Below are positions 1 through 64,000 of a DNA stretch of 64,000 nt, one piece after another. Position 1 is the first letter of the stretch; every line of letters starts with the position of its first letter. The notes under the pieces are model-generated. The model saw only the letters and a list, made by a program, of their open reading frames with translations. It was not told the origin of the DNA and did no database searches. Origin of the DNA: Acidilobaceae archaeon (lineage in GTDB: Archaea > Thermoproteota > Thermoprotei_A > Sulfolobales > Acidilobaceae); assembly GCA_027037535.1 (NCBI GenBank), contig JALVZQ010000003.1, positions 330,890 through 394,889 of the forward strand, read 5' to 3'. A program made the translations under genes and the position numbers.

Positions 1-355
1 CTCCAAGGCTTAATGCTAGCTCAGTGTATCTGGTTCTGGTTTCTTTTAGTGTCTGGTAGGAGACTGCGGTTATGAGTGGTGTTATGAGGAGGGCTTCTCC
101 GATTATGATTGCTTGCGGTGTGTAGAGGAGTTGGAGGAAGCCTAGGGGGCCGGCGTTGCTTAGTAGCATGTATAGGAGGAGTCCTACTAGGACTGTCGGG
201 ATTCCTACTAGTGCTTCTAGTAGGTATGCTATGTGTCTTAGACGGTATGATCCGCTAAGTAGGTATGCTAGGGGGATACTCCAGGCTGATGCGAGTAGAG
301 TTGCTGTACCGCTTATAGCGATACTTCTTAGTATTATGGTTGTTAACTCGTTCAT
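1..355 (-). CDS. tupB: Tungstate-type ABC transporter permease, partial
   Basis: N-terminal 118 residues of an integral membrane permease; the rest lies beyond the left edge. The ATG at 353-355 begins MNELTTIILRSIAISG, followed by hydrophobic segments and the stretch VGIPTVLVGLLLYMLLS, then NAGPLG, which I recognise from TupB/WtpB-type permeases. The last visible residues (ELALSLG) are the start of the EAA loop that docks on the ATPase. It lies 14 bases downstream of the binding-protein gene on the same strand, so the two should be one transcript. Substrate (tungstate rather than molybdate or sulfate) is inferred from the TupA-like neighbour and the AOR gene nearby. The ATPase gene is not in the window. 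Confidence 0.85.
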   Translation of the reverse strand, partial: MNELTTIILRSIAISGTATLLASAWSIPLAYLLSGSYRLRHIAYLLEALVGIPTVLVGLLLYMLLSNAGPLGFLQLLYTPQAIIIGEALLITPLITAVSYQTLKETRTRYTELALSLG

Positions 356-369
356 TACAGGCTATCCTC

Positions 370-1275
370 TTAGCTATTACCCGCTATTTGGTTCCAGATT
401 TCTTGTAGCTCGTCTAGTTTGTCTTGGGCTGGATAGAAGAGTGGTTGGCCATACTTGTCTAGTCCGTAGCTGGCTATTAGCTGTTGTCCCTCTGGTGATA
501 CTAGGAAGTCTATGAATCCTTGTGCTTTGGCTTTTTCTTGTTCTGGGCAAGATGAGACTAGGTATGCGCTGTAGATGTTTATGAGCGAGGTGTCGTTGCT
601 GTATAGTATGGTTAAGGAGGGTATTCTTCCGTCTTTCTTATATTTCAGGTATGTTCCGATGTCGCTTAGTGTGTATGCGTGTTTCTCACTGGCTATTACT
701 AGTGTTTCTCCCATTCCTTGTCCTGATTCGAGATACCATTTTTTGCCCTGGGGTTCTAGTCCTGCCTGTTCCCATAGTTGGAGCTCTTTTACGTGTGTTC
801 CGGAGTTGTCTCCTCTGCTTATGAATAGTGCCTTCCCTTCTTCTCCGGCATTGTATATTCTTTTCATGGCGTCCTCTAGGCTTGTTGCATTGCTTATGTT
901 TGCTGGATCATCTGGAGGACCGACTATTATGAAGTAGTTGTATGCGAATATCTTATGGTATGTGATTATTCCTTTGTCTATGTATTCTTTTTCGAGGCTG
1001 GGTGCGTGGACTAGGACCATGCATGCGTCTCCGCGTTCTGCTCTTTTTAGGGCTTCTCCGCTTCCTACTGCTATGAAGTTGATAACGGTGTCCGGGTGTT
1101 GTTTATGATATTCTGTTCCTAGGTAGTCTAGTAGTCCTGTCGCGTAGAGGCTTGTGGTTGTTGTTGCTCTTACGTTGATTGTGTTATTGTTATTGAAAAA
1201 TATTGTTGCCGAGGCTACTATTCCTATTAGGAGGATGGCTATTATTGCTATGTGTTTTAGTTGCAGGTTCAACAT
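370..1275 (-). CDS. tupA: Tungstate-binding protein of ABC transporter (TupA-like)
   Basis: A 301-residue extracytoplasmic oxyanion-binding protein. Residues 1-30 form a signal or anchor helix (IAIIAILLIGIVASATIFF). Mature-domain motifs typical of TupA are present: TTTTSLYATGLLDYL near residue 38, SRGDNSGTHVKE near 153, and TLSDIGTY near 203. These segments supply the anion-binding loops in the family. It is followed by the permease and preceded by a promoter with an inverted repeat. The start is ATG 1275, just after GGGGATGC. Tungstate would feed the pterin cofactor of the AOR at 2.6-4.5 kb. Molybdate binding cannot be excluded, but the TTTS/GDNSGT pair favours tungstate. Confidence 0.88.
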   Translation of the reverse strand: MLNLQLKHIAIIAILLIGIVASATIFFNNNNTINVRATTTTSLYATGLLDYLGTEYHKQHPDTVINFIAVGSGEALKRAERGDACMVLVHAPSLEKEYIDKGIITYHKIFAYNYFIIVGPPDDPANISNATSLEDAMKRIYNAGEEGKALFISRGDNSGTHVKELQLWEQAGLEPQGKKWYLESGQGMGETLVIASEKHAYTLSDIGTYLKYKKDGRIPSLTILYSNDTSLINIYSAYLVSSCPEQEKAKAQGFIDFLVSPEGQQLIASYGLDKYGQPLFYPAQDKLDELQEIWNQIAGNS

Positions 1276-1282
1276 GCATCCC

Positions 1283-1304
1283 CGTTATCAAGACTCTGAT
1301 AACG
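1283..1304. promoter_or_regulatory. Palindromic operator candidate at tupA promoter
   Basis: CGTTATC (1283-1289), an 8-base spacer, then GATAACG (1298-1304): a perfect 7-base inverted repeat. On the minus strand a TATA-like TTTTATATTT lies at 1305-1314, so the repeat falls between the TATA element and the expected transcription start about 25 bases downstream. That is the usual position of an archaeal repressor site. A tungstate- or molybdate-responsive repressor is an inference only. Confidence 0.5.
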
Positions 1305-1374
1305 AAATATAAAACGATAGATCCACCAAGCACATATACCAGAAACAATATAACAACATCAAAGGTGACAGCAA

Positions 1375-2217
1375 CTGCTCAAACCCCAAAAAATACACAT
1401 CCTAGACGGATCAGACAAGACAAGCACCCAACTACAAGCTTCACTCGAATATCTCATAGGACAACATCTCGAGGGAAAAATACAATCAGGACTCATAATA
1501 GGAAAATGGAAAGAATACTCTCTCCTCCTAGGATACTACCAGCCTTACAAGTCACTCAAAAAATATAGGGTTCTAAGAAGAATAACCGGTGGACGAGAGG
1601 CCCTACTCACACCAGACCATACATACCTAGGACTTGTATTTGCAAGCGAGAACCTTAAAGAAATAGTAGAAGTAGGAAACAAGTTCATTAGATGCATAGG
1701 AAACAATAAAGATATTACTATGGGAACTACGAGGATCGGTCCAAGACCTCTAGCAACAGGAGTCCTGGAAATAATGGGAGAATTCGAAATAGAAGATGCA
1801 GTACAATGCATCACGAGAAATCTCTTCGATCAAAGATTAAGAGTCCAATCTCTTCGAAGAGATTTAGACCTGCAACGACTAACCAAGCCCTATGAGGATC
1901 CTAGATGGACACGCTTCAATGGAGTAGAGGCTTATCCAAAAAAGTGCTCCCTAAGAAACGGAAACTTTCATCTTAGACTAGGGATTAGCATTATTGAGGA
2001 AAAATATATCGGGGACATGTCAATAGATGGCTCTTTCTACGCGGCTCCTCCCAATGAACCCTTCAATCTCGTAAATACACTTGCGGGAATGCCGATAACC
2101 GACCAAACTATCTTTACATTTGAAATAAGGCTTGATAAGCAGCTCGAGATCTATGGAATCGAAAAAGATGAGATCACGTGTTGCTTTAAGAGACTCGTAG
2201 GATTATACGACGAATAA
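1375..2217 (+). CDS. Lipoate/biotin protein ligase-like protein with CTG start
   Basis: An open frame of 280 codons that begins before the first ATG (1720). After an in-frame TGA at 1366-1368 the best start is CTG 1375, preceded at the right distance by AAAGGTGA (1360-1367). The protein contains RRITGG near residue 68, matching the RRxxGGG lipoyl/substrate loop of LplA, and a C-terminal segment GDMSIDGSFYAAP near residue 212 resembling the accessory domain of archaeal lipoate ligases. I do not find the catalytic lysine in the expected G-K-K/K-I-x-G context, so it may be divergent or non-canonical. It is divergent from tupA, and its 3' end overlaps the MoaD-like gene by 15 bases. If only the ATG 1720 start were used, the RRITGG loop would be lost. 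Confidence 0.65.
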   Translation: MLKPQKIHILDGSDKTSTQLQASLEYLIGQHLEGKIQSGLIIGKWKEYSLLLGYYQPYKSLKKYRVLRRITGGREALLTPDHTYLGLVFASENLKEIVEVGNKFIRCIGNNKDITMGTTRIGPRPLATGVLEIMGEFEIEDAVQCITRNLFDQRLRVQSLRRDLDLQRLTKPYEDPRWTRFNGVEAYPKKCSLRNGNFHLRLGISIIEEKYIGDMSIDGSFYAAPPNEPFNLVNTLAGMPITDQTIFTFEIRLDKQLEIYGIEKDEITCCFKRLVGLYDE

Positions 2218-2478
2218 GGGCCTAGGTGAAACTATTATTCTATCACCATCCTTCAACTTTGTATCTAGGCCGCTCAAGAAAGCGATGCTTCTACCATTAA
2301 CTATAATATCTGTAGGAGGCCTGACTGAGCCGTCCTCATTGAAAACTCTTTCTTTTACAGCTTCAGGTATTCTTTCTAGAGCATCTTTTACAGTTGATCC
2401 TTCGGGAAGATCGACTACTATTTTAGGTCTACCAGCGAGCTGGTAGTATTCCTGTACGAACATTATTTCTATTTTCAT
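2203..2478 (-). CDS. MoaD/ThiS-like beta-grasp protein lacking terminal Gly-Gly
   Basis: About 91 residues with the beta-grasp pattern of MoaD: VDLPEGSTVKDAL near residue 23, then VNGRSIAFLSGLDTKLKDGD and a final strand. MoaD and ThiS normally end in Gly-Gly, which is activated and thiocarboxylated; this one ends RPLFVV, so it cannot be a standard sulfur carrier unless it is processed. I prefer ATG 2478 because AAGGGTG lies upstream of it; an in-frame ATG at 2499 would overlap that site. It sits between a tungstate transporter and AOR, so a role in pterin-cofactor chemistry or as an AOR partner is inferred. Its end overlaps the convergent ligase-like gene. Confidence 0.75.
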   Translation of the reverse strand: MKIEIMFVQEYYQLAGRPKIVVDLPEGSTVKDALERIPEAVKERVFNEDGSVRPPTDIIVNGRSIAFLSGLDTKLKDGDRIIVSPRPLFVV

Positions 2479-2637
2479 CCATGCTTGCACCCTTATCATA
2501 GACTATTATCTAAATACTGTGAATACTTGTGATATATTGTGGAGAAAAATATTATGGTATATATAATACGAGCGCATATTGAAACATAGGCATTATTTAA
2601 GGCATATTATGGGAAAAAGAGATTAATTACTAGACTG

Positions 2638-4503
2638 TTACTTCACTATATAAATGAATTCCTCGAGTCCTAGGCGTTCCAGGGTTTCTGGTTTTGGTAT
2701 TCCGTTCTCCCATCCTCTTAGCTCGTAGAACTTTGGTAGGTATGCGTCCAGGTATTCTTTTGCTGTTCTTCCCTTTGCTGGTCCATCTGGTAGTGGTGTC
2801 TCAAGGAGCCGTTTTGGCAGTGTGTCTTGGTAGCCGTGGCCTTCTCTTACGGCGAATAGTCTTTCTATATTGTAGATTCTTTCTCCTGTTAGGAGAAGTT
2901 CATCGGCTGTCAGATCTTCCCATCCAGTCATTGCTTGTAGTAGGCCTACGTAGTCTGTGTGGTCTGTTGCGAACGTGTTGAATTTACATACTACGAGGCT
3001 GTCTATTACGCTGAAGTAGTCTTGCTGGTATTTGACTAGTTCTACTTTCTTTGGATCTATCTTTAATGGATCGTATTTTTCAGGTGCTCCGAGTACGTCG
3101 AAGCTAACTGCGTATGCTCTTAGGTGGCATCCTCCCCTGTTGCTCGTGGCGTAGCTTAGTGCCATGCTGTTGATTCCTCTTGGGTCGTATGCTGGTAGTT
3201 CTAGTCCCTTGACGTGTATTGGTACTTCTGGTTTCTCGAAGTATTCTCCGAGGCGTTTCGCTCCTTCCGCGGCGAGATCTCCTATGCCGTGTCTATATGC
3301 TATTCTCCATACTAGTTGTATGAAGGCGTCTGCGTTGCCCCATTCTGGCTCGATGTCTTCGAGGAGGCTGAATAATTCTTTTGCCTTCTCCTCTGGTAGT
3401 TCTCCTTTCTTGGCTTTCTCGTATAGGTCCATTAGAGTGGCTACTGTGTTTCCTAGGCTTATGGTGTCGAATCCTAGATCGTTAGCCAGGTAGTTTAGCT
3501 TGATTAGTGCCTCGAGGTTTCCTATGAGTGTGTTTGCTCCCATAGCCCATATTGACTCGTATTCTGGTCCCTCTGATACCGGTGTCCTATATGGTCCCTT
3601 GTCTACTTTTGCGACTCTGCTGCATTGTATTACGCAGCCCCAGCATCCCTTGTTGGAGACGAGATACTTCTCGGCAAGGTATTCTCCGCTTATCTCGAAG
3701 GCTTTCTCGAAGGTACCATAGGTCCAGTTCTTCGTGGGGAATGCTCCGTGGCTATTGATAATGTTTACGAGGACGGCTGTTCCGAATTTTCCGAGAGCCT
3801 CGCTTATGCTGTGACTGGAGATTTTCTCTATGACTTTCTTGGATTCCTTCCTAAACTTCTCCTTGTCTACTGGTTCTAGTTTTCTTGATCCTTTAACGAA
3901 GAGTGCTTTGAATTTCTTGCTTCCGAGTACTGCGGCGAGCCCTGTTCTTCCCGCGGCTCTATACTTGTCGTTCATGATTGCCGCTATCTTGGAGAGATTT
4001 TCTCCTGCTGGACCAATGCTCAAGATGCTTCCTATATGTTCGCTCGGAGTCTTCATCTCTTTCCTAATCAACCTCTCGGTATAGACTACTCCTTTGCCCC
4101 ATAGTTTTTTAGCAGGGTGGAATTGGACTTCACCGTCTACGATGCTCACCCATACGGGCTCGTCGCTTTTACCCTCGATCACTACTCCATCGTATCCGGC
4201 GAATCGTAGCCATGGCCCGAATTGGCCTCCGCTATTGCTGTCGCCTAGTATTCCTGTTAGAGGACTCTTACCAACGACATGGTATCTTCCGCTCTCGAAT
4301 GCTCCTGTCCCGGTTAATGGTCCCGTCAGTATGTATATCTTGTTTTCTGGGCTGAAGGGATCGATGTGGGGAGGTATTTCTTTCAAGGCAAGATATGCTC
4401 CTAGTCCTCTGCCTCCTATGTATTTTCTTAGGATCGATTCAGGTACTTTTTCTTCTAGTGCTTTCCATTCGGAGAGATCTAGCCTTAGTAGTTTGAATTC
4501 CAT
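2638..4503 (-). CDS. Aldehyde:ferredoxin oxidoreductase family tungstoenzyme
   Basis: A 621-residue cytoplasmic enzyme of the AOR family (AOR/FOR/GOR/WOR), which oxidises aldehydes with ferredoxin as acceptor using a bis-tungstopterin and one [4Fe-4S] cluster. The N-terminal domain carries YIGGRGLGAYLA (residues 28-39) and the pterin-binding GPLTGTGAFESGR. Cluster cysteines are in GCWGCVIQC (about 286-293), with the fourth near 505 (VVCKFN). RGGCHLRAYAV near 457 is a further family block. I chose ATG 4503, preceded by GAGGTGC, over an upstream GTG/ATG extension of 14 residues. Length matches AOR/FOR. Substrate class cannot be told. It probably forms its own transcript, with a palindrome in its leader. 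Confidence 0.92.
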   Translation of the reverse strand: MEFKLLRLDLSEWKALEEKVPESILRKYIGGRGLGAYLALKEIPPHIDPFSPENKIYILTGPLTGTGAFESGRYHVVGKSPLTGILGDSNSGGQFGPWLRFAGYDGVVIEGKSDEPVWVSIVDGEVQFHPAKKLWGKGVVYTERLIRKEMKTPSEHIGSILSIGPAGENLSKIAAIMNDKYRAAGRTGLAAVLGSKKFKALFVKGSRKLEPVDKEKFRKESKKVIEKISSHSISEALGKFGTAVLVNIINSHGAFPTKNWTYGTFEKAFEISGEYLAEKYLVSNKGCWGCVIQCSRVAKVDKGPYRTPVSEGPEYESIWAMGANTLIGNLEALIKLNYLANDLGFDTISLGNTVATLMDLYEKAKKGELPEEKAKELFSLLEDIEPEWGNADAFIQLVWRIAYRHGIGDLAAEGAKRLGEYFEKPEVPIHVKGLELPAYDPRGINSMALSYATSNRGGCHLRAYAVSFDVLGAPEKYDPLKIDPKKVELVKYQQDYFSVIDSLVVCKFNTFATDHTDYVGLLQAMTGWEDLTADELLLTGERIYNIERLFAVREGHGYQDTLPKRLLETPLPDGPAKGRTAKEYLDAYLPKFYELRGWENGIPKPETLERLGLEEFIYIVK

Positions 4504-4535
4504 AATAGCACCTCTGTTTTGTGGACAAATACGTG

Positions 4536-4560
4536 TTCTCCCCACTACTGTGGGAGAGAA
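4536..4560. promoter_or_regulatory. Hyphenated palindrome in AOR promoter/leader
   Basis: CTCCCCAC (4538-4545), TACT, GTGGGAG (4550-4556), with flanking TTC and GAA extending the symmetry; a second small repeat GAGAA/TTCTC follows on the upstream side. On the minus strand TATA-like sequences lie at 4570-4600, so the palindrome covers the transcription start or the first bases of the leader. It may be an operator or an RNA hairpin. It differs in sequence from the tupA repeat. Confidence 0.4.
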
Positions 4561-4685
4561 CTATTCTCATATATTATATGATTCATATATGAAATATAAA
4601 AATATTAGCTGGCGAAATTTGTTTTCCTTATTCGCACCAGGTAGGATGCCTTACTCATTTCCACTTCTAATGATAGTCCATCTAC

Positions 4686-6137
4686 TTACGAGGTAACGGT
4701 TACACTAATAGGATACGCTACCAGTACACCGTTAATCCAGTAGAGTAGGAGCAATGAGAACTCTATAGATATGCCTGGATCTCCATACCAGTACAAATAT
4801 ATGTTTCCAGGATAAAGCGGATAGAGCTCTATCGTTGATGTTATAGGACTAGCTATCTCATATGTATTTGACGTAGAATTATAAATTAGTGTGATCGAAC
4901 TGCTTGTCTCTCCTCCAGACTCGATCCATACATCCATCTCATATAGGGTAGCGCCAGGCACACTAGAACTAATGTAAACCGTCCCAACAAGAGCTAAAGA
5001 TACATTAAAAGTTTCAGCGGTATCATTATTATAGAAACCCAGAATATTGAAAGTGGAACCATAGGTAGAATATGCAACTCTATACGTATCCCCGCCTATA
5101 ATCCATCTAAAAGTGTTGCTCGTAACATAATTATACCCTGAATCATATACGACTATAGTGCCATTCTTAACCATCTTATAGTCCCAAAAATCAATACTTA
5201 AGTTGGTACCTGTAGCTTGCACAGGGCCTATGATTAAATCATTACTCTCATTATAGATCTCCACGTACCATCCTGCCTGGAGCCCGGTTATATTAACATA
5301 ATAGGGAGGACCGCCCAAAGTTACTAGTAAGAGGTCGTATCTGACTATCTCGCCGTAAACGCTATAGAGTCCTAAGCCTACGCTATCTACTTGAAGAGAG
5401 GTATCATAGTCATCAACAATGAGATTATCTTGGTATATTTCGGCGAGATAGCCATTGGTATTATTCCTAATACCTAGAAGATCATACCATGTATCTTCCC
5501 AGAAGGTGCCTGGAAAGTTTCTAGACGATAATAAGTTCCATGCACCATCCCAAAGATAGATATATACTCTATCGTTTAGGTAGTTGTTTCCAATAGTATA
5601 GAGGTATTCAGTAGATTTATTCATAAATACGAGATCGGAATAGTGTGATAAAGTACTAGAACTATCCCACATCATATTTATATCTAGATAGATTTCTTTG
5701 TCTACCGGAATCGTCCTGTTGATTAATAGTATGCACTCTCCACCGTAATAGTTGCTCAGACCAGTGGTTTCACCAACAAGCTCACCATTCGCACTGTCCC
5801 AATACCAATAGCATGTATCGTTGTTTAATGGGATAAGTTCACCTGTAGCGAGGGGATCGTAGTCGTCGAACGTATTCCAATAAACGGCACGTCTAGATTC
5901 TAAAGATATAATATAATCTGAAGGAATATTGACTGTTATATTAGCAGCTGTTTTATATAGGTTAAGATAAGTAGCAACAGCGGTGTCAGAGGGTTCCTCT
6001 AGGAGAACCGGTGGAGTCACACTATTCGATGATCCGCTGAGATCATACTTAACGATAATTCCTGCTATCACGGGATTAACGAGCAGTATTATCAGTACTA
6101 GTAGTAGTATCATGCCTTTTATATACTCGTATGCCAA
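4686..6137 (-). CDS. Secreted protein with lectin-like beta-sandwich, function unknown
   Basis: 483 residues. An N-terminal hydrophobic segment (MILLLVLIILLVNPVIAG, from about residue 9) would act as signal or anchor. Residues about 60-270 (AVYWNTFDDYDP, LDINMMWDSSS, WEDTWYDLLGI) look like a concanavalin/LamG-type sandwich, followed by beta-rich domains with many N-x-S/T sequons and aromatic residues. There is no C-terminal anchor, unlike other surface proteins here. The start is TTG 6137; a TATA-like element near 6160 on the minus strand would give a nearly leaderless transcript, but ATG 6113 is also possible. It is divergent from the proteinase gene. Function is not recognised; binding to surface glycans is a guess. 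Confidence 0.7.
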   Translation of the reverse strand: MAYEYIKGMILLLVLIILLVNPVIAGIIVKYDLSGSSNSVTPPVLLEEPSDTAVATYLNLYKTAANITVNIPSDYIISLESRRAVYWNTFDDYDPLATGELIPLNNDTCYWYWDSANGELVGETTGLSNYYGGECILLINRTIPVDKEIYLDINMMWDSSSTLSHYSDLVFMNKSTEYLYTIGNNYLNDRVYIYLWDGAWNLLSSRNFPGTFWEDTWYDLLGIRNNTNGYLAEIYQDNLIVDDYDTSLQVDSVGLGLYSVYGEIVRYDLLLVTLGGPPYYVNITGLQAGWYVEIYNESNDLIIGPVQATGTNLSIDFWDYKMVKNGTIVVYDSGYNYVTSNTFRWIIGGDTYRVAYSTYGSTFNILGFYNNDTAETFNVSLALVGTVYISSSVPGATLYEMDVWIESGGETSSSITLIYNSTSNTYEIASPITSTIELYPLYPGNIYLYWYGDPGISIEFSLLLLYWINGVLVAYPISVTVTS

Positions 6138-6246
6138 TGTTCATTAACCAAACTTATATCTATAATATACAGGATCTAATATATTATAGCATATGTTGAG
6201 CTTCATCCGTACCGATGTATAGATGAACTAGAATGGTGGCTCTAAG

Positions 6247-7125
6247 ATGGTGAATACAGGTCAAGTCCAGGATCTGAGCGGTCTCTTCTGGATGCTGTTC
6301 GCATTGTTTTTCATGATAATGAGCCTATCCCCTATGTTCAGCTTCTATAGGCTCAAAGCGGCGAGAATGAGCCTGCTAGCTAAAATGGAGAAAAAATACG
6401 GGTACAGGTTCATAACCCTAATTCATCGCTCAGAAAAAATAGGCCTGCTAGGACTACCAATCTACAGATTTATAGACATAGAGGATAGCGAGGCTGTTCT
6501 TAGAGCAATCAGGAATACGCCTCCAAACAAGCCTATAGCTCTAATAATTCATACCCCTGGAGGACTAGTACTGGCAGCTTCACAAATAGCACGTGCACTG
6601 AAAAGGCATCCGGCAAAGAAAGTAGTAATAGTGCCACACTATGCCATGAGCGGTGGTACACTGATAGCACTAGCCGCTGACGAGATCCGGATGGACCCCA
6701 ACGCAGTACTAGGACCACTAGATCCCCAGATAGCCGTAGACCAGGCATCACATCTACCGGCACCAAGCGTGATTAAAGCCGTAGAGATAAAAGGCAAAGA
6801 TGCAAGCGAAAAATTCCTAGTACTAGCAGATATAGCTAAGAAGAGCCTCGAAGAAGTACAAGAATTCATCTACGAGCTAACAAAAGACAAGCTAGGAGAA
6901 GAGAAAGCTAGAGAACTAGCCCGGAAACTAACAGAAGGCAGGTGGACACACGACTACCCTATAACGTTCGAGAAAGCCAAAGAACTTGGACTACCGGTTA
7001 AAGAAAATGTTCCGGAAGAGGTATATACATTAATGGAGCTCTATCCTCAAGCGCCAACGCATAAGCCAGGAGTAGAATATATCCCGTATCCAGTGCATCA
7101 TCGCAACCATAATCGCAATCCTTAA
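6247..7125 (+). CDS. Membrane-anchored SDH-family serine proteinase (ClpP/crotonase fold)
   Basis: 292 residues. Residues 10-32 form one membrane helix (LFWMLFALFFMIMSLSPMF), followed by a linker helix and a ClpP/crotonase-fold domain. ALIIHTPGGLVLAASQIA and PHYAMSGGTLIALAADEI are the classic blocks of the serine dehydrogenase proteinase family (PF01972); Ser135 in AMSGGT is the predicted nucleophile, and MDPNAVLGPLDPQI follows. Members cleave peptides at membranes in archaea. GGTGG lies upstream of ATG 6247. It ends 39 bases before tRNA-Thr. Confidence 0.9.
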   Translation: MVNTGQVQDLSGLFWMLFALFFMIMSLSPMFSFYRLKAARMSLLAKMEKKYGYRFITLIHRSEKIGLLGLPIYRFIDIEDSEAVLRAIRNTPPNKPIALIIHTPGGLVLAASQIARALKRHPAKKVVIVPHYAMSGGTLIALAADEIRMDPNAVLGPLDPQIAVDQASHLPAPSVIKAVEIKGKDASEKFLVLADIAKKSLEEVQEFIYELTKDKLGEEKARELARKLTEGRWTHDYPITFEKAKELGLPVKENVPEEVYTLMELYPQAPTHKPGVEYIPYPVHHRNHNRNP

Positions 7126-7164
7126 ATCACCCAATACACGATACCAATAGAATCGGTATAATGT

Positions 7165-7240
7165 GCCGCCGTAGCTCAGCCGGTAGAGCGTCGCCCTGGT
7201 AAGGCGAAGGTCCCGGGTTCGAATCCCGGCGGCGGCTCCA
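7165..7240 (+). tRNA. tRNA-Thr (anticodon GGT), CCA encoded
   Basis: The full cloverleaf can be drawn. The acceptor stem GCCGCCG pairs with CGGCGGC, the D arm is GCTC/GAGC, and the anticodon stem TCGCC/GGCGA encloses loop CTGGTAA (anticodon GGT at 7198-7200). The T arm is CCGGG/CCCGG with loop TTCGAAT, the discriminator is T and CCA is encoded. No intron. It reads ACC (and ACU) threonine codons. Its 3' half is a typical archaeal integration site. Confidence 0.97.
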
Positions 7241-7392
7241 CTTTATATAGTAAGACTGTCTCTTAGTCATCGTTAAATCGTCCTTTGACTCTCCCTTAGC
7301 CCCTTCTACAGACTCGTGGTAAAGATGTGGTAAAGACTCTATTTTAGACTTGTCCTCCATGATCTTTCCCTCCCTTAAGAGAATCGAAACCT

Positions 7393-7527
7393 TTACCGCT
7401 TCTTTACCCTCCTACACGACACCATACAATCCTCACTGCAAACCTTCTTGCATTCATCTGGGTCATGATAGCAGAGGAAACAGCACCTACCAACACACTC
7501 ACGGTAACACTCCTTATTAATTTCCAA
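7393..7527 (-). CDS. Cysteine-rich 44-residue microprotein
   Basis: A short frame starting at TTG 7527 and ending at TAA 7393-7395 encodes 44 residues with nine cysteines spaced C-x3-C-x3-CC-x2-C-x6-C-x3-C-x3-C-x3-C. The visible segments are KECYRECVGRCCFLCY and ECKKVCSEDCMVSC. Cysteine at nearly every fourth residue would line one face of two helices separated by HDPDE, suggesting a metal- or Fe-S-binding helical hairpin. It follows the 79-residue gene by 10 bases on the same strand, so translational coupling is likely; no strong ribosome site of its own is seen. I do not recognise a family. The regular spacing makes chance unlikely. Confidence 0.55.
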   Translation of the reverse strand: MEINKECYRECVGRCCFLCYHDPDECKKVCSEDCMVSCRRVKKR

Positions 7528-7537
7528 TAATTATCTA

Positions 7538-7777
7538 CTAGACACTTATCCTCACCCTTAGCCCTCGCTCCCTGAAAATGGCCTCGGCCGGGAGGAAGCT
7601 TGATAAACCAGCCACCATACCCTGCAACCTATAAACCTCGCCACTACCAAGCCTAACCTCTACAGTTGCAGGTTGGTTATGGTGGAAAAACCCAGCATAC
7701 TCCTCAGGAAGCCTATCATAGTATAACTCCAGCAGTACGCCCAGGATCTCGGCGACACATCTTACCCTCCGTAACAA
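7538..7777 (-). CDS. Small hypothetical protein upstream of Cys-rich microprotein
   Basis: 79 residues from TTG 7777. It has an N-terminal amphipathic helix (VAEILGVLLELYYDRL), then FHHNQP and a strand-rich half (ATVEVRLGSGEVYRL ... LRVRISV). It is richer in G+C than its neighbours, and codon use (AGG, CTG, GAG) looks genuinely coding. There is no other start in frame: an in-frame TGA lies 8 codons upstream. It probably forms a two-gene unit with the cysteine-rich protein. No family recognised. Confidence 0.45.
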   Translation of the reverse strand: MLRRVRCVAEILGVLLELYYDRLPEEYAGFFHHNQPATVEVRLGSGEVYRLQGMVAGLSSFLPAEAIFRERGLRVRISV

Positions 7778-7827
7778 CTCCCAGAGAACATATCGTCCAC
7801 ATCAAACCACCTTCTTCTCTAACTCTT

Positions 7828-7848
7828 ATTCATATTCAGAATATGAAT
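7828..7848. promoter_or_regulatory. Palindromic operator candidate upstream of winged-helix gene
   Basis: ATTCATATT (7828-7836), CAG, AATATGAAT (7840-7848): perfect 9-base arms, with a further ATGAAT overlapping downstream. It lies about 50 bases before the small winged-helix gene and also in front of the divergent 79-residue gene, so it could regulate both. Autoregulation by the adjacent protein is an inference. Confidence 0.5.
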
Positions 7849-7896
7849 ATGAATCCTAAAATTTTTACGGTTCAGAATCAGAATAAGAACAGGTGC

Positions 7897-8160
7897 ATGA
7901 ACATGGACCAGGAAACAATAAAACTCCTGCTAACAGTACCTGGGAGGATCCTCTACTATATGGGAATACTAAACATGGAGACAGCCAAGCTCTCTCACCT
8001 TGCAAAATACGTGGGAAACGGCGTATACAGCCAAGCTCCAAGAACAAAACACGGACTATGGATCTACAATCCACACGAAGAAACAATAACCCTAACAGAA
8101 AAAGGAAAAACCATCGCACAGAAACTAACATGCATAAATAATTTGCGAGAAAAACAATAA
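7897..8160 (+). CDS. Small winged-helix DNA-binding protein
   Basis: About 87 residues. The region LLLTVPGRILYYMGILNMETAKLSHLAKYVG looks like a helix-turn-helix, and the wing and final helix are seen in GLWIYNPHEETITLTEKGKTIAQKL; the ending LTEKGKxIA is typical of archaeal winged-helix regulators. The frame is open further upstream (to 7666), but AGGTG at 7891-7895 points to ATG 7897 or, with better spacing, ATG 7903. The palindrome at 7828-7848 lies just upstream, consistent with autoregulation. It is part of the small-gene patch next to tRNA-Thr. Confidence 0.65.
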   Translation: MNMDQETIKLLLTVPGRILYYMGILNMETAKLSHLAKYVGNGVYSQAPRTKHGLWIYNPHEETITLTEKGKTIAQKLTCINNLREKQ

Positions 8161-8220
8161 TAGATTATTAATAGGATAACAATAGTGAATACTGCATCGA
8201 GAATAATTATGGTGGTACTG

Positions 8221-8709
8221 ATGACACATCAATGTCTTCATGGATATTTCTACAAACTCCGCCCAGATTCTCCAGAATACCCCTTCATTGAAGCAAAACT
8301 ATATTTAAATAATGAATACAAAGGAAAGATCGCGTTCCTAATCGATACAGGAGCTGGTGCAACATTAATCGTATATAAAGACGCTTTAAGGCTAGGTATA
8401 TCACCACGCTCAACAGGAAAGACAATTAAGATAATAGGAGTAAGCGGTTCTGAAACAGCCGCTTTATTAAATACACCCATAAAACTAGAATTACTGGAAT
8501 CCCATGAGAATAAGGATAACCTGTCCTCGATTACAATAAGCCTATCATCTATTCAGGTCGAAAAGCCTCGTGAAGTTAAAAAACGTATGCGTGGGAGCCG
8601 TATTTCCGATATTATGACCAGGCCTAGCCTTCTAGGCTGGGATGTTTTGAAAGATCTTTCGATTATTATTGATTATCCGAGGAAATTAATTAGAATATGT
8701 AGAGAATAA
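8221..8709 (+). CDS. Retropepsin-like aspartyl protease
   Basis: 162 residues from ATG 8221, preceded by GGTGGT at a good distance; an in-frame GTG at 8185 would add 12 residues. The motif FLIDTGAGATLIV is the clan AA (pepsin/retropepsin) active-site loop D-T-G-A, with the following KDALRLGI typical of archaeal homologues. A second typical block is LLGWDVLKDLSIIIDYPRKLI at the C terminus (G-x-D-x-L). Retropepsins act as dimers, one Asp from each subunit. No signal peptide, so probably cytoplasmic. It converges on the DUF5678-like gene, 2 bases apart, a pairing I associate with archaeal genomes. Confidence 0.82.
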   Translation: MTHQCLHGYFYKLRPDSPEYPFIEAKLYLNNEYKGKIAFLIDTGAGATLIVYKDALRLGISPRSTGKTIKIIGVSGSETAALLNTPIKLELLESHENKDNLSSITISLSSIQVEKPREVKKRMRGSRISDIMTRPSLLGWDVLKDLSIIIDYPRKLIRICRE

Positions 8710-8711
8710 TG

Positions 8712-8909
8712 TTATATAATTAAAATGACGTCTTCTTCAGGAACATAATCTACTATTACTTCCCTTGGATCATAACCCTTCTCACGAACCTTTCTTAACA
8801 CATCCTCCAACGTGTCTCCATAAGCAATGATCCTATCTCCAATCCTAGCAATAAACTTGCCTGCATATTTTTCTGGAAGACTGACCACCAATGACAACCT
8901 TATCTTCAC
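8712..8909 (-). CDS. DUF5678-like small protein
   Basis: 65 residues: SLPEKYAGKFIARIGDRIIAYGDTLEDVLRKVREKGYDP followed by strand VIVDYVPEEDVILII (written here in parts: SLPEKYAGKFIARIGD, RIIAYGDTLEDVLRKV). The pattern of two strands with GD-turn, a helix containing EDVLRKV and a last strand is that of DUF5678, which I know mainly as a neighbour of clan AA proteases. Role unknown; a chaperone, inhibitor or substrate of the protease is possible. Confidence 0.7.
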   Translation of the reverse strand: MKIRLSLVVSLPEKYAGKFIARIGDRIIAYGDTLEDVLRKVREKGYDPREVIVDYVPEEDVILII

Positions 8910-9209
8910 CTCTAACTACCATATTACTTTGCCCAATTAATGTCTCTTGTAGACTTGTCATTCTAGTATCATGTTACACACGGTATAAATTTGTTTTACA
9001 TTCCATGTTTTACACTATCCATGCTAAAAATATAAGTTGCAAACATGACAGGTTACCTCCTGAACCACCCATCCAAAAGCAACGAGGGAGACTGAGCCAG
9101 TGTATGAGTGAGTAGTAGTTAGAGAAAAATGTGTGGGTTCCTAGTGCTTTGCTTCTCTAACTTGTATTTGCCGAGTTATCTGGTGGGCTACAGGGTCCCC
9201 GCTGATACT

Positions 9210-9347
9210 TTAGAGTATGCTTTCTGCTTCGAGCAGTGCTTGGTTTAGCTGTTCCCTGAGTTTTCCTGATAGGATATGTCTGTAGGTTTGGAGCAGTGTT
9301 CTTAGTATTCTTATTTGTGCCTGGAGCCATATTTCGGCTATGCACGA
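9210..9347 (-). pseudogene. Relic of a helical protein C terminus
   Basis: A 45-codon piece bounded by stops, without a start codon: CIAEIWLQAQIRILRTLLQT, then YRHILSGKLREQLNQALLEA. It reads as a real amphipathic helix pair with good codon use, so I take it as a decayed gene end. Family unknown. A piece at 21.07-21.33 kb ends with a similar IHLIWLEA segment. Confidence 0.3.
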
Positions 9348-9736
9348 TTAGAGGGTTTCGAACTCCTCCTGGTTACAGAAGCACCACCACACTACTATCT
9401 ATATAGTATGTGTTCTCATCAAAAAACGTTATGTTGGAGACACTCAAAGTCATCACTAACAACACCTTCTCTAACACCCTCAGAGTCTTTGCTTAGGGCT
9501 TGTATTTTTCCAAGATAAGGTTTTTGTAATAACAGGCCTTGTATTGCTAATTTGTTGATTTTGGATCGTTATGGATTGTTTCATTTCAACTTTCAAGGTA
9601 TATTATATTGATTGGAAAAACTATAATATTAATTATTTTTTTAAGCAAATATTATTTATTATTAGAGACAGTTGAAGAAAACCTAATATATTCAATAAAA
9701 GAACTTATAGTAAAGTTTGTTGCATATAGAAAGAAG

Positions 9737-9745
9737 TATTTATAC
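9737..9745 (+). promoter_or_regulatory. TATA box of sulfur-reductase operon
   Basis: TATTTATAC preceded by the purine-rich BRE-like GAAAGAAG. Transcription would start near 9770, leaving a leader of about 70 bases before the GTG at 9842. Confidence 0.55.
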
Positions 9746-9841
9746 ATAGTTATCAAACAATGTAAGGAAAATCACACACTATGCTTATTAGTCTATAAGA
9801 TCGATAATTCTACTGGCGGTAATCTAGCTGGGTGAGCAGAT

Positions 9842-11056
9842 GTGCCTAGTAAACTGCTACTTTATGCCTGGTATGGAGTCCTTATATTGCTAGTCATAAG
9901 CGGCATATATTATCTACATGCATATTACTACGAATACGAAGCATGGGAAACTAAAGACATAATTCCTTGGGGTCTACTCGTACCATCTTATGTTTATTTT
10001 GCGCTGGCTTCTACCGGTTCAAGTATTATAAACAGTCTCTATACAGTATTCGGCTATAAAGGACCAAATGAAGGCTTCGAAAAGATAATAAAACACGGTG
10101 TATGGTTCTCCTTGATAACAATTATACCGGCTTGGACCATGATAATTCTTGACCTAGGAAGACCTGACCACTTCCTATCAATGCTTACGAGCTTCAACAT
10201 AGTATCAAGAATCGCGTGGATGGGAGTCCTATACTCGTTCTTCTTCTTAATGCTGCTAATAGAACTTGTATACTTCATAAGGTCTGAGGTTAATGAAAAA
10301 CTTAAGCACTGGAAGGCTTTGGAGCTCGCCATTGCAATACTAGTATTATTCGCGACAATAGCCGTTCACAGCAACCTCGGAGAAGTATTTGGATCAAGTA
10401 CAGGCGTTCCTGCATGGTATGGGCCACATGTTGGAGCATACTTTATAGCCAGCGCAGTGCTCATCGGGTCAGCATGGCAGCTGTTCTTTGTATCAATAGT
10501 CTACAAAGCGAAGGGAGGTTTATCAGAAAATCTCAAAGAATTCTTTGTCAAGGTTTACAACAAAATATTCATAATCGGTATTCCAGTACTAGCATTCTTC
10601 GTAATATGGAACCTAATAGTAGCATACTACTATCCTCCTGCATGGGAAGCATATAAGCATCTATTATACGGAGAGTTCTCAAAAGAATTCATAATAGTAG
10701 AGGTCATAATAGGACTCATAGTCACATTCATCGTAGCAGTATATAGCTATATCAAGAAGAATTTCCTGCTAACATTCATCAACTCTATAATACTAATAAT
10801 AGTCGGCTACATATCAAAGTTCGATTTCATTATTTCAGGAGAAATAGCCAGGCTATCATTTAACTACGGAGGACTAACAAATAACCTTAACCCATACTAC
10901 GTAAGATTCTGGCCATTTGACTACGATATAGGGCTCCCCGAGAAAATGATGTTAGTCCTAGCTGTCTCGATCTGGTTAATACTGCTAACATTAGGAGAAC
11001 AAATCCTTCCACTGGAAAGGGGAGAAAAACCAAAGAAGCTTTTTGTATTTAAGTAA
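9842..11056 (+). CDS. NrfD/PsrC-type membrane subunit of sulfur/polysulfide reductase
   Basis: 404 residues with about nine or ten membrane helices, the first at residues 8-30. PAWTMIILDLGRPDHFLSML is the hallmark of NrfD/PsrC quinol-reactive subunits, and HSNLGEVFGSSTGVPAWYGPH a second conserved block. In this family the protein anchors the Fe-S and molybdopterin subunits on the outer face and exchanges electrons with the quinone pool. Start is GTG 9842 after GGGTGAG. First gene of a four-gene + strand unit with the catalytic subunit 23 bases downstream. It corresponds to SreC in the Acidianus-type sulfur reductase; the exact substrate is inferred. Confidence 0.88.
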   Translation: MPSKLLLYAWYGVLILLVISGIYYLHAYYYEYEAWETKDIIPWGLLVPSYVYFALASTGSSIINSLYTVFGYKGPNEGFEKIIKHGVWFSLITIIPAWTMIILDLGRPDHFLSMLTSFNIVSRIAWMGVLYSFFFLMLLIELVYFIRSEVNEKLKHWKALELAIAILVLFATIAVHSNLGEVFGSSTGVPAWYGPHVGAYFIASAVLIGSAWQLFFVSIVYKAKGGLSENLKEFFVKVYNKIFIIGIPVLAFFVIWNLIVAYYYPPAWEAYKHLLYGEFSKEFIIVEVIIGLIVTFIVAVYSYIKKNFLLTFINSIILIIVGYISKFDFIISGEIARLSFNYGGLTNNLNPYYVRFWPFDYDIGLPEKMMLVLAVSIWLILLTLGEQILPLERGEKPKKLFVFK

Positions 11057-11079
11057 TGTAGGCGTGAGGTGTAAAAGAC

Positions 11080-13728
11080 ATGTCAGCAATAAAATTATCT
11101 AGAAGGGACTTCTTGAAGGTTGCAGGTATAACGGGAGTTCTAGCTGGAGTAGGAGGAATTTCTTACAAGACACTAAAGAAAGCCGAAAAACTAAGCCTGG
11201 AAGCTGCGTCAGAAAGCCAAATAAGGCATGTGCCCAGTAGATGCGGTATGTGCCCACAAGGATGTTCAATTATGGTCAGAGTAAACGGAGACAGAGCAGA
11301 GCGAATATTTGGTAATCCTTACGGTTTCGTCTTTAATAGAGGAACAGTATGTGCTAGAGGAAACATGGGTATCTATAGACTCTACAATCCCGATAGACTA
11401 ATGTACCCACTAATAAGAGCCGGAGGAGAAAGAGGAGAGTGGAATTTCCAGCAAACAGACTGGCAAACAGCCTACAATGAAGTGAAAAACATATTGAAAG
11501 AGAAAATAGAAGCGGGAGAACAAAGAAAAGTTATCTGGATGGGTGGTTGGGCCGCTTGCGATATGTATAAACTCCCGATGGTAGCATTCTTTAAAGCCCT
11601 AGGCTTTCCCAATGCTCTCAATCAACCCATGGGAACGTGCTTCATGCCTAAAGCAATGGGATGGTCAACCGTTATAGGAGTAGGAGCACATCCACAAATA
11701 ATGACCGATTTTGACAATGTAAAATACCTCATAGTTCTAAGAAGGAACCACGCTGGAAGCATCACTATAAGTCATGCATCACGAATTGGTCAAGAGCTAA
11801 GAAACTTCAAACTCGTAGTTCTAGACCCCAGACTTAGCGAGGAAGCAGCCAGAGCGGACGAATGGATTCCGATAAAACCAGGCACGGATCTAGCCTTCTT
11901 ATTAGCAATGATGTATGTTATAATAAAAGAGAAGCTTTACGATGAGGAATATTTAAGAGAATATACAAATGCTCCGATGCTGATTGATCCAGATACTTTG
12001 CTGCCGCTAGAATTAAAGGACTTAGACAATGGAAAGAAAGACTTCAAAGTATGGGATTTAGCTTCTGGAACAGCTACGTGGAGTAGAGATGCTAAACTAC
12101 CGGCACTAGAAGGAGAATACGAGATTGATGGAAAAACCTACATTCCAGTATTGGAAGCACTGAAGAGACATCTCGAATCTAAGGGATATACGCCTGAATG
12201 GGCCTCTGAAATTACTGGAGTACCGGCGGAGACGATTGAGAGGATTGCACGAGAATTCGGTCAAACTAGACCGGCAGCAATAGATACAGGATGGCACGGC
12301 ACAAAGACCTATAATAGTTTCCAAACATGGAGAGCTGTAGCACTCGTGAATGCACTGGTAGGTTCACCATTAAGAGAAGGTGGTATACTATTATCGCATG
12401 GAGGAATAGCCGCAACTTTACATCCATCGAGTCTAGCGGCGCCTCCGACAAGTGATATATCTCAGGGTCTAGCAAATCATCAATTCAAGCTAAGCGATGG
12501 CTCAACTACGAAAGGAGTTATATTCAATGTTGGCAGAAACTATCTACCCTTCAAAGACATAGTTTTAAGCTCAGGCGAAAGCGGCTGGGTATTCTTCGTG
12601 GTAGGGGCAAATCCTGTAAGAACAATGCTAGATGAGGATAACTGGATAGAAAAGGCTCTAAAAAGCTCCGCACTAGAAAAAGTGATCGTGTATGACGTAA
12701 TGCCACAAGATACTACGCTATATGCGGATATCATATTGCCAGATTGTAGCTACCTAGAAAGATATGATTGTGTTAGAGGAGTCGAATTCGTACCTTATTC
12801 AGCGTATTATACTGGAGTACCAGCAGTCAAACCAATCGCGGACTGCTTCGGGTACATGAATTTCACGGCACTACTAGCAAAAGATCTGGGAGCGGGAGAT
12901 ACATGGGCTCAGATTTTCGGAGCAATGCTGGGCCTAGACGAGGAACACATCGCCATGCTACAAGACGTTGTAAGGAACGAAGTTGACCATACCATGCTAA
13001 CAGACCCTAATAAGAGAGATCTATTCGTCATGAGGCTACAAGAAATACAAGCAGATCAGATAGCCTCAGCTATAGGACAGTCTAAAGATGAGGTTCTCCA
13101 TACCCTGCGAACAAAAGGCTTCATAGTAGTAGCTGGCAAGGAAAAAATAGTAGATGAAAACTTAGAATTATTAGAAGGAGGAAAGCTCAATACACCTACA
13201 GGAAAAGTAGAGATATACAGCCTAGCATTATTAGTGAAAGGAGTACAACAAAAGGGAGAACTAAAACCGGAATGGCATCCACTCATTGACTGGGTACCTC
13301 CAAGGAGTTTAATGATGAAACCTCGGCTCGAAGCAGACGAATTCTATCTAATATACGGAAAGTCTCCGACAATGACTCACACACATACCGCTGATAACCC
13401 AATCTTAAGTGTTAAGCTAACACCCGACATATTCAAGAGAATATGGATACATCCAAGTAGGGCAGAACAGCTAGGAATAAAAGACGGTGATCTAGTTGAA
13501 GTATGCAACGAGAAAGGAGATTGCTATAAGACTAGGGTATATGTAACAGAGCTAATTAGGCCTGATACAGCGTTCTATGTTAATGCCTGGGGACATAAGA
13601 GTCCCAAACTGAGATTCGCGCCGAGCGAAACAATACCGTGGAACAAACTTGTACCAGTAGACATAGAGCCAATAACAGGTAGCGCGATACTTGGAGATAC
13701 CTTTGTAAAAATTAGAAAAGTTGAGTAA
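11080..13728 (+). CDS. Tat-exported molybdopterin oxidoreductase, catalytic subunit (PsrA/SreA-like)
   Basis: 882 residues. The N terminus has a clear Tat signal, SRRDFLKVAG followed by a hydrophobic stretch. The first Fe-S cluster motif is CGMCPQGC ... GTVCARG (about residues 54-90). Cys187 in MGTCFMPKAMGW is at the place of the Mo/W-ligating cysteine. Later blocks are NPVRTMLDEDNW, ILPDCSYLERYD and the C-terminal pterin-binding domain (GKSPTMTHTHTADNP, RIWIHPSRAEQLGIKDGD). It belongs to the DMSO-reductase superfamily, PsrA/PhsA/SreA branch, and should act outside the membrane. Mo versus W is unknown, though a tungstate transporter lies 10 kb away. tatA and tatC lie 4-5 kb downstream on the other strand. 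Confidence 0.93.
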   Translation: MSAIKLSRRDFLKVAGITGVLAGVGGISYKTLKKAEKLSLEAASESQIRHVPSRCGMCPQGCSIMVRVNGDRAERIFGNPYGFVFNRGTVCARGNMGIYRLYNPDRLMYPLIRAGGERGEWNFQQTDWQTAYNEVKNILKEKIEAGEQRKVIWMGGWAACDMYKLPMVAFFKALGFPNALNQPMGTCFMPKAMGWSTVIGVGAHPQIMTDFDNVKYLIVLRRNHAGSITISHASRIGQELRNFKLVVLDPRLSEEAARADEWIPIKPGTDLAFLLAMMYVIIKEKLYDEEYLREYTNAPMLIDPDTLLPLELKDLDNGKKDFKVWDLASGTATWSRDAKLPALEGEYEIDGKTYIPVLEALKRHLESKGYTPEWASEITGVPAETIERIAREFGQTRPAAIDTGWHGTKTYNSFQTWRAVALVNALVGSPLREGGILLSHGGIAATLHPSSLAAPPTSDISQGLANHQFKLSDGSTTKGVIFNVGRNYLPFKDIVLSSGESGWVFFVVGANPVRTMLDEDNWIEKALKSSALEKVIVYDVMPQDTTLYADIILPDCSYLERYDCVRGVEFVPYSAYYTGVPAVKPIADCFGYMNFTALLAKDLGAGDTWAQIFGAMLGLDEEHIAMLQDVVRNEVDHTMLTDPNKRDLFVMRLQEIQADQIASAIGQSKDEVLHTLRTKGFIVVAGKEKIVDENLELLEGGKLNTPTGKVEIYSLALLVKGVQQKGELKPEWHPLIDWVPPRSLMMKPRLEADEFYLIYGKSPTMTHTHTADNPILSVKLTPDIFKRIWIHPSRAEQLGIKDGDLVEVCNEKGDCYKTRVYVTELIRPDTAFYVNAWGHKSPKLRFAPSETIPWNKLVPVDIEPITGSAILGDTFVKIRKVE

Positions 13729-13751
13729 GCCTGGATAGGAGGTGATGAAAG

Positions 13752-14561
13752 ATGGCCAGATATGCGATGGTAATCGATATCGATAGATGTCTAGGTTGTC
13801 AGGCTTGTGTAGCAGCGTGTATAGCTGAAAACCTAAATAGCGACGCATCAGAACTAGAGTTCCAGCCCAAACAGCCATTCAGCGTCCTCTCAGGACTCTT
13901 AGGAATACCAAAGGAACAAGTTCCACCCGCAGAATACTTCGTCAAGAAGGCAGTAGAAGAATCTGATAAATACATTGATGTAGATCCAGAAAAGGCAAAA
14001 ACAGTAGCACAAGAAGTAGTATCTAAGTTATGGACTAGAACAGAGGTATTCCGAATAGTAGGAGGAAAATATCCTCACGTAGAGCTAATGCTATATCATA
14101 GGATATGCCAACACTGTGACAATGCCCCATGTGTAACCGTGTGTCCAACACATGCTAGCTTCCAGAGAGAAGATGGAATAGTATTAGTAGACCCTAACAA
14201 GTGTATCTTATGCGGATCATGTGTCACAGCATGCCCATATGCAGCCAGACAAGTAAATCTACTAACAAAGACTATTGACAAATGTACCTTCTGCGCTCAT
14301 AGAGTTGATAAAGGACTACTACCAGCCTGTGTAGAGACATGTCCAGCACATGTAAGAATATTCGGAGACCTAGATGATCCGAACAGCGAAGTTTCACAGA
14401 TAGTAAAGAGGCACAAGGCAGTTCCAGGAACACCTCATGGTCCAATAAGGCACACTGCAGCAAGAGTCTACTATCTCCCCTCCAGCAACTATATAGTTGA
14501 CGTAGAAAAAGTAGAAGAGGAGAAGGAAAAAGAAGCTAAACTTATGACTGACCAAAGCTAG
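13752..14561 (+). CDS. Four-cluster ferredoxin subunit of molybdopterin oxidoreductase (PsrB/SreB-like)
   Basis: 269 residues. Four cysteine groups for four [4Fe-4S] clusters: CLGCQACVAAC (from residue 13), CQHCDNAPCVTVCP, CILCGSCVTACP, and CTFCAHRVDKGLLPACVETC. This is the electron-transfer subunit linking the membrane subunit to the catalytic subunit. It carries no signal of its own and would be exported with the Tat substrate. ATG 13752 follows AGGAGGTGATGAAAG, one of the strongest ribosome sites here. A linker of about 80 residues between the first and second groups resembles TtrB/SreB-type proteins. Confidence 0.92.
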   Translation: MARYAMVIDIDRCLGCQACVAACIAENLNSDASELEFQPKQPFSVLSGLLGIPKEQVPPAEYFVKKAVEESDKYIDVDPEKAKTVAQEVVSKLWTRTEVFRIVGGKYPHVELMLYHRICQHCDNAPCVTVCPTHASFQREDGIVLVDPNKCILCGSCVTACPYAARQVNLLTKTIDKCTFCAHRVDKGLLPACVETCPAHVRIFGDLDDPNSEVSQIVKRHKAVPGTPHGPIRHTAARVYYLPSSNYIVDVEKVEEEKEKEAKLMTDQS

Positions 14562-14611
14562 CATTTAGACCAACAATATTTACTCTTGAGTAACAGATAG
14601 GTTGAGCCGAG

Positions 14612-15268
14612 ATGAGTCAAGCATCAACATATTTTTCTCTAATATATAAAATCCTATCCATACTATACCTTCCTCCAAGCTATCATGATCAAAATGAAAT
14701 AAAACAAATGCTCCAAGAACTAAAAAATCCAGAAAAAACGAAACCAATAGAACTATTATGTCCAGAGCTAGTAGAAACACTATACGATTTTATACAACAT
14801 ATCGAGGAATCCTACAACGATAAATATTACAAAGCAGATCTAACTAGAGTATTTATATCCTCCTACGATAAGACACCTTGCCCACCATACGAGAGTATAT
14901 ATACGGGACAACTGTCTAGGCATCGAAGCATTCTTCTCCCTCACGTAGTGTCACGTCTCAGAAGCTTTTATAAGAGGCTGGGAGTAGAATCAACAGGGTT
15001 ACCCGGTATAACAGTAGATCACTTATCAACTGAGCTCGAATACATGGCACTAGTCCATGAATTATTATCAAAGCCTAACGACACTATACTATACAATGAT
15101 CTGGAAAAAATCAGAAAAGAATTCGTGGGGCATCTTCTCACTTGGATCCCAGTATTGGTAGAGTGTATCGAGAACAATGCTGAATCAGAGCTCCTAAAAA
15201 TGCAGGCGAGACTATTAGATGAGTTAGTGAGATGCGACGAGAAACTCATAGATATACAATTATCATAA
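14612..15268 (+). CDS. TorD-family chaperone for molybdoenzyme maturation
   Basis: 218 residues, all-helical, soluble. SSYDKTPCPPYESIY (near residue 88) corresponds to the conserved P-P-Y/E-S motif of TorD/DmsD chaperones, and LPGITVDHLSTELEYMALVH to the D-H-x2-x-E-L-x-x-M-x2-L motif. These proteins hold the Tat signal of the molybdoenzyme until cofactor insertion. It is the last gene of the + strand unit, 50 bases after the Fe-S subunit, matching SreE of Sulfolobales sulfur reductase clusters. It ends 24 bases from the convergent flavoprotein gene. Confidence 0.85.
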   Translation: MSQASTYFSLIYKILSILYLPPSYHDQNEIKQMLQELKNPEKTKPIELLCPELVETLYDFIQHIEESYNDKYYKADLTRVFISSYDKTPCPPYESIYTGQLSRHRSILLPHVVSRLRSFYKRLGVESTGLPGITVDHLSTELEYMALVHELLSKPNDTILYNDLEKIRKEFVGHLLTWIPVLVECIENNAESELLKMQARLLDELVRCDEKLIDIQLS

Positions 15269-15292
15269 TATTCATAATATTTTTAATAGGTC

Positions 15293-15895
15293 CTATTCTT
15301 CCTTATCAATGTTAGTTCTCCAAGGTTTCTTCATAGCTATTCCCCACTTGGTCTTGACCACTGTAGTTAACTTTCCTTGGCACAGTATGAATTCATGTTT
15401 TGCAAGATGTAATGGGAAGGGAATTGCTTCAATATTCCATCGATTATCGAACACTTCTTCTCTAGCCTTTGCCTCTACTATTCTGCCTGCAAATAAGGTC
15501 GTGCTCCAAAAATCAACTACTTTTTCTACCTCTACAAGTACATAGCCTAGGCTGTTTTTTATATAAGGCGTATCGCCGTCTCCCGCTGGATCTAGGGCTA
15601 CTCCTGTAACCGAGATCTTGTCTATTTCCCTGCCTGATCTAGTTCCTATAAATTTAGCCAGTTCCAGGAGATCTGGCCCTACTATTGAGAGAGTATATCT
15701 CCTATACTTATTAAGCACTTTATGCGTATAGCTAGACTTGTCAATTGCTGTCCCTATTCGGGGAGGGATTTTTGTAAGAGGTGAAACCCAGCTAACCGTG
15801 GAAATGTTTACGTCGCCTTTCTTCAAGCTTCCTACACTAATGATATATATTGGAACAGGTCTAAGCATCCTCAAAGGCTTCCTAACAGGCTTCAC
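15293..15895 (-). CDS. Flavin reductase-like FMN-binding protein
   Basis: 200 residues with the flavin reductase-like split-barrel pattern: VSVGSLKKGDVNISTVSWVSPLT (in pieces: ISVGSLKKGDVNIST), PPRIGTAIDKSSYTHKVLNKY and YTLSIVGPDLLELAKFIGTRSGREIDK (in pieces: LAKFIGTRSGREIDK) are the FMN-binding and substrate-side blocks. The C-terminal part binds the dimer partner. Start is GTG 15895 after GGTGAAGG. It follows the polyferredoxin gene by 66 bases and is probably cotranscribed, suggesting a redox role linked to sulfur metabolism; the actual substrate is unknown. Confidence 0.85.
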   Translation of the reverse strand: MKPVRKPLRMLRPVPIYIISVGSLKKGDVNISTVSWVSPLTKIPPRIGTAIDKSSYTHKVLNKYRRYTLSIVGPDLLELAKFIGTRSGREIDKISVTGVALDPAGDGDTPYIKNSLGYVLVEVEKVVDFWSTTLFAGRIVEAKAREEVFDNRWNIEAIPFPLHLAKHEFILCQGKLTTVVKTKWGIAMKKPWRTNIDKEE

Positions 15896-15961
15896 TTTAA
15901 TCCTTCACCATCTTGATATGCTAATTATCGGGTTGATGTATTATTGGTTTCTTCACGATCA

Positions 15962-17440
15962 TCATGATTTTTTCATTTTCTCTTCGATCAAACGCAAGAC
16001 CTTGCATTCTTGACAATACCAGATGCTTTCCAGAACTTTTTTGTCGACTCCAGACTTTTTCAGCTTCTCTTCAATAGCCTTTATATGCTTATAACTACCT
16101 ATTGGTCTACCACATCTCTTGCACCGAGCAATCTTATCTGTTGCTAGCGTTATAGCTCCCTTATGGTACTCTTCTAAATCAAACGTATAGGAGATATCTA
16201 TTGCAGTATATGGGCAAGAATACTCACACATTCCACATACAGTACATTTTTCTGGATAAAATACTAGCTCTACCTTGTCTTCCTTGTTTTGAAGTTTAAG
16301 GGCGTTGAAGGTACACATGTTTGAACATGCTTCGCATAGTATGCATTTAGTTTCGTCTACAACGACTCTTCCTACTATTGGAGACGAGAATCCTATCTTC
16401 TTTATCCCGTAGCCTGCTAGAATCTTATAGGCATTTGTTTTGTCTTTGCTCAGACTATAGTCTGGGAGAAACCTTGTTTTCTTTACTTTTAATAAATGTT
16501 CTAAGTGAACAGCTAGTTCTCCAGGTTTCACTAGCTTATCGTTGACCGGCAGGTCCCGGAGATTGGTCAGCCACTGCTCTATATATTCTGTGGAGCCACA
16601 TTTTGATAGCGTCTCGTTATCGCAGTATAATAGAACATATGAATCAAGTGCTGCTGCTTGTAGAAGATGAACTTCTGTTATCCATCCTGGACATTCTACG
16701 GGAAGGATTACAGTCGGATAATCTAATCCTCCTAATCCTTCTAGCTCTCGAATTAACTGTTCTACGGCATAATAGCAGGATGCTATGAGTAAGATAGGTT
16801 TATTACTCTTATTTCTTAGAGCCTTTATAAAGTTCTCAAAAGACCTTATATTTGCTCCCGGCATGTAAAGTAAGCCGAAGGGGCAGAAAGCAGTGCAGAC
16901 GCCGCATCCAGTGCATTTATCTAGGTCTACAAGAGGGGGTTTACCTTTCAAAGCATCGTATGGGCAGGAGTCTATACATAGTTTACAGTTTTTCCACGAT
17001 GCACAGATATCAGTGTTTAATAATAAAGGAGCACCTACATATTCTCTCACAGAAGTTATAGGGGACCTCAACAGAGCTCTACGACTTACTTTTTTCTTGG
17101 TTGTCAGCTTGAACTGTGCATTGCTGGCCATACTTGTTAGCAAGTAATAGTATTTTGCAAGGACCAGGTCTTTAGGTGTTAGGTCCTGGAGGAAAAGAAA
17201 TTCTCTAGTATCAATAGGTAGAAATCTGTAATGGTTGATACCGTACTCCTTTATTTTCTCTAAGATTCTTGGATAATCTTGCCATGCTTCGTTATATACA
17301 GCTACAACGTATTTTTCATTCTTTAATTCTGTAATAATATATTCTTCTAGCTTTTCACGATTTTCAGCATGAATTATTTTAATCCCATACTCTTCCAGAC
17401 TCTTTAATTCATATTCGTCGTATTCAATTATTATAGTCAA
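15962..17440 (-). CDS. Multi-cluster polyferredoxin (SreD-like)
   Basis: 492 residues from TTG 17440. An unknown N-terminal domain (1-130) is followed by two [4Fe-4S] motifs: one atypical CASWKNCKLCIDSCP and CTGCGVCTAFCP. Then comes a 100-residue domain resembling the MvhD/HdrA-linked cysteine domain (ILLIASCYYAVEQL, LPVECPGWITEVHLLQAA, YCDNETLSKCG). Two more clusters follow, CILCEACSNMC and CTVCGMCEYSCP, and a C-terminal zinc-ribbon-like CKRCGRP ... CQECK. Soluble. By content and context it may be the SreD counterpart of sulfur reductase clusters, moving electrons between cytoplasmic donors. An internal SRRALL is not a signal. Confidence 0.78.
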   Translation of the reverse strand: MTIIIEYDEYELKSLEEYGIKIIHAENREKLEEYIITELKNEKYVVAVYNEAWQDYPRILEKIKEYGINHYRFLPIDTREFLFLQDLTPKDLVLAKYYYLLTSMASNAQFKLTTKKKVSRRALLRSPITSVREYVGAPLLLNTDICASWKNCKLCIDSCPYDALKGKPPLVDLDKCTGCGVCTAFCPFGLLYMPGANIRSFENFIKALRNKSNKPILLIASCYYAVEQLIRELEGLGGLDYPTVILPVECPGWITEVHLLQAAALDSYVLLYCDNETLSKCGSTEYIEQWLTNLRDLPVNDKLVKPGELAVHLEHLLKVKKTRFLPDYSLSKDKTNAYKILAGYGIKKIGFSSPIVGRVVVDETKCILCEACSNMCTFNALKLQNKEDKVELVFYPEKCTVCGMCEYSCPYTAIDISYTFDLEEYHKGAITLATDKIARCKRCGRPIGSYKHIKAIEEKLKKSGVDKKVLESIWYCQECKVLRLIEEKMKKS

Positions 17441-17563
17441 ACATGATCCACCAAGTAGTCTTAATATTTAGCTAACAGTATTAAATTACATGAGAAATCC
17501 AAGGAAATATTGAAACTCGTTGATGCAATTTAATTGCCTCAAAAAATCCAGTCACTATCTCTA

Positions 17564-18412
17564 TCATGTCTTTGCCTTATTCTTTTTCCTGCTGGCAAGC
17601 TTTGCGGATATTATTATTGCTAGTGCGAATAATCCTCCAATCACAAGCATGCCTATACCACTTGGATCAGGACTGATAGCTGCTCCTATCAGCATACTAA
17701 CAAAGATAACATACTTTATGTTTTCACCCTTAAACCAGTTTTCATTGAGAACTCCAAGCGTTACCAGTATGTATACTATAAGAGGGGCTTCAAAGGCTAT
17801 TCCTGTTGCTATAGCAATAAGAATTATCGTGGTTAGCAGCTGGCCAACGTCCGTAAATGCAATAAGCCTATTCTCTCCTACCACTGCCAGCGAAGTAATA
17901 ATAGTGAACTTAAATGCAACAGGCATCACAACCTTTATAGCTACAATTACTCCTAGAAGGAATAACCCAATGGCTACTATAGAGAATTTCTTTAGGGCCT
18001 TTTTTTCCGAGGGATACAGAGCAGGCTCAATGTATTCATATATCTCCTTAGCTATTATAGGGCTTGCTCCCAATACGCCTAGAAGAAACGCAGATTTTAT
18101 TAAAATGCTGAATCCTGCAAAGGGATTGTATTGAATTAGTTGTACCTGGTAAGATTCTCCCTTCCAATAAACAGTATGGGGAACAACTTGATTAATTATA
18201 TAGTTCGGGAAATAACTTATAAGCGGAGTATAAGTCTGCGTATCGACGGGAATAGCTGATAAGACAAATCCTATTACAGTGATAGAAATAAGTATCCTCT
18301 TTAGGCGAATTGAGAGTTCTACGATGTGATCCATTAAAGGTCGCTCATTGTCCTTCGGAGGTCTCATATAAGTAGGCTCTTCTCTCTTGAGAGATCCCAA
18401 CTCCTGATGCAC
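17564..18412 (-). CDS. tatC: Sec-independent protein translocase TatC
   Basis: 282 residues, six membrane helices. The N-terminal block RPLMDHIVELSIRLKRILI matches the conserved L-x-E-L-R-x-R-L region that binds twin-arginine signals, and the YEYIEPALYPSEKKALKK block is the typical F-x-P-x-L-x-x-x-E-K-x2-K loop. TDVGQLLTTIILIAIATGIAFEAP (in part) forms later helices. Start is GTG 18412; ATG 18367 is possible. It lies 17 bases after tatA. Its presence beside a Tat-dependent molybdoenzyme suggests a dedicated export route. Confidence 0.93.
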   Translation of the reverse strand: MHQELGSLKREEPTYMRPPKDNERPLMDHIVELSIRLKRILISITVIGFVLSAIPVDTQTYTPLISYFPNYIINQVVPHTVYWKGESYQVQLIQYNPFAGFSILIKSAFLLGVLGASPIIAKEIYEYIEPALYPSEKKALKKFSIVAIGLFLLGVIVAIKVVMPVAFKFTIITSLAVVGENRLIAFTDVGQLLTTIILIAIATGIAFEAPLIVYILVTLGVLNENWFKGENIKYVIFVSMLIGAAISPDPSGIGMLVIGGLFALAIIISAKLASRKKNKAKT

Positions 18413-18429
18413 CTAACAGGAAAAGACGG

Positions 18430-18762
18430 TTATGCTAGACCTTTCTTCTTAGCCTCGTCCAGTACCTCAGTCCTGATTTGATCTATCGATTTGCCTTCTT
18501 GGTTTATTCCAAGTTTCTCGGCTAATCTCCTAATTAGTTCCTCCTCTTCTTTGGAAGACGTTTGCTGAGGGGAACGAGACTGAAGAGCGGCAAGGTCGTT
18601 TTTCACAGAGTCCTCATCATATAAACCTTGGCTTGCTTTCCTAAATTCTCTCATAGCCTGACCGAGACCTCTTGCCAATGCGGGAAGCTTTGTGGGCCCT
18701 AGCAGTAATAGCAGTATTACTAGTATGATCCAGAGTTCGCTTCCTTGCAGGAAGGCTCCCAT
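18430..18762 (-). CDS. tatA: Sec-independent protein translocase TatA
   Basis: 110 residues: one N-terminal membrane helix (SELWIILVILLLLLGPTKLP) with the conserved F/L-G-P-x-K-L-P hinge, an amphipathic helix (ARGLGQAMREFRKASQG) and an acidic/lysine-rich tail that is somewhat long. TatA forms the pore-like assembly used by TatC. First gene of the tatA-tatC-polyferredoxin-flavoprotein series on the minus strand. Confidence 0.93.
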   Translation of the reverse strand: MGAFLQGSELWIILVILLLLLGPTKLPALARGLGQAMREFRKASQGLYDEDSVKNDLAALQSRSPQQTSSKEEEELIRRLAEKLGINQEGKSIDQIRTEVLDEAKKKGLA

Positions 18763-19571
18763 TATTGAACACCGAGAATAGTTAATGGCACCTAGGCCTA
18801 ATTAAAATTATATATATTTGGATATGATTTACGACTAGATAGTAAACTATATAAGTTGGAACTAGAGGATTCTTGCTGATAAAAAATATATTATAAAAAT
18901 TTATAAATCCTAGAAAAGTAATATTTAGATCCCACTGTTATCCAAAAAACTATAGAACAAAGTGACACAATATACTCGACCCTAACTGTTCCGTATACCT
19001 ATTAGAATCCTAAATTAAAGCAGTTCTGCGTACAAGATGTTTCTAATAGTTCTATTAACTTCATAGCTGTGAGCCTGTCTTCCTAGAAGACGAATAGGAG
19101 AGATACAAATAGTTAATAATAGACAGAGATACAGGTATTAATTCCGAGGTTATATCGTGATTGTTAATGGTTTTGAGCTATCATTTCCAGCTATGAAACT
19201 ATATCATCGGACTTATGCTAGAATTGCTAATAAATGGTGCTCTACCTATAATAGGTCTATAGCATTAATAGAAGTCCTAGTATTTCTATTAATACTAACA
19301 CGTAGGAGGGGGGATCCAGGGAACTTGTAGAGCACAGAGTTCTCTCCAAGGATTATCACGTATACGGAAGGGAGAAGGAAGAAGGATTTTCTTTTGCATT
19401 GATAAGTGAATTGATGGGAGGAAGAAAATCATGTAGGTAAGATTCTCAGGGGAGTCCTTAGATGTTATATTGATGAGGCCTAGTAGCCTTGTTTCTATAG
19501 AATGGTATGTTCTCATGTATATCTAAATATAGATTTTAAAGAGAATTAGGAATAATAATAATTATTTATAG
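18763..19571. other. Non-coding stretch after tatA promoter
   Basis: About 800 bases, mostly AT-rich, with no convincing gene. A locally G-rich segment at 19304-19385 could form a hairpin (GGGAACT about 19318-19324 against AGTTCTC about 19339-19345), and TAGTATT/AATACTA form an inverted repeat near 19278-19297. A 73-codon minus frame (19295-19516) lacks protein-like character. A small RNA is conceivable but unsupported. Confidence 0.3.
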
Positions 19572-20540
19572 TTATATGTATATTTTCCAGAATACGGAAC
19601 TCATTAGAGCTACTACTAAGGAGACTACAACTAGGAGTATCGTGTTAGGTACTGCAGTGTTTATTTCAGGTGTATGATCTGTATATGTACTTTCTCCAGG
19701 TGTGTCCATACCTATGTCTAAATCGGCTTTAAGCGGGGTGGGGCCGTTGTATTCTATATAGAGCGGTGCTGTGCATTCTCCTGTTCTGTCTCTAATCCAC
19801 TTAGCGATCTCCTCTAAATCCTTCACAGTTGGCTGTGGTCCCCATATTTCTATTCCTATTGATCCGTAGGCTCCCAGGCCAACCGAGATATAAGTCTCGC
19901 CGGTACTGTTCTCAATGGCTGCTCTCTGGAGTTTAATTATCTGCTGTAGATAGAGTGGAGCGTCTTCTGGAGGCTCTTGGACTGCTCCTAATACGATACT
20001 TGAGACCTTGTTGAAGGCATCGTTGAGCTCGCTTGGAGATAAATCTGAGACTGGACGGACAATTATTAGTGTATCGTATCCTTTTGAGAGCATCAGATCG
20101 GAGAGGGCCTCGGCTATCGGCCTAGAAGCGTTTACTGGATCAACATCTGGCTTTACTATGATCTCTACTACTCCATAGTTAGGCTTCAAGATAGCCATTG
20201 GAACATATGAATTCAACTGTGTATCATTATACCATACTGTATATTCTTTTAGATTCTTGAGTGCTTCTGCAATATCCAGTAAGCTGAGGTTCATAACGTT
20301 TGACTTCTTTTCAATACCAGGAATACTCTGTGGTCCTAATACTGCATAGTCATCTGATAAGTTGAGATCAATGTAGTTAACTCCGCAATAAGTAAAGGAA
20401 TAGGAAGCATTATGTGCATCAACAATTATAACTCTTATATTATTTAGTGTATATTCATTGTATTGAATACTTGACGCATAGACCGGAAACGGTAATAATA
20501 TAAGAGCTAGTATAACAGCAATCATAACCCCTATTCTCAT
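19572..20540 (-). CDS. Secreted, C-terminally anchored protein, function unknown
   Basis: 322 residues with a signal peptide (MIAVILALILLPFPVYAS) and a C-terminal membrane helix (TILLVVVSLVVALMSSVFW). The external part has several N-x-T/S sequons and two Cys pairs (YCGVNY, GECTAPLY). A block VVEIIVKPDVDPVNASRPIAEAL suggests a mixed alpha/beta domain. GGGGGGAT overlaps the stop of the upstream 91-residue gene, giving tight coupling with only 2 bases between them. No family recognised. Confidence 0.75.
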   Translation of the reverse strand: MRIGVMIAVILALILLPFPVYASSIQYNEYTLNNIRVIIVDAHNASYSFTYCGVNYIDLNLSDDYAVLGPQSIPGIEKKSNVMNLSLLDIAEALKNLKEYTVWYNDTQLNSYVPMAILKPNYGVVEIIVKPDVDPVNASRPIAEALSDLMLSKGYDTLIIVRPVSDLSPSELNDAFNKVSSIVLGAVQEPPEDAPLYLQQIIKLQRAAIENSTGETYISVGLGAYGSIGIEIWGPQPTVKDLEEIAKWIRDRTGECTAPLYIEYNGPTPLKADLDIGMDTPGESTYTDHTPEINTAVPNTILLVVVSLVVALMSSVFWKIYI

Positions 20541-20542
20541 GA

Positions 20543-20818
20543 CTATCCCCCCAGATAGGTATTAACATTAAGTCCACCATCTACAATAAAAACAGGAACA
20601 GCTATTCTTACATATGATCCTGAGCTATCAGGGATTTTGCCTATATCTATATCCATTATGATATTATCAATATTATCCCAGAAGTATGTCAGCTGTGTAT
20701 CCATTCTGAGACACCCATGTCTTTGCTGGCAGTAGTACTCATAGTATGAATCGGCGATCATAGGCACTATTCCGGTAGGAATAACCATAGCAATTATTGC
20801 TACTAATTTCTTATTCAA
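20543..20818 (-). CDS. Small secreted protein coupled to the anchored protein gene
   Basis: 91 residues from TTG 20818, preceded by AAAGGTGTGA. The N-terminal hydrophobic segment (KLVAIIAMVIPTGIVPMIA) is a signal or anchor; the exported part holds two Cys (YYCQQRHGC) that could form a disulfide. It ends 2 bases before the start of the next gene. Probably works with that protein at the surface. Unknown function. Confidence 0.65.
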   Translation of the reverse strand: MNKKLVAIIAMVIPTGIVPMIADSYYEYYCQQRHGCLRMDTQLTYFWDNIDNIIMDIDIGKIPDSSGSYVRIAVPVFIVDGGLNVNTYLGG

Positions 20819-21418
20819 AAATCACACCTTTTTCAGAACAATATCATATATTTATTATGAGTCTTCTACATATATAAGGTTTATGTGATATAAAAACTAA
20901 ATAAGTCGATTACAGGATAATACGTTTGTTATCTATTGGATGGTGTGATTCTGTATAGGGCCTATGATATTTGTTTATATTCGTATTAGTGGATAGGTTA
21001 CCCCAGTATATTGGATACTGTAAAATTCATTGTATTCTAATAGTCTTACATATCATTTATAAGATATTTTACTAGTTATTTATCACCACGTTATTGAATA
21101 GTGCTGCTTCCAGCCATATTAGATGTATCTGATTATGGTTTGTCTGTCGAATAGCATTAGATGCGTGGCCTATTGTTTTTGTTGTTGCATGGTTGTTCTT
21201 GGAGATTATGTTTTGGCTTAGTTTTCCACAGTGTCTATGGAATATGAAGGTTTCCGATTTTATGAGGATAGGGGATAGGAGTTCAATGAGGGAAATTGAG
21301 GGTTTATTGTTATATTTAGTTGGAATAATGATTATTTAATAGCATATTAACATATGTCCAGTGGGAAAAATGTATAAAATGAGTAGGTATGGGGAAACAT
21401 GGTTTTAGTCTTATTCAG
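20819..21418. other. Non-coding stretch with a start-less open frame
   Basis: 600 bases without an intact gene. On the minus strand about 87 codons (roughly 21075-21335) are open, ending VVINN, with segments SISLIELLSPILIKSE, FHRHCGKLSQNII and HNQIHLIWLEAALF, but there is no ATG, GTG or TTG start. It may be a relic of the same family as the piece at 9210-9347 (IWLQAQ). TTG 20818 and the stretch to about 20880 hold the promoter of the small secreted protein. Confidence 0.3.
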
Positions 21419-22435
21419 TTATTTGCCGTATATGGCGATAATCGTTCCATATAGTTCTCCTTCTGAGTTTATGTTATCATAGTTGAGGATCCATTCTCCA
21501 CTGAACTTGTAGACGGGGACTAGCATTTCTTTACCTGTTACTATTATGTATGTTAGGTCTATGTTGTTAATGGTTAGCTGGGTGAATCCCAGCTTAGATA
21601 TATACCAGTCGTTGGAGCTGTATTCGCCGCTGACTCTCTCATGTAATAATTCTGGGAGTAAATCTATAGGGATAGTATTGTATTCGTCGAGGGGGATCAA
21701 TCTTTTTACTATTAGCCCCTGGATTTCGTGAACAGTCCTATTGTCTTCCCCTAATATGACAATGATCTTTATCGGCGTAGGTATGCCGTCCAGATAACCA
21801 GTATAGACCACGGAATACTGAGTGTTGTGACCGTTAACACTACTAGAAGGCTTGTATTCACGCTTAAACACAATGTTATCTGGGTACATGTTTAGTAACC
21901 GGTTGCTAACGAAATCATTATAGTCGAATCCACTATTGTTCACCGGTATTATTCTGAAGAATCCGCTTCCTGGAGAATACTCGATCCTTATCATATTATC
22001 GGAATAAAGATAGGTTCCTGTTAACTGGTTGTATTCGATGCCCTGTTGAGACGCTCCTAGTTCGCTTAGTAATTCCATGACTTCACTAGTATCATTATAG
22101 AGCTCGACCTTGTAGACTCCTATACTGTTTGGAACCGCAATTCCTCGATTGCTAGAAATTTCTATTGTGAATGGAAATGGATTCCTGTCTTCGATCTCTA
22201 ATATTGTTCCATCGGATAGTTCATAATACTCGATAGGCCTATTTACGTTGTTTATGTTTGGGTCAAGTATCGATAAATTTAGCGGTTCGGGGAGGATTCC
22301 ATAATCGCCGCTCTTACCATGTATATTATTATTGTCTGTGTTATGGTTGAGTAATAATGTGGTTGAGGATATTGCTATGAGTAGTATAATAGTTATGAAA
22401 AGTACTTGGAGTTTTCCTAGGGTGAACCGTTTCAT
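21419..22435 (-). CDS. Secreted or membrane-tethered protein, function unknown
   Basis: 338 residues. An N-terminal uncleaved-looking helix (LQVLFITIILLIAISSTTLLL, residues 9-29) tethers a beta-rich external domain. Segments YELSDGTILEIEDRNPFPF, YKVELYNDTSEVMELLSELG and VVYTGYLDGIPTPIKIIVIL suggest repeats of an alpha/beta unit like PepSY/YcdB-type proteins, but this is weak. GGGTGAG precedes ATG 22435. It stands alone, flanked by long non-coding stretches. Confidence 0.7.
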   Translation of the reverse strand: MKRFTLGKLQVLFITIILLIAISSTTLLLNHNTDNNNIHGKSGDYGILPEPLNLSILDPNINNVNRPIEYYELSDGTILEIEDRNPFPFTIEISSNRGIAVPNSIGVYKVELYNDTSEVMELLSELGASQQGIEYNQLTGTYLYSDNMIRIEYSPGSGFFRIIPVNNSGFDYNDFVSNRLLNMYPDNIVFKREYKPSSSVNGHNTQYSVVYTGYLDGIPTPIKIIVILGEDNRTVHEIQGLIVKRLIPLDEYNTIPIDLLPELLHERVSGEYSSNDWYISKLGFTQLTINNIDLTYIIVTGKEMLVPVYKFSGEWILNYDNINSEGELYGTIIAIYGK

Positions 22436-22880
22436 TTATTACTCACCCAAGGAATGTGGGACATGTATTTTCTCGAATATGATATGAGTAGGTTTCTTTT
22501 GATAACGCTGTATTATGCTCGTGTAAGAGAATTATCGATACGTGATCTAGTATAGATATTGAAAATAGTATCATGTGTTTTCCCTCAAAATATTTATATA
22601 GAAAGGAGAGTATATGTATATTACTCAAAGTTCAAGTCGATCTCGCATGTTTCATCTTGTTATATTAAAACTGTTCCAAGAAATGATGTTTGTTAACTCC
22701 CCGGTAAACACTGTAAATAATTTCAGATCCTACCTTACCAACCTGCATGTGAGTTATTGCTTAGTATTCAATACTATAAGAAATAATAGAAGTAGCATAA
22801 TTTAAGGAGCTCTAGGATTCCTTGAAGAATATTAGTTGGGTATGGGATAATTTTGTTTCTATGGTAATAGGGAGGAAAGC
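22436..22880. other. Intergenic region between divergent surface-protein genes
   Basis: About 445 bases holding the two divergent promoters. A TATA-like ATTTATATAG lies near 22591-22600. A 63-codon frame at 22614 follows GAAAGGAG but its sequence is not protein-like. Nothing else seen. Confidence 0.4.
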
Positions 22881-25487
22881 ATGCTGCGTATACTATCTCT
22901 ACTAATCATATTAATTCTCGTTATAAACAGTATCTCACCTCTCATAGTTAGCGGAACTAATCCGGGCTCTAGGGATCTTGTCCTGGAGGCGTCTCCTCAT
23001 ATTTGGTATAGGATGGCTGAGTCTATGATCACCCTCTTGTACAATTCTAGTTTAGGCCTCTTCAGGGAGACATGGGGGACTTCTGAGGGGAGGTGCTGGT
23101 ATTGGAATACTGAGCAGGGCGAAGCCGCACAGATAACAGTGTTTGCTGATAGGCGAGACATTATTTCTTCTATGCTAGAATCCTATAGGAGGCATCTGGC
23201 ATTCGAAAGTGATGGGTTTGTCTATATGTTTTCTCGATATACTCCATGTAAAACGATCCGAGTCCTATCACTTGACCCATCCAATTTCAGTATAGGAAAC
23301 CTCATAGTAAATATAGGTGGAGACCTAGCGGGAGGGAGAGACGATCCCATCTATTCCAGGGTCATAGCTGTAGGCCTTGACACATACAAGGATCTATCGA
23401 ATTCCTTTGAACGCGTCAATGCTTGGCCGTCCCAGTGGTACGTGATCAACCTAAGATCACACGAGGTATGGTATCGTGCACCAAATGAGACCAGTGATTA
23501 TAAGGGGATATGGGATACGAGCAGTGGAAGCCTAGGCACCGGGCAAATCGTAGACTATGGCATCACATACAACACCACATATATGGACGCATACAGGGTC
23601 ATGAGTGATGGAAGACTCACCTATGAACAACACTTCGTCCTAGAGCCAGGTAAGCCATACATCAAGGCTCTACTCGTTGCAGAGAACACTGGTAATATGA
23701 CTCTTTCCGATGTCCGTGTCTCGTTAGCGTTTGATAACTTGGACTGGTGGCTTTACCAGCTGTTTTACGCTCCAGGGATAGGCTTTATAAACGCCAGCAC
23801 AAGCGGCCAAATCATCAATAATGGCTCAGAGAAAGAATACCATCTAGCCTACTCGTGGACAAGTCAGTGGCAGAAGATAATTGATTCCCAGGGGAACAGT
23901 TGGTGGCCCACAATAATATACTCTAACAAGCCAATCGGCATGAACAGAGCACTACTGGTCCTAGTAGACGGAGAATACGATGTGCACTTATGGGGATACG
24001 GAAACCGTCAAAGCCCAGAAAATTCATCCAATACTAGTACTAGAGGAGATTGGTATTATCGCTGGTTAAAGTATGAAATAATAATCGGCGATCTGGAACC
24101 AGGAGAGTCCAGGGCTATCGAGCTCAGGATCATTCCATTCGCCAGTTACCCTCCAGGCTTGGAACATCTAATCCTAGAAATGGCTAGACACATGGATTCA
24201 TTGGAGGGACGAGATTGGAGCTATGCAGTTAACACAGGTACAGGAGCTTTCAAGGGCCTTGCAATGAGTGTAACCATGCTAGATAACCTAGGCCCAGAAG
24301 ACTACGAGTTCGTAGAAGAGATACTCTATACTGTTAGCACAGTATTCGATAACTGGAACTGGATGGCTACAACAAGGATCCTGAGTAACCTCGCCCTAGC
24401 ATTCCTCTATCTCTACGATTATACAGGAAACGAGACCTATCTAGAGACAGCAGAGAAAATAGCAGACCACATACTAGGCCTCCAGGTTAGAAACATGAGC
24501 GATCCCAGGAACGGGGGCTTCCTAGACGCACCATACCCCTATGGTAAAGCAACATACCTCGATGTAAACGCTGAAGCAGCAAACACTCTACTCGAGCTCT
24601 ATGAACGAACCGGCAACACGACCTATAAGGAGGCAGTCGACTACTGGTTAGAGCACTGGTGGCACAAAGACAATAACGATAAATGGTACTACTATCACTA
24701 TAGGAGCATCGAGGACTCTCCAGGACCCGGCTGGTACAAGGGATACCTAGACAAGGAAGAACCCTATGCCCTAGGATACCTCCTCCAAGCCCTCTCCAAC
24801 GAATACTGGGACGATGAAAGACTACTCGTCTCAGCAAACAGGATCTGGACACTCCTAAACAACAACTACTGGGAGAAAACACGGGAAGACGCCAACGAGA
24901 CCAATGTTGAGACCCAGAGCAGCACCGCCGCCGGACTAAGAGCCTACCTATACAGCATGGCCAAGCGCATAGGAATAGGAATAGAATATGTACGCGGGGG
25001 AACAATCAAAAACATAACATACCATGAACACAGCCGACAACACATCAACAATACAACATGGACACAAGCAACAATAACGATCACCCTCAGAAAACAAGAA
25101 AACACATCAGTAGCCATAGCACTATACATCCCCAATGGCGAAATCATATCAATCCAGACCAACAACACACTAAACAAAACTACAAATCTAACAGAACTAC
25201 AAACCACCAATACAACCTCATACTACTGGGACCACAAGACAAAAATACTCTACATCAAACTAACCACCATAAACACAATCACCCTCACATACAAATATCC
25301 AACCACAACAAAAACAACACAACAATCAACAAATCAGAGCACACAAACATATACCTCCACGGAAAAACAAAACGGATCCGAACAAACACGGCCAAAAACA
25401 TGGAAAAACAAGTTGATCTATGCAACAATCATACTACTCCTAATAATCTACGCCATAATCTTATTCAATAAAAACACTACTAGATAG
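22881..25487 (+). CDS. Large anchored surface protein with alpha/alpha-barrel-like domain
   Basis: 868 residues. Signal peptide (LSLLIILILVINSISPLIVSG), a beta-sandwich-like N-terminal half, then about residues 430-690 with helical repeats typical of six-hairpin glycosidase or terpenoid-cyclase-like barrels (LALAFLYLYDYTGNETYLET, AEAANTLLELYERTGNTTYK, YALGYLLQAL). A Thr/Gln/Ser-rich stalk (TTTKTTQQSTNQSTQT) leads to a C-terminal membrane helix and short basic tail. GGGAGGAAAGC precedes ATG 22881. The final third of the gene is strikingly poor in T on the coding strand. A carbohydrate-active role is inferred from the fold only; I see no catalytic motif I can name. Confidence 0.72.
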   Translation: MLRILSLLIILILVINSISPLIVSGTNPGSRDLVLEASPHIWYRMAESMITLLYNSSLGLFRETWGTSEGRCWYWNTEQGEAAQITVFADRRDIISSMLESYRRHLAFESDGFVYMFSRYTPCKTIRVLSLDPSNFSIGNLIVNIGGDLAGGRDDPIYSRVIAVGLDTYKDLSNSFERVNAWPSQWYVINLRSHEVWYRAPNETSDYKGIWDTSSGSLGTGQIVDYGITYNTTYMDAYRVMSDGRLTYEQHFVLEPGKPYIKALLVAENTGNMTLSDVRVSLAFDNLDWWLYQLFYAPGIGFINASTSGQIINNGSEKEYHLAYSWTSQWQKIIDSQGNSWWPTIIYSNKPIGMNRALLVLVDGEYDVHLWGYGNRQSPENSSNTSTRGDWYYRWLKYEIIIGDLEPGESRAIELRIIPFASYPPGLEHLILEMARHMDSLEGRDWSYAVNTGTGAFKGLAMSVTMLDNLGPEDYEFVEEILYTVSTVFDNWNWMATTRILSNLALAFLYLYDYTGNETYLETAEKIADHILGLQVRNMSDPRNGGFLDAPYPYGKATYLDVNAEAANTLLELYERTGNTTYKEAVDYWLEHWWHKDNNDKWYYYHYRSIEDSPGPGWYKGYLDKEEPYALGYLLQALSNEYWDDERLLVSANRIWTLLNNNYWEKTREDANETNVETQSSTAAGLRAYLYSMAKRIGIGIEYVRGGTIKNITYHEHSRQHINNTTWTQATITITLRKQENTSVAIALYIPNGEIISIQTNNTLNKTTNLTELQTTNTTSYYWDHKTKILYIKLTTINTITLTYKYPTTTKTTQQSTNQSTQTYTSTEKQNGSEQTRPKTWKNKLIYATIILLLIIYAIILFNKNTTR

Positions 25488-25618
25488 TTTTCCATTTTTA
25501 TCTTATATCTAGGATATTAGAGGAGAATTAAAATATTCATACACTACTACAAATAATTTAGTAACAAAGAATTGCTAAATTATTTTATTTAAAATAGTTT
25601 ATTTACTAGAAAAAATAT
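25488..25618. terminator. Bidirectional T-rich termination region
   Basis: Between convergent genes. TTTTCC and ATTTTTA follow the + strand gene at 25488-25500, and A-runs near 25600-25618 give U-runs for the minus gene. Archaeal termination needs only such tracts. Confidence 0.45.
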
Positions 25619-27976
25619 TTAATAACTATTTTTTCTAACAAACAACAATACTAATAACCCTCCAATCAGGACGGCGATAGACAGACTTACAATTAATAAT
25701 TCTATTCCACTATGACTCCCTAGTATATGATTATCATGAAGATCAATTATTACTCCGTTTACAGTAGGAGGCGAGACTAGAACAAACGGCAAGCCTGCTA
25801 AGTCAGACAATGACGGCATAGTATCATTAGTAATTTTTACCCAGATATATTTCTCAGATACATTAACTCCTTGTAAAGAGCAAAGCTCCCACTTACTACC
25901 ATTAAGCCAATATACGCTAAGCAGTCGCTCACTAACACCTAAGCTGCGTAAATAAGCCTCGTTATAGTAGATCTTGATTAAGACTTCGTTAACTCCATCG
26001 GTTGAATTAATATATACGTCAAAATAATTCGCAAACCTTCTGTCAACAACTAAACTCTTCGGAAACATTGTATAGTTTACAACACCGACCATAACACTCT
26101 TAGAAGAATTAACCTCAACAACTACACCTGCAATATCAGACGCATCTGCAATACCTCCACCACTGGCTATATTATATCTAGCTCCATAACCATCAACAGG
26201 CTCACCAGAGGGCGGAGCAGAACTCAACCACGGACCAAAAGTAACATTCCCACCAATTATACTATCGCCGGAACCAAACCCTATACCAGAAGGACCACTA
26301 ATATCACCCCACCAATTATAAGATGCATTAACTATGTATCCCCTATTATATATACCAACATTATTACCAGTAATCACATTAAAACTGACAGAAACGTTTT
26401 GGGAATCTCGTATCTCGATGCCCTTATCATTATTCGTTATTCTGCTATTCATTACACTAACATTAGAAGAGCTCCATATCCAGATTCCTCTTTGACCATT
26501 GTTTGCTATCTCGGAATTTACTACACTAGCATTTTGAGAATTACATACAAAGATACCCCATCCCCTACTATTGTTTGTTATTGTGTTATTTACTACACTA
26601 ACATTACTAGAAATGCGTATAAGGACGCCTTTCTTATTGTTTGTTATTGTCATATTTACTATGCTAACATTACTAGAAGAAATAATATTTGCTCCTATGA
26701 CATTATTATTTGATATAATAATTCCTTTTAATGTTATGTTATGAGAATTGACAAGTATGGCTTCACCAACGGGATAATTCACCACAATATCACTCTTATT
26801 TTCTAAATACAATAAAGGCAGTCCATTAACGAAACTATTTACCACACTATTATTATATGAATTCCATAGGTTCAAACCGCAATTGACAAAATTAGTGTAA
26901 ATAATGTTGATATTATGAGAATTTAGTATATAGATTCCCTCTTCTTCATTATTTGCTATTAGGCTACTTACAATACTAACATTATGAGAAGATTCTATAG
27001 TGATTCCCTCTTCTCCGCTATTTGCTATAGTGCTGCTTTTTATGCTAACATTATGCGAGTCCAATATCGCGATTCCCTCATCATGATTATTTGTTATTGT
27101 GGAGTTTAATACACTAACATTAGGAGAATGATCGATATATATTCCCCAATAACTATTCGTTATTCTGCTGCTTTTTATGCTAACATTATGCGAATCCTTA
27201 ATCCAAACGCCATATCCATAATTACTCGTTATTGTGTTATTTATTATGCTAACGTTATTAGAGTAAGCAATCCAGATACCCTCTACTTCCTCATGATTTG
27301 TTATTATACTATTTATTATATTGATATTATAAGAAGCATATATATGAACATCTTCGTACCCATTGTTTGTTATTGTATTGTTTACTATAATAACGTTACT
27401 AGAATCCCCTATCCAAACGCCATATCCATAATTACTCGTTATTGTGTTATTTATTATGCTAACATTACTAGAGTACTCGTATATCGCGACGCCCCAACCA
27501 TTATATTTCATCGTATTATTAACTATACTAACATTAGAAGAGGCAACTATATTGACTCCTCCCACATTATTTGTTATTGTGCTATCCATAACACTAATAT
27601 TGCTAGAATTTGCTATATAGATGCCATTATTATAATTGCCGGTTTCACTGGTTATAATTAATTTTTTAAGTGTTATATTAGTCTGGTTACTAATATATAT
27701 TGTTCCTTTTATTGTGTAGTTTTCTCCGTTTAGTGTTATGTTACTTTTGAGTATTTTTATGTTTGCGCTGATATTATCTGTTATTATGTAGGTTTGATTG
27801 TCGTAGGTTATTATGGGTGCGTCTGAGGGTTCTATTGTTCCGTTTTCATATATGTATATTGTTGTTCCAGTCCACGTTTGTTCTCTTATCGATTTTGTTA
27901 TTATAGTATGTGATGGTATGTATGTTAGGAGTATAATTAGAAGTAGGAATATAATTTGGAGTTCCTTAGTGTCCAT
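25619..27976 (-). CDS. Anchored right-handed beta-helix (NosD/pectate-lyase-like) surface protein
   Basis: 785 residues. Signal peptide (IIFLLLIILLTYIPSHT), then from about residue 90 to 560 some twenty or more coils of roughly 23 residues with the pattern S-x-N-V-S-I-V-N-N-T-I-T-N-N (for example SSNVSIVNNTITSNYG). This is a parallel beta-helix of the PbH1/NosD type. A beta-sandwich follows (SVMVGVVNYTMFPKSLVV), then a membrane helix (LLIVSLSIAVLIGGLLVLLFV). Most coils carry two glycosylation sequons (NVS, NNT). I place the start at ATG 27976 after AAAGGTGGG; a GTG at 27988 overlaps that site. Likely a glycan-binding or S-layer-associated fibre; no enzyme residues can be assigned. Confidence 0.85.
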   Translation of the reverse strand: MDTKELQIIFLLLIILLTYIPSHTIITKSIREQTWTGTTIYIYENGTIEPSDAPIITYDNQTYIITDNISANIKILKSNITLNGENYTIKGTIYISNQTNITLKKLIITSETGNYNNGIYIANSSNISVMDSTITNNVGGVNIVASSNVSIVNNTMKYNGWGVAIYEYSSNVSIINNTITSNYGYGVWIGDSSNVIIVNNTITNNGYEDVHIYASYNINIINSIITNHEEVEGIWIAYSNNVSIINNTITSNYGYGVWIKDSHNVSIKSSRITNSYWGIYIDHSPNVSVLNSTITNNHDEGIAILDSHNVSIKSSTIANSGEEGITIESSHNVSIVSSLIANNEEEGIYILNSHNINIIYTNFVNCGLNLWNSYNNSVVNSFVNGLPLLYLENKSDIVVNYPVGEAILVNSHNITLKGIIISNNNVIGANIISSSNVSIVNMTITNNKKGVLIRISSNVSVVNNTITNNSRGWGIFVCNSQNASVVNSEIANNGQRGIWIWSSSNVSVMNSRITNNDKGIEIRDSQNVSVSFNVITGNNVGIYNRGYIVNASYNWWGDISGPSGIGFGSGDSIIGGNVTFGPWLSSAPPSGEPVDGYGARYNIASGGGIADASDIAGVVVEVNSSKSVMVGVVNYTMFPKSLVVDRRFANYFDVYINSTDGVNEVLIKIYYNEAYLRSLGVSERLLSVYWLNGSKWELCSLQGVNVSEKYIWVKITNDTMPSLSDLAGLPFVLVSPPTVNGVIIDLHDNHILGSHSGIELLIVSLSIAVLIGGLLVLLFVRKNSY
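27201..27253. repeat. 53-base exact intragenic repeat, copy 1
   Basis: Identical to 27411-27463, offset 210 bases (70 codons, three beta-helix coils). Lies inside the beta-helix gene and indicates recent duplication or gene conversion of coils. Confidence 0.9.
27411..27463. repeat. 53-base exact intragenic repeat, copy 2
   Basis: Second copy of the repeat at 27201-27253. Flanks diverge immediately on both sides. Confidence 0.9.
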
Positions 27977-28353
27977 TGATTTACCCACCTTTTTATTTTT
28001 TTCGTTTTTGGTTGTTTTTATGTTTTATGTGTTTATTTGTGTTTTTATTATGTGAAATTATAGAGTATTTAATTTAATTACTATATAGACAAATTATGGT
28101 TAATGATAGCAGTTACATACTTAGTCAAAAATATTTCTTTTTCTAAGAGATTTTAACCCATAAAGTTAGGAATGGTTGCTCTATTGTTTTATTGCAATCT
28201 TATTCTGTTTGTTATGAATACTTATCAAGGTTTATTGCAGCTATTTTTCTTCCTTGCTTTGTTAGTGCAAGTATTGCTAGCTAGTAATTGATATGTGGAG
28301 ATAGCATGGTGCCTTGTGGGTTAGCATCCTAATTCGAGGAATTTAGCTAGAAT
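27977..28353. other. Intergenic region with a possible regulator relic
   Basis: About 375 bases: the promoter of the beta-helix gene, then a stretch where the minus strand at 28212-28280 encodes LAILALTKQGRKIAAINLDK, which resembles the C-terminal helix of a winged-helix regulator (LTKxGRKIA), directly after a stop. Too short to name; possibly a remnant. Confidence 0.3.
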
Positions 28354-28617
28354 TTATTGTACTGTGGCTATGTTTCGTTGTATTTTGTTTATGCAGGTTT
28401 GTTTGCATTTTTTGGTCATTGTTGATAGTGAGATTAGGGCTGTGATTTGCATTATTAGGCCTATTATTGATAGTTGGAGGGGCATGTATGTGATTGATAG
28501 GATTGTTCCTAGTATGAGTAGGGTTGTGGTTATATTGGCGAATTGTTTTTTGGAGAGTTCTTCTTCGAGCCAGGATGCGTATAGGTATAGGTGGTATATG
28601 ATGCTATGAATAGTCAT
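28354..28617 (-). CDS. Small membrane protein, second of a pair
   Basis: 87 residues with two or three hydrophobic segments (NITTTLLILGTILSITYMPL, LSIIGLIMQITALISL) and a basic, Cys-containing tail (KKCKQTCINK). Its ATG overlaps the TGA of the upstream gene by 4 bases (ATGA), so the two are translated together. Both start with a short helix containing E-E-E. No family recognised. Confidence 0.65.
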   Translation of the reverse strand: MTIHSIIYHLYLYASWLEEELSKKQFANITTTLLILGTILSITYMPLQLSIIGLIMQITALISLSTMTKKCKQTCINKIQRNIATVQ

Positions 28618-28952
28618 ATTGCGGCTAGTATTGCTATTGGGAGGAGTATTCCTAGTAGTGGCGATGCTATTAGTAGTATTATTGCTATTGCGTAGTATCT
28701 TATTGCCTTGTATAGTTCTTCTCCTATTTTTGGTAATGTCTCTGATAGTTGTTTGGATCCTTGGTATAGCCAGAGGAGGCCTAGGAGGAATAGTAGTAGT
28801 GATACTATGTCAAGTATTGTTGAAAACAAGTGTTTATCAATAAGTGAGGACACGAAAAGGAGTATGAATGATACTATCCATAAATTGAATCCGTCGCTTA
28901 TTAGCTTGAATGATTCTTCTTCTAGTTTTCTCCTTGTATAGTATTGTTGCAT
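28614..28952 (-). CDS. Small membrane protein, first of a pair
   Basis: 112 residues. N-terminal amphipathic RRKLEEESFKLISDGFNLW, then a membrane hairpin (LLFVSSLID, IVSLLLFLLGLLWLY) and a C-terminal pair (AIAIILLIASPLLGILLPIAI). GGGGGAT precedes ATG 28952. Overlaps the downstream gene. The layout suggests a small two-component membrane complex, unknown role. Confidence 0.7.
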   Translation of the reverse strand: MQQYYTRRKLEEESFKLISDGFNLWIVSFILLFVSSLIDKHLFSTILDIVSLLLFLLGLLWLYQGSKQLSETLPKIGEELYKAIRYYAIAIILLIASPLLGILLPIAILAAI

Positions 28953-29134
28953 AATTGTAATCCCCCTGTTATTTATTAGTAGTCGTCGATGTATATTAGT
29001 CGGTATGTTCCTTATCTAGGTCGTTCTTGTATATGTTTGTCTGTGAAGTGTATGTTGCTATGCACCTTGTTTGTATTATTGAATGATTGAATACAGGGTT
29101 CTAGTTGTTATATGGTTGCCTTATTTAGGTGTCC

Positions 29135-29142
29135 TATATAAA
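29135..29142 (+). promoter_or_regulatory. TATA box of beta-propeller gene
   Basis: TATATAAA about 56 bases before the proposed TTG start (29191), which would give a short leader containing GGTGAT. A second, TTATATAG at 29172-29179, is too close to the start to serve it. Confidence 0.45.
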
Positions 29143-29190
29143 CGGTTAATAATCAATGAGCTAAGATTAACTTATATAGTGGTGATAGAT

Positions 29191-31257
29191 TTGTCTATAA
29201 GAAGCGTTCTTAACCGACAGGTATTTTCAACGATTATGTTATTCCTTATGGTTACAAGTCTTGCTTTGGGAACTGGACATGCCGGACTACCATATGGCCC
29301 GTACCAGGAGGTTATGGGACTAGCGCTATTCCTAAATATTGACGTCAATAATACTATTGTCGGCTACAAGTTCCTATATCAAGATAATCTAGTCCTGGTG
29401 TTGATGAATAGATCTACGGGACAGTATTCCCTTCATTTAATACAATATAATGGCGGCCACACGTTTGTTCCTCTCCCAGATGATATAGGTCTAGTGAACT
29501 ATATCAGTAGTAGCCCAGATGGAAGTGTAATGCTCGTCGATGGGTTCGACAAGAACGTGGTTAGGAAAACATGGATCGTAAACGTAAACACGTTGAATGT
29601 GTCTGAACTGAACTTATCCATGCCTGGACTACAGGAGACAGGAGTCTCTCCTGACTGGAATAAAAGCAGGCTACTCGTGGTTCAAACCAACTATACTAAT
29701 ACAATTGTATCATCTTATAGTATTAGTGATCTTTCAAGGATATGGAGTTTAGATCTAGGTCCCTCTATAGGTGTAAGAGCCTTTACATGCCAGGATAATT
29801 ACTTAATTATATTGGAGAATGAGACCGACTCCATAATTTATAGAATTGGACGAGACGGAGAACTTATCGATGAGAAGAATGTTGGTATCCGGGGGAAAAC
29901 TGTACCTTTAGGAGACTGTAGTAAGCTAGCCGTCTATGTCACCAATAGTGGCCTATACCTAGTTGACTTGGGATCAGGAGATCTCACATTCGTGCACGGG
30001 GTCTCTGGATATCTTGAAGATCTCTTCCCTAGCCCTCAAGGTGATTATATCGCGGTACTAGTCTCAGAGTACTTTATGGGAGGAAATAAGACAATATACG
30101 TGGTCTCTAGTAGCGGAAACGTTGTGTTCAGTGATACTTATCCTAGGATCGAGAAGATATCATGGTCTCCATCGGGCATACTCGGATTCCTTGCGGGTAA
30201 CACAACATTCTACTCGGATAGACTAGTACTAGTAGACACCTCCTCCAATACTAGTACTATTATAGGACCATTTACAGGTCCTGTTACTGCATATGGATGG
30301 TACGAGGACTCTTTATACATGGCTTATTCATCGGGCTATGCTAGCCCTACATATATTAGGGTATACAATTCTAGCATGGATATAGTCGTCGATCAATCCA
30401 TAGGACTTCCACTTCGACTAGATAGTCTTCTAATAACTAGTGTAGAAGGCCAGCAAGTGATTTATTATGTGGGAACTTATTATGACATGGATACAGATTC
30501 AATACATTCCCTTGTAATGGGATACGTGCTCCGGGAGGGCATGGTGATTTCATGGACTCCTGTAAAGGAGATAGTTGCAATACCTGACAAGAATCATGAG
30601 ATAGTTACGATCAGCGATACCAAGAGTACAGATGGGCTAAACCTATCGTATACTCTTACATACTCTCATGGAACAACGATAACGTATACCTCGGGTACAG
30701 GCGATGAATACTACCAGACGTTTATTAATGGAGTCGTAGTAGCAATTTATGCTACTGCTACTGGAAGCGGTGAGGCACAGATTATCTTAACCAGTCCTAT
30801 GGCATTAGAAGCTATCATACTGGATCAAGGAAACACTAGCGGAGCGCAAGTAGTCGTTGATAATGAAACACATGTACGAATAATCCTAAGTCCTGATAGT
30901 GGAACAGCAAGCATAGAAGACACCGTCATAGCCTTCAAATACCCCGTAGACCAGCCATTGCCGGATATGGAGCTCCTCAACTATACGATAAGCCTTGAAC
31001 CTTCAGTAGAAACGGGTTCGGGACAAACAACTACTACAAGCCAGTCAACGGGCTCTGGACTTGAAATTACCGGGACAAATGAAGGAAAAAGTGAGACCTC
31101 TAGTCCTGCTGCAGCTATAGAGCAACCAGCAGAGTCCCAGTCAAGCGAGACGACGAATATAACTGGCGAGCAGGGCTCAAGTAGTATAATGAAGATATTA
31201 GCAATTGTAGTGATCATCGCTATTATCATAATTGCTATACGGTTCCTAAAGAAATAG
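29191..31257 (+). CDS. Anchored beta-propeller surface protein
   Basis: 688 residues from TTG 29191, which follows GGTGATAGAT; the frame is open to 29083 but that extension has no ribosome site. Signal peptide VFSTIMLFLMVTSLALGTGHA. Then propeller-like repeats (ISSSPDGSVMLVDGF, VSPDWNKSRLLVV, LFPSPQGDYIAVLVS, KISWSPSGILGFLAG), a beta-sandwich, a Ser/Thr/Gln/Glu-rich stalk (GQTTTTSQSTGSG) and a C-terminal helix MKILAIVVIIAIIIIAIRFLKK (in part). Same architecture as the pair at 45-49.6 kb, without obvious close identity. Likely part of the cell envelope; ligand unknown. Confidence 0.75.
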   Translation: MSIRSVLNRQVFSTIMLFLMVTSLALGTGHAGLPYGPYQEVMGLALFLNIDVNNTIVGYKFLYQDNLVLVLMNRSTGQYSLHLIQYNGGHTFVPLPDDIGLVNYISSSPDGSVMLVDGFDKNVVRKTWIVNVNTLNVSELNLSMPGLQETGVSPDWNKSRLLVVQTNYTNTIVSSYSISDLSRIWSLDLGPSIGVRAFTCQDNYLIILENETDSIIYRIGRDGELIDEKNVGIRGKTVPLGDCSKLAVYVTNSGLYLVDLGSGDLTFVHGVSGYLEDLFPSPQGDYIAVLVSEYFMGGNKTIYVVSSSGNVVFSDTYPRIEKISWSPSGILGFLAGNTTFYSDRLVLVDTSSNTSTIIGPFTGPVTAYGWYEDSLYMAYSSGYASPTYIRVYNSSMDIVVDQSIGLPLRLDSLLITSVEGQQVIYYVGTYYDMDTDSIHSLVMGYVLREGMVISWTPVKEIVAIPDKNHEIVTISDTKSTDGLNLSYTLTYSHGTTITYTSGTGDEYYQTFINGVVVAIYATATGSGEAQIILTSPMALEAIILDQGNTSGAQVVVDNETHVRIILSPDSGTASIEDTVIAFKYPVDQPLPDMELLNYTISLEPSVETGSGQTTTTSQSTGSGLEITGTNEGKSETSSPAAAIEQPAESQSSETTNITGEQGSSSIMKILAIVVIIAIIIIAIRFLKK

Positions 31258-31331
31258 TTAAAAAGCATAAGATGTAAAAATAACTGTATAAATTATAATC
31301 TTTCTTTTTGTAAATTCTTTGATCTTTCCTT

Positions 31332-32093
31332 CTAACTCAGATCCCCACACTGGCACTGTAGATCTAAAATGATTCTGTGTAAATCATCGAGACCCTCTCC
31401 TCGTATTGCAGAAACTCTTGGCACTAGTACTCTCCTCGCATAGAGTCTTAGTTGCCTTAGTATATCATATAACATCTCTCCATATAGTGAGTGTGTGTTT
31501 TTGAGCTGTCTTCTTATCCTCGAGAAGTCTCCCCATAGATCAAAAGTATATTCTTCGTCTTTCAATAGCAGATCTGCTTTATTGACTACTGGGGCAATAT
31601 CTGTATTGAGACGGAGTTGAACAGCAATGCTTAGTAGTAATTGGAACGCATAGTCTGTGGGATTAGCTATGAGGCCTGCGTCAATAATATACAAGCCTGC
31701 GACATGTGACGTTATACTATTGAGTCGGTCGACTAGCTGTATGCTAGTTTCTCTAAAGAGAAATACCTCCATTTGACCTGGTGTGTCTATTAGTACATAA
31801 TCTGCCTCCGAGTTAACTATATGGGAGAGTGGCTCTTCTAGCCTCTCTGATAGGAGCTCCATACTCTTGACGAGGGCCCCGTTTGGTCCTAGGCCTAGTT
31901 CCCTGGCTACTCGTCTTGCATCTATTATTTTTCGAATATCATAATCTGGCTTGTAGGGGAGATATTCTGCGGCAGGATCTAGATTAATAGTATATACTCT
32001 TGCTCCCATTTCTGTTCTGAGCCATCTTGCATAGGTCCGTGTTAAAGTAGACTTTCCGCTTCCTGCTGGACCCAAAATGAGAAGTGTATACAT
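31332..32093 (-). CDS. GPN-loop GTPase
   Basis: 253 residues. Walker A GPAGSGKST (8-16), the family-defining GPN triplet at 69-71 in LGLGPNGALVKSMELL, switch DTPGQMEVFLFRE and base-specificity NKADLL. GPN GTPases are homodimers conserved in archaea and eukaryotes (XAB1/Npa3 relatives), where they assist RNA polymerase assembly; the archaeal role is less clear. GGTGAAAC precedes ATG 32093. It stands alone between two surface-protein genes with no evident functional link. Confidence 0.93.
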   Translation of the reverse strand: MYTLLILGPAGSGKSTLTRTYARWLRTEMGARVYTINLDPAAEYLPYKPDYDIRKIIDARRVARELGLGPNGALVKSMELLSERLEEPLSHIVNSEADYVLIDTPGQMEVFLFRETSIQLVDRLNSITSHVAGLYIIDAGLIANPTDYAFQLLLSIAVQLRLNTDIAPVVNKADLLLKDEEYTFDLWGDFSRIRRQLKNTHSLYGEMLYDILRQLRLYARRVLVPRVSAIRGEGLDDLHRIILDLQCQCGDLS

Positions 32094-32315
32094 GTTTCAC
32101 CATCTCCTCACAATATTTTGATCCTAGTATGGCGGCGGGGTATCTGTATGCATGGAGCCGGGTTCCTTTCTCATAGATTGTTGTTCCAATTTAGTGACTG
32201 TAATACTATAACTGATTTTTATTGGTGGTGGCTTAGAAGTTCTTACTGGATGTATTTTAGGAAAAATTAAAATGATAGAGTCTAATGGTTAGAAAAACCT
32301 TTTATAGTATTCATA

Positions 32316-35300
32316 TTATCTTCTTTTTATCAATATTATTAGTATTAGTATAATTGCTACCGCGGCTATTATATATGTTATAGGTATTCCTTGGGTAGGA
32401 GAGGTTTCTGACTCGCTTGTTGTCTCGGTTTGAGTTTCTCCTGTCTGTTCGCCTTGCTGGGTTTGTTGTCCTGGTGGCGGCGTTGTAGTAGTTTCTTCTC
32501 CTGCTCCAGCTAGGTTTACTTGGGAGTATGCGTAGTTGTCGGGGTTGTACATTTCACTGATCCTTGCCGGAATCACGTCTTGTAGGGTTATATTTTCAAC
32601 TAGTGGTTTTAGTAGTACTTGTATGGATGTTGTTCCTGCTTGTAATTGTTCGATTGCTACTGCTACTAGGGCGCCGTGGTCTTCTACTGCGTAGCCTTGT
32701 TGTCTTAGAGAATCAAGGTCTATACTGTATCCTGCTGGTACTGGTATTTCTAGGACTAGATAGTAGAGCGGCTGGCTTGATGATACTAGTATTGTTGACG
32801 GTATTGATCCATCTGGGTTTTGTTCCTCAATGTTCCATGTGAGCGATAACCCTTCTCCTTGTAGAGTTACCTTATTGTTGTCTAGTCTTTCTCCTTTTAC
32901 CGGTGCCAGCGTTGTTGTAGTCCAGTAGTATGTCTCCACAGTGATATATGCTGATCCCTCTGTGCTTGTTACTTCTAGTTCGAATGTATTGTTTCCTATA
33001 GCTAGTTCTGGGTAAAGTGTTACTTTCTCGCCTGGTGCTAGGCTCCCGCTCCATATCGCTTGATTATTTAGATATAATACTAGTGATACCGGTGTAGTTG
33101 TTAGGGAGTAGTGTCTTAGCATTTGCAGTGTGCCGACTACTACTGCCCCGGTCCTAGTGGTGCTGTGGAGCCAGTTATCCGCGCTTTGTATTAGCCAGGC
33201 TAGGCCCTGGTTGGTTGTATCGGTCCATCCCTGTACATAGTATAGTGCTTGGATGGCGTATGCTGTTGTTACTTCTGTGCTATGGCTCCATCCATAAGTG
33301 GTAGAGGTCCAGTATATTGTTTCTCCATCTGAGATTCCATTGTTTACTAGCCAGTCTGCAGAGGACGACAGTGCATTGTTAACGAGTGCTTGTAGCGTGC
33401 TGTTAGGTGTTATGCCTGGTACTTGTGCTAATGCGATCATTACTAGGGAGGTGACGTATGGGTCTCCGGTGGTTGATGATTCAGGTCCCCAGCTTCCATC
33501 GTCTAATTGGTTTGATAATAGGAACATTGTAGCGTTGTCTATTACGGCTATATCGAAGGGTTCACTGTAGCCGTAGTTCTGCAAGTTGTGGTATGTTAGT
33601 GACAGGGCATATAGTATGTATGCGGTTAGTTCTATTCTGTCATCGACGTAGTCAGGTGAAACAGGTGTCCATCCTCCGTCTGGATCTTGAGTATTTATAA
33701 AGTACTGTGACGCGTTATACATTGCGCCTGGGATAGTGTTTCCTCCGGTGCTGACCGGGAGATATATACTGTTGTCGAAGGCCCACTCCGCTGTCTTTAC
33801 AAGGCCTTCTAATACGTATGCTGTGAAGAAGGGTGTTGAATCATATTCTGGGAACCAGCCCCATCCTCCATCTGGTTTCTGGAGATCAACTAGTTCTAGT
33901 GCGCCGCCTATTACTATCTGGGTGTATTCTTGATATTCTTCTTCTGTCATGCTGCCTTCATAGTATGACAGATATAGTATCGCGTTGAGGCTCGCTAATA
34001 GTTTGCTTGTTCTTTGCTCTGCGCATCCATATGGGTATGCTATTAGATCCTTTATTTCGCTTATGTATATGACTGTTGGCTTAGTTGAGATTGTGACTGT
34101 AGTTGTCTCATAGAGTAAACTTGATGGGAGCTCGTGGCTTAGGATTGCTGGTTCGTCTGGAGTGGCTTCCCCGGCACTAAATATTGCGTATTGGTATGGG
34201 GAAGGCAGTATTTTTATATAGTTGGTTCTTTTTGTCGTGTAGTTTCCTACTAGATCGCCGGTTTCATTATATGCAAGATATGATATGTGCAACGTTACAA
34301 TGGTGGTGCCCACGTTGTGGAGGACCTGGAATAAGTATGTGTTAGTATATGATTCTCCTGGAGCGAGTGTGAATTGATCGGTAATGGGTGGAGTTAGTTC
34401 TGGATCTAGGAATGCAGATTCGTATTCTAGCTCTGTAGTGACCTCGTATGTGAGGTTTTGTTGGTTCGTGTTTGTAATGTTGAATGATATGGGTATTGTC
34501 TGGTCCCAGTATGCTGATGGCGGTGTTTGTAGCTCTGCTGATAATTGTCCGAAACCTGGTAGTAGTGATGCTAGCTCTGATAGCATTGTAGTGTCATTGG
34601 TGTATGCATATGCGTAGATGTAAGTGGCTTTTTCGCCTGGTTGTAGTGAGAGTTTCCATGTTAGCCCGACTACGATATCTCCTGTAGTGATTACTTCTCC
34701 GTTTAAATTAATTGTTTCTGGAGGATCCTCTCCGTGATAATATGCCACGTATGCTCCGTTGAAGGTATCGAATGATCCTATGATTATTCCCATAGGATAG
34801 TTTGTTTCTTGGTCTATTTGGAGTAGCCAGGGTTCGCTGAACTCGTTTTTGTCTAGGAAAGTCTCGACTGTTAGTCTCGTTATCTGGTTGTCTATGGGTG
34901 CTAGTATATAGTCTCCTGAGGCTCCTACGATGTCGAGATCCATATATTCTTCGTATAACATATTGGTATAGCTTTGTGTTCCATTGTTTGTAATGGTTGT
35001 TTTGACTATGAGGAGTGGTACCTCGTTCATCATTATGAATTCTCTCTCGATGTATAGTCCGGTGCCCGTATCGTATCCCTGATGTTGAATAGCGTATATA
35101 TCTGTCCTATTTGTCGTTTCAACATAATTGTTCCATGTAAAGTCTCCTGAATCAACGATAGCGTACTCCGAATAGTTTCCGTCGTATATACCGAAGTCGT
35201 TCAAATACATGATGTTTGAATCAAGGTCCATTAGTGGAACTGCTGCGAGACTATCTATGGTTCCATAGTCTAGCTCGGTATACAAGTATTGGCTCTGGAT

Positions 35301-35453
35301 CTCCATGTTAAGTCCTGGAGGGCTATGAGTTATCTCGTCGTCTTGCATATCTGATGTTTGTGCTGTCCCAGTAAAGCTTGTCGTTGGAACAACCGATAAT
35401 ATCATTATGACCAGTAGGAGTATTCCGAGTATCCCTTTATTTTTATATTTCAA
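32316..35453 (-). CDS. Alpha-2-macroglobulin-like thioester protein, membrane anchored
   Basis: 1045 residues from TTG 35453, after GGGGGAT. Signal peptide (ILGILLLVIMILSVVPTTSF). Residues 30-420 hold beta domains, including a macroglobulin-like segment (SAYWDQTIPISFNITN). YPYGCAEQRTSKL places the thioester Cys477 and Gln480 as in C-x-E-Q macroglobulins. An alpha/alpha toroid follows to about 770 (LQKPDGGWGWFPEYDS, TAYVLEGL, DDGSWGPES). Near 860-960 PVPAGYSIDLDSL and PARISEMYNPDNYAYSQV match the receptor-binding domain. A Thr/Gln-rich stalk and a membrane helix ending KRR close it. The usual bait region is not evident, so it may trap proteins covalently or be structural. Related bacterial proteins inhibit proteases. 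Confidence 0.82.
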   Translation of the reverse strand: MKYKNKGILGILLLVIMILSVVPTTSFTGTAQTSDMQDDEITHSPPGLNMEIQSQYLYTELDYGTIDSLAAVPLMDLDSNIMYLNDFGIYDGNYSEYAIVDSGDFTWNNYVETTNRTDIYAIQHQGYDTGTGLYIEREFIMMNEVPLLIVKTTITNNGTQSYTNMLYEEYMDLDIVGASGDYILAPIDNQITRLTVETFLDKNEFSEPWLLQIDQETNYPMGIIIGSFDTFNGAYVAYYHGEDPPETINLNGEVITTGDIVVGLTWKLSLQPGEKATYIYAYAYTNDTTMLSELASLLPGFGQLSAELQTPPSAYWDQTIPISFNITNTNQQNLTYEVTTELEYESAFLDPELTPPITDQFTLAPGESYTNTYLFQVLHNVGTTIVTLHISYLAYNETGDLVGNYTTKRTNYIKILPSPYQYAIFSAGEATPDEPAILSHELPSSLLYETTTVTISTKPTVIYISEIKDLIAYPYGCAEQRTSKLLASLNAILYLSYYEGSMTEEEYQEYTQIVIGGALELVDLQKPDGGWGWFPEYDSTPFFTAYVLEGLVKTAEWAFDNSIYLPVSTGGNTIPGAMYNASQYFINTQDPDGGWTPVSPDYVDDRIELTAYILYALSLTYHNLQNYGYSEPFDIAVIDNATMFLLSNQLDDGSWGPESSTTGDPYVTSLVMIALAQVPGITPNSTLQALVNNALSSSADWLVNNGISDGETIYWTSTTYGWSHSTEVTTAYAIQALYYVQGWTDTTNQGLAWLIQSADNWLHSTTRTGAVVVGTLQMLRHYSLTTTPVSLVLYLNNQAIWSGSLAPGEKVTLYPELAIGNNTFELEVTSTEGSAYITVETYYWTTTTLAPVKGERLDNNKVTLQGEGLSLTWNIEEQNPDGSIPSTILVSSSQPLYYLVLEIPVPAGYSIDLDSLRQQGYAVEDHGALVAVAIEQLQAGTTSIQVLLKPLVENITLQDVIPARISEMYNPDNYAYSQVNLAGAGEETTTTPPPGQQTQQGEQTGETQTETTSESETSPTQGIPITYIIAAVAIILILIILIKRR

Positions 35454-35714
35454 ATCCTTTCAATCCCCCTATTTATACTAAAAGGTATCTTCGTTTTACT
35501 AGATTGTAGACAGAGATTATAACACTAGATTAATAATTAATATATGTCAGCGACTATGATAAGTATCTGTTAATAGATTTTCGTATAATGTTACTGTTTG
35601 GTTTTCAACAAGATCTTTTTTGTCTATTGTATGGTGTGAAACGCCTATATGTCAATATTTTATAAATCTAGACAAATAATCCTAGTGTAAACACATGAAT
35701 TAAGGTGACACTAA

Positions 35715-37250
35715 TTGATCTTAACACCCAGAGAGTATCCTTACATGAATTTGGCAATAGCTACTGAAAATCCAGTGGCGGGCTCAGTAGGCCTTTATAT
35801 TAGCTCGATTGGAGGCAATCCTATAGACGTTTCAGTAGCTACTAGTATTGCTCTGTCAGTGACTGTTCCTCAGCTGGGAGGTATGGGAGGCGATTATTTT
35901 GCACTAATCAGCACACCAGAGGGTAGAGTCGAAGTAATAATGGGATCAGGCCAGTCACCCTCCAAACTAACACTAGAAAGAATACATGGACTCGAGGGCA
36001 AGTGGCAGACTATGAGGGGACCATTAACTATCGTAGTCCCAGGGATGCTAGATGCACTTTACACTATTTGGAAAAAATACGGTACCCTAGAATGGAAAGA
36101 CCTCGTCAAGCCCTCAATAGACCTGGCTAGGAAGGGAATACCTGCACCACCAGCCTTCACATCGGCGGTAAAGAGAAATCTACGTGTCCTCTATAGTGAT
36201 CCTGGAAGCAGACAAACATACCTACAAAATGGCCCTGTTGAAATAGGTCAGAAAATATCATATCCTGGAATGGCAAAAATGCTCGAGACAATATCAGAGG
36301 ATCCTAGATCTTTCTACAATGGGGAAATCGCGGAAGCAGTAGCAAACTACGTACAAAGTAATGGAGGTCTATTATCAAAAAGTGATATGAAAAACTATCA
36401 CTCGTATATAGATGAGCCACTAGTGCTAGAATCATATCATGGATGGAGGATATACGAAATGCCTCCTAATACCCAAGGAGCCACAACTCTGCACTTACTC
36501 AAATTACTAACGAATACACCATACGATCCCGTCGGGAGACTATCCTTACTAATCGAGAAATCTAGAATAGCCTATAGTATCAGAGACCTCCATATAGGAG
36601 ATCCTAGCAATATGACACTTACAAGAGAAGACTTATTGTCTGACAAGATTCTAAATGATACAATAATACTGGACAAGTATAAACCTGAAAAATGTAATCC
36701 ATTCATGAAACCATTAAATTATGATACGACCTTCCACGCAGTGGCATCAAAAGAAGGCTGGTATATTGCCTCGATACAAAGCCTATACTATCATTTTGGA
36801 AGCGGAGTAACAGAACCAAAATATCAGATAACACTAAATAATCGGGCAATAGGCTTCACGCCTACACCGGGTCTACCAAACACTTTAGGACCGGGGAAAA
36901 GACCATTGCACACGCTCTCAGCTGTCATCGCAGAAAATCCCGTAACGAGGGAGGTTCTCATACTTGGTACCTCCGGTGGACAGTATAGGCCGCAACAACA
37001 TGCATTGATGGTTTCAAGCATACTAGAACATGGTATGAGCATAGGTAAGGCGATTGCTGCTTCTAGAGCCCTATGGACTCCCGGGACTTGCAGCATTGTC
37101 TCAGATCCCGGGGTACCCGAATATAGCTTTCCTCCTGGATTTATAGTTAACATAGGACGAACAGGCGTTGCCTCGGCAATACTATATCAGGATAATGTAT
37201 TATGGACGGCGACAGATCCGAGGGGGGATGGTTATCCATATGGAACATGA
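35715..37250 (+). CDS. ggt: Gamma-glutamyltransferase (gamma-glutamyltranspeptidase)
   Basis: 511 residues from TTG 35715, after TAAGGTGAC. GGNPIDVSVATSIALSVTVP and GGMGGDYFALI are the N-terminal family blocks. YDTTFHAVASKEGW contains the predicted autocleavage site and N-terminal nucleophile Thr338. TPGLPNTLGPGKRPLHTLSAVI and LGTSGGQYRPQ line the glutamyl pocket. The enzyme transfers or hydrolyses gamma-glutamyl groups; no signal peptide is seen, so it may be cytoplasmic, as in many archaea where glutathione is absent and the true substrate is unknown. A T-run at 37269-37274 may terminate it. Confidence 0.92.
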   Translation: MILTPREYPYMNLAIATENPVAGSVGLYISSIGGNPIDVSVATSIALSVTVPQLGGMGGDYFALISTPEGRVEVIMGSGQSPSKLTLERIHGLEGKWQTMRGPLTIVVPGMLDALYTIWKKYGTLEWKDLVKPSIDLARKGIPAPPAFTSAVKRNLRVLYSDPGSRQTYLQNGPVEIGQKISYPGMAKMLETISEDPRSFYNGEIAEAVANYVQSNGGLLSKSDMKNYHSYIDEPLVLESYHGWRIYEMPPNTQGATTLHLLKLLTNTPYDPVGRLSLLIEKSRIAYSIRDLHIGDPSNMTLTREDLLSDKILNDTIILDKYKPEKCNPFMKPLNYDTTFHAVASKEGWYIASIQSLYYHFGSGVTEPKYQITLNNRAIGFTPTPGLPNTLGPGKRPLHTLSAVIAENPVTREVLILGTSGGQYRPQQHALMVSSILEHGMSIGKAIAASRALWTPGTCSIVSDPGVPEYSFPPGFIVNIGRTGVASAILYQDNVLWTATDPRGDGYPYGT

Positions 37251-37313
37251 ATCCTTCTCAACCGTAACTTTTTTCCAAAACAAAGCATATTACTCATATG
37301 GGGTTAACTAGTT

Positions 37314-38093
37314 ATGAGCAGGCTACTAGTTATAAGCGATATACATGGTAACCATGATGCCCTGAGAGGTATTATCGATAATGTTGAACGCTATGATGAG
37401 ATAATTGTCTTGGGCGACTTAGTTGACTATGGGCCTGAGCCAGGAGAAGTCATTGATTTTCTCAGAGAGCATGGGGCTAGATTTGTACGTGGTAACCATG
37501 ATGATGCTGTTGGTTATGGTAGGGATTGTAGGTGTGGTGAGAGTACTCACTGGGTTAGTGTTTGGTTTAGAGAAAATATTACGAATAAACTATTGGGAGA
37601 AAACGATAAAGGGTTTTTGAGGAGTTTACCGGAGAGACTAGTATTTCAACTGGATAGTATTATTGTTGAAGCTGTCCACGGTAGTCCTGCTAGCCCACTC
37701 TATGGGTACCTGTATCCGAATATCGACGACCAAGAATTATGTAGTGTGCTTAGGCCAGGGCTTAGGCTGCGGGATAAGAGTAGAGAGAAGGAGTGCCCTG
37801 TGGGGAAAGTGTTCTTAGTAGGGCATACTCATATCCAGTTTCTGAGAACCGTTAAGGGTACGCTAATCGTTAATCCTGGAAGCGTTGGCCAGCCTCGTGA
37901 CGGTGATCCTAGGGCAGGTTATCTTCTCATAGACACGGATAACGATAGCTTTATGCTTGGTAGAGTCAAATATGATGTTGAGAAGACAATTAATAAATTA
38001 AGAGCGCTGGGTATACCTGATCCTTATTATGGATTCCTAGTACAGATATTGAGGGAGGGTATTGTTCCTCCTAGACCCTGTAGAGAAAAATAA
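37314..38093 (+). CDS. Calcineurin-like metallophosphoesterase (YfcE/phosphodiesterase type)
   Basis: 259 residues. Metal-binding motifs in order: D9-x-H11 (ISDIHGNHD), GDLVDYG (D35), GNHDD (N61, H62), EAVHGSP and GHTHIQF. NPGSVGQPRDGDPRAGY is typical of the single-domain protein-phosphatase/phosphodiesterase group. A CRCG pair sits near residue 72. Soluble cytoplasmic enzyme; substrate unknown. It starts 63 bases after the GGT gene on the same strand. Confidence 0.9.
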   Translation: MSRLLVISDIHGNHDALRGIIDNVERYDEIIVLGDLVDYGPEPGEVIDFLREHGARFVRGNHDDAVGYGRDCRCGESTHWVSVWFRENITNKLLGENDKGFLRSLPERLVFQLDSIIVEAVHGSPASPLYGYLYPNIDDQELCSVLRPGLRLRDKSREKECPVGKVFLVGHTHIQFLRTVKGTLIVNPGSVGQPRDGDPRAGYLLIDTDNDSFMLGRVKYDVEKTINKLRALGIPDPYYGFLVQILREGIVPPRPCREK

Positions 38094-38127
38094 TACCAAT
38101 GATAGTATATTGTAGTAATAAGTAATC

Positions 38128-39013
<886 letters not shown>

Positions 39014-39146
39014 TTCTTATTTTATTGCTTCGTTTCTTCAATGGACTCTTATTTTAACGGCGTTAAAAAGAGAGTATAGCCTAGCAAAGCTAACCACTTA
39101 TAATTAAACCCTAACATACAACAGGGAAACTCCTAGGGAACTAGTA

Positions 39147-40031
39147 ATGGACAAGTTAAACGACTCGACTATCATTGTTAGAGGCTCTCCGGCCACACTC
39201 ATCTATCAGGGAAAAGAAACATATCTCATAGATCCAGGACACGGCTCTAAACGCGTTAAGACCCTTAGTAAAGCCCTGAACAAGCTAGGGGCAAAATCTG
39301 TAACCGCTATACTAACCCATTACCACAGCGATCACGTCAACATCCTTGCAGAGAATAAGCTGCCTGTATCGAGAATAGTCTCAAGCAAGATAGATAGACC
39401 AGGCATAGAGTATCCAATATACAGGGTAGGCATGACCTTCGGGCTCCCCGCGGGAGAAGAGCTCGATCTATTAATGTATGAGCCCAAGCCTGTAAGAGTT
39501 GATGATGCGATCGAATACAATGGCACATACTACGGAGACCTGAAGATTTACGCGCTACCCGGCCATACTCCCGGACATATAGGCGTCTCAACGCCAGAAG
39601 GAGTATTCTATGCCGGAGACCTAGTTTTCGGTGACAGAGTGTTAGCCAGGTATCCCGTACCATACCATCTTGAACCATGTGTCAGCTATGACTCGATCAA
39701 GAAACTAGAGGGCCTGTACTTAAGTGGAGTTGTCAGAGTACTGGTACCCGGCCATGGACCAGTAGTAAAGGATGGAGCAATAAGTGAAATGATCATCGCC
39801 AATCTTGACAGCATTAGTCAATTCAAAGAAAAAATAATAGAGGCCTTAGCAATGCAGGACTATACTCTCGAGGGCCTCGTGGGATTATTCGTCAAGGAGA
39901 GAGAGCTAAGCCCAGGCCTATACATGTTGGCATCAAATAGTCTCAAGGGAATGCTTACATGTCTATTGAAGGAGAAAAGGGTGGAAGCGTATGTTGAGAA
40001 CGATAAATTGTATTGGAGATTGAAGAGCTAG
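39147..40031 (+). CDS. Metallo-beta-lactamase-fold hydrolase (glyoxalase II-like)
   Basis: 294 residues. Zinc motif THYHSDH (H58, H60, D62, H63), then GHTPGHIGV, YAGDLVFG and PGHGPVVKDG, all typical of the MBL hydrolase fold. The last 70 residues (YTLEGLVGLFVKERELSPG, LKGMLTCLLKEKRV) form a winged-helix-like tail as in LACTB2-type proteins. Soluble. Divergent from the oxidoreductase remnant. Substrate unknown. Confidence 0.88.
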   Translation: MDKLNDSTIIVRGSPATLIYQGKETYLIDPGHGSKRVKTLSKALNKLGAKSVTAILTHYHSDHVNILAENKLPVSRIVSSKIDRPGIEYPIYRVGMTFGLPAGEELDLLMYEPKPVRVDDAIEYNGTYYGDLKIYALPGHTPGHIGVSTPEGVFYAGDLVFGDRVLARYPVPYHLEPCVSYDSIKKLEGLYLSGVVRVLVPGHGPVVKDGAISEMIIANLDSISQFKEKIIEALAMQDYTLEGLVGLFVKERELSPGLYMLASNSLKGMLTCLLKEKRVEAYVENDKLYWRLKS

Positions 40032-40041
40032 TATTCCTTCT

Positions 40042-41415
40042 CTATCGTTGTTCTTGTTGAGTCCTTGGCATCATAGGCATCTCGTTTGCCTGACTAGATC
40101 CCGCAGTTAATAGTTGGAGTCTTGGGCCAAGCCCAACTAGTAGGAATGATGAAGCAATGCCTATGAACCATGATAGAGGTCCTGGAAACGGTACTGGTAC
40201 TCGTAGGAAGCTTAGCGTTGTGTAGTCGCCTATAATGTAGCTCGCGGCATAGGATACTGCGATACCTGTGAATAATCCTATAATGGGCAGTATGCTGTCT
40301 GTTTTTGCATGTATATATTCGTAGGCCAGCATCACGCCCAGTATTGGTCCTAAAAGTACACCATAGCTCGAGGCAAAGGAGGTTACGTAGTTCACTATTG
40401 ACTGGGCGTTCTCTAGGAGGTACCATGGTGCTAGTAGGAATCCTGAGAGTCCTGCTATGACCGCCGCTTTTTTCTTATCGATGGAGAATACCTCCTCGAT
40501 TAGGTCTGAGAGCGCGGGTAGGTTTGCTGAGAGATCAGTCGTCCAAGGAGCCAAGAATGCAAATAGCAATCCTAGTAGAATGGGTATTGTTCCCGGGGCG
40601 GCATTGAGTATTATTTCGTGTGGTAAAACATGTCCGGTTTGTAAGGCTAGTTTATAGCCTAGATATGTTCCAACTAGTTGTCCGCCTAGAAGCCCGACTA
40701 CTGCGCCTATCCATACCGTTTTCCAATCTTTCGCTCCTTTGCTAAGATCAGAAATGTTAACAGCGACGGTTGCCCACCAATTAGTCTGTACGGCGAGATA
40801 CGTTAGGAATGCGGCACTTGTTATTCCTACTCCCAGAGAAATACTAGTCGGCTGCGTTGGTTGTTTAGAGATCCAGAGTGCTAGCCAGGCGAAATATAGG
40901 AAAAGAGCTGGTCCAGCTAGTTCTGCTGCTTTTCCTATGCCTCTTACCCCTTTCTTGAAGAATGCTATGATTAAAGCAATGTATATTGCTAGGGCTACTG
41001 GTAGATAATAATATGCTTTACTAACAATGTCTTGGCCAGAGTATCCTATTGTGAATAATGCTATAATTACTATTGCTAGGGCTCCATTAAACGCTTCGAC
41101 ACCGTACCATAGGGCTCCGACAAGTCCTCGCAGGAAGACCGGTATCTTATAGTATTTTCCAAAGATTTTCTTGGCCTGTGGACCGAAGCCTTTCCTATAT
41201 TTAACTCCGTATTTTCCATTTAGCGATAACAGTATGACGACTACAAGGTTTCCTAGGAGAGCTCCGAGTAGGGCTTCTCCAAGGCTTAGCCCGTTCCCAT
41301 ACGCGATTGGTCCTAGGAAAAACAGTGGAAGACAGGCAGCCATCGAGAACATAAGGAGAGTGAATCGAATGCTTCCCATTGCGTAATCTTCGCGGCTGGG
41401 CTTGCCCGTATCCAT
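40042..41415 (-). CDS. NCS1-family nucleobase/cation symporter
   Basis: 457 residues, about twelve membrane helices. GNGLSLGEALLGALLGNLVV and KYRKGFGPQAKKIFGKYYK, PVFLRGLVGALWYGVEAFNG match the signature helices 1-3 of the permease family for cytosine/purines, hydantoins or thiamine. The last 20 residues are polar and end QEQR. Substrate cannot be told; pyrF lies 3 kb away but that is weak evidence. Convergent with the MBL hydrolase, 10 bases apart. Confidence 0.85.
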   Translation of the reverse strand: MDTGKPSREDYAMGSIRFTLLMFSMAACLPLFFLGPIAYGNGLSLGEALLGALLGNLVVVILLSLNGKYGVKYRKGFGPQAKKIFGKYYKIPVFLRGLVGALWYGVEAFNGALAIVIIALFTIGYSGQDIVSKAYYYLPVALAIYIALIIAFFKKGVRGIGKAAELAGPALFLYFAWLALWISKQPTQPTSISLGVGITSAAFLTYLAVQTNWWATVAVNISDLSKGAKDWKTVWIGAVVGLLGGQLVGTYLGYKLALQTGHVLPHEIILNAAPGTIPILLGLLFAFLAPWTTDLSANLPALSDLIEEVFSIDKKKAAVIAGLSGFLLAPWYLLENAQSIVNYVTSFASSYGVLLGPILGVMLAYEYIHAKTDSILPIIGLFTGIAVSYAASYIIGDYTTLSFLRVPVPFPGPLSWFIGIASSFLLVGLGPRLQLLTAGSSQANEMPMMPRTQQEQR

Positions 41416-41503
41416 AATGCCCGACCAAACAGGAACGTTCTAAACACTATTTAAGAGTTTCGATTACATTTACAGGATTATTTAAACTATCTGTATGTCC
41501 CAA

Positions 41504-41977
41504 CTATGACAATAGGAATGCAATCGTGTAAGTTATGGCATTGCTTAATAGACCACCCAGTACCAGGGCTAGAACCGTTTTCCGCTTATCTAGCCCAAAC
41601 AAGAATGAAACAAGTGACCCAGTCCATACACCTGTGCCTGGAAGAGGAATTGCAACAAATATTATTAGTCCTAGAAACCCATACCTGTCCATGTACTTAG
41701 AGGCTCTTATCCGTGTCCGCTCAACATAGCGATGATAGAATCTATTGATAAATCCTAGGAATCCCTCCCTGTTATCCCATCTCCGAACGAGGTTATCGAT
41801 AAGATAGAGTACTTGAGGCAGGACCAACGATAGTGTTAACACACCGATACTCGCTACAATGAGGGCTTCACTGGGAGTAAGGCCTAAGACTACTCCTGTC
41901 AGTAATGCATAGCGTCCTTCAAAGCTTGGAACCAGGCTCAGCAAATACACGTATAGAACAGTTTCCGTAGACACCAA
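41504..41977 (-). CDS. Small multidrug-export family membrane protein (PF06695)
   Basis: 157 residues, four or so membrane segments. LSLVPSFEGRYALLTGVVLG and IIFVAIPLPGTGVWTGSLVSFLFGL (in part: AIPLPGTGVWTGSL) are the two duplicated P-x-x-E-x-R / P-x-P-G-T-G motifs of this family. TTG 41977 (or the next GTG) follows directly on the stop of the HIT gene, with GAGGGAA as ribosome site. The name is historical; transport has not been shown for most members. Confidence 0.85.
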   Translation of the reverse strand: MVSTETVLYVYLLSLVPSFEGRYALLTGVVLGLTPSEALIVASIGVLTLSLVLPQVLYLIDNLVRRWDNREGFLGFINRFYHRYVERTRIRASKYMDRYGFLGLIIFVAIPLPGTGVWTGSLVSFLFGLDKRKTVLALVLGGLLSNAITYTIAFLLS

Positions 41978-42433
41978 TTACATTCCCTCGCCAAAGACCT
42001 CGCCCAGGTACTCGTCTATAATATGGATGTATGGTTTTATCATATCAATGAATTCGTTGGCCTCCTCATCCGTTAATCTGTGCCTACTTACCAGCCTTCT
42101 CCAACCACCGCCATGCCATCGGGGAATAACATGGACGTGGATATGAAATACCTCTTGTCCGGCAGGCCTCCCACTATTGGTAATGACGTTGACTCCTGGA
42201 AATCCAAGTTCGTTTCTTAGAATTCTTACAAGTGCCGCGGCGACCGTAAATAGCTTAGCCGCGATTCTTGGAGGGGTATCATGTAGGCTCTCGTAATGCT
42301 CGTCAGGAACAATAAGCATATGGCCCTTCTCAACTGGAAATATATCTAAGAACACCGACACTCCGCGGCCCCTATATATGAAATATGCTGGTGCCTCTCC
42401 TCTTATAATTCGGCAAAATATGCAGTTCTCCAT
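41978..42433 (-). CDS. HIT-family nucleotide hydrolase/transferase
   Basis: 151 residues. HIHVHVIPRW (H97, H99, H101) is the histidine triad, with H99 or its equivalent forming the nucleotidyl intermediate. N-terminal C4-x2-C7 and FCRII are typical of zinc-containing HIT proteins; SGRPAGQEVFHIHVH is the conserved approach. Acts on AMP-conjugates. Third gene in the operon MeaB - MBL - HIT - exporter. Confidence 0.92.
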   Translation of the reverse strand: MENCIFCRIIRGEAPAYFIYRGRGVSVFLDIFPVEKGHMLIVPDEHYESLHDTPPRIAAKLFTVAAALVRILRNELGFPGVNVITNSGRPAGQEVFHIHVHVIPRWHGGGWRRLVSRHRLTDEEANEFIDMIKPYIHIIDEYLGEVFGEGM

Positions 42434-42493
42434 AGTTGGATTCCACCCTTTCTAAGCCTTAATCCCTTCATTATTATAAAAAGTGGTATTAGT

Positions 42494-43228
42494 TCAGTCT
42501 AATGATAATATTAGGGGCGGTCTACCGAACAGGATTCTCCTCTTAGTAATAAACTTATTGTCCAATACCTTGATTAATTCCTCTAGGCTTTCGGGAGACA
42601 GATGAACAGGGACGATTATTCCCTCGCCGATATTTGATAAGCGGAGAAAATCCTTTACTGTTAAGTGATATTCTGTTTCTTCCTCATGGGTTGAAGGAAG
42701 AGTGGCCTCGGCTAGAACTATCTTTGTTTTCGAGGTTATGGCCTCTAGGTCTTCCTTGTATCCTGTGTCGCTTGTGTAGAATACTAGATACTCATGAGAT
42801 CTCGATATTATGACTCCGTAAGTTGGAATGCTATGCTTTGCTTTCCATGGTGTTAGAGTATAATCTCCTAGATTATAGGAGTTTACAGCCTCATAGTGGA
42901 GTATTGCTTTGCTGGGAGACATAAGGGATAGGAGTTGTTTTAGTGGGAGGAGTACTTCTCTGTGGGCTAGGACTGTTAGTTTTGGACACCTATTAGCTAT
43001 CTTTCCCACTAGTAACTCGAATACTCCATAGACATGATCTATATGACTATGTGTTATATAGACATGTCGGATATCGCAGGGATTGTAGCCTAGTTGGAGG
43101 AGGGATTCCATGCATGATTTGCCGCAGTCTATTAAGAGCTTGCCGTGGCCATTGTCTAGGAGTAGTCCTGGACCACCATATCCTGGTGGGGGATAACTAC
43201 TTCCCAAGCCCAGGACTATGAGTTTCAT
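42494..43228 (-). CDS. RNase Z-like metallo-beta-lactamase protein
   Basis: 244 residues. VLGLGSSYPPPGYGGPGLLL and THSHIDH (H60, H62, D64, H65) followed by YTSDTGYKEDL, EATLPSTHEEE and VPVHLSP match the RNase Z/ElaC branch, but it is short (about 300 is usual) and lacks a clear exosite arm, so another phosphodiesterase role is possible. AGGTGTAG precedes ATG 43228; 12 bases separate it from MeaB. Confidence 0.82.
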   Translation of the reverse strand: MKLIVLGLGSSYPPPGYGGPGLLLDNGHGKLLIDCGKSCMESLLQLGYNPCDIRHVYITHSHIDHVYGVFELLVGKIANRCPKLTVLAHREVLLPLKQLLSLMSPSKAILHYEAVNSYNLGDYTLTPWKAKHSIPTYGVIISRSHEYLVFYTSDTGYKEDLEAITSKTKIVLAEATLPSTHEEETEYHLTVKDFLRLSNIGEGIIVPVHLSPESLEELIKVLDNKFITKRRILFGRPPLILSLD

Positions 43229-43240
43229 AGATTTCTACAC

Positions 43241-44197
43241 CTATTGTCCTAGGAGTTTCTTGCATAGTTCTCTTCTAATTTTGTCTGATAGTTCTTCTAT
43301 GTCCGGGTCATTTTCGGAATCCTGTGAGAGGGCTATGTCTTCTACTAGTTGGTCTATTGTTGTCTTCACCATATAGTATGCTAGGAGTTTTCTCCGTTTC
43401 TTTACTCTTTCATGAAATAGGTTATGTTTTTGGAGGTATTGTCTGTGTTCTTCTATAGCGTCGACTAACTTGTCTATGTTTGTTCCTACAAGACTGCTTA
43501 CCATGAGGACTCTTGGAGTCCAGCCCGTTGAGGGGCCGAGGTCGCCTTTCTCTACGCTGAATACTATGAACTCATAGGTCTTTGTGGCCTCTGGCTTGTC
43601 TGATTTATTAACTACGTATATGTCTCCTATCTCCATTACTCCTGCTTTTAGGGCTTGTATATCGTCGCCTGCTCCCGGCATTGTTACTACGATTATTGTA
43701 TGGGCTGCATTTATTACGTCTACTTCTGCTTGCCCGACTCCTACTGTTTCCAGGAGGATATAATCGTATCCGAGGGCGTCAAAAGCCTCTATCATTGCGA
43801 GACCTGCAAGACTCAGGCCTCCTTTAAGTCCGCGAGTGCTAATGCTTCTTATGAATACTCCTGGATCAACGCTGTGCACCTGCATGCGTAGCCTATCGCC
43901 TAGGAGGCTTCCCTGGCTCAAAGGACTGCTCGGATCTATTGCCACTACTGCGACCCTGTACCCTCTCCTGCGGAGCTCTTGTATAAGCCTGTTTATCAGG
44001 CTGCTCTTGCCCGCTCCCGGAATACCCGTTATACCTATTACATGGGCCCTCCCGGTTTTCTCTCGGAGTAGTTTGAGCAATCGTATACTTGTCTCACCGG
44101 GTACTTCTAGCATTGTAAGGATTCTACCAGTGGCCCGTATATCTCCTTTTTCGGCTCTTACAATAAGGTTCTCTAGTGCCCTGTCTAGCTCGCTCAT
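43241..44197 (-). CDS. meaB: MeaB/ArgK-family P-loop GTPase
   Basis: 318 residues. Walker A GIPGAGKSS (58-66), VAIDPSSPLSQGSLLGDRLRM (in part) and LETVGVGQAEVDV, NKSDKP are the distinctive MeaB blocks. The protein guards and loads B12 cofactor into methylmalonyl-CoA mutase. No mutase gene is in the window, so the partner is encoded elsewhere or the protein serves another mutase. GGGGATGTG precedes ATG 44197. First gene of its operon. Confidence 0.93.
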   Translation of the reverse strand: MSELDRALENLIVRAEKGDIRATGRILTMLEVPGETSIRLLKLLREKTGRAHVIGITGIPGAGKSSLINRLIQELRRRGYRVAVVAIDPSSPLSQGSLLGDRLRMQVHSVDPGVFIRSISTRGLKGGLSLAGLAMIEAFDALGYDYILLETVGVGQAEVDVINAAHTIIVVTMPGAGDDIQALKAGVMEIGDIYVVNKSDKPEATKTYEFIVFSVEKGDLGPSTGWTPRVLMVSSLVGTNIDKLVDAIEEHRQYLQKHNLFHERVKKRRKLLAYYMVKTTIDQLVEDIALSQDSENDPDIEELSDKIRRELCKKLLGQ

Positions 44198-44356
44198 GTC
44201 TTTTCACATCCCCTAGACTCTTACCAGTATATTTACACGTGAGGTTCGCGAATCTAGGAAATCTGAGTATAAAATAGTGGGTTATTGAGATTACAAATAC
44301 GTATCCTGTGACTGTATATATCAACGATGTAAGCTTAGACCTATCAGTCTACATAT

Positions 44357-45025
44357 TCAATATTCGTTGAGAATACTCTTATGACGAGCTATAATCTTAT
44401 TCAGTACCTGTACAGGATCGGGACTGGTTGTTATCATTCTACCTATTATCTCATAGTCTGCTCCGGCCCTCAACGCATCTCCCGGCTCTGCTCCCTGGGC
44501 TCCGATCCCAGGGCTAAGTATCTTAATCCCTGGACCCAGCTCTCTCCTCATTATTCTTATGTTTTCCGGACGCGTCGCGGGAGCGACAACTCCCCAGGGC
44601 TTTATTTGCCTGGTCGTTCCTAGAATTTTGTCCTTGCATGGATCTATCACGTCCTTAGAGCCAGGATGACTCATCGACGCCACCAGGACAAGGCGGATAT
44701 CTCTCATGTCGAGATAGTGTTTTAGCTCTTCGAGCGCGTTTCTTCTCCCAACGAATGCATGTGCTATTACCGCATCTATACTATCTGGGAACTCGTCTAG
44801 AATAGTCTTCATTGTATAGTAGATGTCGGCAAGTTTTAGGTCTACGACGAGTAATTTCTCTGGACAAGGGCGTTTGATCGCTTCCACTATTTTTGGGGGT
44901 GATGTTCCTATGAGATTTGGCCAGCCCAGCTTGTATCCAGCAACCAAACCACACGTCCTCTCGACGAGGCTTGTTATCTTATCCTTATTCGATTTGAGGC
45001 TGTCTAACGCGATTATTGTCCTCAA
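44357..45025 (-). CDS. pyrF: Orotidine 5'-phosphate decarboxylase
   Basis: 222 residues. DLKLADI (D62, K64, D67) is the catalytic D-x-K-x-x-D signature; K32 and D8 (IALDSL) complete the phosphate/ribose site, and GIGAQGAEPGDALRAGADYEIIGR (in part: LSPGIGAQGAEPGDAL) is the phosphate-binding loop. It makes UMP from OMP. I place the start at TTG 45025, giving the usual N terminus (M)RTIIALD, because GGAGGG lies 10 bases upstream; a TTG at 45043 would overlap that ribosome site. Stands alone, with no other pyr genes nearby. Confidence 0.93.
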   Translation of the reverse strand: MRTIIALDSLKSNKDKITSLVERTCGLVAGYKLGWPNLIGTSPPKIVEAIKRPCPEKLLVVDLKLADIYYTMKTILDEFPDSIDAVIAHAFVGRRNALEELKHYLDMRDIRLVLVASMSHPGSKDVIDPCKDKILGTTRQIKPWGVVAPATRPENIRIMRRELGPGIKILSPGIGAQGAEPGDALRAGADYEIIGRMITTSPDPVQVLNKIIARHKSILNEY

Positions 45026-45196
45026 ATCATATGTTCCCTCCAATAGATGATAGCCCAGATCTCTAGATATAATATAGGCTATTCTATCGGTTAATTCATA
45101 ATTAAACTGTCATATACTGTTTCGTGCAGACTGTATTGTATGACTTGTTTCTCTCCTTAGTGATATGTATTTGTTCTAGAGTAGTGTTATATTTAA

Positions 45197-47338
45197 TTAT
45201 TGTCTACTCCGTAGTAGATACCCTATTCCTATTAGTATTGCAATTGCTGCTATCATAATTATTATAATCTTGTTCGGTCCTAGTTCTGTGTGTTCCACGG
45301 TTGTACTTGTATTGTTTTCTTCTTGTAATTCCTTAGCCAAGTCTAGAGAGTTTAACGACGTGTTCGTTGCCTTAACGACGTGTTGAGATATAATTTCATT
45401 ACCTTTCATTAGTTCTACTGTATACTCGCCGGGTACTACATATATTATGGTCTCATTTCCAGTGCCCGGTATTCTAGTTGTTCCCCCGGGTCCAGAGATC
45501 TCAACAGTGTAATTCTCCGGGATGATTATTCTGATCTGTGATAGTGGTATTTTTATAAGTTTGGCTTCTCCTCGATGAATATTGATATTATAACTTGTGT
45601 TTGCTAGAATAACTGGTGAATTACTTGTGGTTGTGAGTGAATATTCTCCTGGAGCTATGTAGTATTCTTTTCCGGGTTCTATTCTATATGCTTGGTTTGT
45701 CTGGAGATCGTAGAGCGTAATCGTTATGTTTTCAGGAGCTTCTACATGTAATGTACCAAGTAGGTTCTGGTAATCAAGGTAGAGCTCGGCTGGATTTTCT
45801 GCAGTAATGTTTACTATCGTGGAGCTAGTGAGGCCTGCTCTGGATCCAATATAGTTTTCTGGCTTTGGGAGCGTGATCGTTATACTATATTTCCCGGGTG
45901 GAAGATAGGTTTTCAGAGTACTGGAGCCAGCTATGATACTGTAGAGGGTGTACCCGCTAGTTATATTAGCTATTTGGATCTCTGCTCTGGGAATTGTGTG
46001 TACAGTCAGCAATGTATTCTTTATTATGCTTGCTTCTAATAATGTAAATGCTATTATGGTTTTTGCCGCGTATGAATACGTGTTTATCCTAGTGTAATAT
46101 ATTGCGTTAGGATTGTTCGGAGACTGTACTGGGAAGATTTCTTGATTTATGAAGTCGCGGGCATGTACCTCGTATGAAGATATCCATTGTGTTGTTGTTT
46201 CTTGAGAGCTAATATTAATGAATAGGATTGCTAGTTTTTCTGTCTCGCTTTGCAAATTATATCGGGCTTCCACAAATGTGATTAATGATGTGTTTCTGAG
46301 TGCTTGTGTTCCACAGCATAGTCTCTTGTCTGTACTTAATTCTATTATTGGATTGCCTGGGGTGGTGTTCATGTTTATGATGTATATTTTGTTGTCTGTT
46401 CCTATTAGGAGGATATCGGTTTGATTATCGAGGGTTAGCCAACTGTTGGTTAGTATATCGCTCGTTATGTTAATAGTATATGTTAAATGAAGTGTTCTCG
46501 ACGTAGGATTGTACTCGTAAATGAGTGGGATTGAATTGTTTTGTAGCCCGGTTGAAAGATATTTTCCACTCGGACTCCATTGTATTCCGGACGGGGCAAT
46601 GTATGTGGTTTCCGTTGTGATTGTCGAGGACTCATATATTTTTTCGAAATTATTGTTCATTAATATGATTTTCCAGTTTTTAGACTGATTCTGTTCAATG
46701 CTATCGTTATAGTTGTATCCCGATATAGCTAACAAACCATACTTGTTATTATAATCGATGCTTCGGATCGTGAAGTTCTCTATTCTGGTCTCACCTTGGA
46801 AGGTGCCATTACAGTTGAGTTTAATTATTTTGCTAGATACTCCTTGGAAGAATCCTATTAAGTAATATGACCAGTTGTATTCGTCTCCTAATATTGTTGA
46901 ATCTATTTTGAGTTTATAGTCCTTAGATGTATCGATTCCTGCCAAGTATATTGTGCCGTTATTCTTGTCGAACGTGACACTGTTAACGACAGTATCGTTT
47001 AGAGTTATTACTTTCTCGAGTCTAGGTATGCCGTTACTAATATTTACAATTATTATATTGGAAAATGACAAGTTACCGTATTCTTCTACGGGTGTATAAT
47101 ACAAGCTAACCGTATAAATGAGATTATTGTTGCATAGAATAGCCCTATTAGTATTCATAAGATACGGACCTGAGCTATATGAGTCTTCTGGCCCTTCTAT
47201 AGTAGCACTAACTGTGCCGGCCTCATTCCAGACAACGCTATATGGCGAACCCTGTATCTCGAGAGACCAAGCATGTATACTTGTTGCAACAAATAATATG
47301 AAGAGAACTAGCAAGCCATACCTCTTATACAGAGACAT
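45197..47338 (-). CDS. Anchored beta-propeller/PEGA-like surface protein (paralogue B)
   Basis: 713 residues. Signal peptide (YGLLVLFILFVATSIHAW), a propeller-like region (GIQWSPSGKYLSTGLQNNS, IDYNNKYGLLAISGYNY), then three short PEGA-like units with Y/A-P-G-E/K-Y turns (LPPGKYSITITLP, IAPGEYSLTTTS, VVPGEYTVELMKG), a stalk and a membrane helix (IIIIMIAAIAILIGIGYLL). It is a clear paralogue of the next gene in order and motifs (GGTTRIPG versus GGSTVIEG; LLGTLHVEAP versus LLGRFVISTP). 27 bases downstream of that gene, so cotranscribed. Confidence 0.8.
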   Translation of the reverse strand: MSLYKRYGLLVLFILFVATSIHAWSLEIQGSPYSVVWNEAGTVSATIEGPEDSYSSGPYLMNTNRAILCNNNLIYTVSLYYTPVEEYGNLSFSNIIIVNISNGIPRLEKVITLNDTVVNSVTFDKNNGTIYLAGIDTSKDYKLKIDSTILGDEYNWSYYLIGFFQGVSSKIIKLNCNGTFQGETRIENFTIRSIDYNNKYGLLAISGYNYNDSIEQNQSKNWKIILMNNNFEKIYESSTITTETTYIAPSGIQWSPSGKYLSTGLQNNSIPLIYEYNPTSRTLHLTYTINITSDILTNSWLTLDNQTDILLIGTDNKIYIINMNTTPGNPIIELSTDKRLCCGTQALRNTSLITFVEARYNLQSETEKLAILFINISSQETTTQWISSYEVHARDFINQEIFPVQSPNNPNAIYYTRINTYSYAAKTIIAFTLLEASIIKNTLLTVHTIPRAEIQIANITSGYTLYSIIAGSSTLKTYLPPGKYSITITLPKPENYIGSRAGLTSSTIVNITAENPAELYLDYQNLLGTLHVEAPENITITLYDLQTNQAYRIEPGKEYYIAPGEYSLTTTSNSPVILANTSYNINIHRGEAKLIKIPLSQIRIIIPENYTVEISGPGGTTRIPGTGNETIIYVVPGEYTVELMKGNEIISQHVVKATNTSLNSLDLAKELQEENNTSTTVEHTELGPNKIIIIMIAAIAILIGIGYLLRSRQ

Positions 47339-47365
47339 TGCATAGACCCCTCTCCCTGTTAGCCA

Positions 47366-49636
47366 TTATTTGGCCTTCAAATAGCGTATAGCGAACAATA
47401 TTACAACTACTACACCGATCAAAAATACGCTACCAAGGATATTGTTATTAGGTGAATCCTGTGTTTGATTTTCAGATTCCGTCTGCGTATAGCCCAGGGC
47501 GTCATACATTACTATGTCTCCTCCTTTTAGATATAAAGTGCTTGTTCTCTCCTCTCCGCTCTCCAGATTAACGAGTTTAATCGTATAGTTGCCTGGTATA
47601 ACCCACAGTGTTGTTATCCCTTCCACCCCCTCTATTACTGTTGATCCGCCAGGTCCTCTAACAATTACTTTATGATAATTGTTTGTAGCAATATATAACT
47701 GTGCTAGCGTGAGATTCATTTTGTAGATCTCTCCCTGTTCTATGTCTATCGTATATGTTGAATTTACAAGATAAGTAGGATTATTACTCGAGATCTTCAC
47801 CATGTATCTCCCAGGAGCTAAATAATAGAGTGTAGACTGATTGATTATTATTCCATGGCTTCTATGCATCTCATAAAGCTCTACTGTTATATTCGTATTC
47901 GACGGAGTACTTATCACAAAGCGGCCGAGAAGATGATTATAATCTAGGAATAATTCTACTGATTCATTCCTTGATAATACGACGTTCCTAGCCTGTGCTA
48001 GTATGCCGTTTGGCCCAATATAATTATTAGGTTTAGGTAGTTGGAAAAGTATGGTGTAGGTCGATGGTTTATTATAATAGATTATTGTCTTGGTAACCGC
48101 AGTTATTTTGTCGATATAGTGTGATTCTGAACTGCTAATGTTGATCATGGCTCCAGGCTCTGTATGGATGACTATGCGAGACATGTTTGTGATAGAGATT
48201 ATATCAAAATAAGTATCTAGTATAATCGTGTTGTTCCCTGATATGTATTCTAGTTTATAGGGCCTCGGGTATGTTATTATGTAGTCCCCGTTTGATGGAT
48301 ACCTGTATTGGTTACCAGTTATTGGTAACATATTGAGTCTTAACGACGGAGTATTCCATGTCGTAACACTATAATGTACAGGGATTATCGTCGGGGTCCC
48401 ATTATAATTATAAATGTAGAGTCCCCTTATTGAGCTCTGGGGTATTAGTCTCCACGAGTAATTGGGGAATAAAAAGTATTCAGCATAGTTTAGAATAAAT
48501 GTAGTCAGTGGAAGATCCTTGATAGGTTGATTGCCGCAGCATATAATCATACTCGTTGCTATACTCGTGTTATAATGAGTAGTAATCTTGAATTCACTGT
48601 TTTCAATATTATAGATGTAAAGGCTTGATCGATTTCCTAATAGTAGAGTATCGTTGTATCCGATCCATGATAGTGTTAGTAGTGGAGATTCGATAATGGT
48701 GTTCTCTACCAGTGCCTCGCCCAGGGTATTGTTCTCCACGCTATACAAGTATATTACTGGATGATTCTCTCTGAGGTGTCCTGCGGCTAGATACGTACCT
48801 GTTGGACTCCATTTTATCCCGGTGGGTGGAACTATCATGGTGTCTAATGGATATTTGTTAGACTCGTATATTGTCCTTAGACTCGTCGCATTTAGTACAA
48901 GTATATTCCAGTCGTTTAGGATTAACTCTTCGTTACTACCTGGGCTCACCAGAACAGGGTAACCTTCTATTGCGAGTAGGTTATGGACGGGATTATAGTC
49001 TATGCTCTCTATAGAGTATCCATAGTAGCCTTTTTGTGAAATTATGTTCATGCCACAGTCTAGTTTTAATATTATACTCCTAGCCCCGATTATCTGGTTA
49101 TATAGGAATCCTACTTGTTCTCCCGATATCATTGATACTTGGAGCTCCTCCTCATGAATATAGAGCGGGTATTCTGCGTCGATAGACGATATGTAGAAAG
49201 TATCGTTCTTGCCTTGTGCTAGATCGGTTATTATCATTGAATTGAATCTCTTTAGCTTCTGGAATTCATAACTGTTAGTTTGGGGATCGTATTTAACTGT
49301 AAAGAGTTCTGCGATTGCTTGGTATGAGGAGTCATTGGTTAAAGCAATGACATTAATAGCATATACAGGTGAACCGTTGCATTGAACGTATTCGGGGACT
49401 CCAATTATTGTTGCATTGGACGCGTTGAATGGTATATTATCAATAGTGTAGGTTGAGTTTGATAGTCCACCGCGTATAGTTGTGACTGGCGATCCGATTA
49501 TTTCTAGGTTAAGATATGGATAGGTAATGGAGTGTGTTGGTAGACTTGTAAGCATGACTATTGTTGTTAGTAGGAATACGGCTATAGATTGTTTCTTTGG
49601 CAATTCCCTCTTACCTAGTATTATGTTGTGAGACAC
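47366..49636 (-). CDS. Anchored beta-propeller/PEGA-like surface protein (paralogue A)
   Basis: 756 residues from GTG 49636. Signal (SIAVFLLTTIVMLTSLPTHS), propeller region (GIKWSPTGTYLAAGHLREN, SIDYNPVHNLLAIEGY), PEGA-like units (LAPGRYMVKISS, WVIPGNYTIKLVN) and a C-terminal helix (GSVFLIGVVVVILFAIRYL). Numerous N-x-S/T sequons and a CC pair (ICCGNQPI, CCGTQAL in the paralogue). A TATA element about 30 bases upstream implies a nearly leaderless message. The pair likely forms a hetero-complex at the cell surface. Function unknown. Confidence 0.8.
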   Translation of the reverse strand: MSHNIILGKRELPKKQSIAVFLLTTIVMLTSLPTHSITYPYLNLEIIGSPVTTIRGGLSNSTYTIDNIPFNASNATIIGVPEYVQCNGSPVYAINVIALTNDSSYQAIAELFTVKYDPQTNSYEFQKLKRFNSMIITDLAQGKNDTFYISSIDAEYPLYIHEEELQVSMISGEQVGFLYNQIIGARSIILKLDCGMNIISQKGYYGYSIESIDYNPVHNLLAIEGYPVLVSPGSNEELILNDWNILVLNATSLRTIYESNKYPLDTMIVPPTGIKWSPTGTYLAAGHLRENHPVIYLYSVENNTLGEALVENTIIESPLLTLSWIGYNDTLLLGNRSSLYIYNIENSEFKITTHYNTSIATSMIICCGNQPIKDLPLTTFILNYAEYFLFPNYSWRLIPQSSIRGLYIYNYNGTPTIIPVHYSVTTWNTPSLRLNMLPITGNQYRYPSNGDYIITYPRPYKLEYISGNNTIILDTYFDIISITNMSRIVIHTEPGAMINISSSESHYIDKITAVTKTIIYYNKPSTYTILFQLPKPNNYIGPNGILAQARNVVLSRNESVELFLDYNHLLGRFVISTPSNTNITVELYEMHRSHGIIINQSTLYYLAPGRYMVKISSNNPTYLVNSTYTIDIEQGEIYKMNLTLAQLYIATNNYHKVIVRGPGGSTVIEGVEGITTLWVIPGNYTIKLVNLESGEERTSTLYLKGGDIVMYDALGYTQTESENQTQDSPNNNILGSVFLIGVVVVILFAIRYLKAK

Positions 49637-49660
49637 TATGTGTATATGTTTATCGATTAA

Positions 49661-49670
49661 CTACTTATAT
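49661..49670 (-). promoter_or_regulatory. TATA box for paralogous surface-protein pair
   Basis: Minus-strand ATATAAGTAG lies between the herA stop (49675) and the GTG start at 49636, so the pair has its own promoter and is probably translated from a leaderless or near-leaderless transcript. Confidence 0.5.
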
Positions 49671-49674
49671 CGGA

Positions 49675-51246
49675 TCAATATAGTTCTCTTAGTTCATCAA
49701 GTATTTCTTTCTCTTGCTCTTCTAGTGTCTTTGGCCTGTATTTGCTCCATTCTTCTACGAGGTCTATGTCTACTCCTCCAGTCCTGACTGGGCACAGGTC
49801 TATTTTCACCATCGCAGGTATCTTAGTCATTGAGCCTAGCACTATTGCTTCTCCTGGGTTTAGGCTCGATAATAGTGATAGGAGATCTTCGCTCATTTGC
49901 TCGCTGGCCGCCTGTATGTATCTTTTGTCGTTCGGCTCCACGATTCTCAGTATTATTTTATTGTTTGTCTGGCTCAGCACGTCTTGATCAACATTCTTTG
50001 GCCTCTGGCTTACGAGTATTAGTCCAACGCCGAATTTTCTTCCTTCTCGGGCTATTCGGCCAGCCCAATATTTGGTTAGGGTCGATCCTTCTCTAGGTAT
50101 AAGTACGTGGGCCTCTTCTATGACTACGAGTACTGGGACGGGATAGCCGGTGCCTGTTATTTTTAGCCGTTTTCTCTCGTCAAGGAGTCTTCTGAGATAG
50201 TGGCTTACTACTGCGTCTGCTCCGAACTCGTCGACACTACTCAGGTCAATTATGTTTAGATACCCTGGCTCTATGTAGGATTCAAGACTTGTAGGCACAG
50301 ATTCGTCTAATACGTCTCCATATATATCTAATATATCATCTAGTCTATTTAGAACTCCTGGTAGACTCTCTTTGTTGCCTGTCCTGTTGGCAGCGATTCT
50401 TGCTTCTCCCTTTAGTCTCTCTATGAAGCTTTTTCCTCTGATTACTGCTGGCTCTGTTCCCTCCGCTATTTTCTCCATAAGGTTTTTCCATGCTTCTCTA
50501 AGTATTCTTTCTTGGTTGTGTGCTTTCTCCGGGATTCTTGCTAGTCTCCTGAGCTCTGAGAAGTTTAGTACCAGGGGATTGATTTTCGGTGCTTTTACCC
50601 GTGTTTTACCCGGAGCGATTTCCTTGTCTGCAGCAGCGTATTCTCCATGTATGTCGAATATAACCATTGTTCCTCCTAGGCCTGAAACTATCCTGTTCGA
50701 TAATACGCAGACCGTGTTGCTTTTCCCTCCTCCTGTGACTGCTAGTATTGCTAGGTGGCGGGTTAGTTTGTTTACGTTTATGTTGAACTCGACTTCTCTT
50801 TGGCTTGTTAGTGAGCCTAGTCTTATCCAGTTCTTTGACTCGCTCCTGAATACTTTGTTTAGTGCTTTTATTCCTGCGATGTATATTTCTGTCATGGGGT
50901 CTACCGGCATAGATGGGTTCTGGACGAGTCCTTTCTCAACTAGAGGCTCTAAGAGGCTTATCCATCGTATATAACCGTACCTGTATATCCTGTCCCTGAC
51001 ATCTGGATAGCTTGTTAGACTCTCTATTTCCTCGACATCCCTAGCCTTCTCGCCCAACAATATATTACCTGACTGCACCTTCTCAACGACTCCTAGGACG
51101 CATCCCTCTATTGTCTCCGCGACCACGTACATTCCTGTTCTAGGAGTTATCAGGTTATGAAATAGAATAGTGCTCGACTGCGGATCGCTTTCACCCACGA
51201 TCCAGCCAGCTGGATCAGCCAGTGCATAGTCGGGACACTTACTCAC
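49675..51246 (-). CDS. herA: HerA DNA translocase/helicase
   Basis: 523 residues. An N-terminal HAS-barrel-like domain precedes LAILAVTGGGKSNTVCVL (Walker A at about 171-178). VLVVIEEAHVLIPREG is Walker B, and GRIAREGRKFGVGLILVSQRPKNVD with the arginine-finger region follow. HerA is a hexameric bipolar helicase that partners NurA to resect DNA ends for recombination. GTG 51246 follows GGGAGGT inside the end of nurA; the genes overlap by 8 bases. Last gene of the repair operon. Confidence 0.96.
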   Translation of the reverse strand: MSKCPDYALADPAGWIVGESDPQSSTILFHNLITPRTGMYVVAETIEGCVLGVVEKVQSGNILLGEKARDVEEIESLTSYPDVRDRIYRYGYIRWISLLEPLVEKGLVQNPSMPVDPMTEIYIAGIKALNKVFRSESKNWIRLGSLTSQREVEFNINVNKLTRHLAILAVTGGGKSNTVCVLSNRIVSGLGGTMVIFDIHGEYAAADKEIAPGKTRVKAPKINPLVLNFSELRRLARIPEKAHNQERILREAWKNLMEKIAEGTEPAVIRGKSFIERLKGEARIAANRTGNKESLPGVLNRLDDILDIYGDVLDESVPTSLESYIEPGYLNIIDLSSVDEFGADAVVSHYLRRLLDERKRLKITGTGYPVPVLVVIEEAHVLIPREGSTLTKYWAGRIAREGRKFGVGLILVSQRPKNVDQDVLSQTNNKIILRIVEPNDKRYIQAASEQMSEDLLSLLSSLNPGEAIVLGSMTKIPAMVKIDLCPVRTGGVDIDLVEEWSKYRPKTLEEQEKEILDELRELY

Positions 51247-52459
51247 CGAGCATCGACCTCCCTGTACGGTCCAGGCTAAAGCCCAAGATTGTTACTGCGT
51301 GGAGGAGATCCCTCCGGGATAAATGGGATTGCCTGTGAGCGATATTGAGGACAATGGGATATCCCTTCGCCGTAGGGAGAGACAAAAACCATTCAACTAT
51401 TCTCAGCGCCTCCTCTCTGCCAGTATCCGCGTCAACTGGAGGTAGACGGTCAACTGGGTATACGGCCTCTATCCGGAGTATTTGGGCTCCCTCCCGTAAA
51501 CGTAGGTAGAACGAAACCACTGTTAGGCCTTGTTGGAAATAGTCTCCCAGAGGTTGTGGGAAGAATTCTTTGCTGACACCGTCTCCTGCCTCCACTGCTC
51601 CACGTCTAACTATGGGCCTTGTTATGAATGGTTTGTAAGGTTCAGCTCTCCTAAGATAGTAGATGTCTGGGAACGTTCCGCCGACAAGGCTCTTGCTCCG
51701 AGTAGTCTTCGTCACGAATACAGGCACTATCTTGTTTTTGAACGATAGGTTGAGGAGTCTCCGCACTGCTACTAGTTTTCCGAGCCATTCTATAAATGCT
51801 ACCCACATTGTGTCATCTGCGTCGAGGCTGAGACCTGCTAGTTCTTCAAGTATAGCCAGTGGATGCTTGGCTTGGAGAGTGCTTATCCAGTCAAGGATTT
51901 GTTCAAGGTTCATGCCGAGTTTTTGCTCTGCTTTTTGCTGGGCTTTTCGGGCTCTCCACTCTGTCTCCGTCCAGGGCCTTCTTCCTGCTAGGAGTGTAGA
52001 GATGCTTCCGTCCCACAGCAAGTATCCTTTTGATAATTCTTCTATTGTCTTCTGTGTTATCCATGCCTCTAGAGTCTCCCTGTAGATCCTTACTCTCTCC
52101 TCGTCTCTACCCGACGGGTATACTATCCCGATGTCGGCGATCCTCTCCTCTCGTAGAACCTTATAACTGTTTCCTATTGGTATCCATGAGCCTGACCATG
52201 CTTGGACAGCATAGATAGTGAAAGCCTCCATGTCTATTGTTGAGCTACCTCCATCCTCGGCCGCGTGCGCTGTATATACTGGGCTCTCCGAGAAGTCTAG
52301 ATCCTCTATTCTTATAATGCTTTTTCGTGCTTTTTCGAGTTTTTCTCTTATTAGTTCTTCTACTGTGGACTTATAATATGCGAGTGCTAGTCGTTCGATT
52401 ACTCCACGCTTTATATGCGCAGCCTCTATCAATGTTTTAGGTATTTTCTCGCTATTCAT
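51239..52459 (-). CDS. nurA: NurA 5'-3' nuclease
   Basis: 406 residues. AAEDGGSSTIDMEAFTIYAV (D69) gives the first catalytic acidic residue of the RNase H-like NurA core, and LLWDGSISTLLAG a second; RQSHLSRRDLLHAVTILG is the conserved C-terminal block. It degrades 5' strands with HerA. I place the start at ATG 52459, which overlaps the rad50 stop as ATGA; a start 8 codons upstream would lie well within rad50. Confidence 0.93.
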   Translation of the reverse strand: MNSEKIPKTLIEAAHIKRGVIERLALAYYKSTVEELIREKLEKARKSIIRIEDLDFSESPVYTAHAAEDGGSSTIDMEAFTIYAVQAWSGSWIPIGNSYKVLREERIADIGIVYPSGRDEERVRIYRETLEAWITQKTIEELSKGYLLWDGSISTLLAGRRPWTETEWRARKAQQKAEQKLGMNLEQILDWISTLQAKHPLAILEELAGLSLDADDTMWVAFIEWLGKLVAVRRLLNLSFKNKIVPVFVTKTTRSKSLVGGTFPDIYYLRRAEPYKPFITRPIVRRGAVEAGDGVSKEFFPQPLGDYFQQGLTVVSFYLRLREGAQILRIEAVYPVDRLPPVDADTGREEALRIVEWFLSLPTAKGYPIVLNIAHRQSHLSRRDLLHAVTILGFSLDRTGRSMLGE

Positions 52460-55230
52460 ATTCCCAGGCCTCCGTCTCCGCACTTTACTATACTGTATCC
52501 TTTATCCTTGGAGACTGTACAAACCTCGTCTGCAGCGTCTCTCAGGTCATCGTCGTGTGTCACTATTACTAGTTGTTTTACTATTCCTAGCTCGGACTTT
52601 ATGTTTCGTAGGATTTCTACTAGCATTTTACGTCGTTCTTCGTCTAGGTTTCTTGTTGGCTCGTCTAGTATTAGGAATCCTATGTTTCCTGTTAGGACCC
52701 TGTTGAGTGCTAGTATGAGTGCTAGTGCGAAGGCTGTTTTTTCTCCTCCACTCAGCATTTCTGGTGTTGAGGCTATTCCGTCCCTGTTCCTTAGTAGGAA
52801 TTCTACTCCTTGCGGTGTGTCTATTATTTCTACGTCTACGTAGTCTAGTCCGAATCCGCTGAATACTCGTGTTATCTCCTCTCTCAGGGCTCTTAGTTTT
52901 CTCCTGTATATCATTTCGGGTGCTTTCTTGTATACTTCTTTGATATAGAATAGTATGTCGAGCTTCTTGAGGAGATCCTCGGCTTCTTTTATCTTGTCTT
53001 CTAGTTCTTTTAAAGTGTTGATTATTGTTGTTTCCTCTGCTTTTATTCCTGCGAGCTTTTCTCTCTGCCGGGATACTTTTTCTTGTAGACCGTTGGCTTG
53101 TTTTTCTAGGTTTTCGAGGCTAGTCTTTGTCTGGTTGTATTTTTCTAGCATTGGTTTCAAGTTCTGTATTTCCATGTTTTTCTCTTGTATTTCCTGGTTT
53201 ATCCTGGCGAGCTCATTTGAGTATTCCTCGCATTTCTTCGCTCTTGTCTTGTATGTCTTGTACTTCTCTTCTAGACGCATGTGTTCTTTTATGAGCCCGT
53301 TCGGCTCCCTATACTCTTTTCCTAGTATCGAATTCGCTTCATTGATTAATCCGTTGAGCGCTTTCTGATATTCTAGTAGTTTGTTCTTTGCGTCTCCTAG
53401 TTCTTTGCGTAGTTGGTCTAGTTGTTTCCTCGTTACTTTCTTTATGTTGTATTTCTTTGTTATTGATTCAGCTAGGCCGTAGTTCTTGTTTAAGCTCTTG
53501 AGTTCTTCGAGTTTCTCGTTTTCTTCTTTATGTAGCTGTTTTATTTTTGACTTGTATTCTTCGACCTGTACTTGTAGTTCTTCTGGTTCTTTTCCGTATC
53601 TTTCTAGGAGGAGATTGTATATTGATTCGAGGCTGTTGAGTGCTTTCTGGAGCTTTGAGTGTTGGGCTTGTTTCCTGGCTAGTTCATTTTTTAGCTGTTT
53701 GATCCTTGATTCTGCGTTCTTGATTGTTTGCTTGTATTGGTGTATTTTTTGTTCTAGGTCTTTCACGATATGGGCGTGTTTTTCTCTTGTAAGTGGTGAC
53801 CCGCATAGGGGGCATGTGGTTTGATTGTTTCGTGTTAGTATTTCGAGTTTTTCTTCGTGGTCTGATATCTGTAGGGTTGCGTATTCTATTTGTGCTTCGA
53901 GGCTGCTGATTTCTTGTTGGATATTTTCTACCTCTTGTGTTAATTGTTCAAGGATCGCGGATGCTTTTCGGTATAGTTGGTTGACTGACTCGAAGTCTTC
54001 TTCTCCTATTATTTTTGCTAGGCTTACTGCTCTGGCTTGTATTTGGTCTAGTAGTGGTTGTAGGGAGCTGATTGTTTGTTGGAGTCGTTCTTTTTCTCTG
54101 CGTATGGCTTCCAGCTCGTTTGAGGCTTCTCGTATTAGTTGGCTGTACTCGTCTATGCTTAGTTCTCCGAGGATCTTGTAGAGTGTTTCTAGATCTCTGT
54201 GTCTTGTTTCTAGATCGTTGAGGAGTGTTTGTTGTTCTTTTATTTTTAGTTGGTATTCTCTTATCTTGTCTATTATTGGTCTTAGTTTTTCTAGTGTTTC
54301 TTCGAGGCCTGTGTACTGTGATAATAGGTCTCTGCAGTTGTATCTGTTATATAGTACTTGGTACTGGTTGTATTGGCTTTCTAGGCGTTTTCTGGCTTTG
54401 GTTAATTGAGTGTATTTTCCTGGTATCTCTGACAGGTCTTCTAGGGTTTGTTTTAGGTTTTGGATCTTGTCCTGTACTTCTCGTAGGTTTCGGAGTGTTT
54501 CCTGGTGTTCTTCTATTATCTTTTTTCCTTCTTGTTTTATTTGGTCTAGCTTCTTTTTTTGTTCGTTAAGTCGTTTCTTGTATTCTGTGAGTTTCTTTTC
54601 TAGGTGGGTTTTGGTGGTTTTGGTAGGGGTTACTATGCCGTGATACTGGGATTCTATTTTTGCCAGCTCGTTCATTTTGTCTAGGGCTTTCTTATATTCG
54701 TGTATCCCGAATAACTTGTAGAGTAGTTCTTTTCTCTTGGTGCTTGGTGCCGTGAATACGTTTAGGATCTCTGTGAATTCTTCTTGTCTTACTACTACTG
54801 CGTATTTTATGACTTTTTCGAGAGTATCGGGTGGGACTTCTAGGATTTCTGCTATTAGTTTTCTTGCTTCTGAGTGTTTTGTCGCTGTCTTAGTTGTTTG
54901 CCCACGGTGTAGTATCTTTACCGAGGAGGATCCTTTCCTTGGAATAATTCTTTCTATTATTAGCTTATTGTGTAGTGAGTCTTCTAGCTCTAGGCCCACG
55001 GTTGCTCTTGCTACTGGCTCGTTTGGGCTTCTCCTTATCATGTCTTCCATGCGTGAGCCGCGCAAGCTTTGCGTTGGTAGGACTAGGTTATAGTATATGG
55101 CGTCGACAATACTACTTTTACCGGCTCCGTTGGGCCCTACTAGGACTGTTAGACCGTCGCCTAGGGATAGATCTGTGTCTTTATGGCTGACAAAGTTCTT
55201 TAATTGTACTCGTTTGATCCTGTATGTCAT
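52456..55230 (-). CDS. rad50: DNA double-strand break repair ATPase Rad50
   Basis: 924 residues. Walker A GPNGAGKSS (32-40) at the N terminus, two long coiled coils meeting at the zinc hook CPLCG (about 474), and at the C terminus the signature LSGGEKTAFALAL and Walker B FLILDEPTRNLD with D-loop. Overlaps mre11 by 4 bases (ATGA) and nurA by 4. Works with Mre11 to tether and process broken DNA ends. Confidence 0.97.
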   Translation of the reverse strand: MTYRIKRVQLKNFVSHKDTDLSLGDGLTVLVGPNGAGKSSIVDAIYYNLVLPTQSLRGSRMEDMIRRSPNEPVARATVGLELEDSLHNKLIIERIIPRKGSSSVKILHRGQTTKTATKHSEARKLIAEILEVPPDTLEKVIKYAVVVRQEEFTEILNVFTAPSTKRKELLYKLFGIHEYKKALDKMNELAKIESQYHGIVTPTKTTKTHLEKKLTEYKKRLNEQKKKLDQIKQEGKKIIEEHQETLRNLREVQDKIQNLKQTLEDLSEIPGKYTQLTKARKRLESQYNQYQVLYNRYNCRDLLSQYTGLEETLEKLRPIIDKIREYQLKIKEQQTLLNDLETRHRDLETLYKILGELSIDEYSQLIREASNELEAIRREKERLQQTISSLQPLLDQIQARAVSLAKIIGEEDFESVNQLYRKASAILEQLTQEVENIQQEISSLEAQIEYATLQISDHEEKLEILTRNNQTTCPLCGSPLTREKHAHIVKDLEQKIHQYKQTIKNAESRIKQLKNELARKQAQHSKLQKALNSLESIYNLLLERYGKEPEELQVQVEEYKSKIKQLHKEENEKLEELKSLNKNYGLAESITKKYNIKKVTRKQLDQLRKELGDAKNKLLEYQKALNGLINEANSILGKEYREPNGLIKEHMRLEEKYKTYKTRAKKCEEYSNELARINQEIQEKNMEIQNLKPMLEKYNQTKTSLENLEKQANGLQEKVSRQREKLAGIKAEETTIINTLKELEDKIKEAEDLLKKLDILFYIKEVYKKAPEMIYRRKLRALREEITRVFSGFGLDYVDVEIIDTPQGVEFLLRNRDGIASTPEMLSGGEKTAFALALILALNRVLTGNIGFLILDEPTRNLDEERRKMLVEILRNIKSELGIVKQLVIVTHDDDLRDAADEVCTVSKDKGYSIVKCGDGGLGI

Positions 55231-56543
55231 TCTAGGAATCCCTCCAGGGTTCTGCGTACCTTTCGTCTCATAGCTGGGTCTTCTCTAAGAGGCTTCTTGG
55301 AATCGGAATGTTGTCTCCTGGGTTTCGATTCAGATCCTAGGATCTGGCTCCATTCTTTGCGGAGCTCGCTGGATAATATTGTTGCGATGAGTTGGCTGGT
55401 TTCTGCCTCGTCTTCTCTTGCGAGGCTGTGTTTCAGCTGATAGACTAGTTCTGCTAAGTGCGTGTGTCCTCCTAGTAGTGATGCTAGTATGTTTTTCTCG
55501 ATACTTGAAGGATCCTCGTTTACACTGCTCAGTTCGGTCTCCTCTCTTTTTGTGGTTCTCTGGATCGCCGCGAGTCTTATTATCAGATTGTACTTTTCCC
55601 GTATCCTCGCGATTTCTTCACGGATCCGTATCTTGCTTGGACTGGTTTTTTCTGTTATTTTAAGGACTAGATGTACAAATGGTTCCTGTTTTCCTGGGGC
55701 CCGTCTACCCGCTACTATTCTTGCATAGTGCTCGAGTTGTTCCAGTTCTGTTTCTAGGATCACGTATTCTCGCGGGGGCTCTATTTTAATCATGGATATC
55801 TCGGCGTGGTCTCCTGACAGGTCTATTATTAATGGCCCTCTTGGATGGGTGTGGCGTACCTCGTTTAGTGCTAGTGGTACTAGGCTTCCTGGATACGCGT
55901 AGGGGGGTATATCACCTGTTCCCTCGAATATTATCCTGTTATGTATATGGCCGAGTGCGACATATTTGGAGCCTGGGAGTTGTTGTGGATATGCTACGGC
56001 GTCGTCTTCTCTTGTGTGTCCGTAGAGGCCTAGGTGGCCTACGAGTATAGTGGTCTTGTCGAGTACTTGTTTAAGTCTTGACAGTATTGCCTTGTATTGT
56101 TCTTCTCTTTTCTGCTTTATACCCCTAATGTATGGTAATACGTAGAATGTGTAGTTTCCGATCCTGACCTTGAAATCTAGTATACTATTCTTGGAACGAA
56201 ACGCTAGTGCCCCGGCAGGAGCATAGAATCCGTCAACACTGGCCGCTATGAGGTCGAGGGGTGTAAGGTCTCTTCTCGCCGGGTAGTCGTGGTCTCCTAC
56301 TGCAGCTATTATATTGAAGCCCCGCGACGTGTATTTTTTAATGAATCTAACTGTCCAGACGAGGTCTTCATGGCTTGGCTTGGGCTTATCGAATACGTCT
56401 CCCGCGAGAATTACGGTTGTTATGTGTTCTCTCTCAAGTGTCTCGAAGATTTGTTCGAGCATTGATTTTATATCTTGATCTAGTACCTCTTCCCCGTATT
56501 TCCTAGCGCCGATATGTATATCTGCTAAGTGTGCTATGATCAA
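55227..56543 (-). CDS. mre11: DNA double-strand break repair nuclease Mre11
   Basis: 438 residues from TTG 56543, after GGGAGG and GAGGAA. Phosphoesterase motifs are D8-x-H10 (LADIHIG), LAGDVFD (D49), GDHD (84-85), VGHLGLYGH and GHIHNR. The third motif is GDHD, not the usual GNHD: residue 84, Asn in well-studied homologues and a metal ligand, is Asp here. The C-terminal half contains the capping domain and a helical Rad50-binding tail. First gene of the mre11-rad50-nurA-herA operon. Confidence 0.95.
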   Translation of the reverse strand: MIIAHLADIHIGARKYGEEVLDQDIKSMLEQIFETLEREHITTVILAGDVFDKPKPSHEDLVWTVRFIKKYTSRGFNIIAAVGDHDYPARRDLTPLDLIAASVDGFYAPAGALAFRSKNSILDFKVRIGNYTFYVLPYIRGIKQKREEQYKAILSRLKQVLDKTTILVGHLGLYGHTREDDAVAYPQQLPGSKYVALGHIHNRIIFEGTGDIPPYAYPGSLVPLALNEVRHTHPRGPLIIDLSGDHAEISMIKIEPPREYVILETELEQLEHYARIVAGRRAPGKQEPFVHLVLKITEKTSPSKIRIREEIARIREKYNLIIRLAAIQRTTKREETELSSVNEDPSSIEKNILASLLGGHTHLAELVYQLKHSLAREDEAETSQLIATILSSELRKEWSQILGSESKPRRQHSDSKKPLREDPAMRRKVRRTLEGFLE

Positions 56544-57069
56544 TTCCTCGATTCCTCCCTGGAATGCATGGTTCTAGACAAGGGATATTAGCATGCTCGT
56601 CTACTAGATTATCATTTTTAGATGATGCGGTAATACCAAATAGGATTTTAGAAATGGTTCTCGTATACATGTTAGAGGAAAAACATGTAGGTTTTAGGGA
56701 GAACCTTTTTCTTGGCTGGGAATCCTGGGCAGACAATATTCTCTAATGACAACATATTTCCTATTTCCTGTCAGGGGTATCCCATTGATACAAGTATGTC
56801 TTCAAATGTTTCCTAGCTCAAGTCTCTTTGCAGGCTTAGATGCGTTCTCATATCCGATAATGAAGGGGCAGTGTTAATGGATGTACATTGATACCGTACT
56901 GTTCTTTAACTCGTTTTGCAATCAACTCGTTTATATACATGTTATCGCCTGTGCCGCTGCCTGTCAAGGAGACGAATATATCGCTTGGAAATTTCCTTTA
57001 ATCATGTATTGATTTTACAGTCTGGACTGTGGCGTTTCCCACGTCTTCTTATATTAGACCCGGTTCTCG
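56544..57069. other. Intergenic region upstream of repair operon
   Basis: About 525 bases. It contains the mre11 promoter, an inverted repeat ACATGTT/AACATGT (56667-56688), a spurious 60-codon + frame, and the gene fragment listed at 56848-57005. Confidence 0.4.
56848..57005 (-). pseudogene. Frameshifted gene fragment of unknown family
   Basis: ATG 57005 opens MIKGNFQ and stops soon; shifting frame gives a protein-like run KFPSDIFVSLTGSGTGDNMY, then INELIAKRVKEQYGINVHPL, to a stop at 56848-56850. The GSGTGDN turn followed by an amphipathic helix looks like the beginning of a nucleotide- or sugar-binding fold. I read it as a decayed N terminus; the family is not recognised. Confidence 0.4.
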
Positions 57070-58059
57070 CTAGTCTCGAGGTAATATTAATTGTGGTCTT
57101 CCTTTATCGTTACCTCTCTGTTGGAACTTCTTTCTAAGTCTAAATGCTATTCCGAACGCTAACATTACAATTATAACGGTGGCTATTGTGAAGAACGTCT
57201 TTTTTATGGAATAAGCCTTTCTACCTGTATCAATGATATATGTGAAGTCCGGCCAGTATACGTTATTGATTGTTATTTCCTTATAGTTTGCTCCAGGTAA
57301 TAACAATATGTTGTTCCTACTTGTTCCTGATATCATTGTGACATATGGATATAGCTTGACGCCAAGGGAGAGGTTGCCGTAGGGTACTAGAACTATATCA
57401 AGTATACGGGTATCATTTCCGTGGCTTACCGTAATTCTCGTTATGTTAGGCCTGATTGGAATCCAGCCTTCCAATAAAGATGCTTTAATACAGTTATTAT
57501 CATATCCTTGTATCGTTATATTATAGACCGTTCTTATTCCCTCTATGTAGAGAGGATAAATCTCTCTATAGGTTTCATCGCGAACAGGTTCTCCTACACT
57601 AATGTTAATATCGCTGTCAGATATGTATTGTTTGTAGGCTACCTCAATTACACCCGATGGATCGGATACGAGGCTACTATAGTACTCTGCTCCTTGAGAG
57701 TCATAGTATTCAAAGTAATAGAATCCCAAGTCAGTAACTACTAATATAGCGTTTCTATACTCATATATCTTTGCATAAACTACGTTCCATAAATCATTGC
57801 TATCATAGACCTTAACAGGTTCCCCTAGAATACTAGAAGCACATCCCGTCCCGCTATCAATAATCATTAGAACCATGTCCCTCAGATCATCGAATTCATA
57901 ATCTTCTGTAAGGTAAGAGTTCTCCACTATTACTAGGCTAACATTAGAAGGATCCTGCCCAGTAGGGCCAGAGGAATATACATTACTTGCCCCTAGCACT
58001 ATGAGTAGGATTAAACATAAGTAAAATAGTGTTTTTGAATCAAGGGTATTTATTGTCAT
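57070..58059 (-). CDS. Secreted, C-terminally anchored protein, function unknown
   Basis: 329 residues. Signal peptide (LFYLCLILLIVLGASNVYS), an external alpha/beta and beta-rich part with two Cys (TGCASSI, NNCIKAS) and sequons, a membrane helix near 285-305 (TFFTIATVIIVMLAFGIAFRL) and a basic cytoplasmic tail (RLRKKFQQRGNDKGR). The same layout as the protein at 19.6-20.5 kb but without clear similarity. Stands alone. Confidence 0.72.
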   Translation of the reverse strand: MTINTLDSKTLFYLCLILLIVLGASNVYSSGPTGQDPSNVSLVIVENSYLTEDYEFDDLRDMVLMIIDSGTGCASSILGEPVKVYDSNDLWNVVYAKIYEYRNAILVVTDLGFYYFEYYDSQGAEYYSSLVSDPSGVIEVAYKQYISDSDINISVGEPVRDETYREIYPLYIEGIRTVYNITIQGYDNNCIKASLLEGWIPIRPNITRITVSHGNDTRILDIVLVPYGNLSLGVKLYPYVTMISGTSRNNILLLPGANYKEITINNVYWPDFTYIIDTGRKAYSIKKTFFTIATVIIVMLAFGIAFRLRKKFQQRGNDKGRPQLILPRD

Positions 58060-58221
58060 TAGTAGCTACCCTCCTGCGTGTAGCATACAATATGCTCAGA
58101 ATATAATTCTCTGGCGTTAAAATATAAGTATGAATAGAGTTAAAAGTAGAAGTTTACAAACACTCAATTGTTAAAGGAAATATATTGACTGATACGTTTC
58201 CATTATCGTGAGGTTGTTACA

Positions 58222-58944
58222 ATGACAATGTTACTCTACCAGGAGGATAGCTATCTTAAAGAATTCGACGCCGTCGTTGTAGAAGTTAGAGAAAACAGGG
58301 TTGTTCTTGATAAAACAGCTTTTCATCCAAGACCAAGTGGGGGACTTGGCGCAGATACCGGGGTACTGTTAGGACCAGACGGAGAGGTATACAAGGTGAC
58401 AGATACTTTAATAGGCGATGATAAGCGTGTTCTACATGTTGTTGACAAACCTGGCTTGAAGCCTGGAGATAGAGTCCATGGCGTTATAGACTGGGAACGG
58501 AGATATAAGATGATGAAGCTACATACTGCAAGCCACGTGTTGGCTGCGGTACTCTACAAGAAATATGGAGCCCTTGTAACGGGAGGCCATATCGAGCCAG
58601 ATATCGCTAAAGACGACTTCGATTTGTCAATGGTCCAAGACTGGAAAAGTGCTTTTCGAGAAGCAGTGGAAGAAACTAACAGGATACTCTCGGAGTGCCA
58701 TCAGGTCAAGGTATACTGGCTTCCCCGTGAAGAGGCTTTGAAAATACCTGGACTGGTTAAGCTTGCCGGCAAGCTGCCTCCCAGCGTTGACCGGCTCAGA
58801 ATAGTTGAAATCCCTGGAATAGATATACAGGCAGATGGGGGTCCCCACGTAAAGAATACTTGTGAGGTTCCCGGTATCGAGATAGTTAAGCTGGAGAGTA
58901 AGGGTAGGAGGCGTAGGAGGATCTACTATAAGCTAAGAGAGTAA
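58222..58944 (+). CDS. AlaX-type trans-editing alanyl-tRNA deacylase
   Basis: 240 residues: a small beta-barrel (FHPRPSGGLGADTG) followed by the editing domain. H101-x3-H105 (HTASH) and H209 (GGPHVKN) are zinc ligands. The Cys usually found in C-G-G-T-H is Asp205 (ADGGPHV) here, a variant I believe occurs in archaeal AlaX. The enzyme removes Ser or Gly from mischarged tRNA-Ala. ATG 58222 follows GTGAGGTTG. The tail is strongly basic (KGRRRRRIYYK), fit for tRNA binding. Confidence 0.9.
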   Translation: MTMLLYQEDSYLKEFDAVVVEVRENRVVLDKTAFHPRPSGGLGADTGVLLGPDGEVYKVTDTLIGDDKRVLHVVDKPGLKPGDRVHGVIDWERRYKMMKLHTASHVLAAVLYKKYGALVTGGHIEPDIAKDDFDLSMVQDWKSAFREAVEETNRILSECHQVKVYWLPREEALKIPGLVKLAGKLPPSVDRLRIVEIPGIDIQADGGPHVKNTCEVPGIEIVKLESKGRRRRRIYYKLRE

Positions 58945-59041
58945 CCTTATGTTGTTGAAGAGATGACTTGATCCCACTATATTTTCACTTGGTTAAATTT
59001 ATTATTTTGTTTTTAAGAAGTTTATCTAAGGTGTCCTAATC

Positions 59042-60415
59042 TTGAAAGACCCAGCGACACTTCTCCAGAAATTATATGAACTTAAACAAAACGACATTGA
59101 CCCTCGTAGCGGAAGATTATTCACATACATTTACGAGACCGGCATTAACGAACTTAGAGAGCTCGCGCTAGAAGCCTATAGATTATTTGCCAACACGAAC
59201 GCATTAGATCCCACCGTGTTCAGAAGCGCCTTCTTCTTCGAGCGTGAACTAGTAAAAAATGCAATGAGGCTCACGAACGCTCCTAACGATGCAGTAGGTA
59301 CAGTTACCTATGGTGGTACTGAGAGCATAATGCTTGCAGTTAAAGCTGCCCGATACAAGTTTAGAAAGAAGTATGGTTTTGGAAAGATACCAAGGGTTCT
59401 GGTACCTGTCACGGGTCATCCGAGTATTAGAAAAGCTGCTCACTACCTAGGCCTTAAACTAGAGTATCTCAAAGTAGAGAGGGACGATAAAAAGCTAGAC
59501 GTCGACGACCTGTCTGAAAAGCTGGATAAAGACGTGGCACTAGTCGTTGTATCTGCACCTAACTTCCCATATGGTACTATAGACCCTGTAAAGGAGGCTG
59601 CCGAGATTGCTCGTGAAAGAGGAGTCCCAGTCCATGTAGATGCGTGTGTGGGAGGCTACATTTTGCCGTACATGGGGCGACTCGGTTATCATCCTCCATT
59701 ATTTGATTTCCGCGTCGATGGGGTAGAATCCATATCAATGGACCTTCACAAGTATGGATACTCTCCTAAAGGCGCCTCAATAATACTGTTCAGGGCCCCG
59801 GAATACAAGGAGGGTACGATTTTCGTCGATCTCCGCTGGCCGGGCTATCCGTTAATTAATAATACTGTTCTCTCGAGTAGGAGCATCGCACCTCTCGCCG
59901 CAGCCTGGACTACGCAGGCTTATCTAGGCGAAGAAGGCTACCTGAAACTGGCTAGAGACCTGTTGGAGGCGAGAGACGATATATATAGGGGATTGAGTAG
60001 GCTTGGGTTCTCGAGTCTTGCCCCTATCGAATCTCCTCTTCTATCCCTCTCGCTCGACTCAGAGAATGACGTATTCAAGTATTATAGTTGGATGTCGTTG
60101 AAAGGATGGGTTGTAGGCTTACAGCCTAAGGTTAAGGATCTTGCACCGTATAATATACACCTTACAATAATGCCTATACATAGAAAAGTATACAAGGAAT
60201 TCCTAAAAGACTCGGAAGAAGCCATTAATATGCCTCCTCCAAGGGAACTCATTGATCTCCTTGACCTCGTCCAGAAGGATCCCATGTCTGCAGCTCAACG
60301 AATAGGAGAGACGGCGCTCGACGGTATTCTTATTGCAAAAGTCCTAGAATCTATTCCTAAAGACTATGCCGAGGACTTGGCAAGAATGCTAGCGGTAGAG
60401 GTTTATAGGAGATGA
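59042..60415 (+). CDS. PLP-dependent decarboxylase/lyase (S1P-lyase/MfnA type)
   Basis: 457 residues from TTG 59042, after AAGGTG. Group II decarboxylase fold: TYGGTESIMLAVKAAR (cofactor phosphate), HVDACVGGY (D200, binds the PLP nitrogen) and MDLHKYGYSPKGASI with Schiff-base Lys237, a block nearest to sphingosine-1-phosphate lyase-like enzymes. Could be an aspartate or tyrosine decarboxylase or an aldolase-type lyase. Its stop overlaps the MFS gene by 4 bases (ATGA), so substrate or product may be moved by that transporter. Confidence 0.88.
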   Translation: MKDPATLLQKLYELKQNDIDPRSGRLFTYIYETGINELRELALEAYRLFANTNALDPTVFRSAFFFERELVKNAMRLTNAPNDAVGTVTYGGTESIMLAVKAARYKFRKKYGFGKIPRVLVPVTGHPSIRKAAHYLGLKLEYLKVERDDKKLDVDDLSEKLDKDVALVVVSAPNFPYGTIDPVKEAAEIARERGVPVHVDACVGGYILPYMGRLGYHPPLFDFRVDGVESISMDLHKYGYSPKGASIILFRAPEYKEGTIFVDLRWPGYPLINNTVLSSRSIAPLAAAWTTQAYLGEEGYLKLARDLLEARDDIYRGLSRLGFSSLAPIESPLLSLSLDSENDVFKYYSWMSLKGWVVGLQPKVKDLAPYNIHLTIMPIHRKVYKEFLKDSEEAINMPPPRELIDLLDLVQKDPMSAAQRIGETALDGILIAKVLESIPKDYAEDLARMLAVEVYRR

Positions 60416-61569
60416 AGAGAGGACTCCTACTCCTAGGCTTGTCACTCATTATATTTGTAAATCAGGCTGCTTGGATCACGTTTTCCCCGGTTTCGAGTCT
60501 TGTCTCCATGGAATTAGGCGTAACCAAACATATGATAGGACTCCTCGCAATATTATTCCCGGCATTTTTCCTCCTTCTTACTATTCCATCCGGCTTGCTT
60601 CTAGATAGGTCGTTCCACCGTTGGTTGACAATTGGTGTTATACTCACTATTGTTGGTGTAGTATTAAGGCTCCTGTATCCGAGGAATTACCTGTGGCTTC
60701 TGGGATGCCAGGTCTTATTGGCAATTGGCCAGCCTTTCCTACTTAACTCATTTGCCCCTTTTGCTAGTCGTGTTTATTCCGAAAACAGAGATTTCGCTGT
60801 ATCGGTCCTGAGTCTCGCCATGTATCTGGGCATAATTTATTCTATGGGTACCGGATACTTCCTATATACTAAATATGGCCTATTGAGCCTCCTCGCACCC
60901 ATATCGGCCATTGCAATCATTGGAACAGTATTATACGTGGCAGGATATAGAATACTCGTATCCTCTAGAATAGAAGATAGGCTAGCTCCTCCATCTAGGA
61001 ACGTCTTTGAAGAAATGAAGAAAGTAGTAAGCTATAGGGAACTTTGGCTTCTAGGAATAGTGTTGGGGGTGGGGGTAGCATTATTCGATAATATGACTAT
61101 CTGGCTAGAAACGGTGCTTGATAGCATTGGGATCGGTAATATTGCGGGCGTGGCTATTGCGGCTGCATTACTATTAGGCTTGGGCGGCGTAGCGTTTGTG
61201 CCTAGAATTATTGCTAGAAAGAGTAAGAGGACATACTACATAAGAGCTGCGACAATATTAGGACTCGTAATCTATATTCTCCTGGCACTATATACAGGTA
61301 GGCTTCTTGTCGCCGTACTCATACCACTACTTGGACTAGTAATGTTGCCGGCGTACCCGATAATCATGGAATGGATAAGCACATATTATCCACGGGAAAT
61401 ACATGGTGGGAGCTCTGGCTTCATCGGATTCGTATCGAGAATATTCACAGTACTCCTAGCAGCCGTGGCCGCTGTATTCACTTACTCTCCGAGAGCCTAT
61501 TTCTTGTTCCTGGCGACTGTGACTATTGCCGCTCTTATCATCGCATTATTATTGCCACGGGAAAAATAG
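60412..61569 (+). CDS. MFS transporter
   Basis: 385 residues, about twelve membrane helices. The loop 2-3 region GLLLDRSFHRW fits the MFS D-R motif and QVLLAIGQPFLLNSFAPFASRVY (in part) the helix 4 region. It resembles the nitrate/heme-type (DIRC2/FLVCR-like) group weakly. Translationally coupled with the PLP enzyme upstream. Substrate unknown. Confidence 0.87.
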   Translation: MKRGLLLLGLSLIIFVNQAAWITFSPVSSLVSMELGVTKHMIGLLAILFPAFFLLLTIPSGLLLDRSFHRWLTIGVILTIVGVVLRLLYPRNYLWLLGCQVLLAIGQPFLLNSFAPFASRVYSENRDFAVSVLSLAMYLGIIYSMGTGYFLYTKYGLLSLLAPISAIAIIGTVLYVAGYRILVSSRIEDRLAPPSRNVFEEMKKVVSYRELWLLGIVLGVGVALFDNMTIWLETVLDSIGIGNIAGVAIAAALLLGLGGVAFVPRIIARKSKRTYYIRAATILGLVIYILLALYTGRLLVAVLIPLLGLVMLPAYPIIMEWISTYYPREIHGGSSGFIGFVSRIFTVLLAAVAAVFTYSPRAYFLFLATVTIAALIIALLLPREK

Positions 61570-61597
61570 TATTTGTACATTATGGTTAGGTGATGTT

Positions 61598-63310
61598 TTA
61601 GCTACTCATCCTCAGGGTATATTCAAGATTTAGTGGAGGTAAGTCATCAGGAGATACAGGAATCTCTACTAGTAAGGGATCATCGGATCTGAGAATTTCT
61701 TCTATTGTTGACGCTATCATATTGTTGTTTTCTACACGTATTCCTTTTATTCCGAATGCTTCTGCTAGCTTCATGAAATCTGGGTTTCCTAGTAGTGTCT
61801 CGTATATTCTTCCTCCTAATTGTATTGTCTGGCGTAGATATAGGACCTTGTATGAGTTATCGTTTACTACTATTATTTTAACTGGTATTTTCTCTCTCAC
61901 AACTGTCTCTAGATCCTGTACCGTCATCATGAAGTCTCCGTCGCCAACAACAGCTATCACTGGCTTATTGGTGGTTGCCTGTGCTGCTCCTATTGCTGCG
62001 GGGAACGCGTAGCTCATTGCTCCCAGGTTAGTTGCTGCTAGGAAGCTCCTTGGCTCATATATTTTCATATAGCTGTATGTGTAGAGTATGTGTGTTCCTT
62101 GTCCCGCTGCAATAATCCTATCACGTGGAAGAACACGGTCTAGCTCCTTGAAGAATAGGGCAGGATTTGGTCCATGATCATAACTCCTATTTAATGCCTC
62201 GCCGAGTATTGTGTTCCACTGTTTCCGAGCTTCACTTACAAGTTCGTCCAGTTTATCCTTTGGCGTGAGGGAATGTGACTCTAGTGAGTCTACAAGCTTT
62301 TCTAGAGCTATTATGGGATCTACTATATAATAGTCGTAGTATGCTGGCCGCTTCTCTACTAGGGGATCCAGGCTAGCTACAAGTATATCCCCTTCTGGAA
62401 GCATAGTATATGCATATGTCGTGATGTCATCGAACTCATTGCCTAGGACTATTACTAGGTCGCTGTTCTCGAAGGCTCTGTCTGCTACAAGGCTCCCTCC
62501 ACCAAAGCCTACTCTTCCGAGACAGCGTGGATGATCCTCGGGACATGCGCCGCGGCCGTTTCCGCTTGTGACAATATATGCTCCTATCTTGCTAGCTAGT
62601 TTAAGAAGAGTCGACTGCTTGAATCGTGGATCCATCGAGAGCTCGCCGCATGCTAGAATGACAGGCTTCTCGGCTGTTTCAAGGAGATTTAATACATCCT
62701 TCACGAAATCTTCCACTTGTGATTGACCGTAACCCTTCTCGTATATAGAGGATATCTCATCCTTTATCCTCTTAAAATAAGAGTCTGCTACATTGATTTT
62801 TGATCTCCAAATATCCTCTGCAACCTCGAGAACTACTGGTCCCCTTGGAGGTGTCAAGGCGTCTTTTACCGCTGACACTAGTGTTTCTGGCGTACTCGAA
62901 GGATCTCCCAGATAATAGTATGATTTAGCTATAGGTCTAGAGAGTGATTCCTGGTCTACTTCGAGCCAGGCACCAGTTTTTCTTAATCGACGCCTCACTC
63001 CTCCAGATATCAATAGTAATGGGGCTCTGTCCCTGTATGCTATTCCCAGACTTATCATAGCGTTTAGAAATCCTGGGCCTGCATGTACTACTGCTACACC
63101 CGGTTTACCTGTTACTCTTCCTTGGGCGTCTGCGGCGGACGCTGCTACTTGTTCGTGTCTTGTCGTTACAAAGTCTATTTTATCCCTGTAATTGTAGAGG
63201 GTGTCTATGAAGTCGATGACGCTTGTTCCTATTATACCATAAAGCCTGTTTAGTCCTATGTGATGGAGGGTTTCTGCTAGTAGGCCTGCTACCGTATATT
63301 CGGTCGGCAT
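61598..63310 (-). CDS. Thiamine diphosphate-dependent enzyme (acetolactate synthase-like)
   Basis: 570 residues with the three-domain layout of the family. The PYR domain has E53 in RHEQVAASAADAQ, the catalytic glutamate, and VVHAGPGFLNAMISL. The central domain contains GNEFDDITTYAYT. The PP domain has GDGDFMMTVQDLETVV and NDNSYKV, the Mg-TPP motif G-D-G-x(n)-N, near 453-481. Substrate cannot be fixed: acetolactate, benzoylformate or oxalyl-CoA type reactions are possible. It follows the hydroxyacid dehydrogenase gene by 50 bases. Confidence 0.88.
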   Translation of the reverse strand: MPTEYTVAGLLAETLHHIGLNRLYGIIGTSVIDFIDTLYNYRDKIDFVTTRHEQVAASAADAQGRVTGKPGVAVVHAGPGFLNAMISLGIAYRDRAPLLLISGGVRRRLRKTGAWLEVDQESLSRPIAKSYYYLGDPSSTPETLVSAVKDALTPPRGPVVLEVAEDIWRSKINVADSYFKRIKDEISSIYEKGYGQSQVEDFVKDVLNLLETAEKPVILACGELSMDPRFKQSTLLKLASKIGAYIVTSGNGRGACPEDHPRCLGRVGFGGGSLVADRAFENSDLVIVLGNEFDDITTYAYTMLPEGDILVASLDPLVEKRPAYYDYYIVDPIIALEKLVDSLESHSLTPKDKLDELVSEARKQWNTILGEALNRSYDHGPNPALFFKELDRVLPRDRIIAAGQGTHILYTYSYMKIYEPRSFLAATNLGAMSYAFPAAIGAAQATTNKPVIAVVGDGDFMMTVQDLETVVREKIPVKIIVVNDNSYKVLYLRQTIQLGGRIYETLLGNPDFMKLAEAFGIKGIRVENNNMIASTIEEILRSDDPLLVEIPVSPDDLPPLNLEYTLRMSS

Positions 63311-63360
63311 AGTGTGTTCACCTACCGGCTATGGATAATGAGTGGTGATTCTACGCGGGT

Positions 63361-64000
63361 CTATAGGTTTACTACTGCTTGTGGTTTTTCTCCCAGTAAT
63401 ACGCGGAGAACGTTTTCTACACTGAATCTAACTATTCTCTGGCGGGCATCAGTGTTGGCTCCTGCAATGTGTGGTGTAAGTATAAGGTTAACGTTGGGAT
63501 CTTCTCTGGCTAGTTTTAATAATGGGTGATCGGGTGGTGGAGGCTCTTTTGTATATACGTCTATGGCTGCTCCGGCTATCCAGCGTTCTTTGAGTGCTTT
63601 TGCTAGGGCTTCTTCGTCTATGAGCTCTCCTCGTGATGGATTTATGAGTATTGCGTTGGGTTTCATTGAGCGGAGCTCTCTTTCACCTATTAGTCCACGT
63701 GTCTCGTCTGTGAGAGGTACATGTATTGATACAATGTCTGATTCTCGAAGGAGTCTTCTTAGGGACTTGTACTCTAGACCGTATTTTTCTTCGAATTCTT
63801 TGTTTCGATACTTGTCATAGTATATTATTTTTACTCCCCATCCATCTAGACGTTTAGCGACTTCTCTTCCAATCCGACCTAAGCCTATTATTCCCCAAGT
63901 TTTATCGTAGAGATCGTATGTTCCCATCTCCATTAGGTCCCATTGAGGCCACTTTGCCTCTAGCGTCTTTTGATGCGCGTATACGAGGCGTTTTAAGAGT
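63361..64000 (-). CDS. D-2-hydroxyacid dehydrogenase (phosphoglycerate dehydrogenase-like), 5' truncated
   Basis: The visible 213 residues run off the right edge; the frame continues upstream of the internal ATG 63933 (HQKTLEAKWPQWDLMEMG), so 63933 is not the start. WGIIGLGRIGREVAKRL is the NAD-binding loop; NPSRGELIDEEAL holds the catalytic-region Arg; LTPHIAGANTDARQR contains the catalytic His. It lacks any C-terminal ACT domain, ending soon after the NAD domain, so serine-pathway PGDH, glyoxylate or hydroxypyruvate reductase are all open. Confidence 0.9.
   Translation of the reverse strand, partial: LLKRLVYAHQKTLEAKWPQWDLMEMGTYDLYDKTWGIIGLGRIGREVAKRLDGWGVKIIYYDKYRNKEFEEKYGLEYKSLRRLLRESDIVSIHVPLTDETRGLIGERELRSMKPNAILINPSRGELIDEEALAKALKERWIAGAAIDVYTKEPPPPDHPLLKLAREDPNVNLILTPHIAGANTDARQRIVRFSVENVLRVLLGEKPQAVVNL

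What the first reader, a model, noticed from the sequence alone, without database searches (positions are those of the whole stretch)
32316..35453. Archaeal alpha-2-macroglobulin-like protein with intact thioester motif, tethered to the membrane
Seen: GCAEQ (Cys477/Gln480), an alpha/alpha toroid, a receptor-binding-like domain, a stalk and a C-terminal anchor. Known: thioester proteins of this superfamily covalently trap proteases or mark targets in animals and bacteria. Inference: a surface protection or adhesion system in a hyperthermophile, where a thioester at very high temperature would be chemically demanding. Most N-terminal macroglobulin domains seem missing, so the architecture is shorter than the classic one.
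Basis: partly seen in the sequence, partly recalled or inferred. Interest (0 to 1): 0.78.

Follow-up and report, generated by a model that had tools for sequence, protein, structure and literature searches.

The report
Archaeal surface protein with complement-like thioester
A heat-loving archaeon makes a membrane-anchored surface protein that carries the same chemical 'covalent hook' motif as human complement and alpha-2-macroglobulin, but the usual protease-bait part is missing and a sugar-enzyme-like domain appears to stand in its place, so it probably grabs targets covalently by a different trigger.

Summary
The minus-strand ORF 32316-35453 (1045 aa) carries a thioester domain (Pfam TED, E=3.6e-16) with GCAEQ at 476-480. 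Residues 304-977 align collinearly with the C-terminal half of bacterial A2Ms (hhalign 99%, E=8e-18). A stalk and a C-terminal membrane helix follow. Cys477 is the only cysteine, and likewise the motif cysteine in a 36%-identical homologue. The four side chains that shield the thioester in bacterial A2M are all kept (Y473, Y475, M968, Y969).

Residues ~37-302 look like a beta-supersandwich (GH94/GH116/YidC-like); that call rests on a low-confidence model plus weak sequence support. With no bait domain, the classic protease snap-trap is unlikely. I propose a surface-tethered covalent capture or adhesion protein.

Archaeal A2M/TED proteins are already described (Makarova 2021), so the kind is known. 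New are this architecture, its restriction to one hyperthermophilic genus (3 of 214 genomes of the order) and the complete thioester shield. Function is inferred; whether the thioester forms is untested.

The parts
32316..35453 (-). whole gene, 1045 aa, TTG start
   Evidence: ORF list; same TTG start in the sister species; PF07678 match
35361..35453 (-). signal peptide-like hydrophobic N-terminus, residues 1-31
   Evidence: hydropathy; weak TIGR04207 halo_sig_pep match, below cut-off
34548..35345 (-). N-terminal domain, residues 37-302, probable beta-supersandwich (GH94/GH116/YidC-like)
   Evidence: AF2 model, pLDDT 48, pTM 0.54; Foldseek top hits are GH94, CGS, GH116, GH149, YidC at about 1e-5 to 1e-4; Pfam GH94_b-supersand E=0.046, not significant alone; hhalign score 25.0 against a maximum of 21.7 in 60 column-shuffled controls
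34209..34544 (-). macroglobulin (Ig-like) domain preceding CUB-TED (eukaryotic MG7 position), residues 304-415
   Evidence: start of the hhalign match to bacterial A2M; all-beta with pLDDT 50-76
34068..34208 (-). N-terminal half of the CUB domain, residues 416-462 (approximate)
   Evidence: hhalign register
33105..34067 (-). thioester domain (TED, alpha/alpha toroid), residues 463-783
   Evidence: PF07678; Foldseek to C4A TED 1hzf, TM 0.70 by target; strongest purifying selection of the protein, dN/dS 0.04 for 518-783
34014..34028 (-). thioester motif GCAEQ, residues 476-480; Cys477 is the sole cysteine
34029..34037 (-). YPY, residues 473-475: TED half of the thioester shield (SaA2M Tyr1175 and Tyr1177)
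   Evidence: gap-free alignment to E. coli/Salmonella A2M YPYGCLEQ; role from PMC4498604
32859..33104 (-). C-terminal half of the CUB domain, residues 784-865 (approximate)
   Evidence: hhalign, MAFFT alignment
32499..32858 (-). C-terminal macroglobulin / receptor-binding-like domain, residues 866-985
   Evidence: hhalign to bacterial CTMG/MG10 region; alignment ending in MYNPD
32547..32552 (-). Met968-Tyr969: other half of the thioester shield (SaA2M Met1625-Tyr1626)
   Evidence: invariant in archaeal and bacterial sequences; role from PMC4498604
32397..32498 (-). Thr/Ser/Glu/Gln-rich stalk, residues 986-1019
   Evidence: sequence; stalk plus anchor is the least conserved part between sister species, 85%
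32319..32396 (-). C-terminal transmembrane anchor ending in KRR, residues 1020-1045
   Evidence: hydropathy, helix 1025-1044

Best explanation
This is a cell-surface, C-terminally membrane-anchored thioester protein: the C-terminal half of a bacterial-type alpha-2-macroglobulin (MG7-CUB-TED-CUB-CTMG) behind an N-terminal beta-supersandwich domain. Shown by sequence: the domains from residue 304 on, the motif, the retained shield residues, the anchor. Inferred: Cys477 and Gln480 form an internal thioester that is kept dry by Y473/Y475 and M968/Y969 while TED is docked on the C-terminal domain. When that docking is released, the thioester is exposed and acylates a nearby nucleophile, most likely a lysine amine since no invariant histidine follows the motif. 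The target is then covalently fixed to the archaeal surface. With no bait-region domain, the trigger is not the known bait cleavage. Most likely it is ligand engagement by the supersandwich domain, mechanical pull, or proteolysis of a linker. The likeliest role is covalent capture or adhesion at the surface (to another cell, a surface layer, or an attacking protein).
For: TED E=3.6e-16. Collinear hhalign over 605 columns, residues 304-977, probability 99.0%, E=8.4e-18. All top-50 Foldseek PDB hits are complement or A2M family. Cys477 is the only cysteine in 1045 aa, and Cys484 the only one in the 1059-aa, 36%-identical homologue, both in GCAEQ. All four shield residues of bacterial A2M are retained (PMC4498604). 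TED dN/dS 0.04, supersandwich 0.10 between sister species. No A2M_BRD, MG2 or other macroglobulin Pfam model matches, whereas the same library finds them in Meiothermus A2M. Supersandwich evidence.
Against: No experiment shows the thioester forms. Internal thioesters cause heat fragmentation in human A2M (PMC8167298), so an intact thioester near the host's growth temperature may be short-lived. The supersandwich call rests on a model with mean pLDDT 48 and weak sequence scores. Trigger, target and role are not indicated by any gene neighbourhood: the neighbours differ between the two 36%-identical homologues.
Confidence: 0.55

Rival explanations
1. A membrane-tethered protease trap: a hidden bait sequence in the linker (about residues 416-445) or between domains is cut by an attacking protease, which frees TED and couples the protease to Gln480, as in E. 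coli A2M.
For: Bacterial-type CTMG and TED with the complete shield. Bacterial A2Ms are membrane-anchored and proposed to inhibit invading proteases (PMC4498604).
Against: No bait-region domain (PF07703) or MG1-6 equivalents are found. In bacterial A2M the cut bait domain itself displaces TED from CTMG (PMC4498604), and nothing equivalent is seen here. The linker is poorly conserved with the 36% homologue.
Confidence: 0.2
2. A constitutive covalent adhesin or surface cross-linker: the thioester couples to S-layer glycoproteins or neighbour cells soon after export, acting as a structural staple.
For: Membrane anchor plus stalk; supersandwich-like N-terminal domain, a fold common in carbohydrate-active enzymes; no bait domain.
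Against: All four residues of the thioester shield are retained, which suggests regulated rather than constitutive reactivity. No carbohydrate-binding site is shown.
Confidence: 0.2
3. A structural surface protein whose toroid no longer makes a thioester; GCAEQ is a leftover.
For: Thioester formation is untested; very high temperature would favour hydrolysis or autolysis (PMC8167298).
Against: Sole cysteine retained at the motif in both lineages at 36% identity; shield residues retained; TED is the most constrained part.
Confidence: 0.05

Closest known systems
Bacterial type I alpha-2-macroglobulin (E. coli YfhM/ECAM, Salmonella SaA2M; Meiothermus and Deinococcus MG2 proteins)
   Same: Collinear MG-CUB-TED-CUB-CTMG order, YPYGCxEQ, Met-Tyr shield pair, extracytoplasmic, membrane-anchored
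   Different: Here no MG1-6 and no bait-region domain; an N-terminal supersandwich-like domain instead; C-terminal transmembrane anchor instead of an N-terminal lipoprotein anchor; not next to a PBP1c gene
Archaeal alpha-2-macroglobulin homologues of Makarova et al. 2021 (PMC8416519), mainly Halobacteria and Methanomicrobia
   Same: Archaeal, exported, TED with CxEQ, diverse architectures
   Different: The main text names no crenarchaeal member and no supersandwich domain. Some of their neighbourhoods carry conflict-system genes, which I did not see here. Sequences could not be compared (supplements not available).
Insect TEP1 and complement C3/C4
   Same: TED fold and internal thioester motif
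   Different: Animal proteins keep the full macroglobulin ring, and their shield residues all come from the C-terminal domain (PMC4498604)
Beta-supersandwich domains of GH94/GH116/GH149 enzymes and the YidC periplasmic domain
   Same: Foldseek places the N-terminal model in this fold
   Different: No catalytic glycoside hydrolase domain is attached; low-confidence model

Membership tests
Thioester-domain (TED, PF07678) proteins | TED profile match over curated cut-off | tested here: met
   59.6 bits against 22
Thioester-domain (TED, PF07678) proteins | intact CxEQ motif kept in homologues | tested here: met
   GCAEQ in three species
Thioester-domain (TED, PF07678) proteins | thioester bond actually forms | not testable with these tools
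   needs mass spectrometry or amine labelling
Bacterial-type alpha-2-macroglobulin | MG-CUB-TED-CUB-CTMG order in the C-terminal half | tested here: met
   hhalign 99.0%, E=8.4e-18, 605 columns, residues 304-977
Bacterial-type alpha-2-macroglobulin | two Tyr in TED plus Met-Tyr in CTMG shielding the thioester | tested here: met
   residues present at the aligned positions: Y473, Y475, M968, Y969; definition from PMC4498604; their spatial contact was not tested
Bacterial-type alpha-2-macroglobulin | bait-region domain (PF07703) | tested here: not met
   no match at E<=1, while found in Meiothermus with the same library
Bacterial-type alpha-2-macroglobulin | N-terminal macroglobulin ring (MG2, MG3, bMG5 and so on) | tested here: not met
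   none matched; N-terminal region models towards a supersandwich
Bacterial-type alpha-2-macroglobulin | inhibits proteases | not testable with these tools
   no assay
Beta-supersandwich (galactose mutarotase-like) domain, residues 37-302 | fold | tested here: inconclusive
   Foldseek about 1e-5 to several supersandwich families but pLDDT 48; sequence support weak
VARTIG / archaeal conflict-module A2M | neighbouring hypervariable or toxin-module genes | tested here: not met
   neighbours are a GPN GTPase, a gamma-glutamyltransferase-like gene and a propeller-like surface gene; different again in the 36% homologue

The most novel reading that the evidence does not exclude
A bait-free, ligand-triggered covalent capture device: a supersandwich domain of the kind found in sugar-processing enzymes senses a surface ligand and releases a bacterial-type shielded thioester, giving a hyperthermophilic archaeon a stand-alone complement-like opsonin or adhesin that works near growth temperature.
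Probability: 0.22. Interest if true: 0.8.

Novelty: new variant of a known kind. Interest (0 to 1): 0.56.

Why it matters
It shows that the covalent thioester machinery of complement and alpha-2-macroglobulin exists in a hyperthermophilic crenarchaeal surface protein without its classic trigger. That makes two questions testable: how a reactive thioester is kept and fired at very high temperature, and whether the TED-CTMG half is the minimal functional unit, with the macroglobulin ring and bait region as replaceable triggers. A protein with a single cysteine is also a convenient test object, and possibly a heat-stable covalent-capture reagent.

Tried and rejected
(1) Full-length AF2 with three rows: mean pLDDT 45, unusable for thioester geometry; only the family-level Foldseek result is used. 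(2) Search of viral contigs for relatives: none. Phage and plasmid collections: the matches are bacterial A2Ms (one unannotated short phage record), restricted mostly to the motif region. (3) Most other TED-family hits in the phylum are prenyltransferase- or cyclase-like toroids; only G393, and G291 which the family model missed, have a real thioester motif. (4) Idea that the gene was recently transferred between sister species because its dS (about 0.37) is far below that of the adjacent gamma-glutamyltransferase (2.7): not claimed, because identity along the two genomes is a mosaic and other blocks are also at 90-99%. (5) Idea that P0002 (22881-25487) shares the N-terminal domain: hhalign no better than shuffles. 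(6) Squalene-cyclase-like matches of the toroid: these reflect the common QxxDGGW toroid repeat; the thioester motif and flanking CUB/CTMG argue against a cyclase. (7) Conserved catalytic histidine as in C3/C4B: none invariant in the loop after the motif (alignment).

Full report
What was checked. The ORF at 32316-35453 on the minus strand is real and intact: 1045 aa, TTG start, one copy in the genome. A TATA-like stretch (TATAAATA) lies shortly upstream of the TTG. The 91-93% identical copy in a sister species uses the same start. The genome has two full-length reverse gyrases, which supports a hyperthermophilic host. Named relatives are MAGs labelled Acidilobaceae and Desulfurococcales.

Thioester domain. 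Pfam PF07678 matches 464-757 (E=3.6e-16). Nearest thioester proteins of known structure by sequence are E. coli A2M and mosquito TEP1. A full-length AF2 model was poor overall (mean pLDDT 45.5) but had confident TED helices, and all top 50 Foldseek PDB hits were complement, A2M, CD109 or TEP proteins, including the isolated C4A TED with target-normalised TM 0.70. The motif is GCAEQ at 476-480.

C-terminal half is bacterial-type A2M. Comparing the profile of the archaeal proteins with one of five bacterial A2M C-terminal halves (Meiothermus, three Deinococcus, E. coli) gives hhalign probability 99.0%, E=8.4e-18, over 605 columns from residue 304 to 977 without rearrangement. This covers the macroglobulin domain before CUB, the CUB halves, TED and the C-terminal macroglobulin (receptor-binding-like) domain.

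Signs that the thioester is used. In Salmonella A2M the thioester is protected by Tyr1175 and Tyr1177 from TED and Met1625 and Tyr1626 from the C-terminal domain; in animals all four come from the C-terminal domain (PMC4498604). The archaeal protein has the bacterial set complete: Y473 and Y475 in YPYGCAEQ and M968-Y969 in MYNPD (the pair is invariant in the bacterial alignment). Cys477 is the only cysteine of the protein; in the 36%-identical homologue the only cysteine of 1059 residues is also the motif cysteine. Between sister species the sequenced part of TED has dN/dS 0.04, the lowest of the protein. There is no invariant histidine in the loop where complement C3/C4B carry one (position recalled from general knowledge, checked on the alignment), so amine targets are more likely than hydroxyls. 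This is inference.

N-terminal half. The library that finds MG2, bMG5 and bait-region domains in Meiothermus A2M finds none here. Residues 37-302 were modelled separately (pLDDT 48, pTM 0.54). The Foldseek hits are dominated by GH94 phosphorylases, cyclic glucan synthase, GH116, GH149 and the YidC periplasmic domain, all beta-supersandwich proteins, at E about 1e-5 to 1e-4. Independent but weak sequence support: GH94_b-supersand is the best Pfam family for the window's domain (E=0.046), and hhalign against nine archaeal GH94 supersandwich domains scores 25.0 where 60 column-shuffled controls reach at most 21.7, aligning the C-terminal strands of both domains in register. I put this assignment at about 75%. 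Whether it binds sugar is unknown; in GH94 enzymes this domain is mainly structural (general knowledge).

Distribution. In the order, 3 of 214 genomes have it, all in one genus. In a phylum-wide sample of 398 genomes, the archaeal profile found this gene, one distant thioester protein and one toroid without the motif. A family-model search found mostly toroids without the motif. A second, only distantly related thermoproteotal group (G393, G291) encodes A2M-like proteins with YPFGCAEQ, no obvious signal peptide in the open frames seen, and, in G393, a neighbouring Ser/Thr kinase-like gene. Neighbours of the gene under study are conserved only with the near-identical species; in the 36% homologue they are different. 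It is therefore a stand-alone gene. Two further genomes of the genus, 77% and 92% complete, gave no match, so presence within the genus may be patchy.

Mechanism. I favour a surface-tethered covalent capture protein. TED is docked on the C-terminal domain and the thioester is shielded. Undocking, caused by ligand engagement, force or a cut, exposes it and a target amine is acylated. In bacterial A2M the cut bait domain displaces TED from the C-terminal domain (PMC4498604); that domain is missing here, so the trigger must differ. The docking itself and every later step are inferred. Classic protease trapping by a cryptic bait and a constitutive adhesin or cross-linker are the main rivals.

Heat. 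Thioester-dependent heat fragmentation is known for human A2M (PMC8167298), so stability at growth temperature is a real question. But TED proteins occur in other thermophiles: PF07678 rings in Thermotoga maritima (control; motif not checked), and Meiothermus taiwanensis has GCSEQ. So the high-temperature setting alone is not unprecedented.

Known versus new. Archaeal TED proteins with CxEQ were reported as 27 proteins in 24 genomes, with halophiles and methanogens named, varied architectures and, in some cases, conflict-system neighbours (PMC8416519). The text names no crenarchaeal case and no supersandwich, and a library search for supersandwich plus thioester domain found no paper. Its supplementary tables could not be read, so a crenarchaeal entry there cannot be excluded. 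Hence: a new variant of a known kind.

Noticed in passing
L015:1455-4739:- and L016:264-3350:+: A second group of thermoproteotal A2M-like proteins with YPFGCAEQ and the Met-Tyr pair but no obvious signal peptide; in G393 it lies next to a Ser/Thr protein kinase-like gene with membrane segments. It may be an intracellular or differently exported thioester protein.
   Followed up: partly
window 22881-25487 +: 868-aa surface protein without any significant Pfam match: beta-rich N-terminal half, helical middle with weak GlcNAc_2-epim similarity, Thr-rich stalk and C-terminal membrane anchor.
   Followed up: partly
window 29083-31257 +: 724-aa propeller-like surface protein with Thr/Ser stalk and C-terminal anchor, on the opposite strand beyond the GPN GTPase gene; this order is kept in the sister species.
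   Followed up: no
window 25619-27988 -: 789-aa NosD-like right-handed beta-helix repeat protein with a C-terminal membrane segment, one more large surface protein in this stretch.
   Followed up: no
window 34900-38000 against L058, and 45200-47400 against L059: Mosaic divergence between sister species: the thioester block is about 90% identical in DNA, the adjacent gamma-glutamyltransferase and phosphoesterase about 70% (dS near saturation), and the gene at 45197-47338 about 99%. This suggests recombination between species with a breakpoint near the thioester gene.
   Followed up: partly
L050/L051 (G004:C14:2940-4468): The gamma-glutamyltransferase homologue in the same-genus genome G004 is split into two matches with a stop, possibly a broken gene or an assembly error.
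   Followed up: no
L025:2-646 +: Fragment of another surface protein from the same order with weak similarity (E=0.005) to the end of the supersandwich-like domain, followed by a Thr-rich stalk and membrane anchor; there may be a wider family of such anchored proteins.
   Followed up: partly
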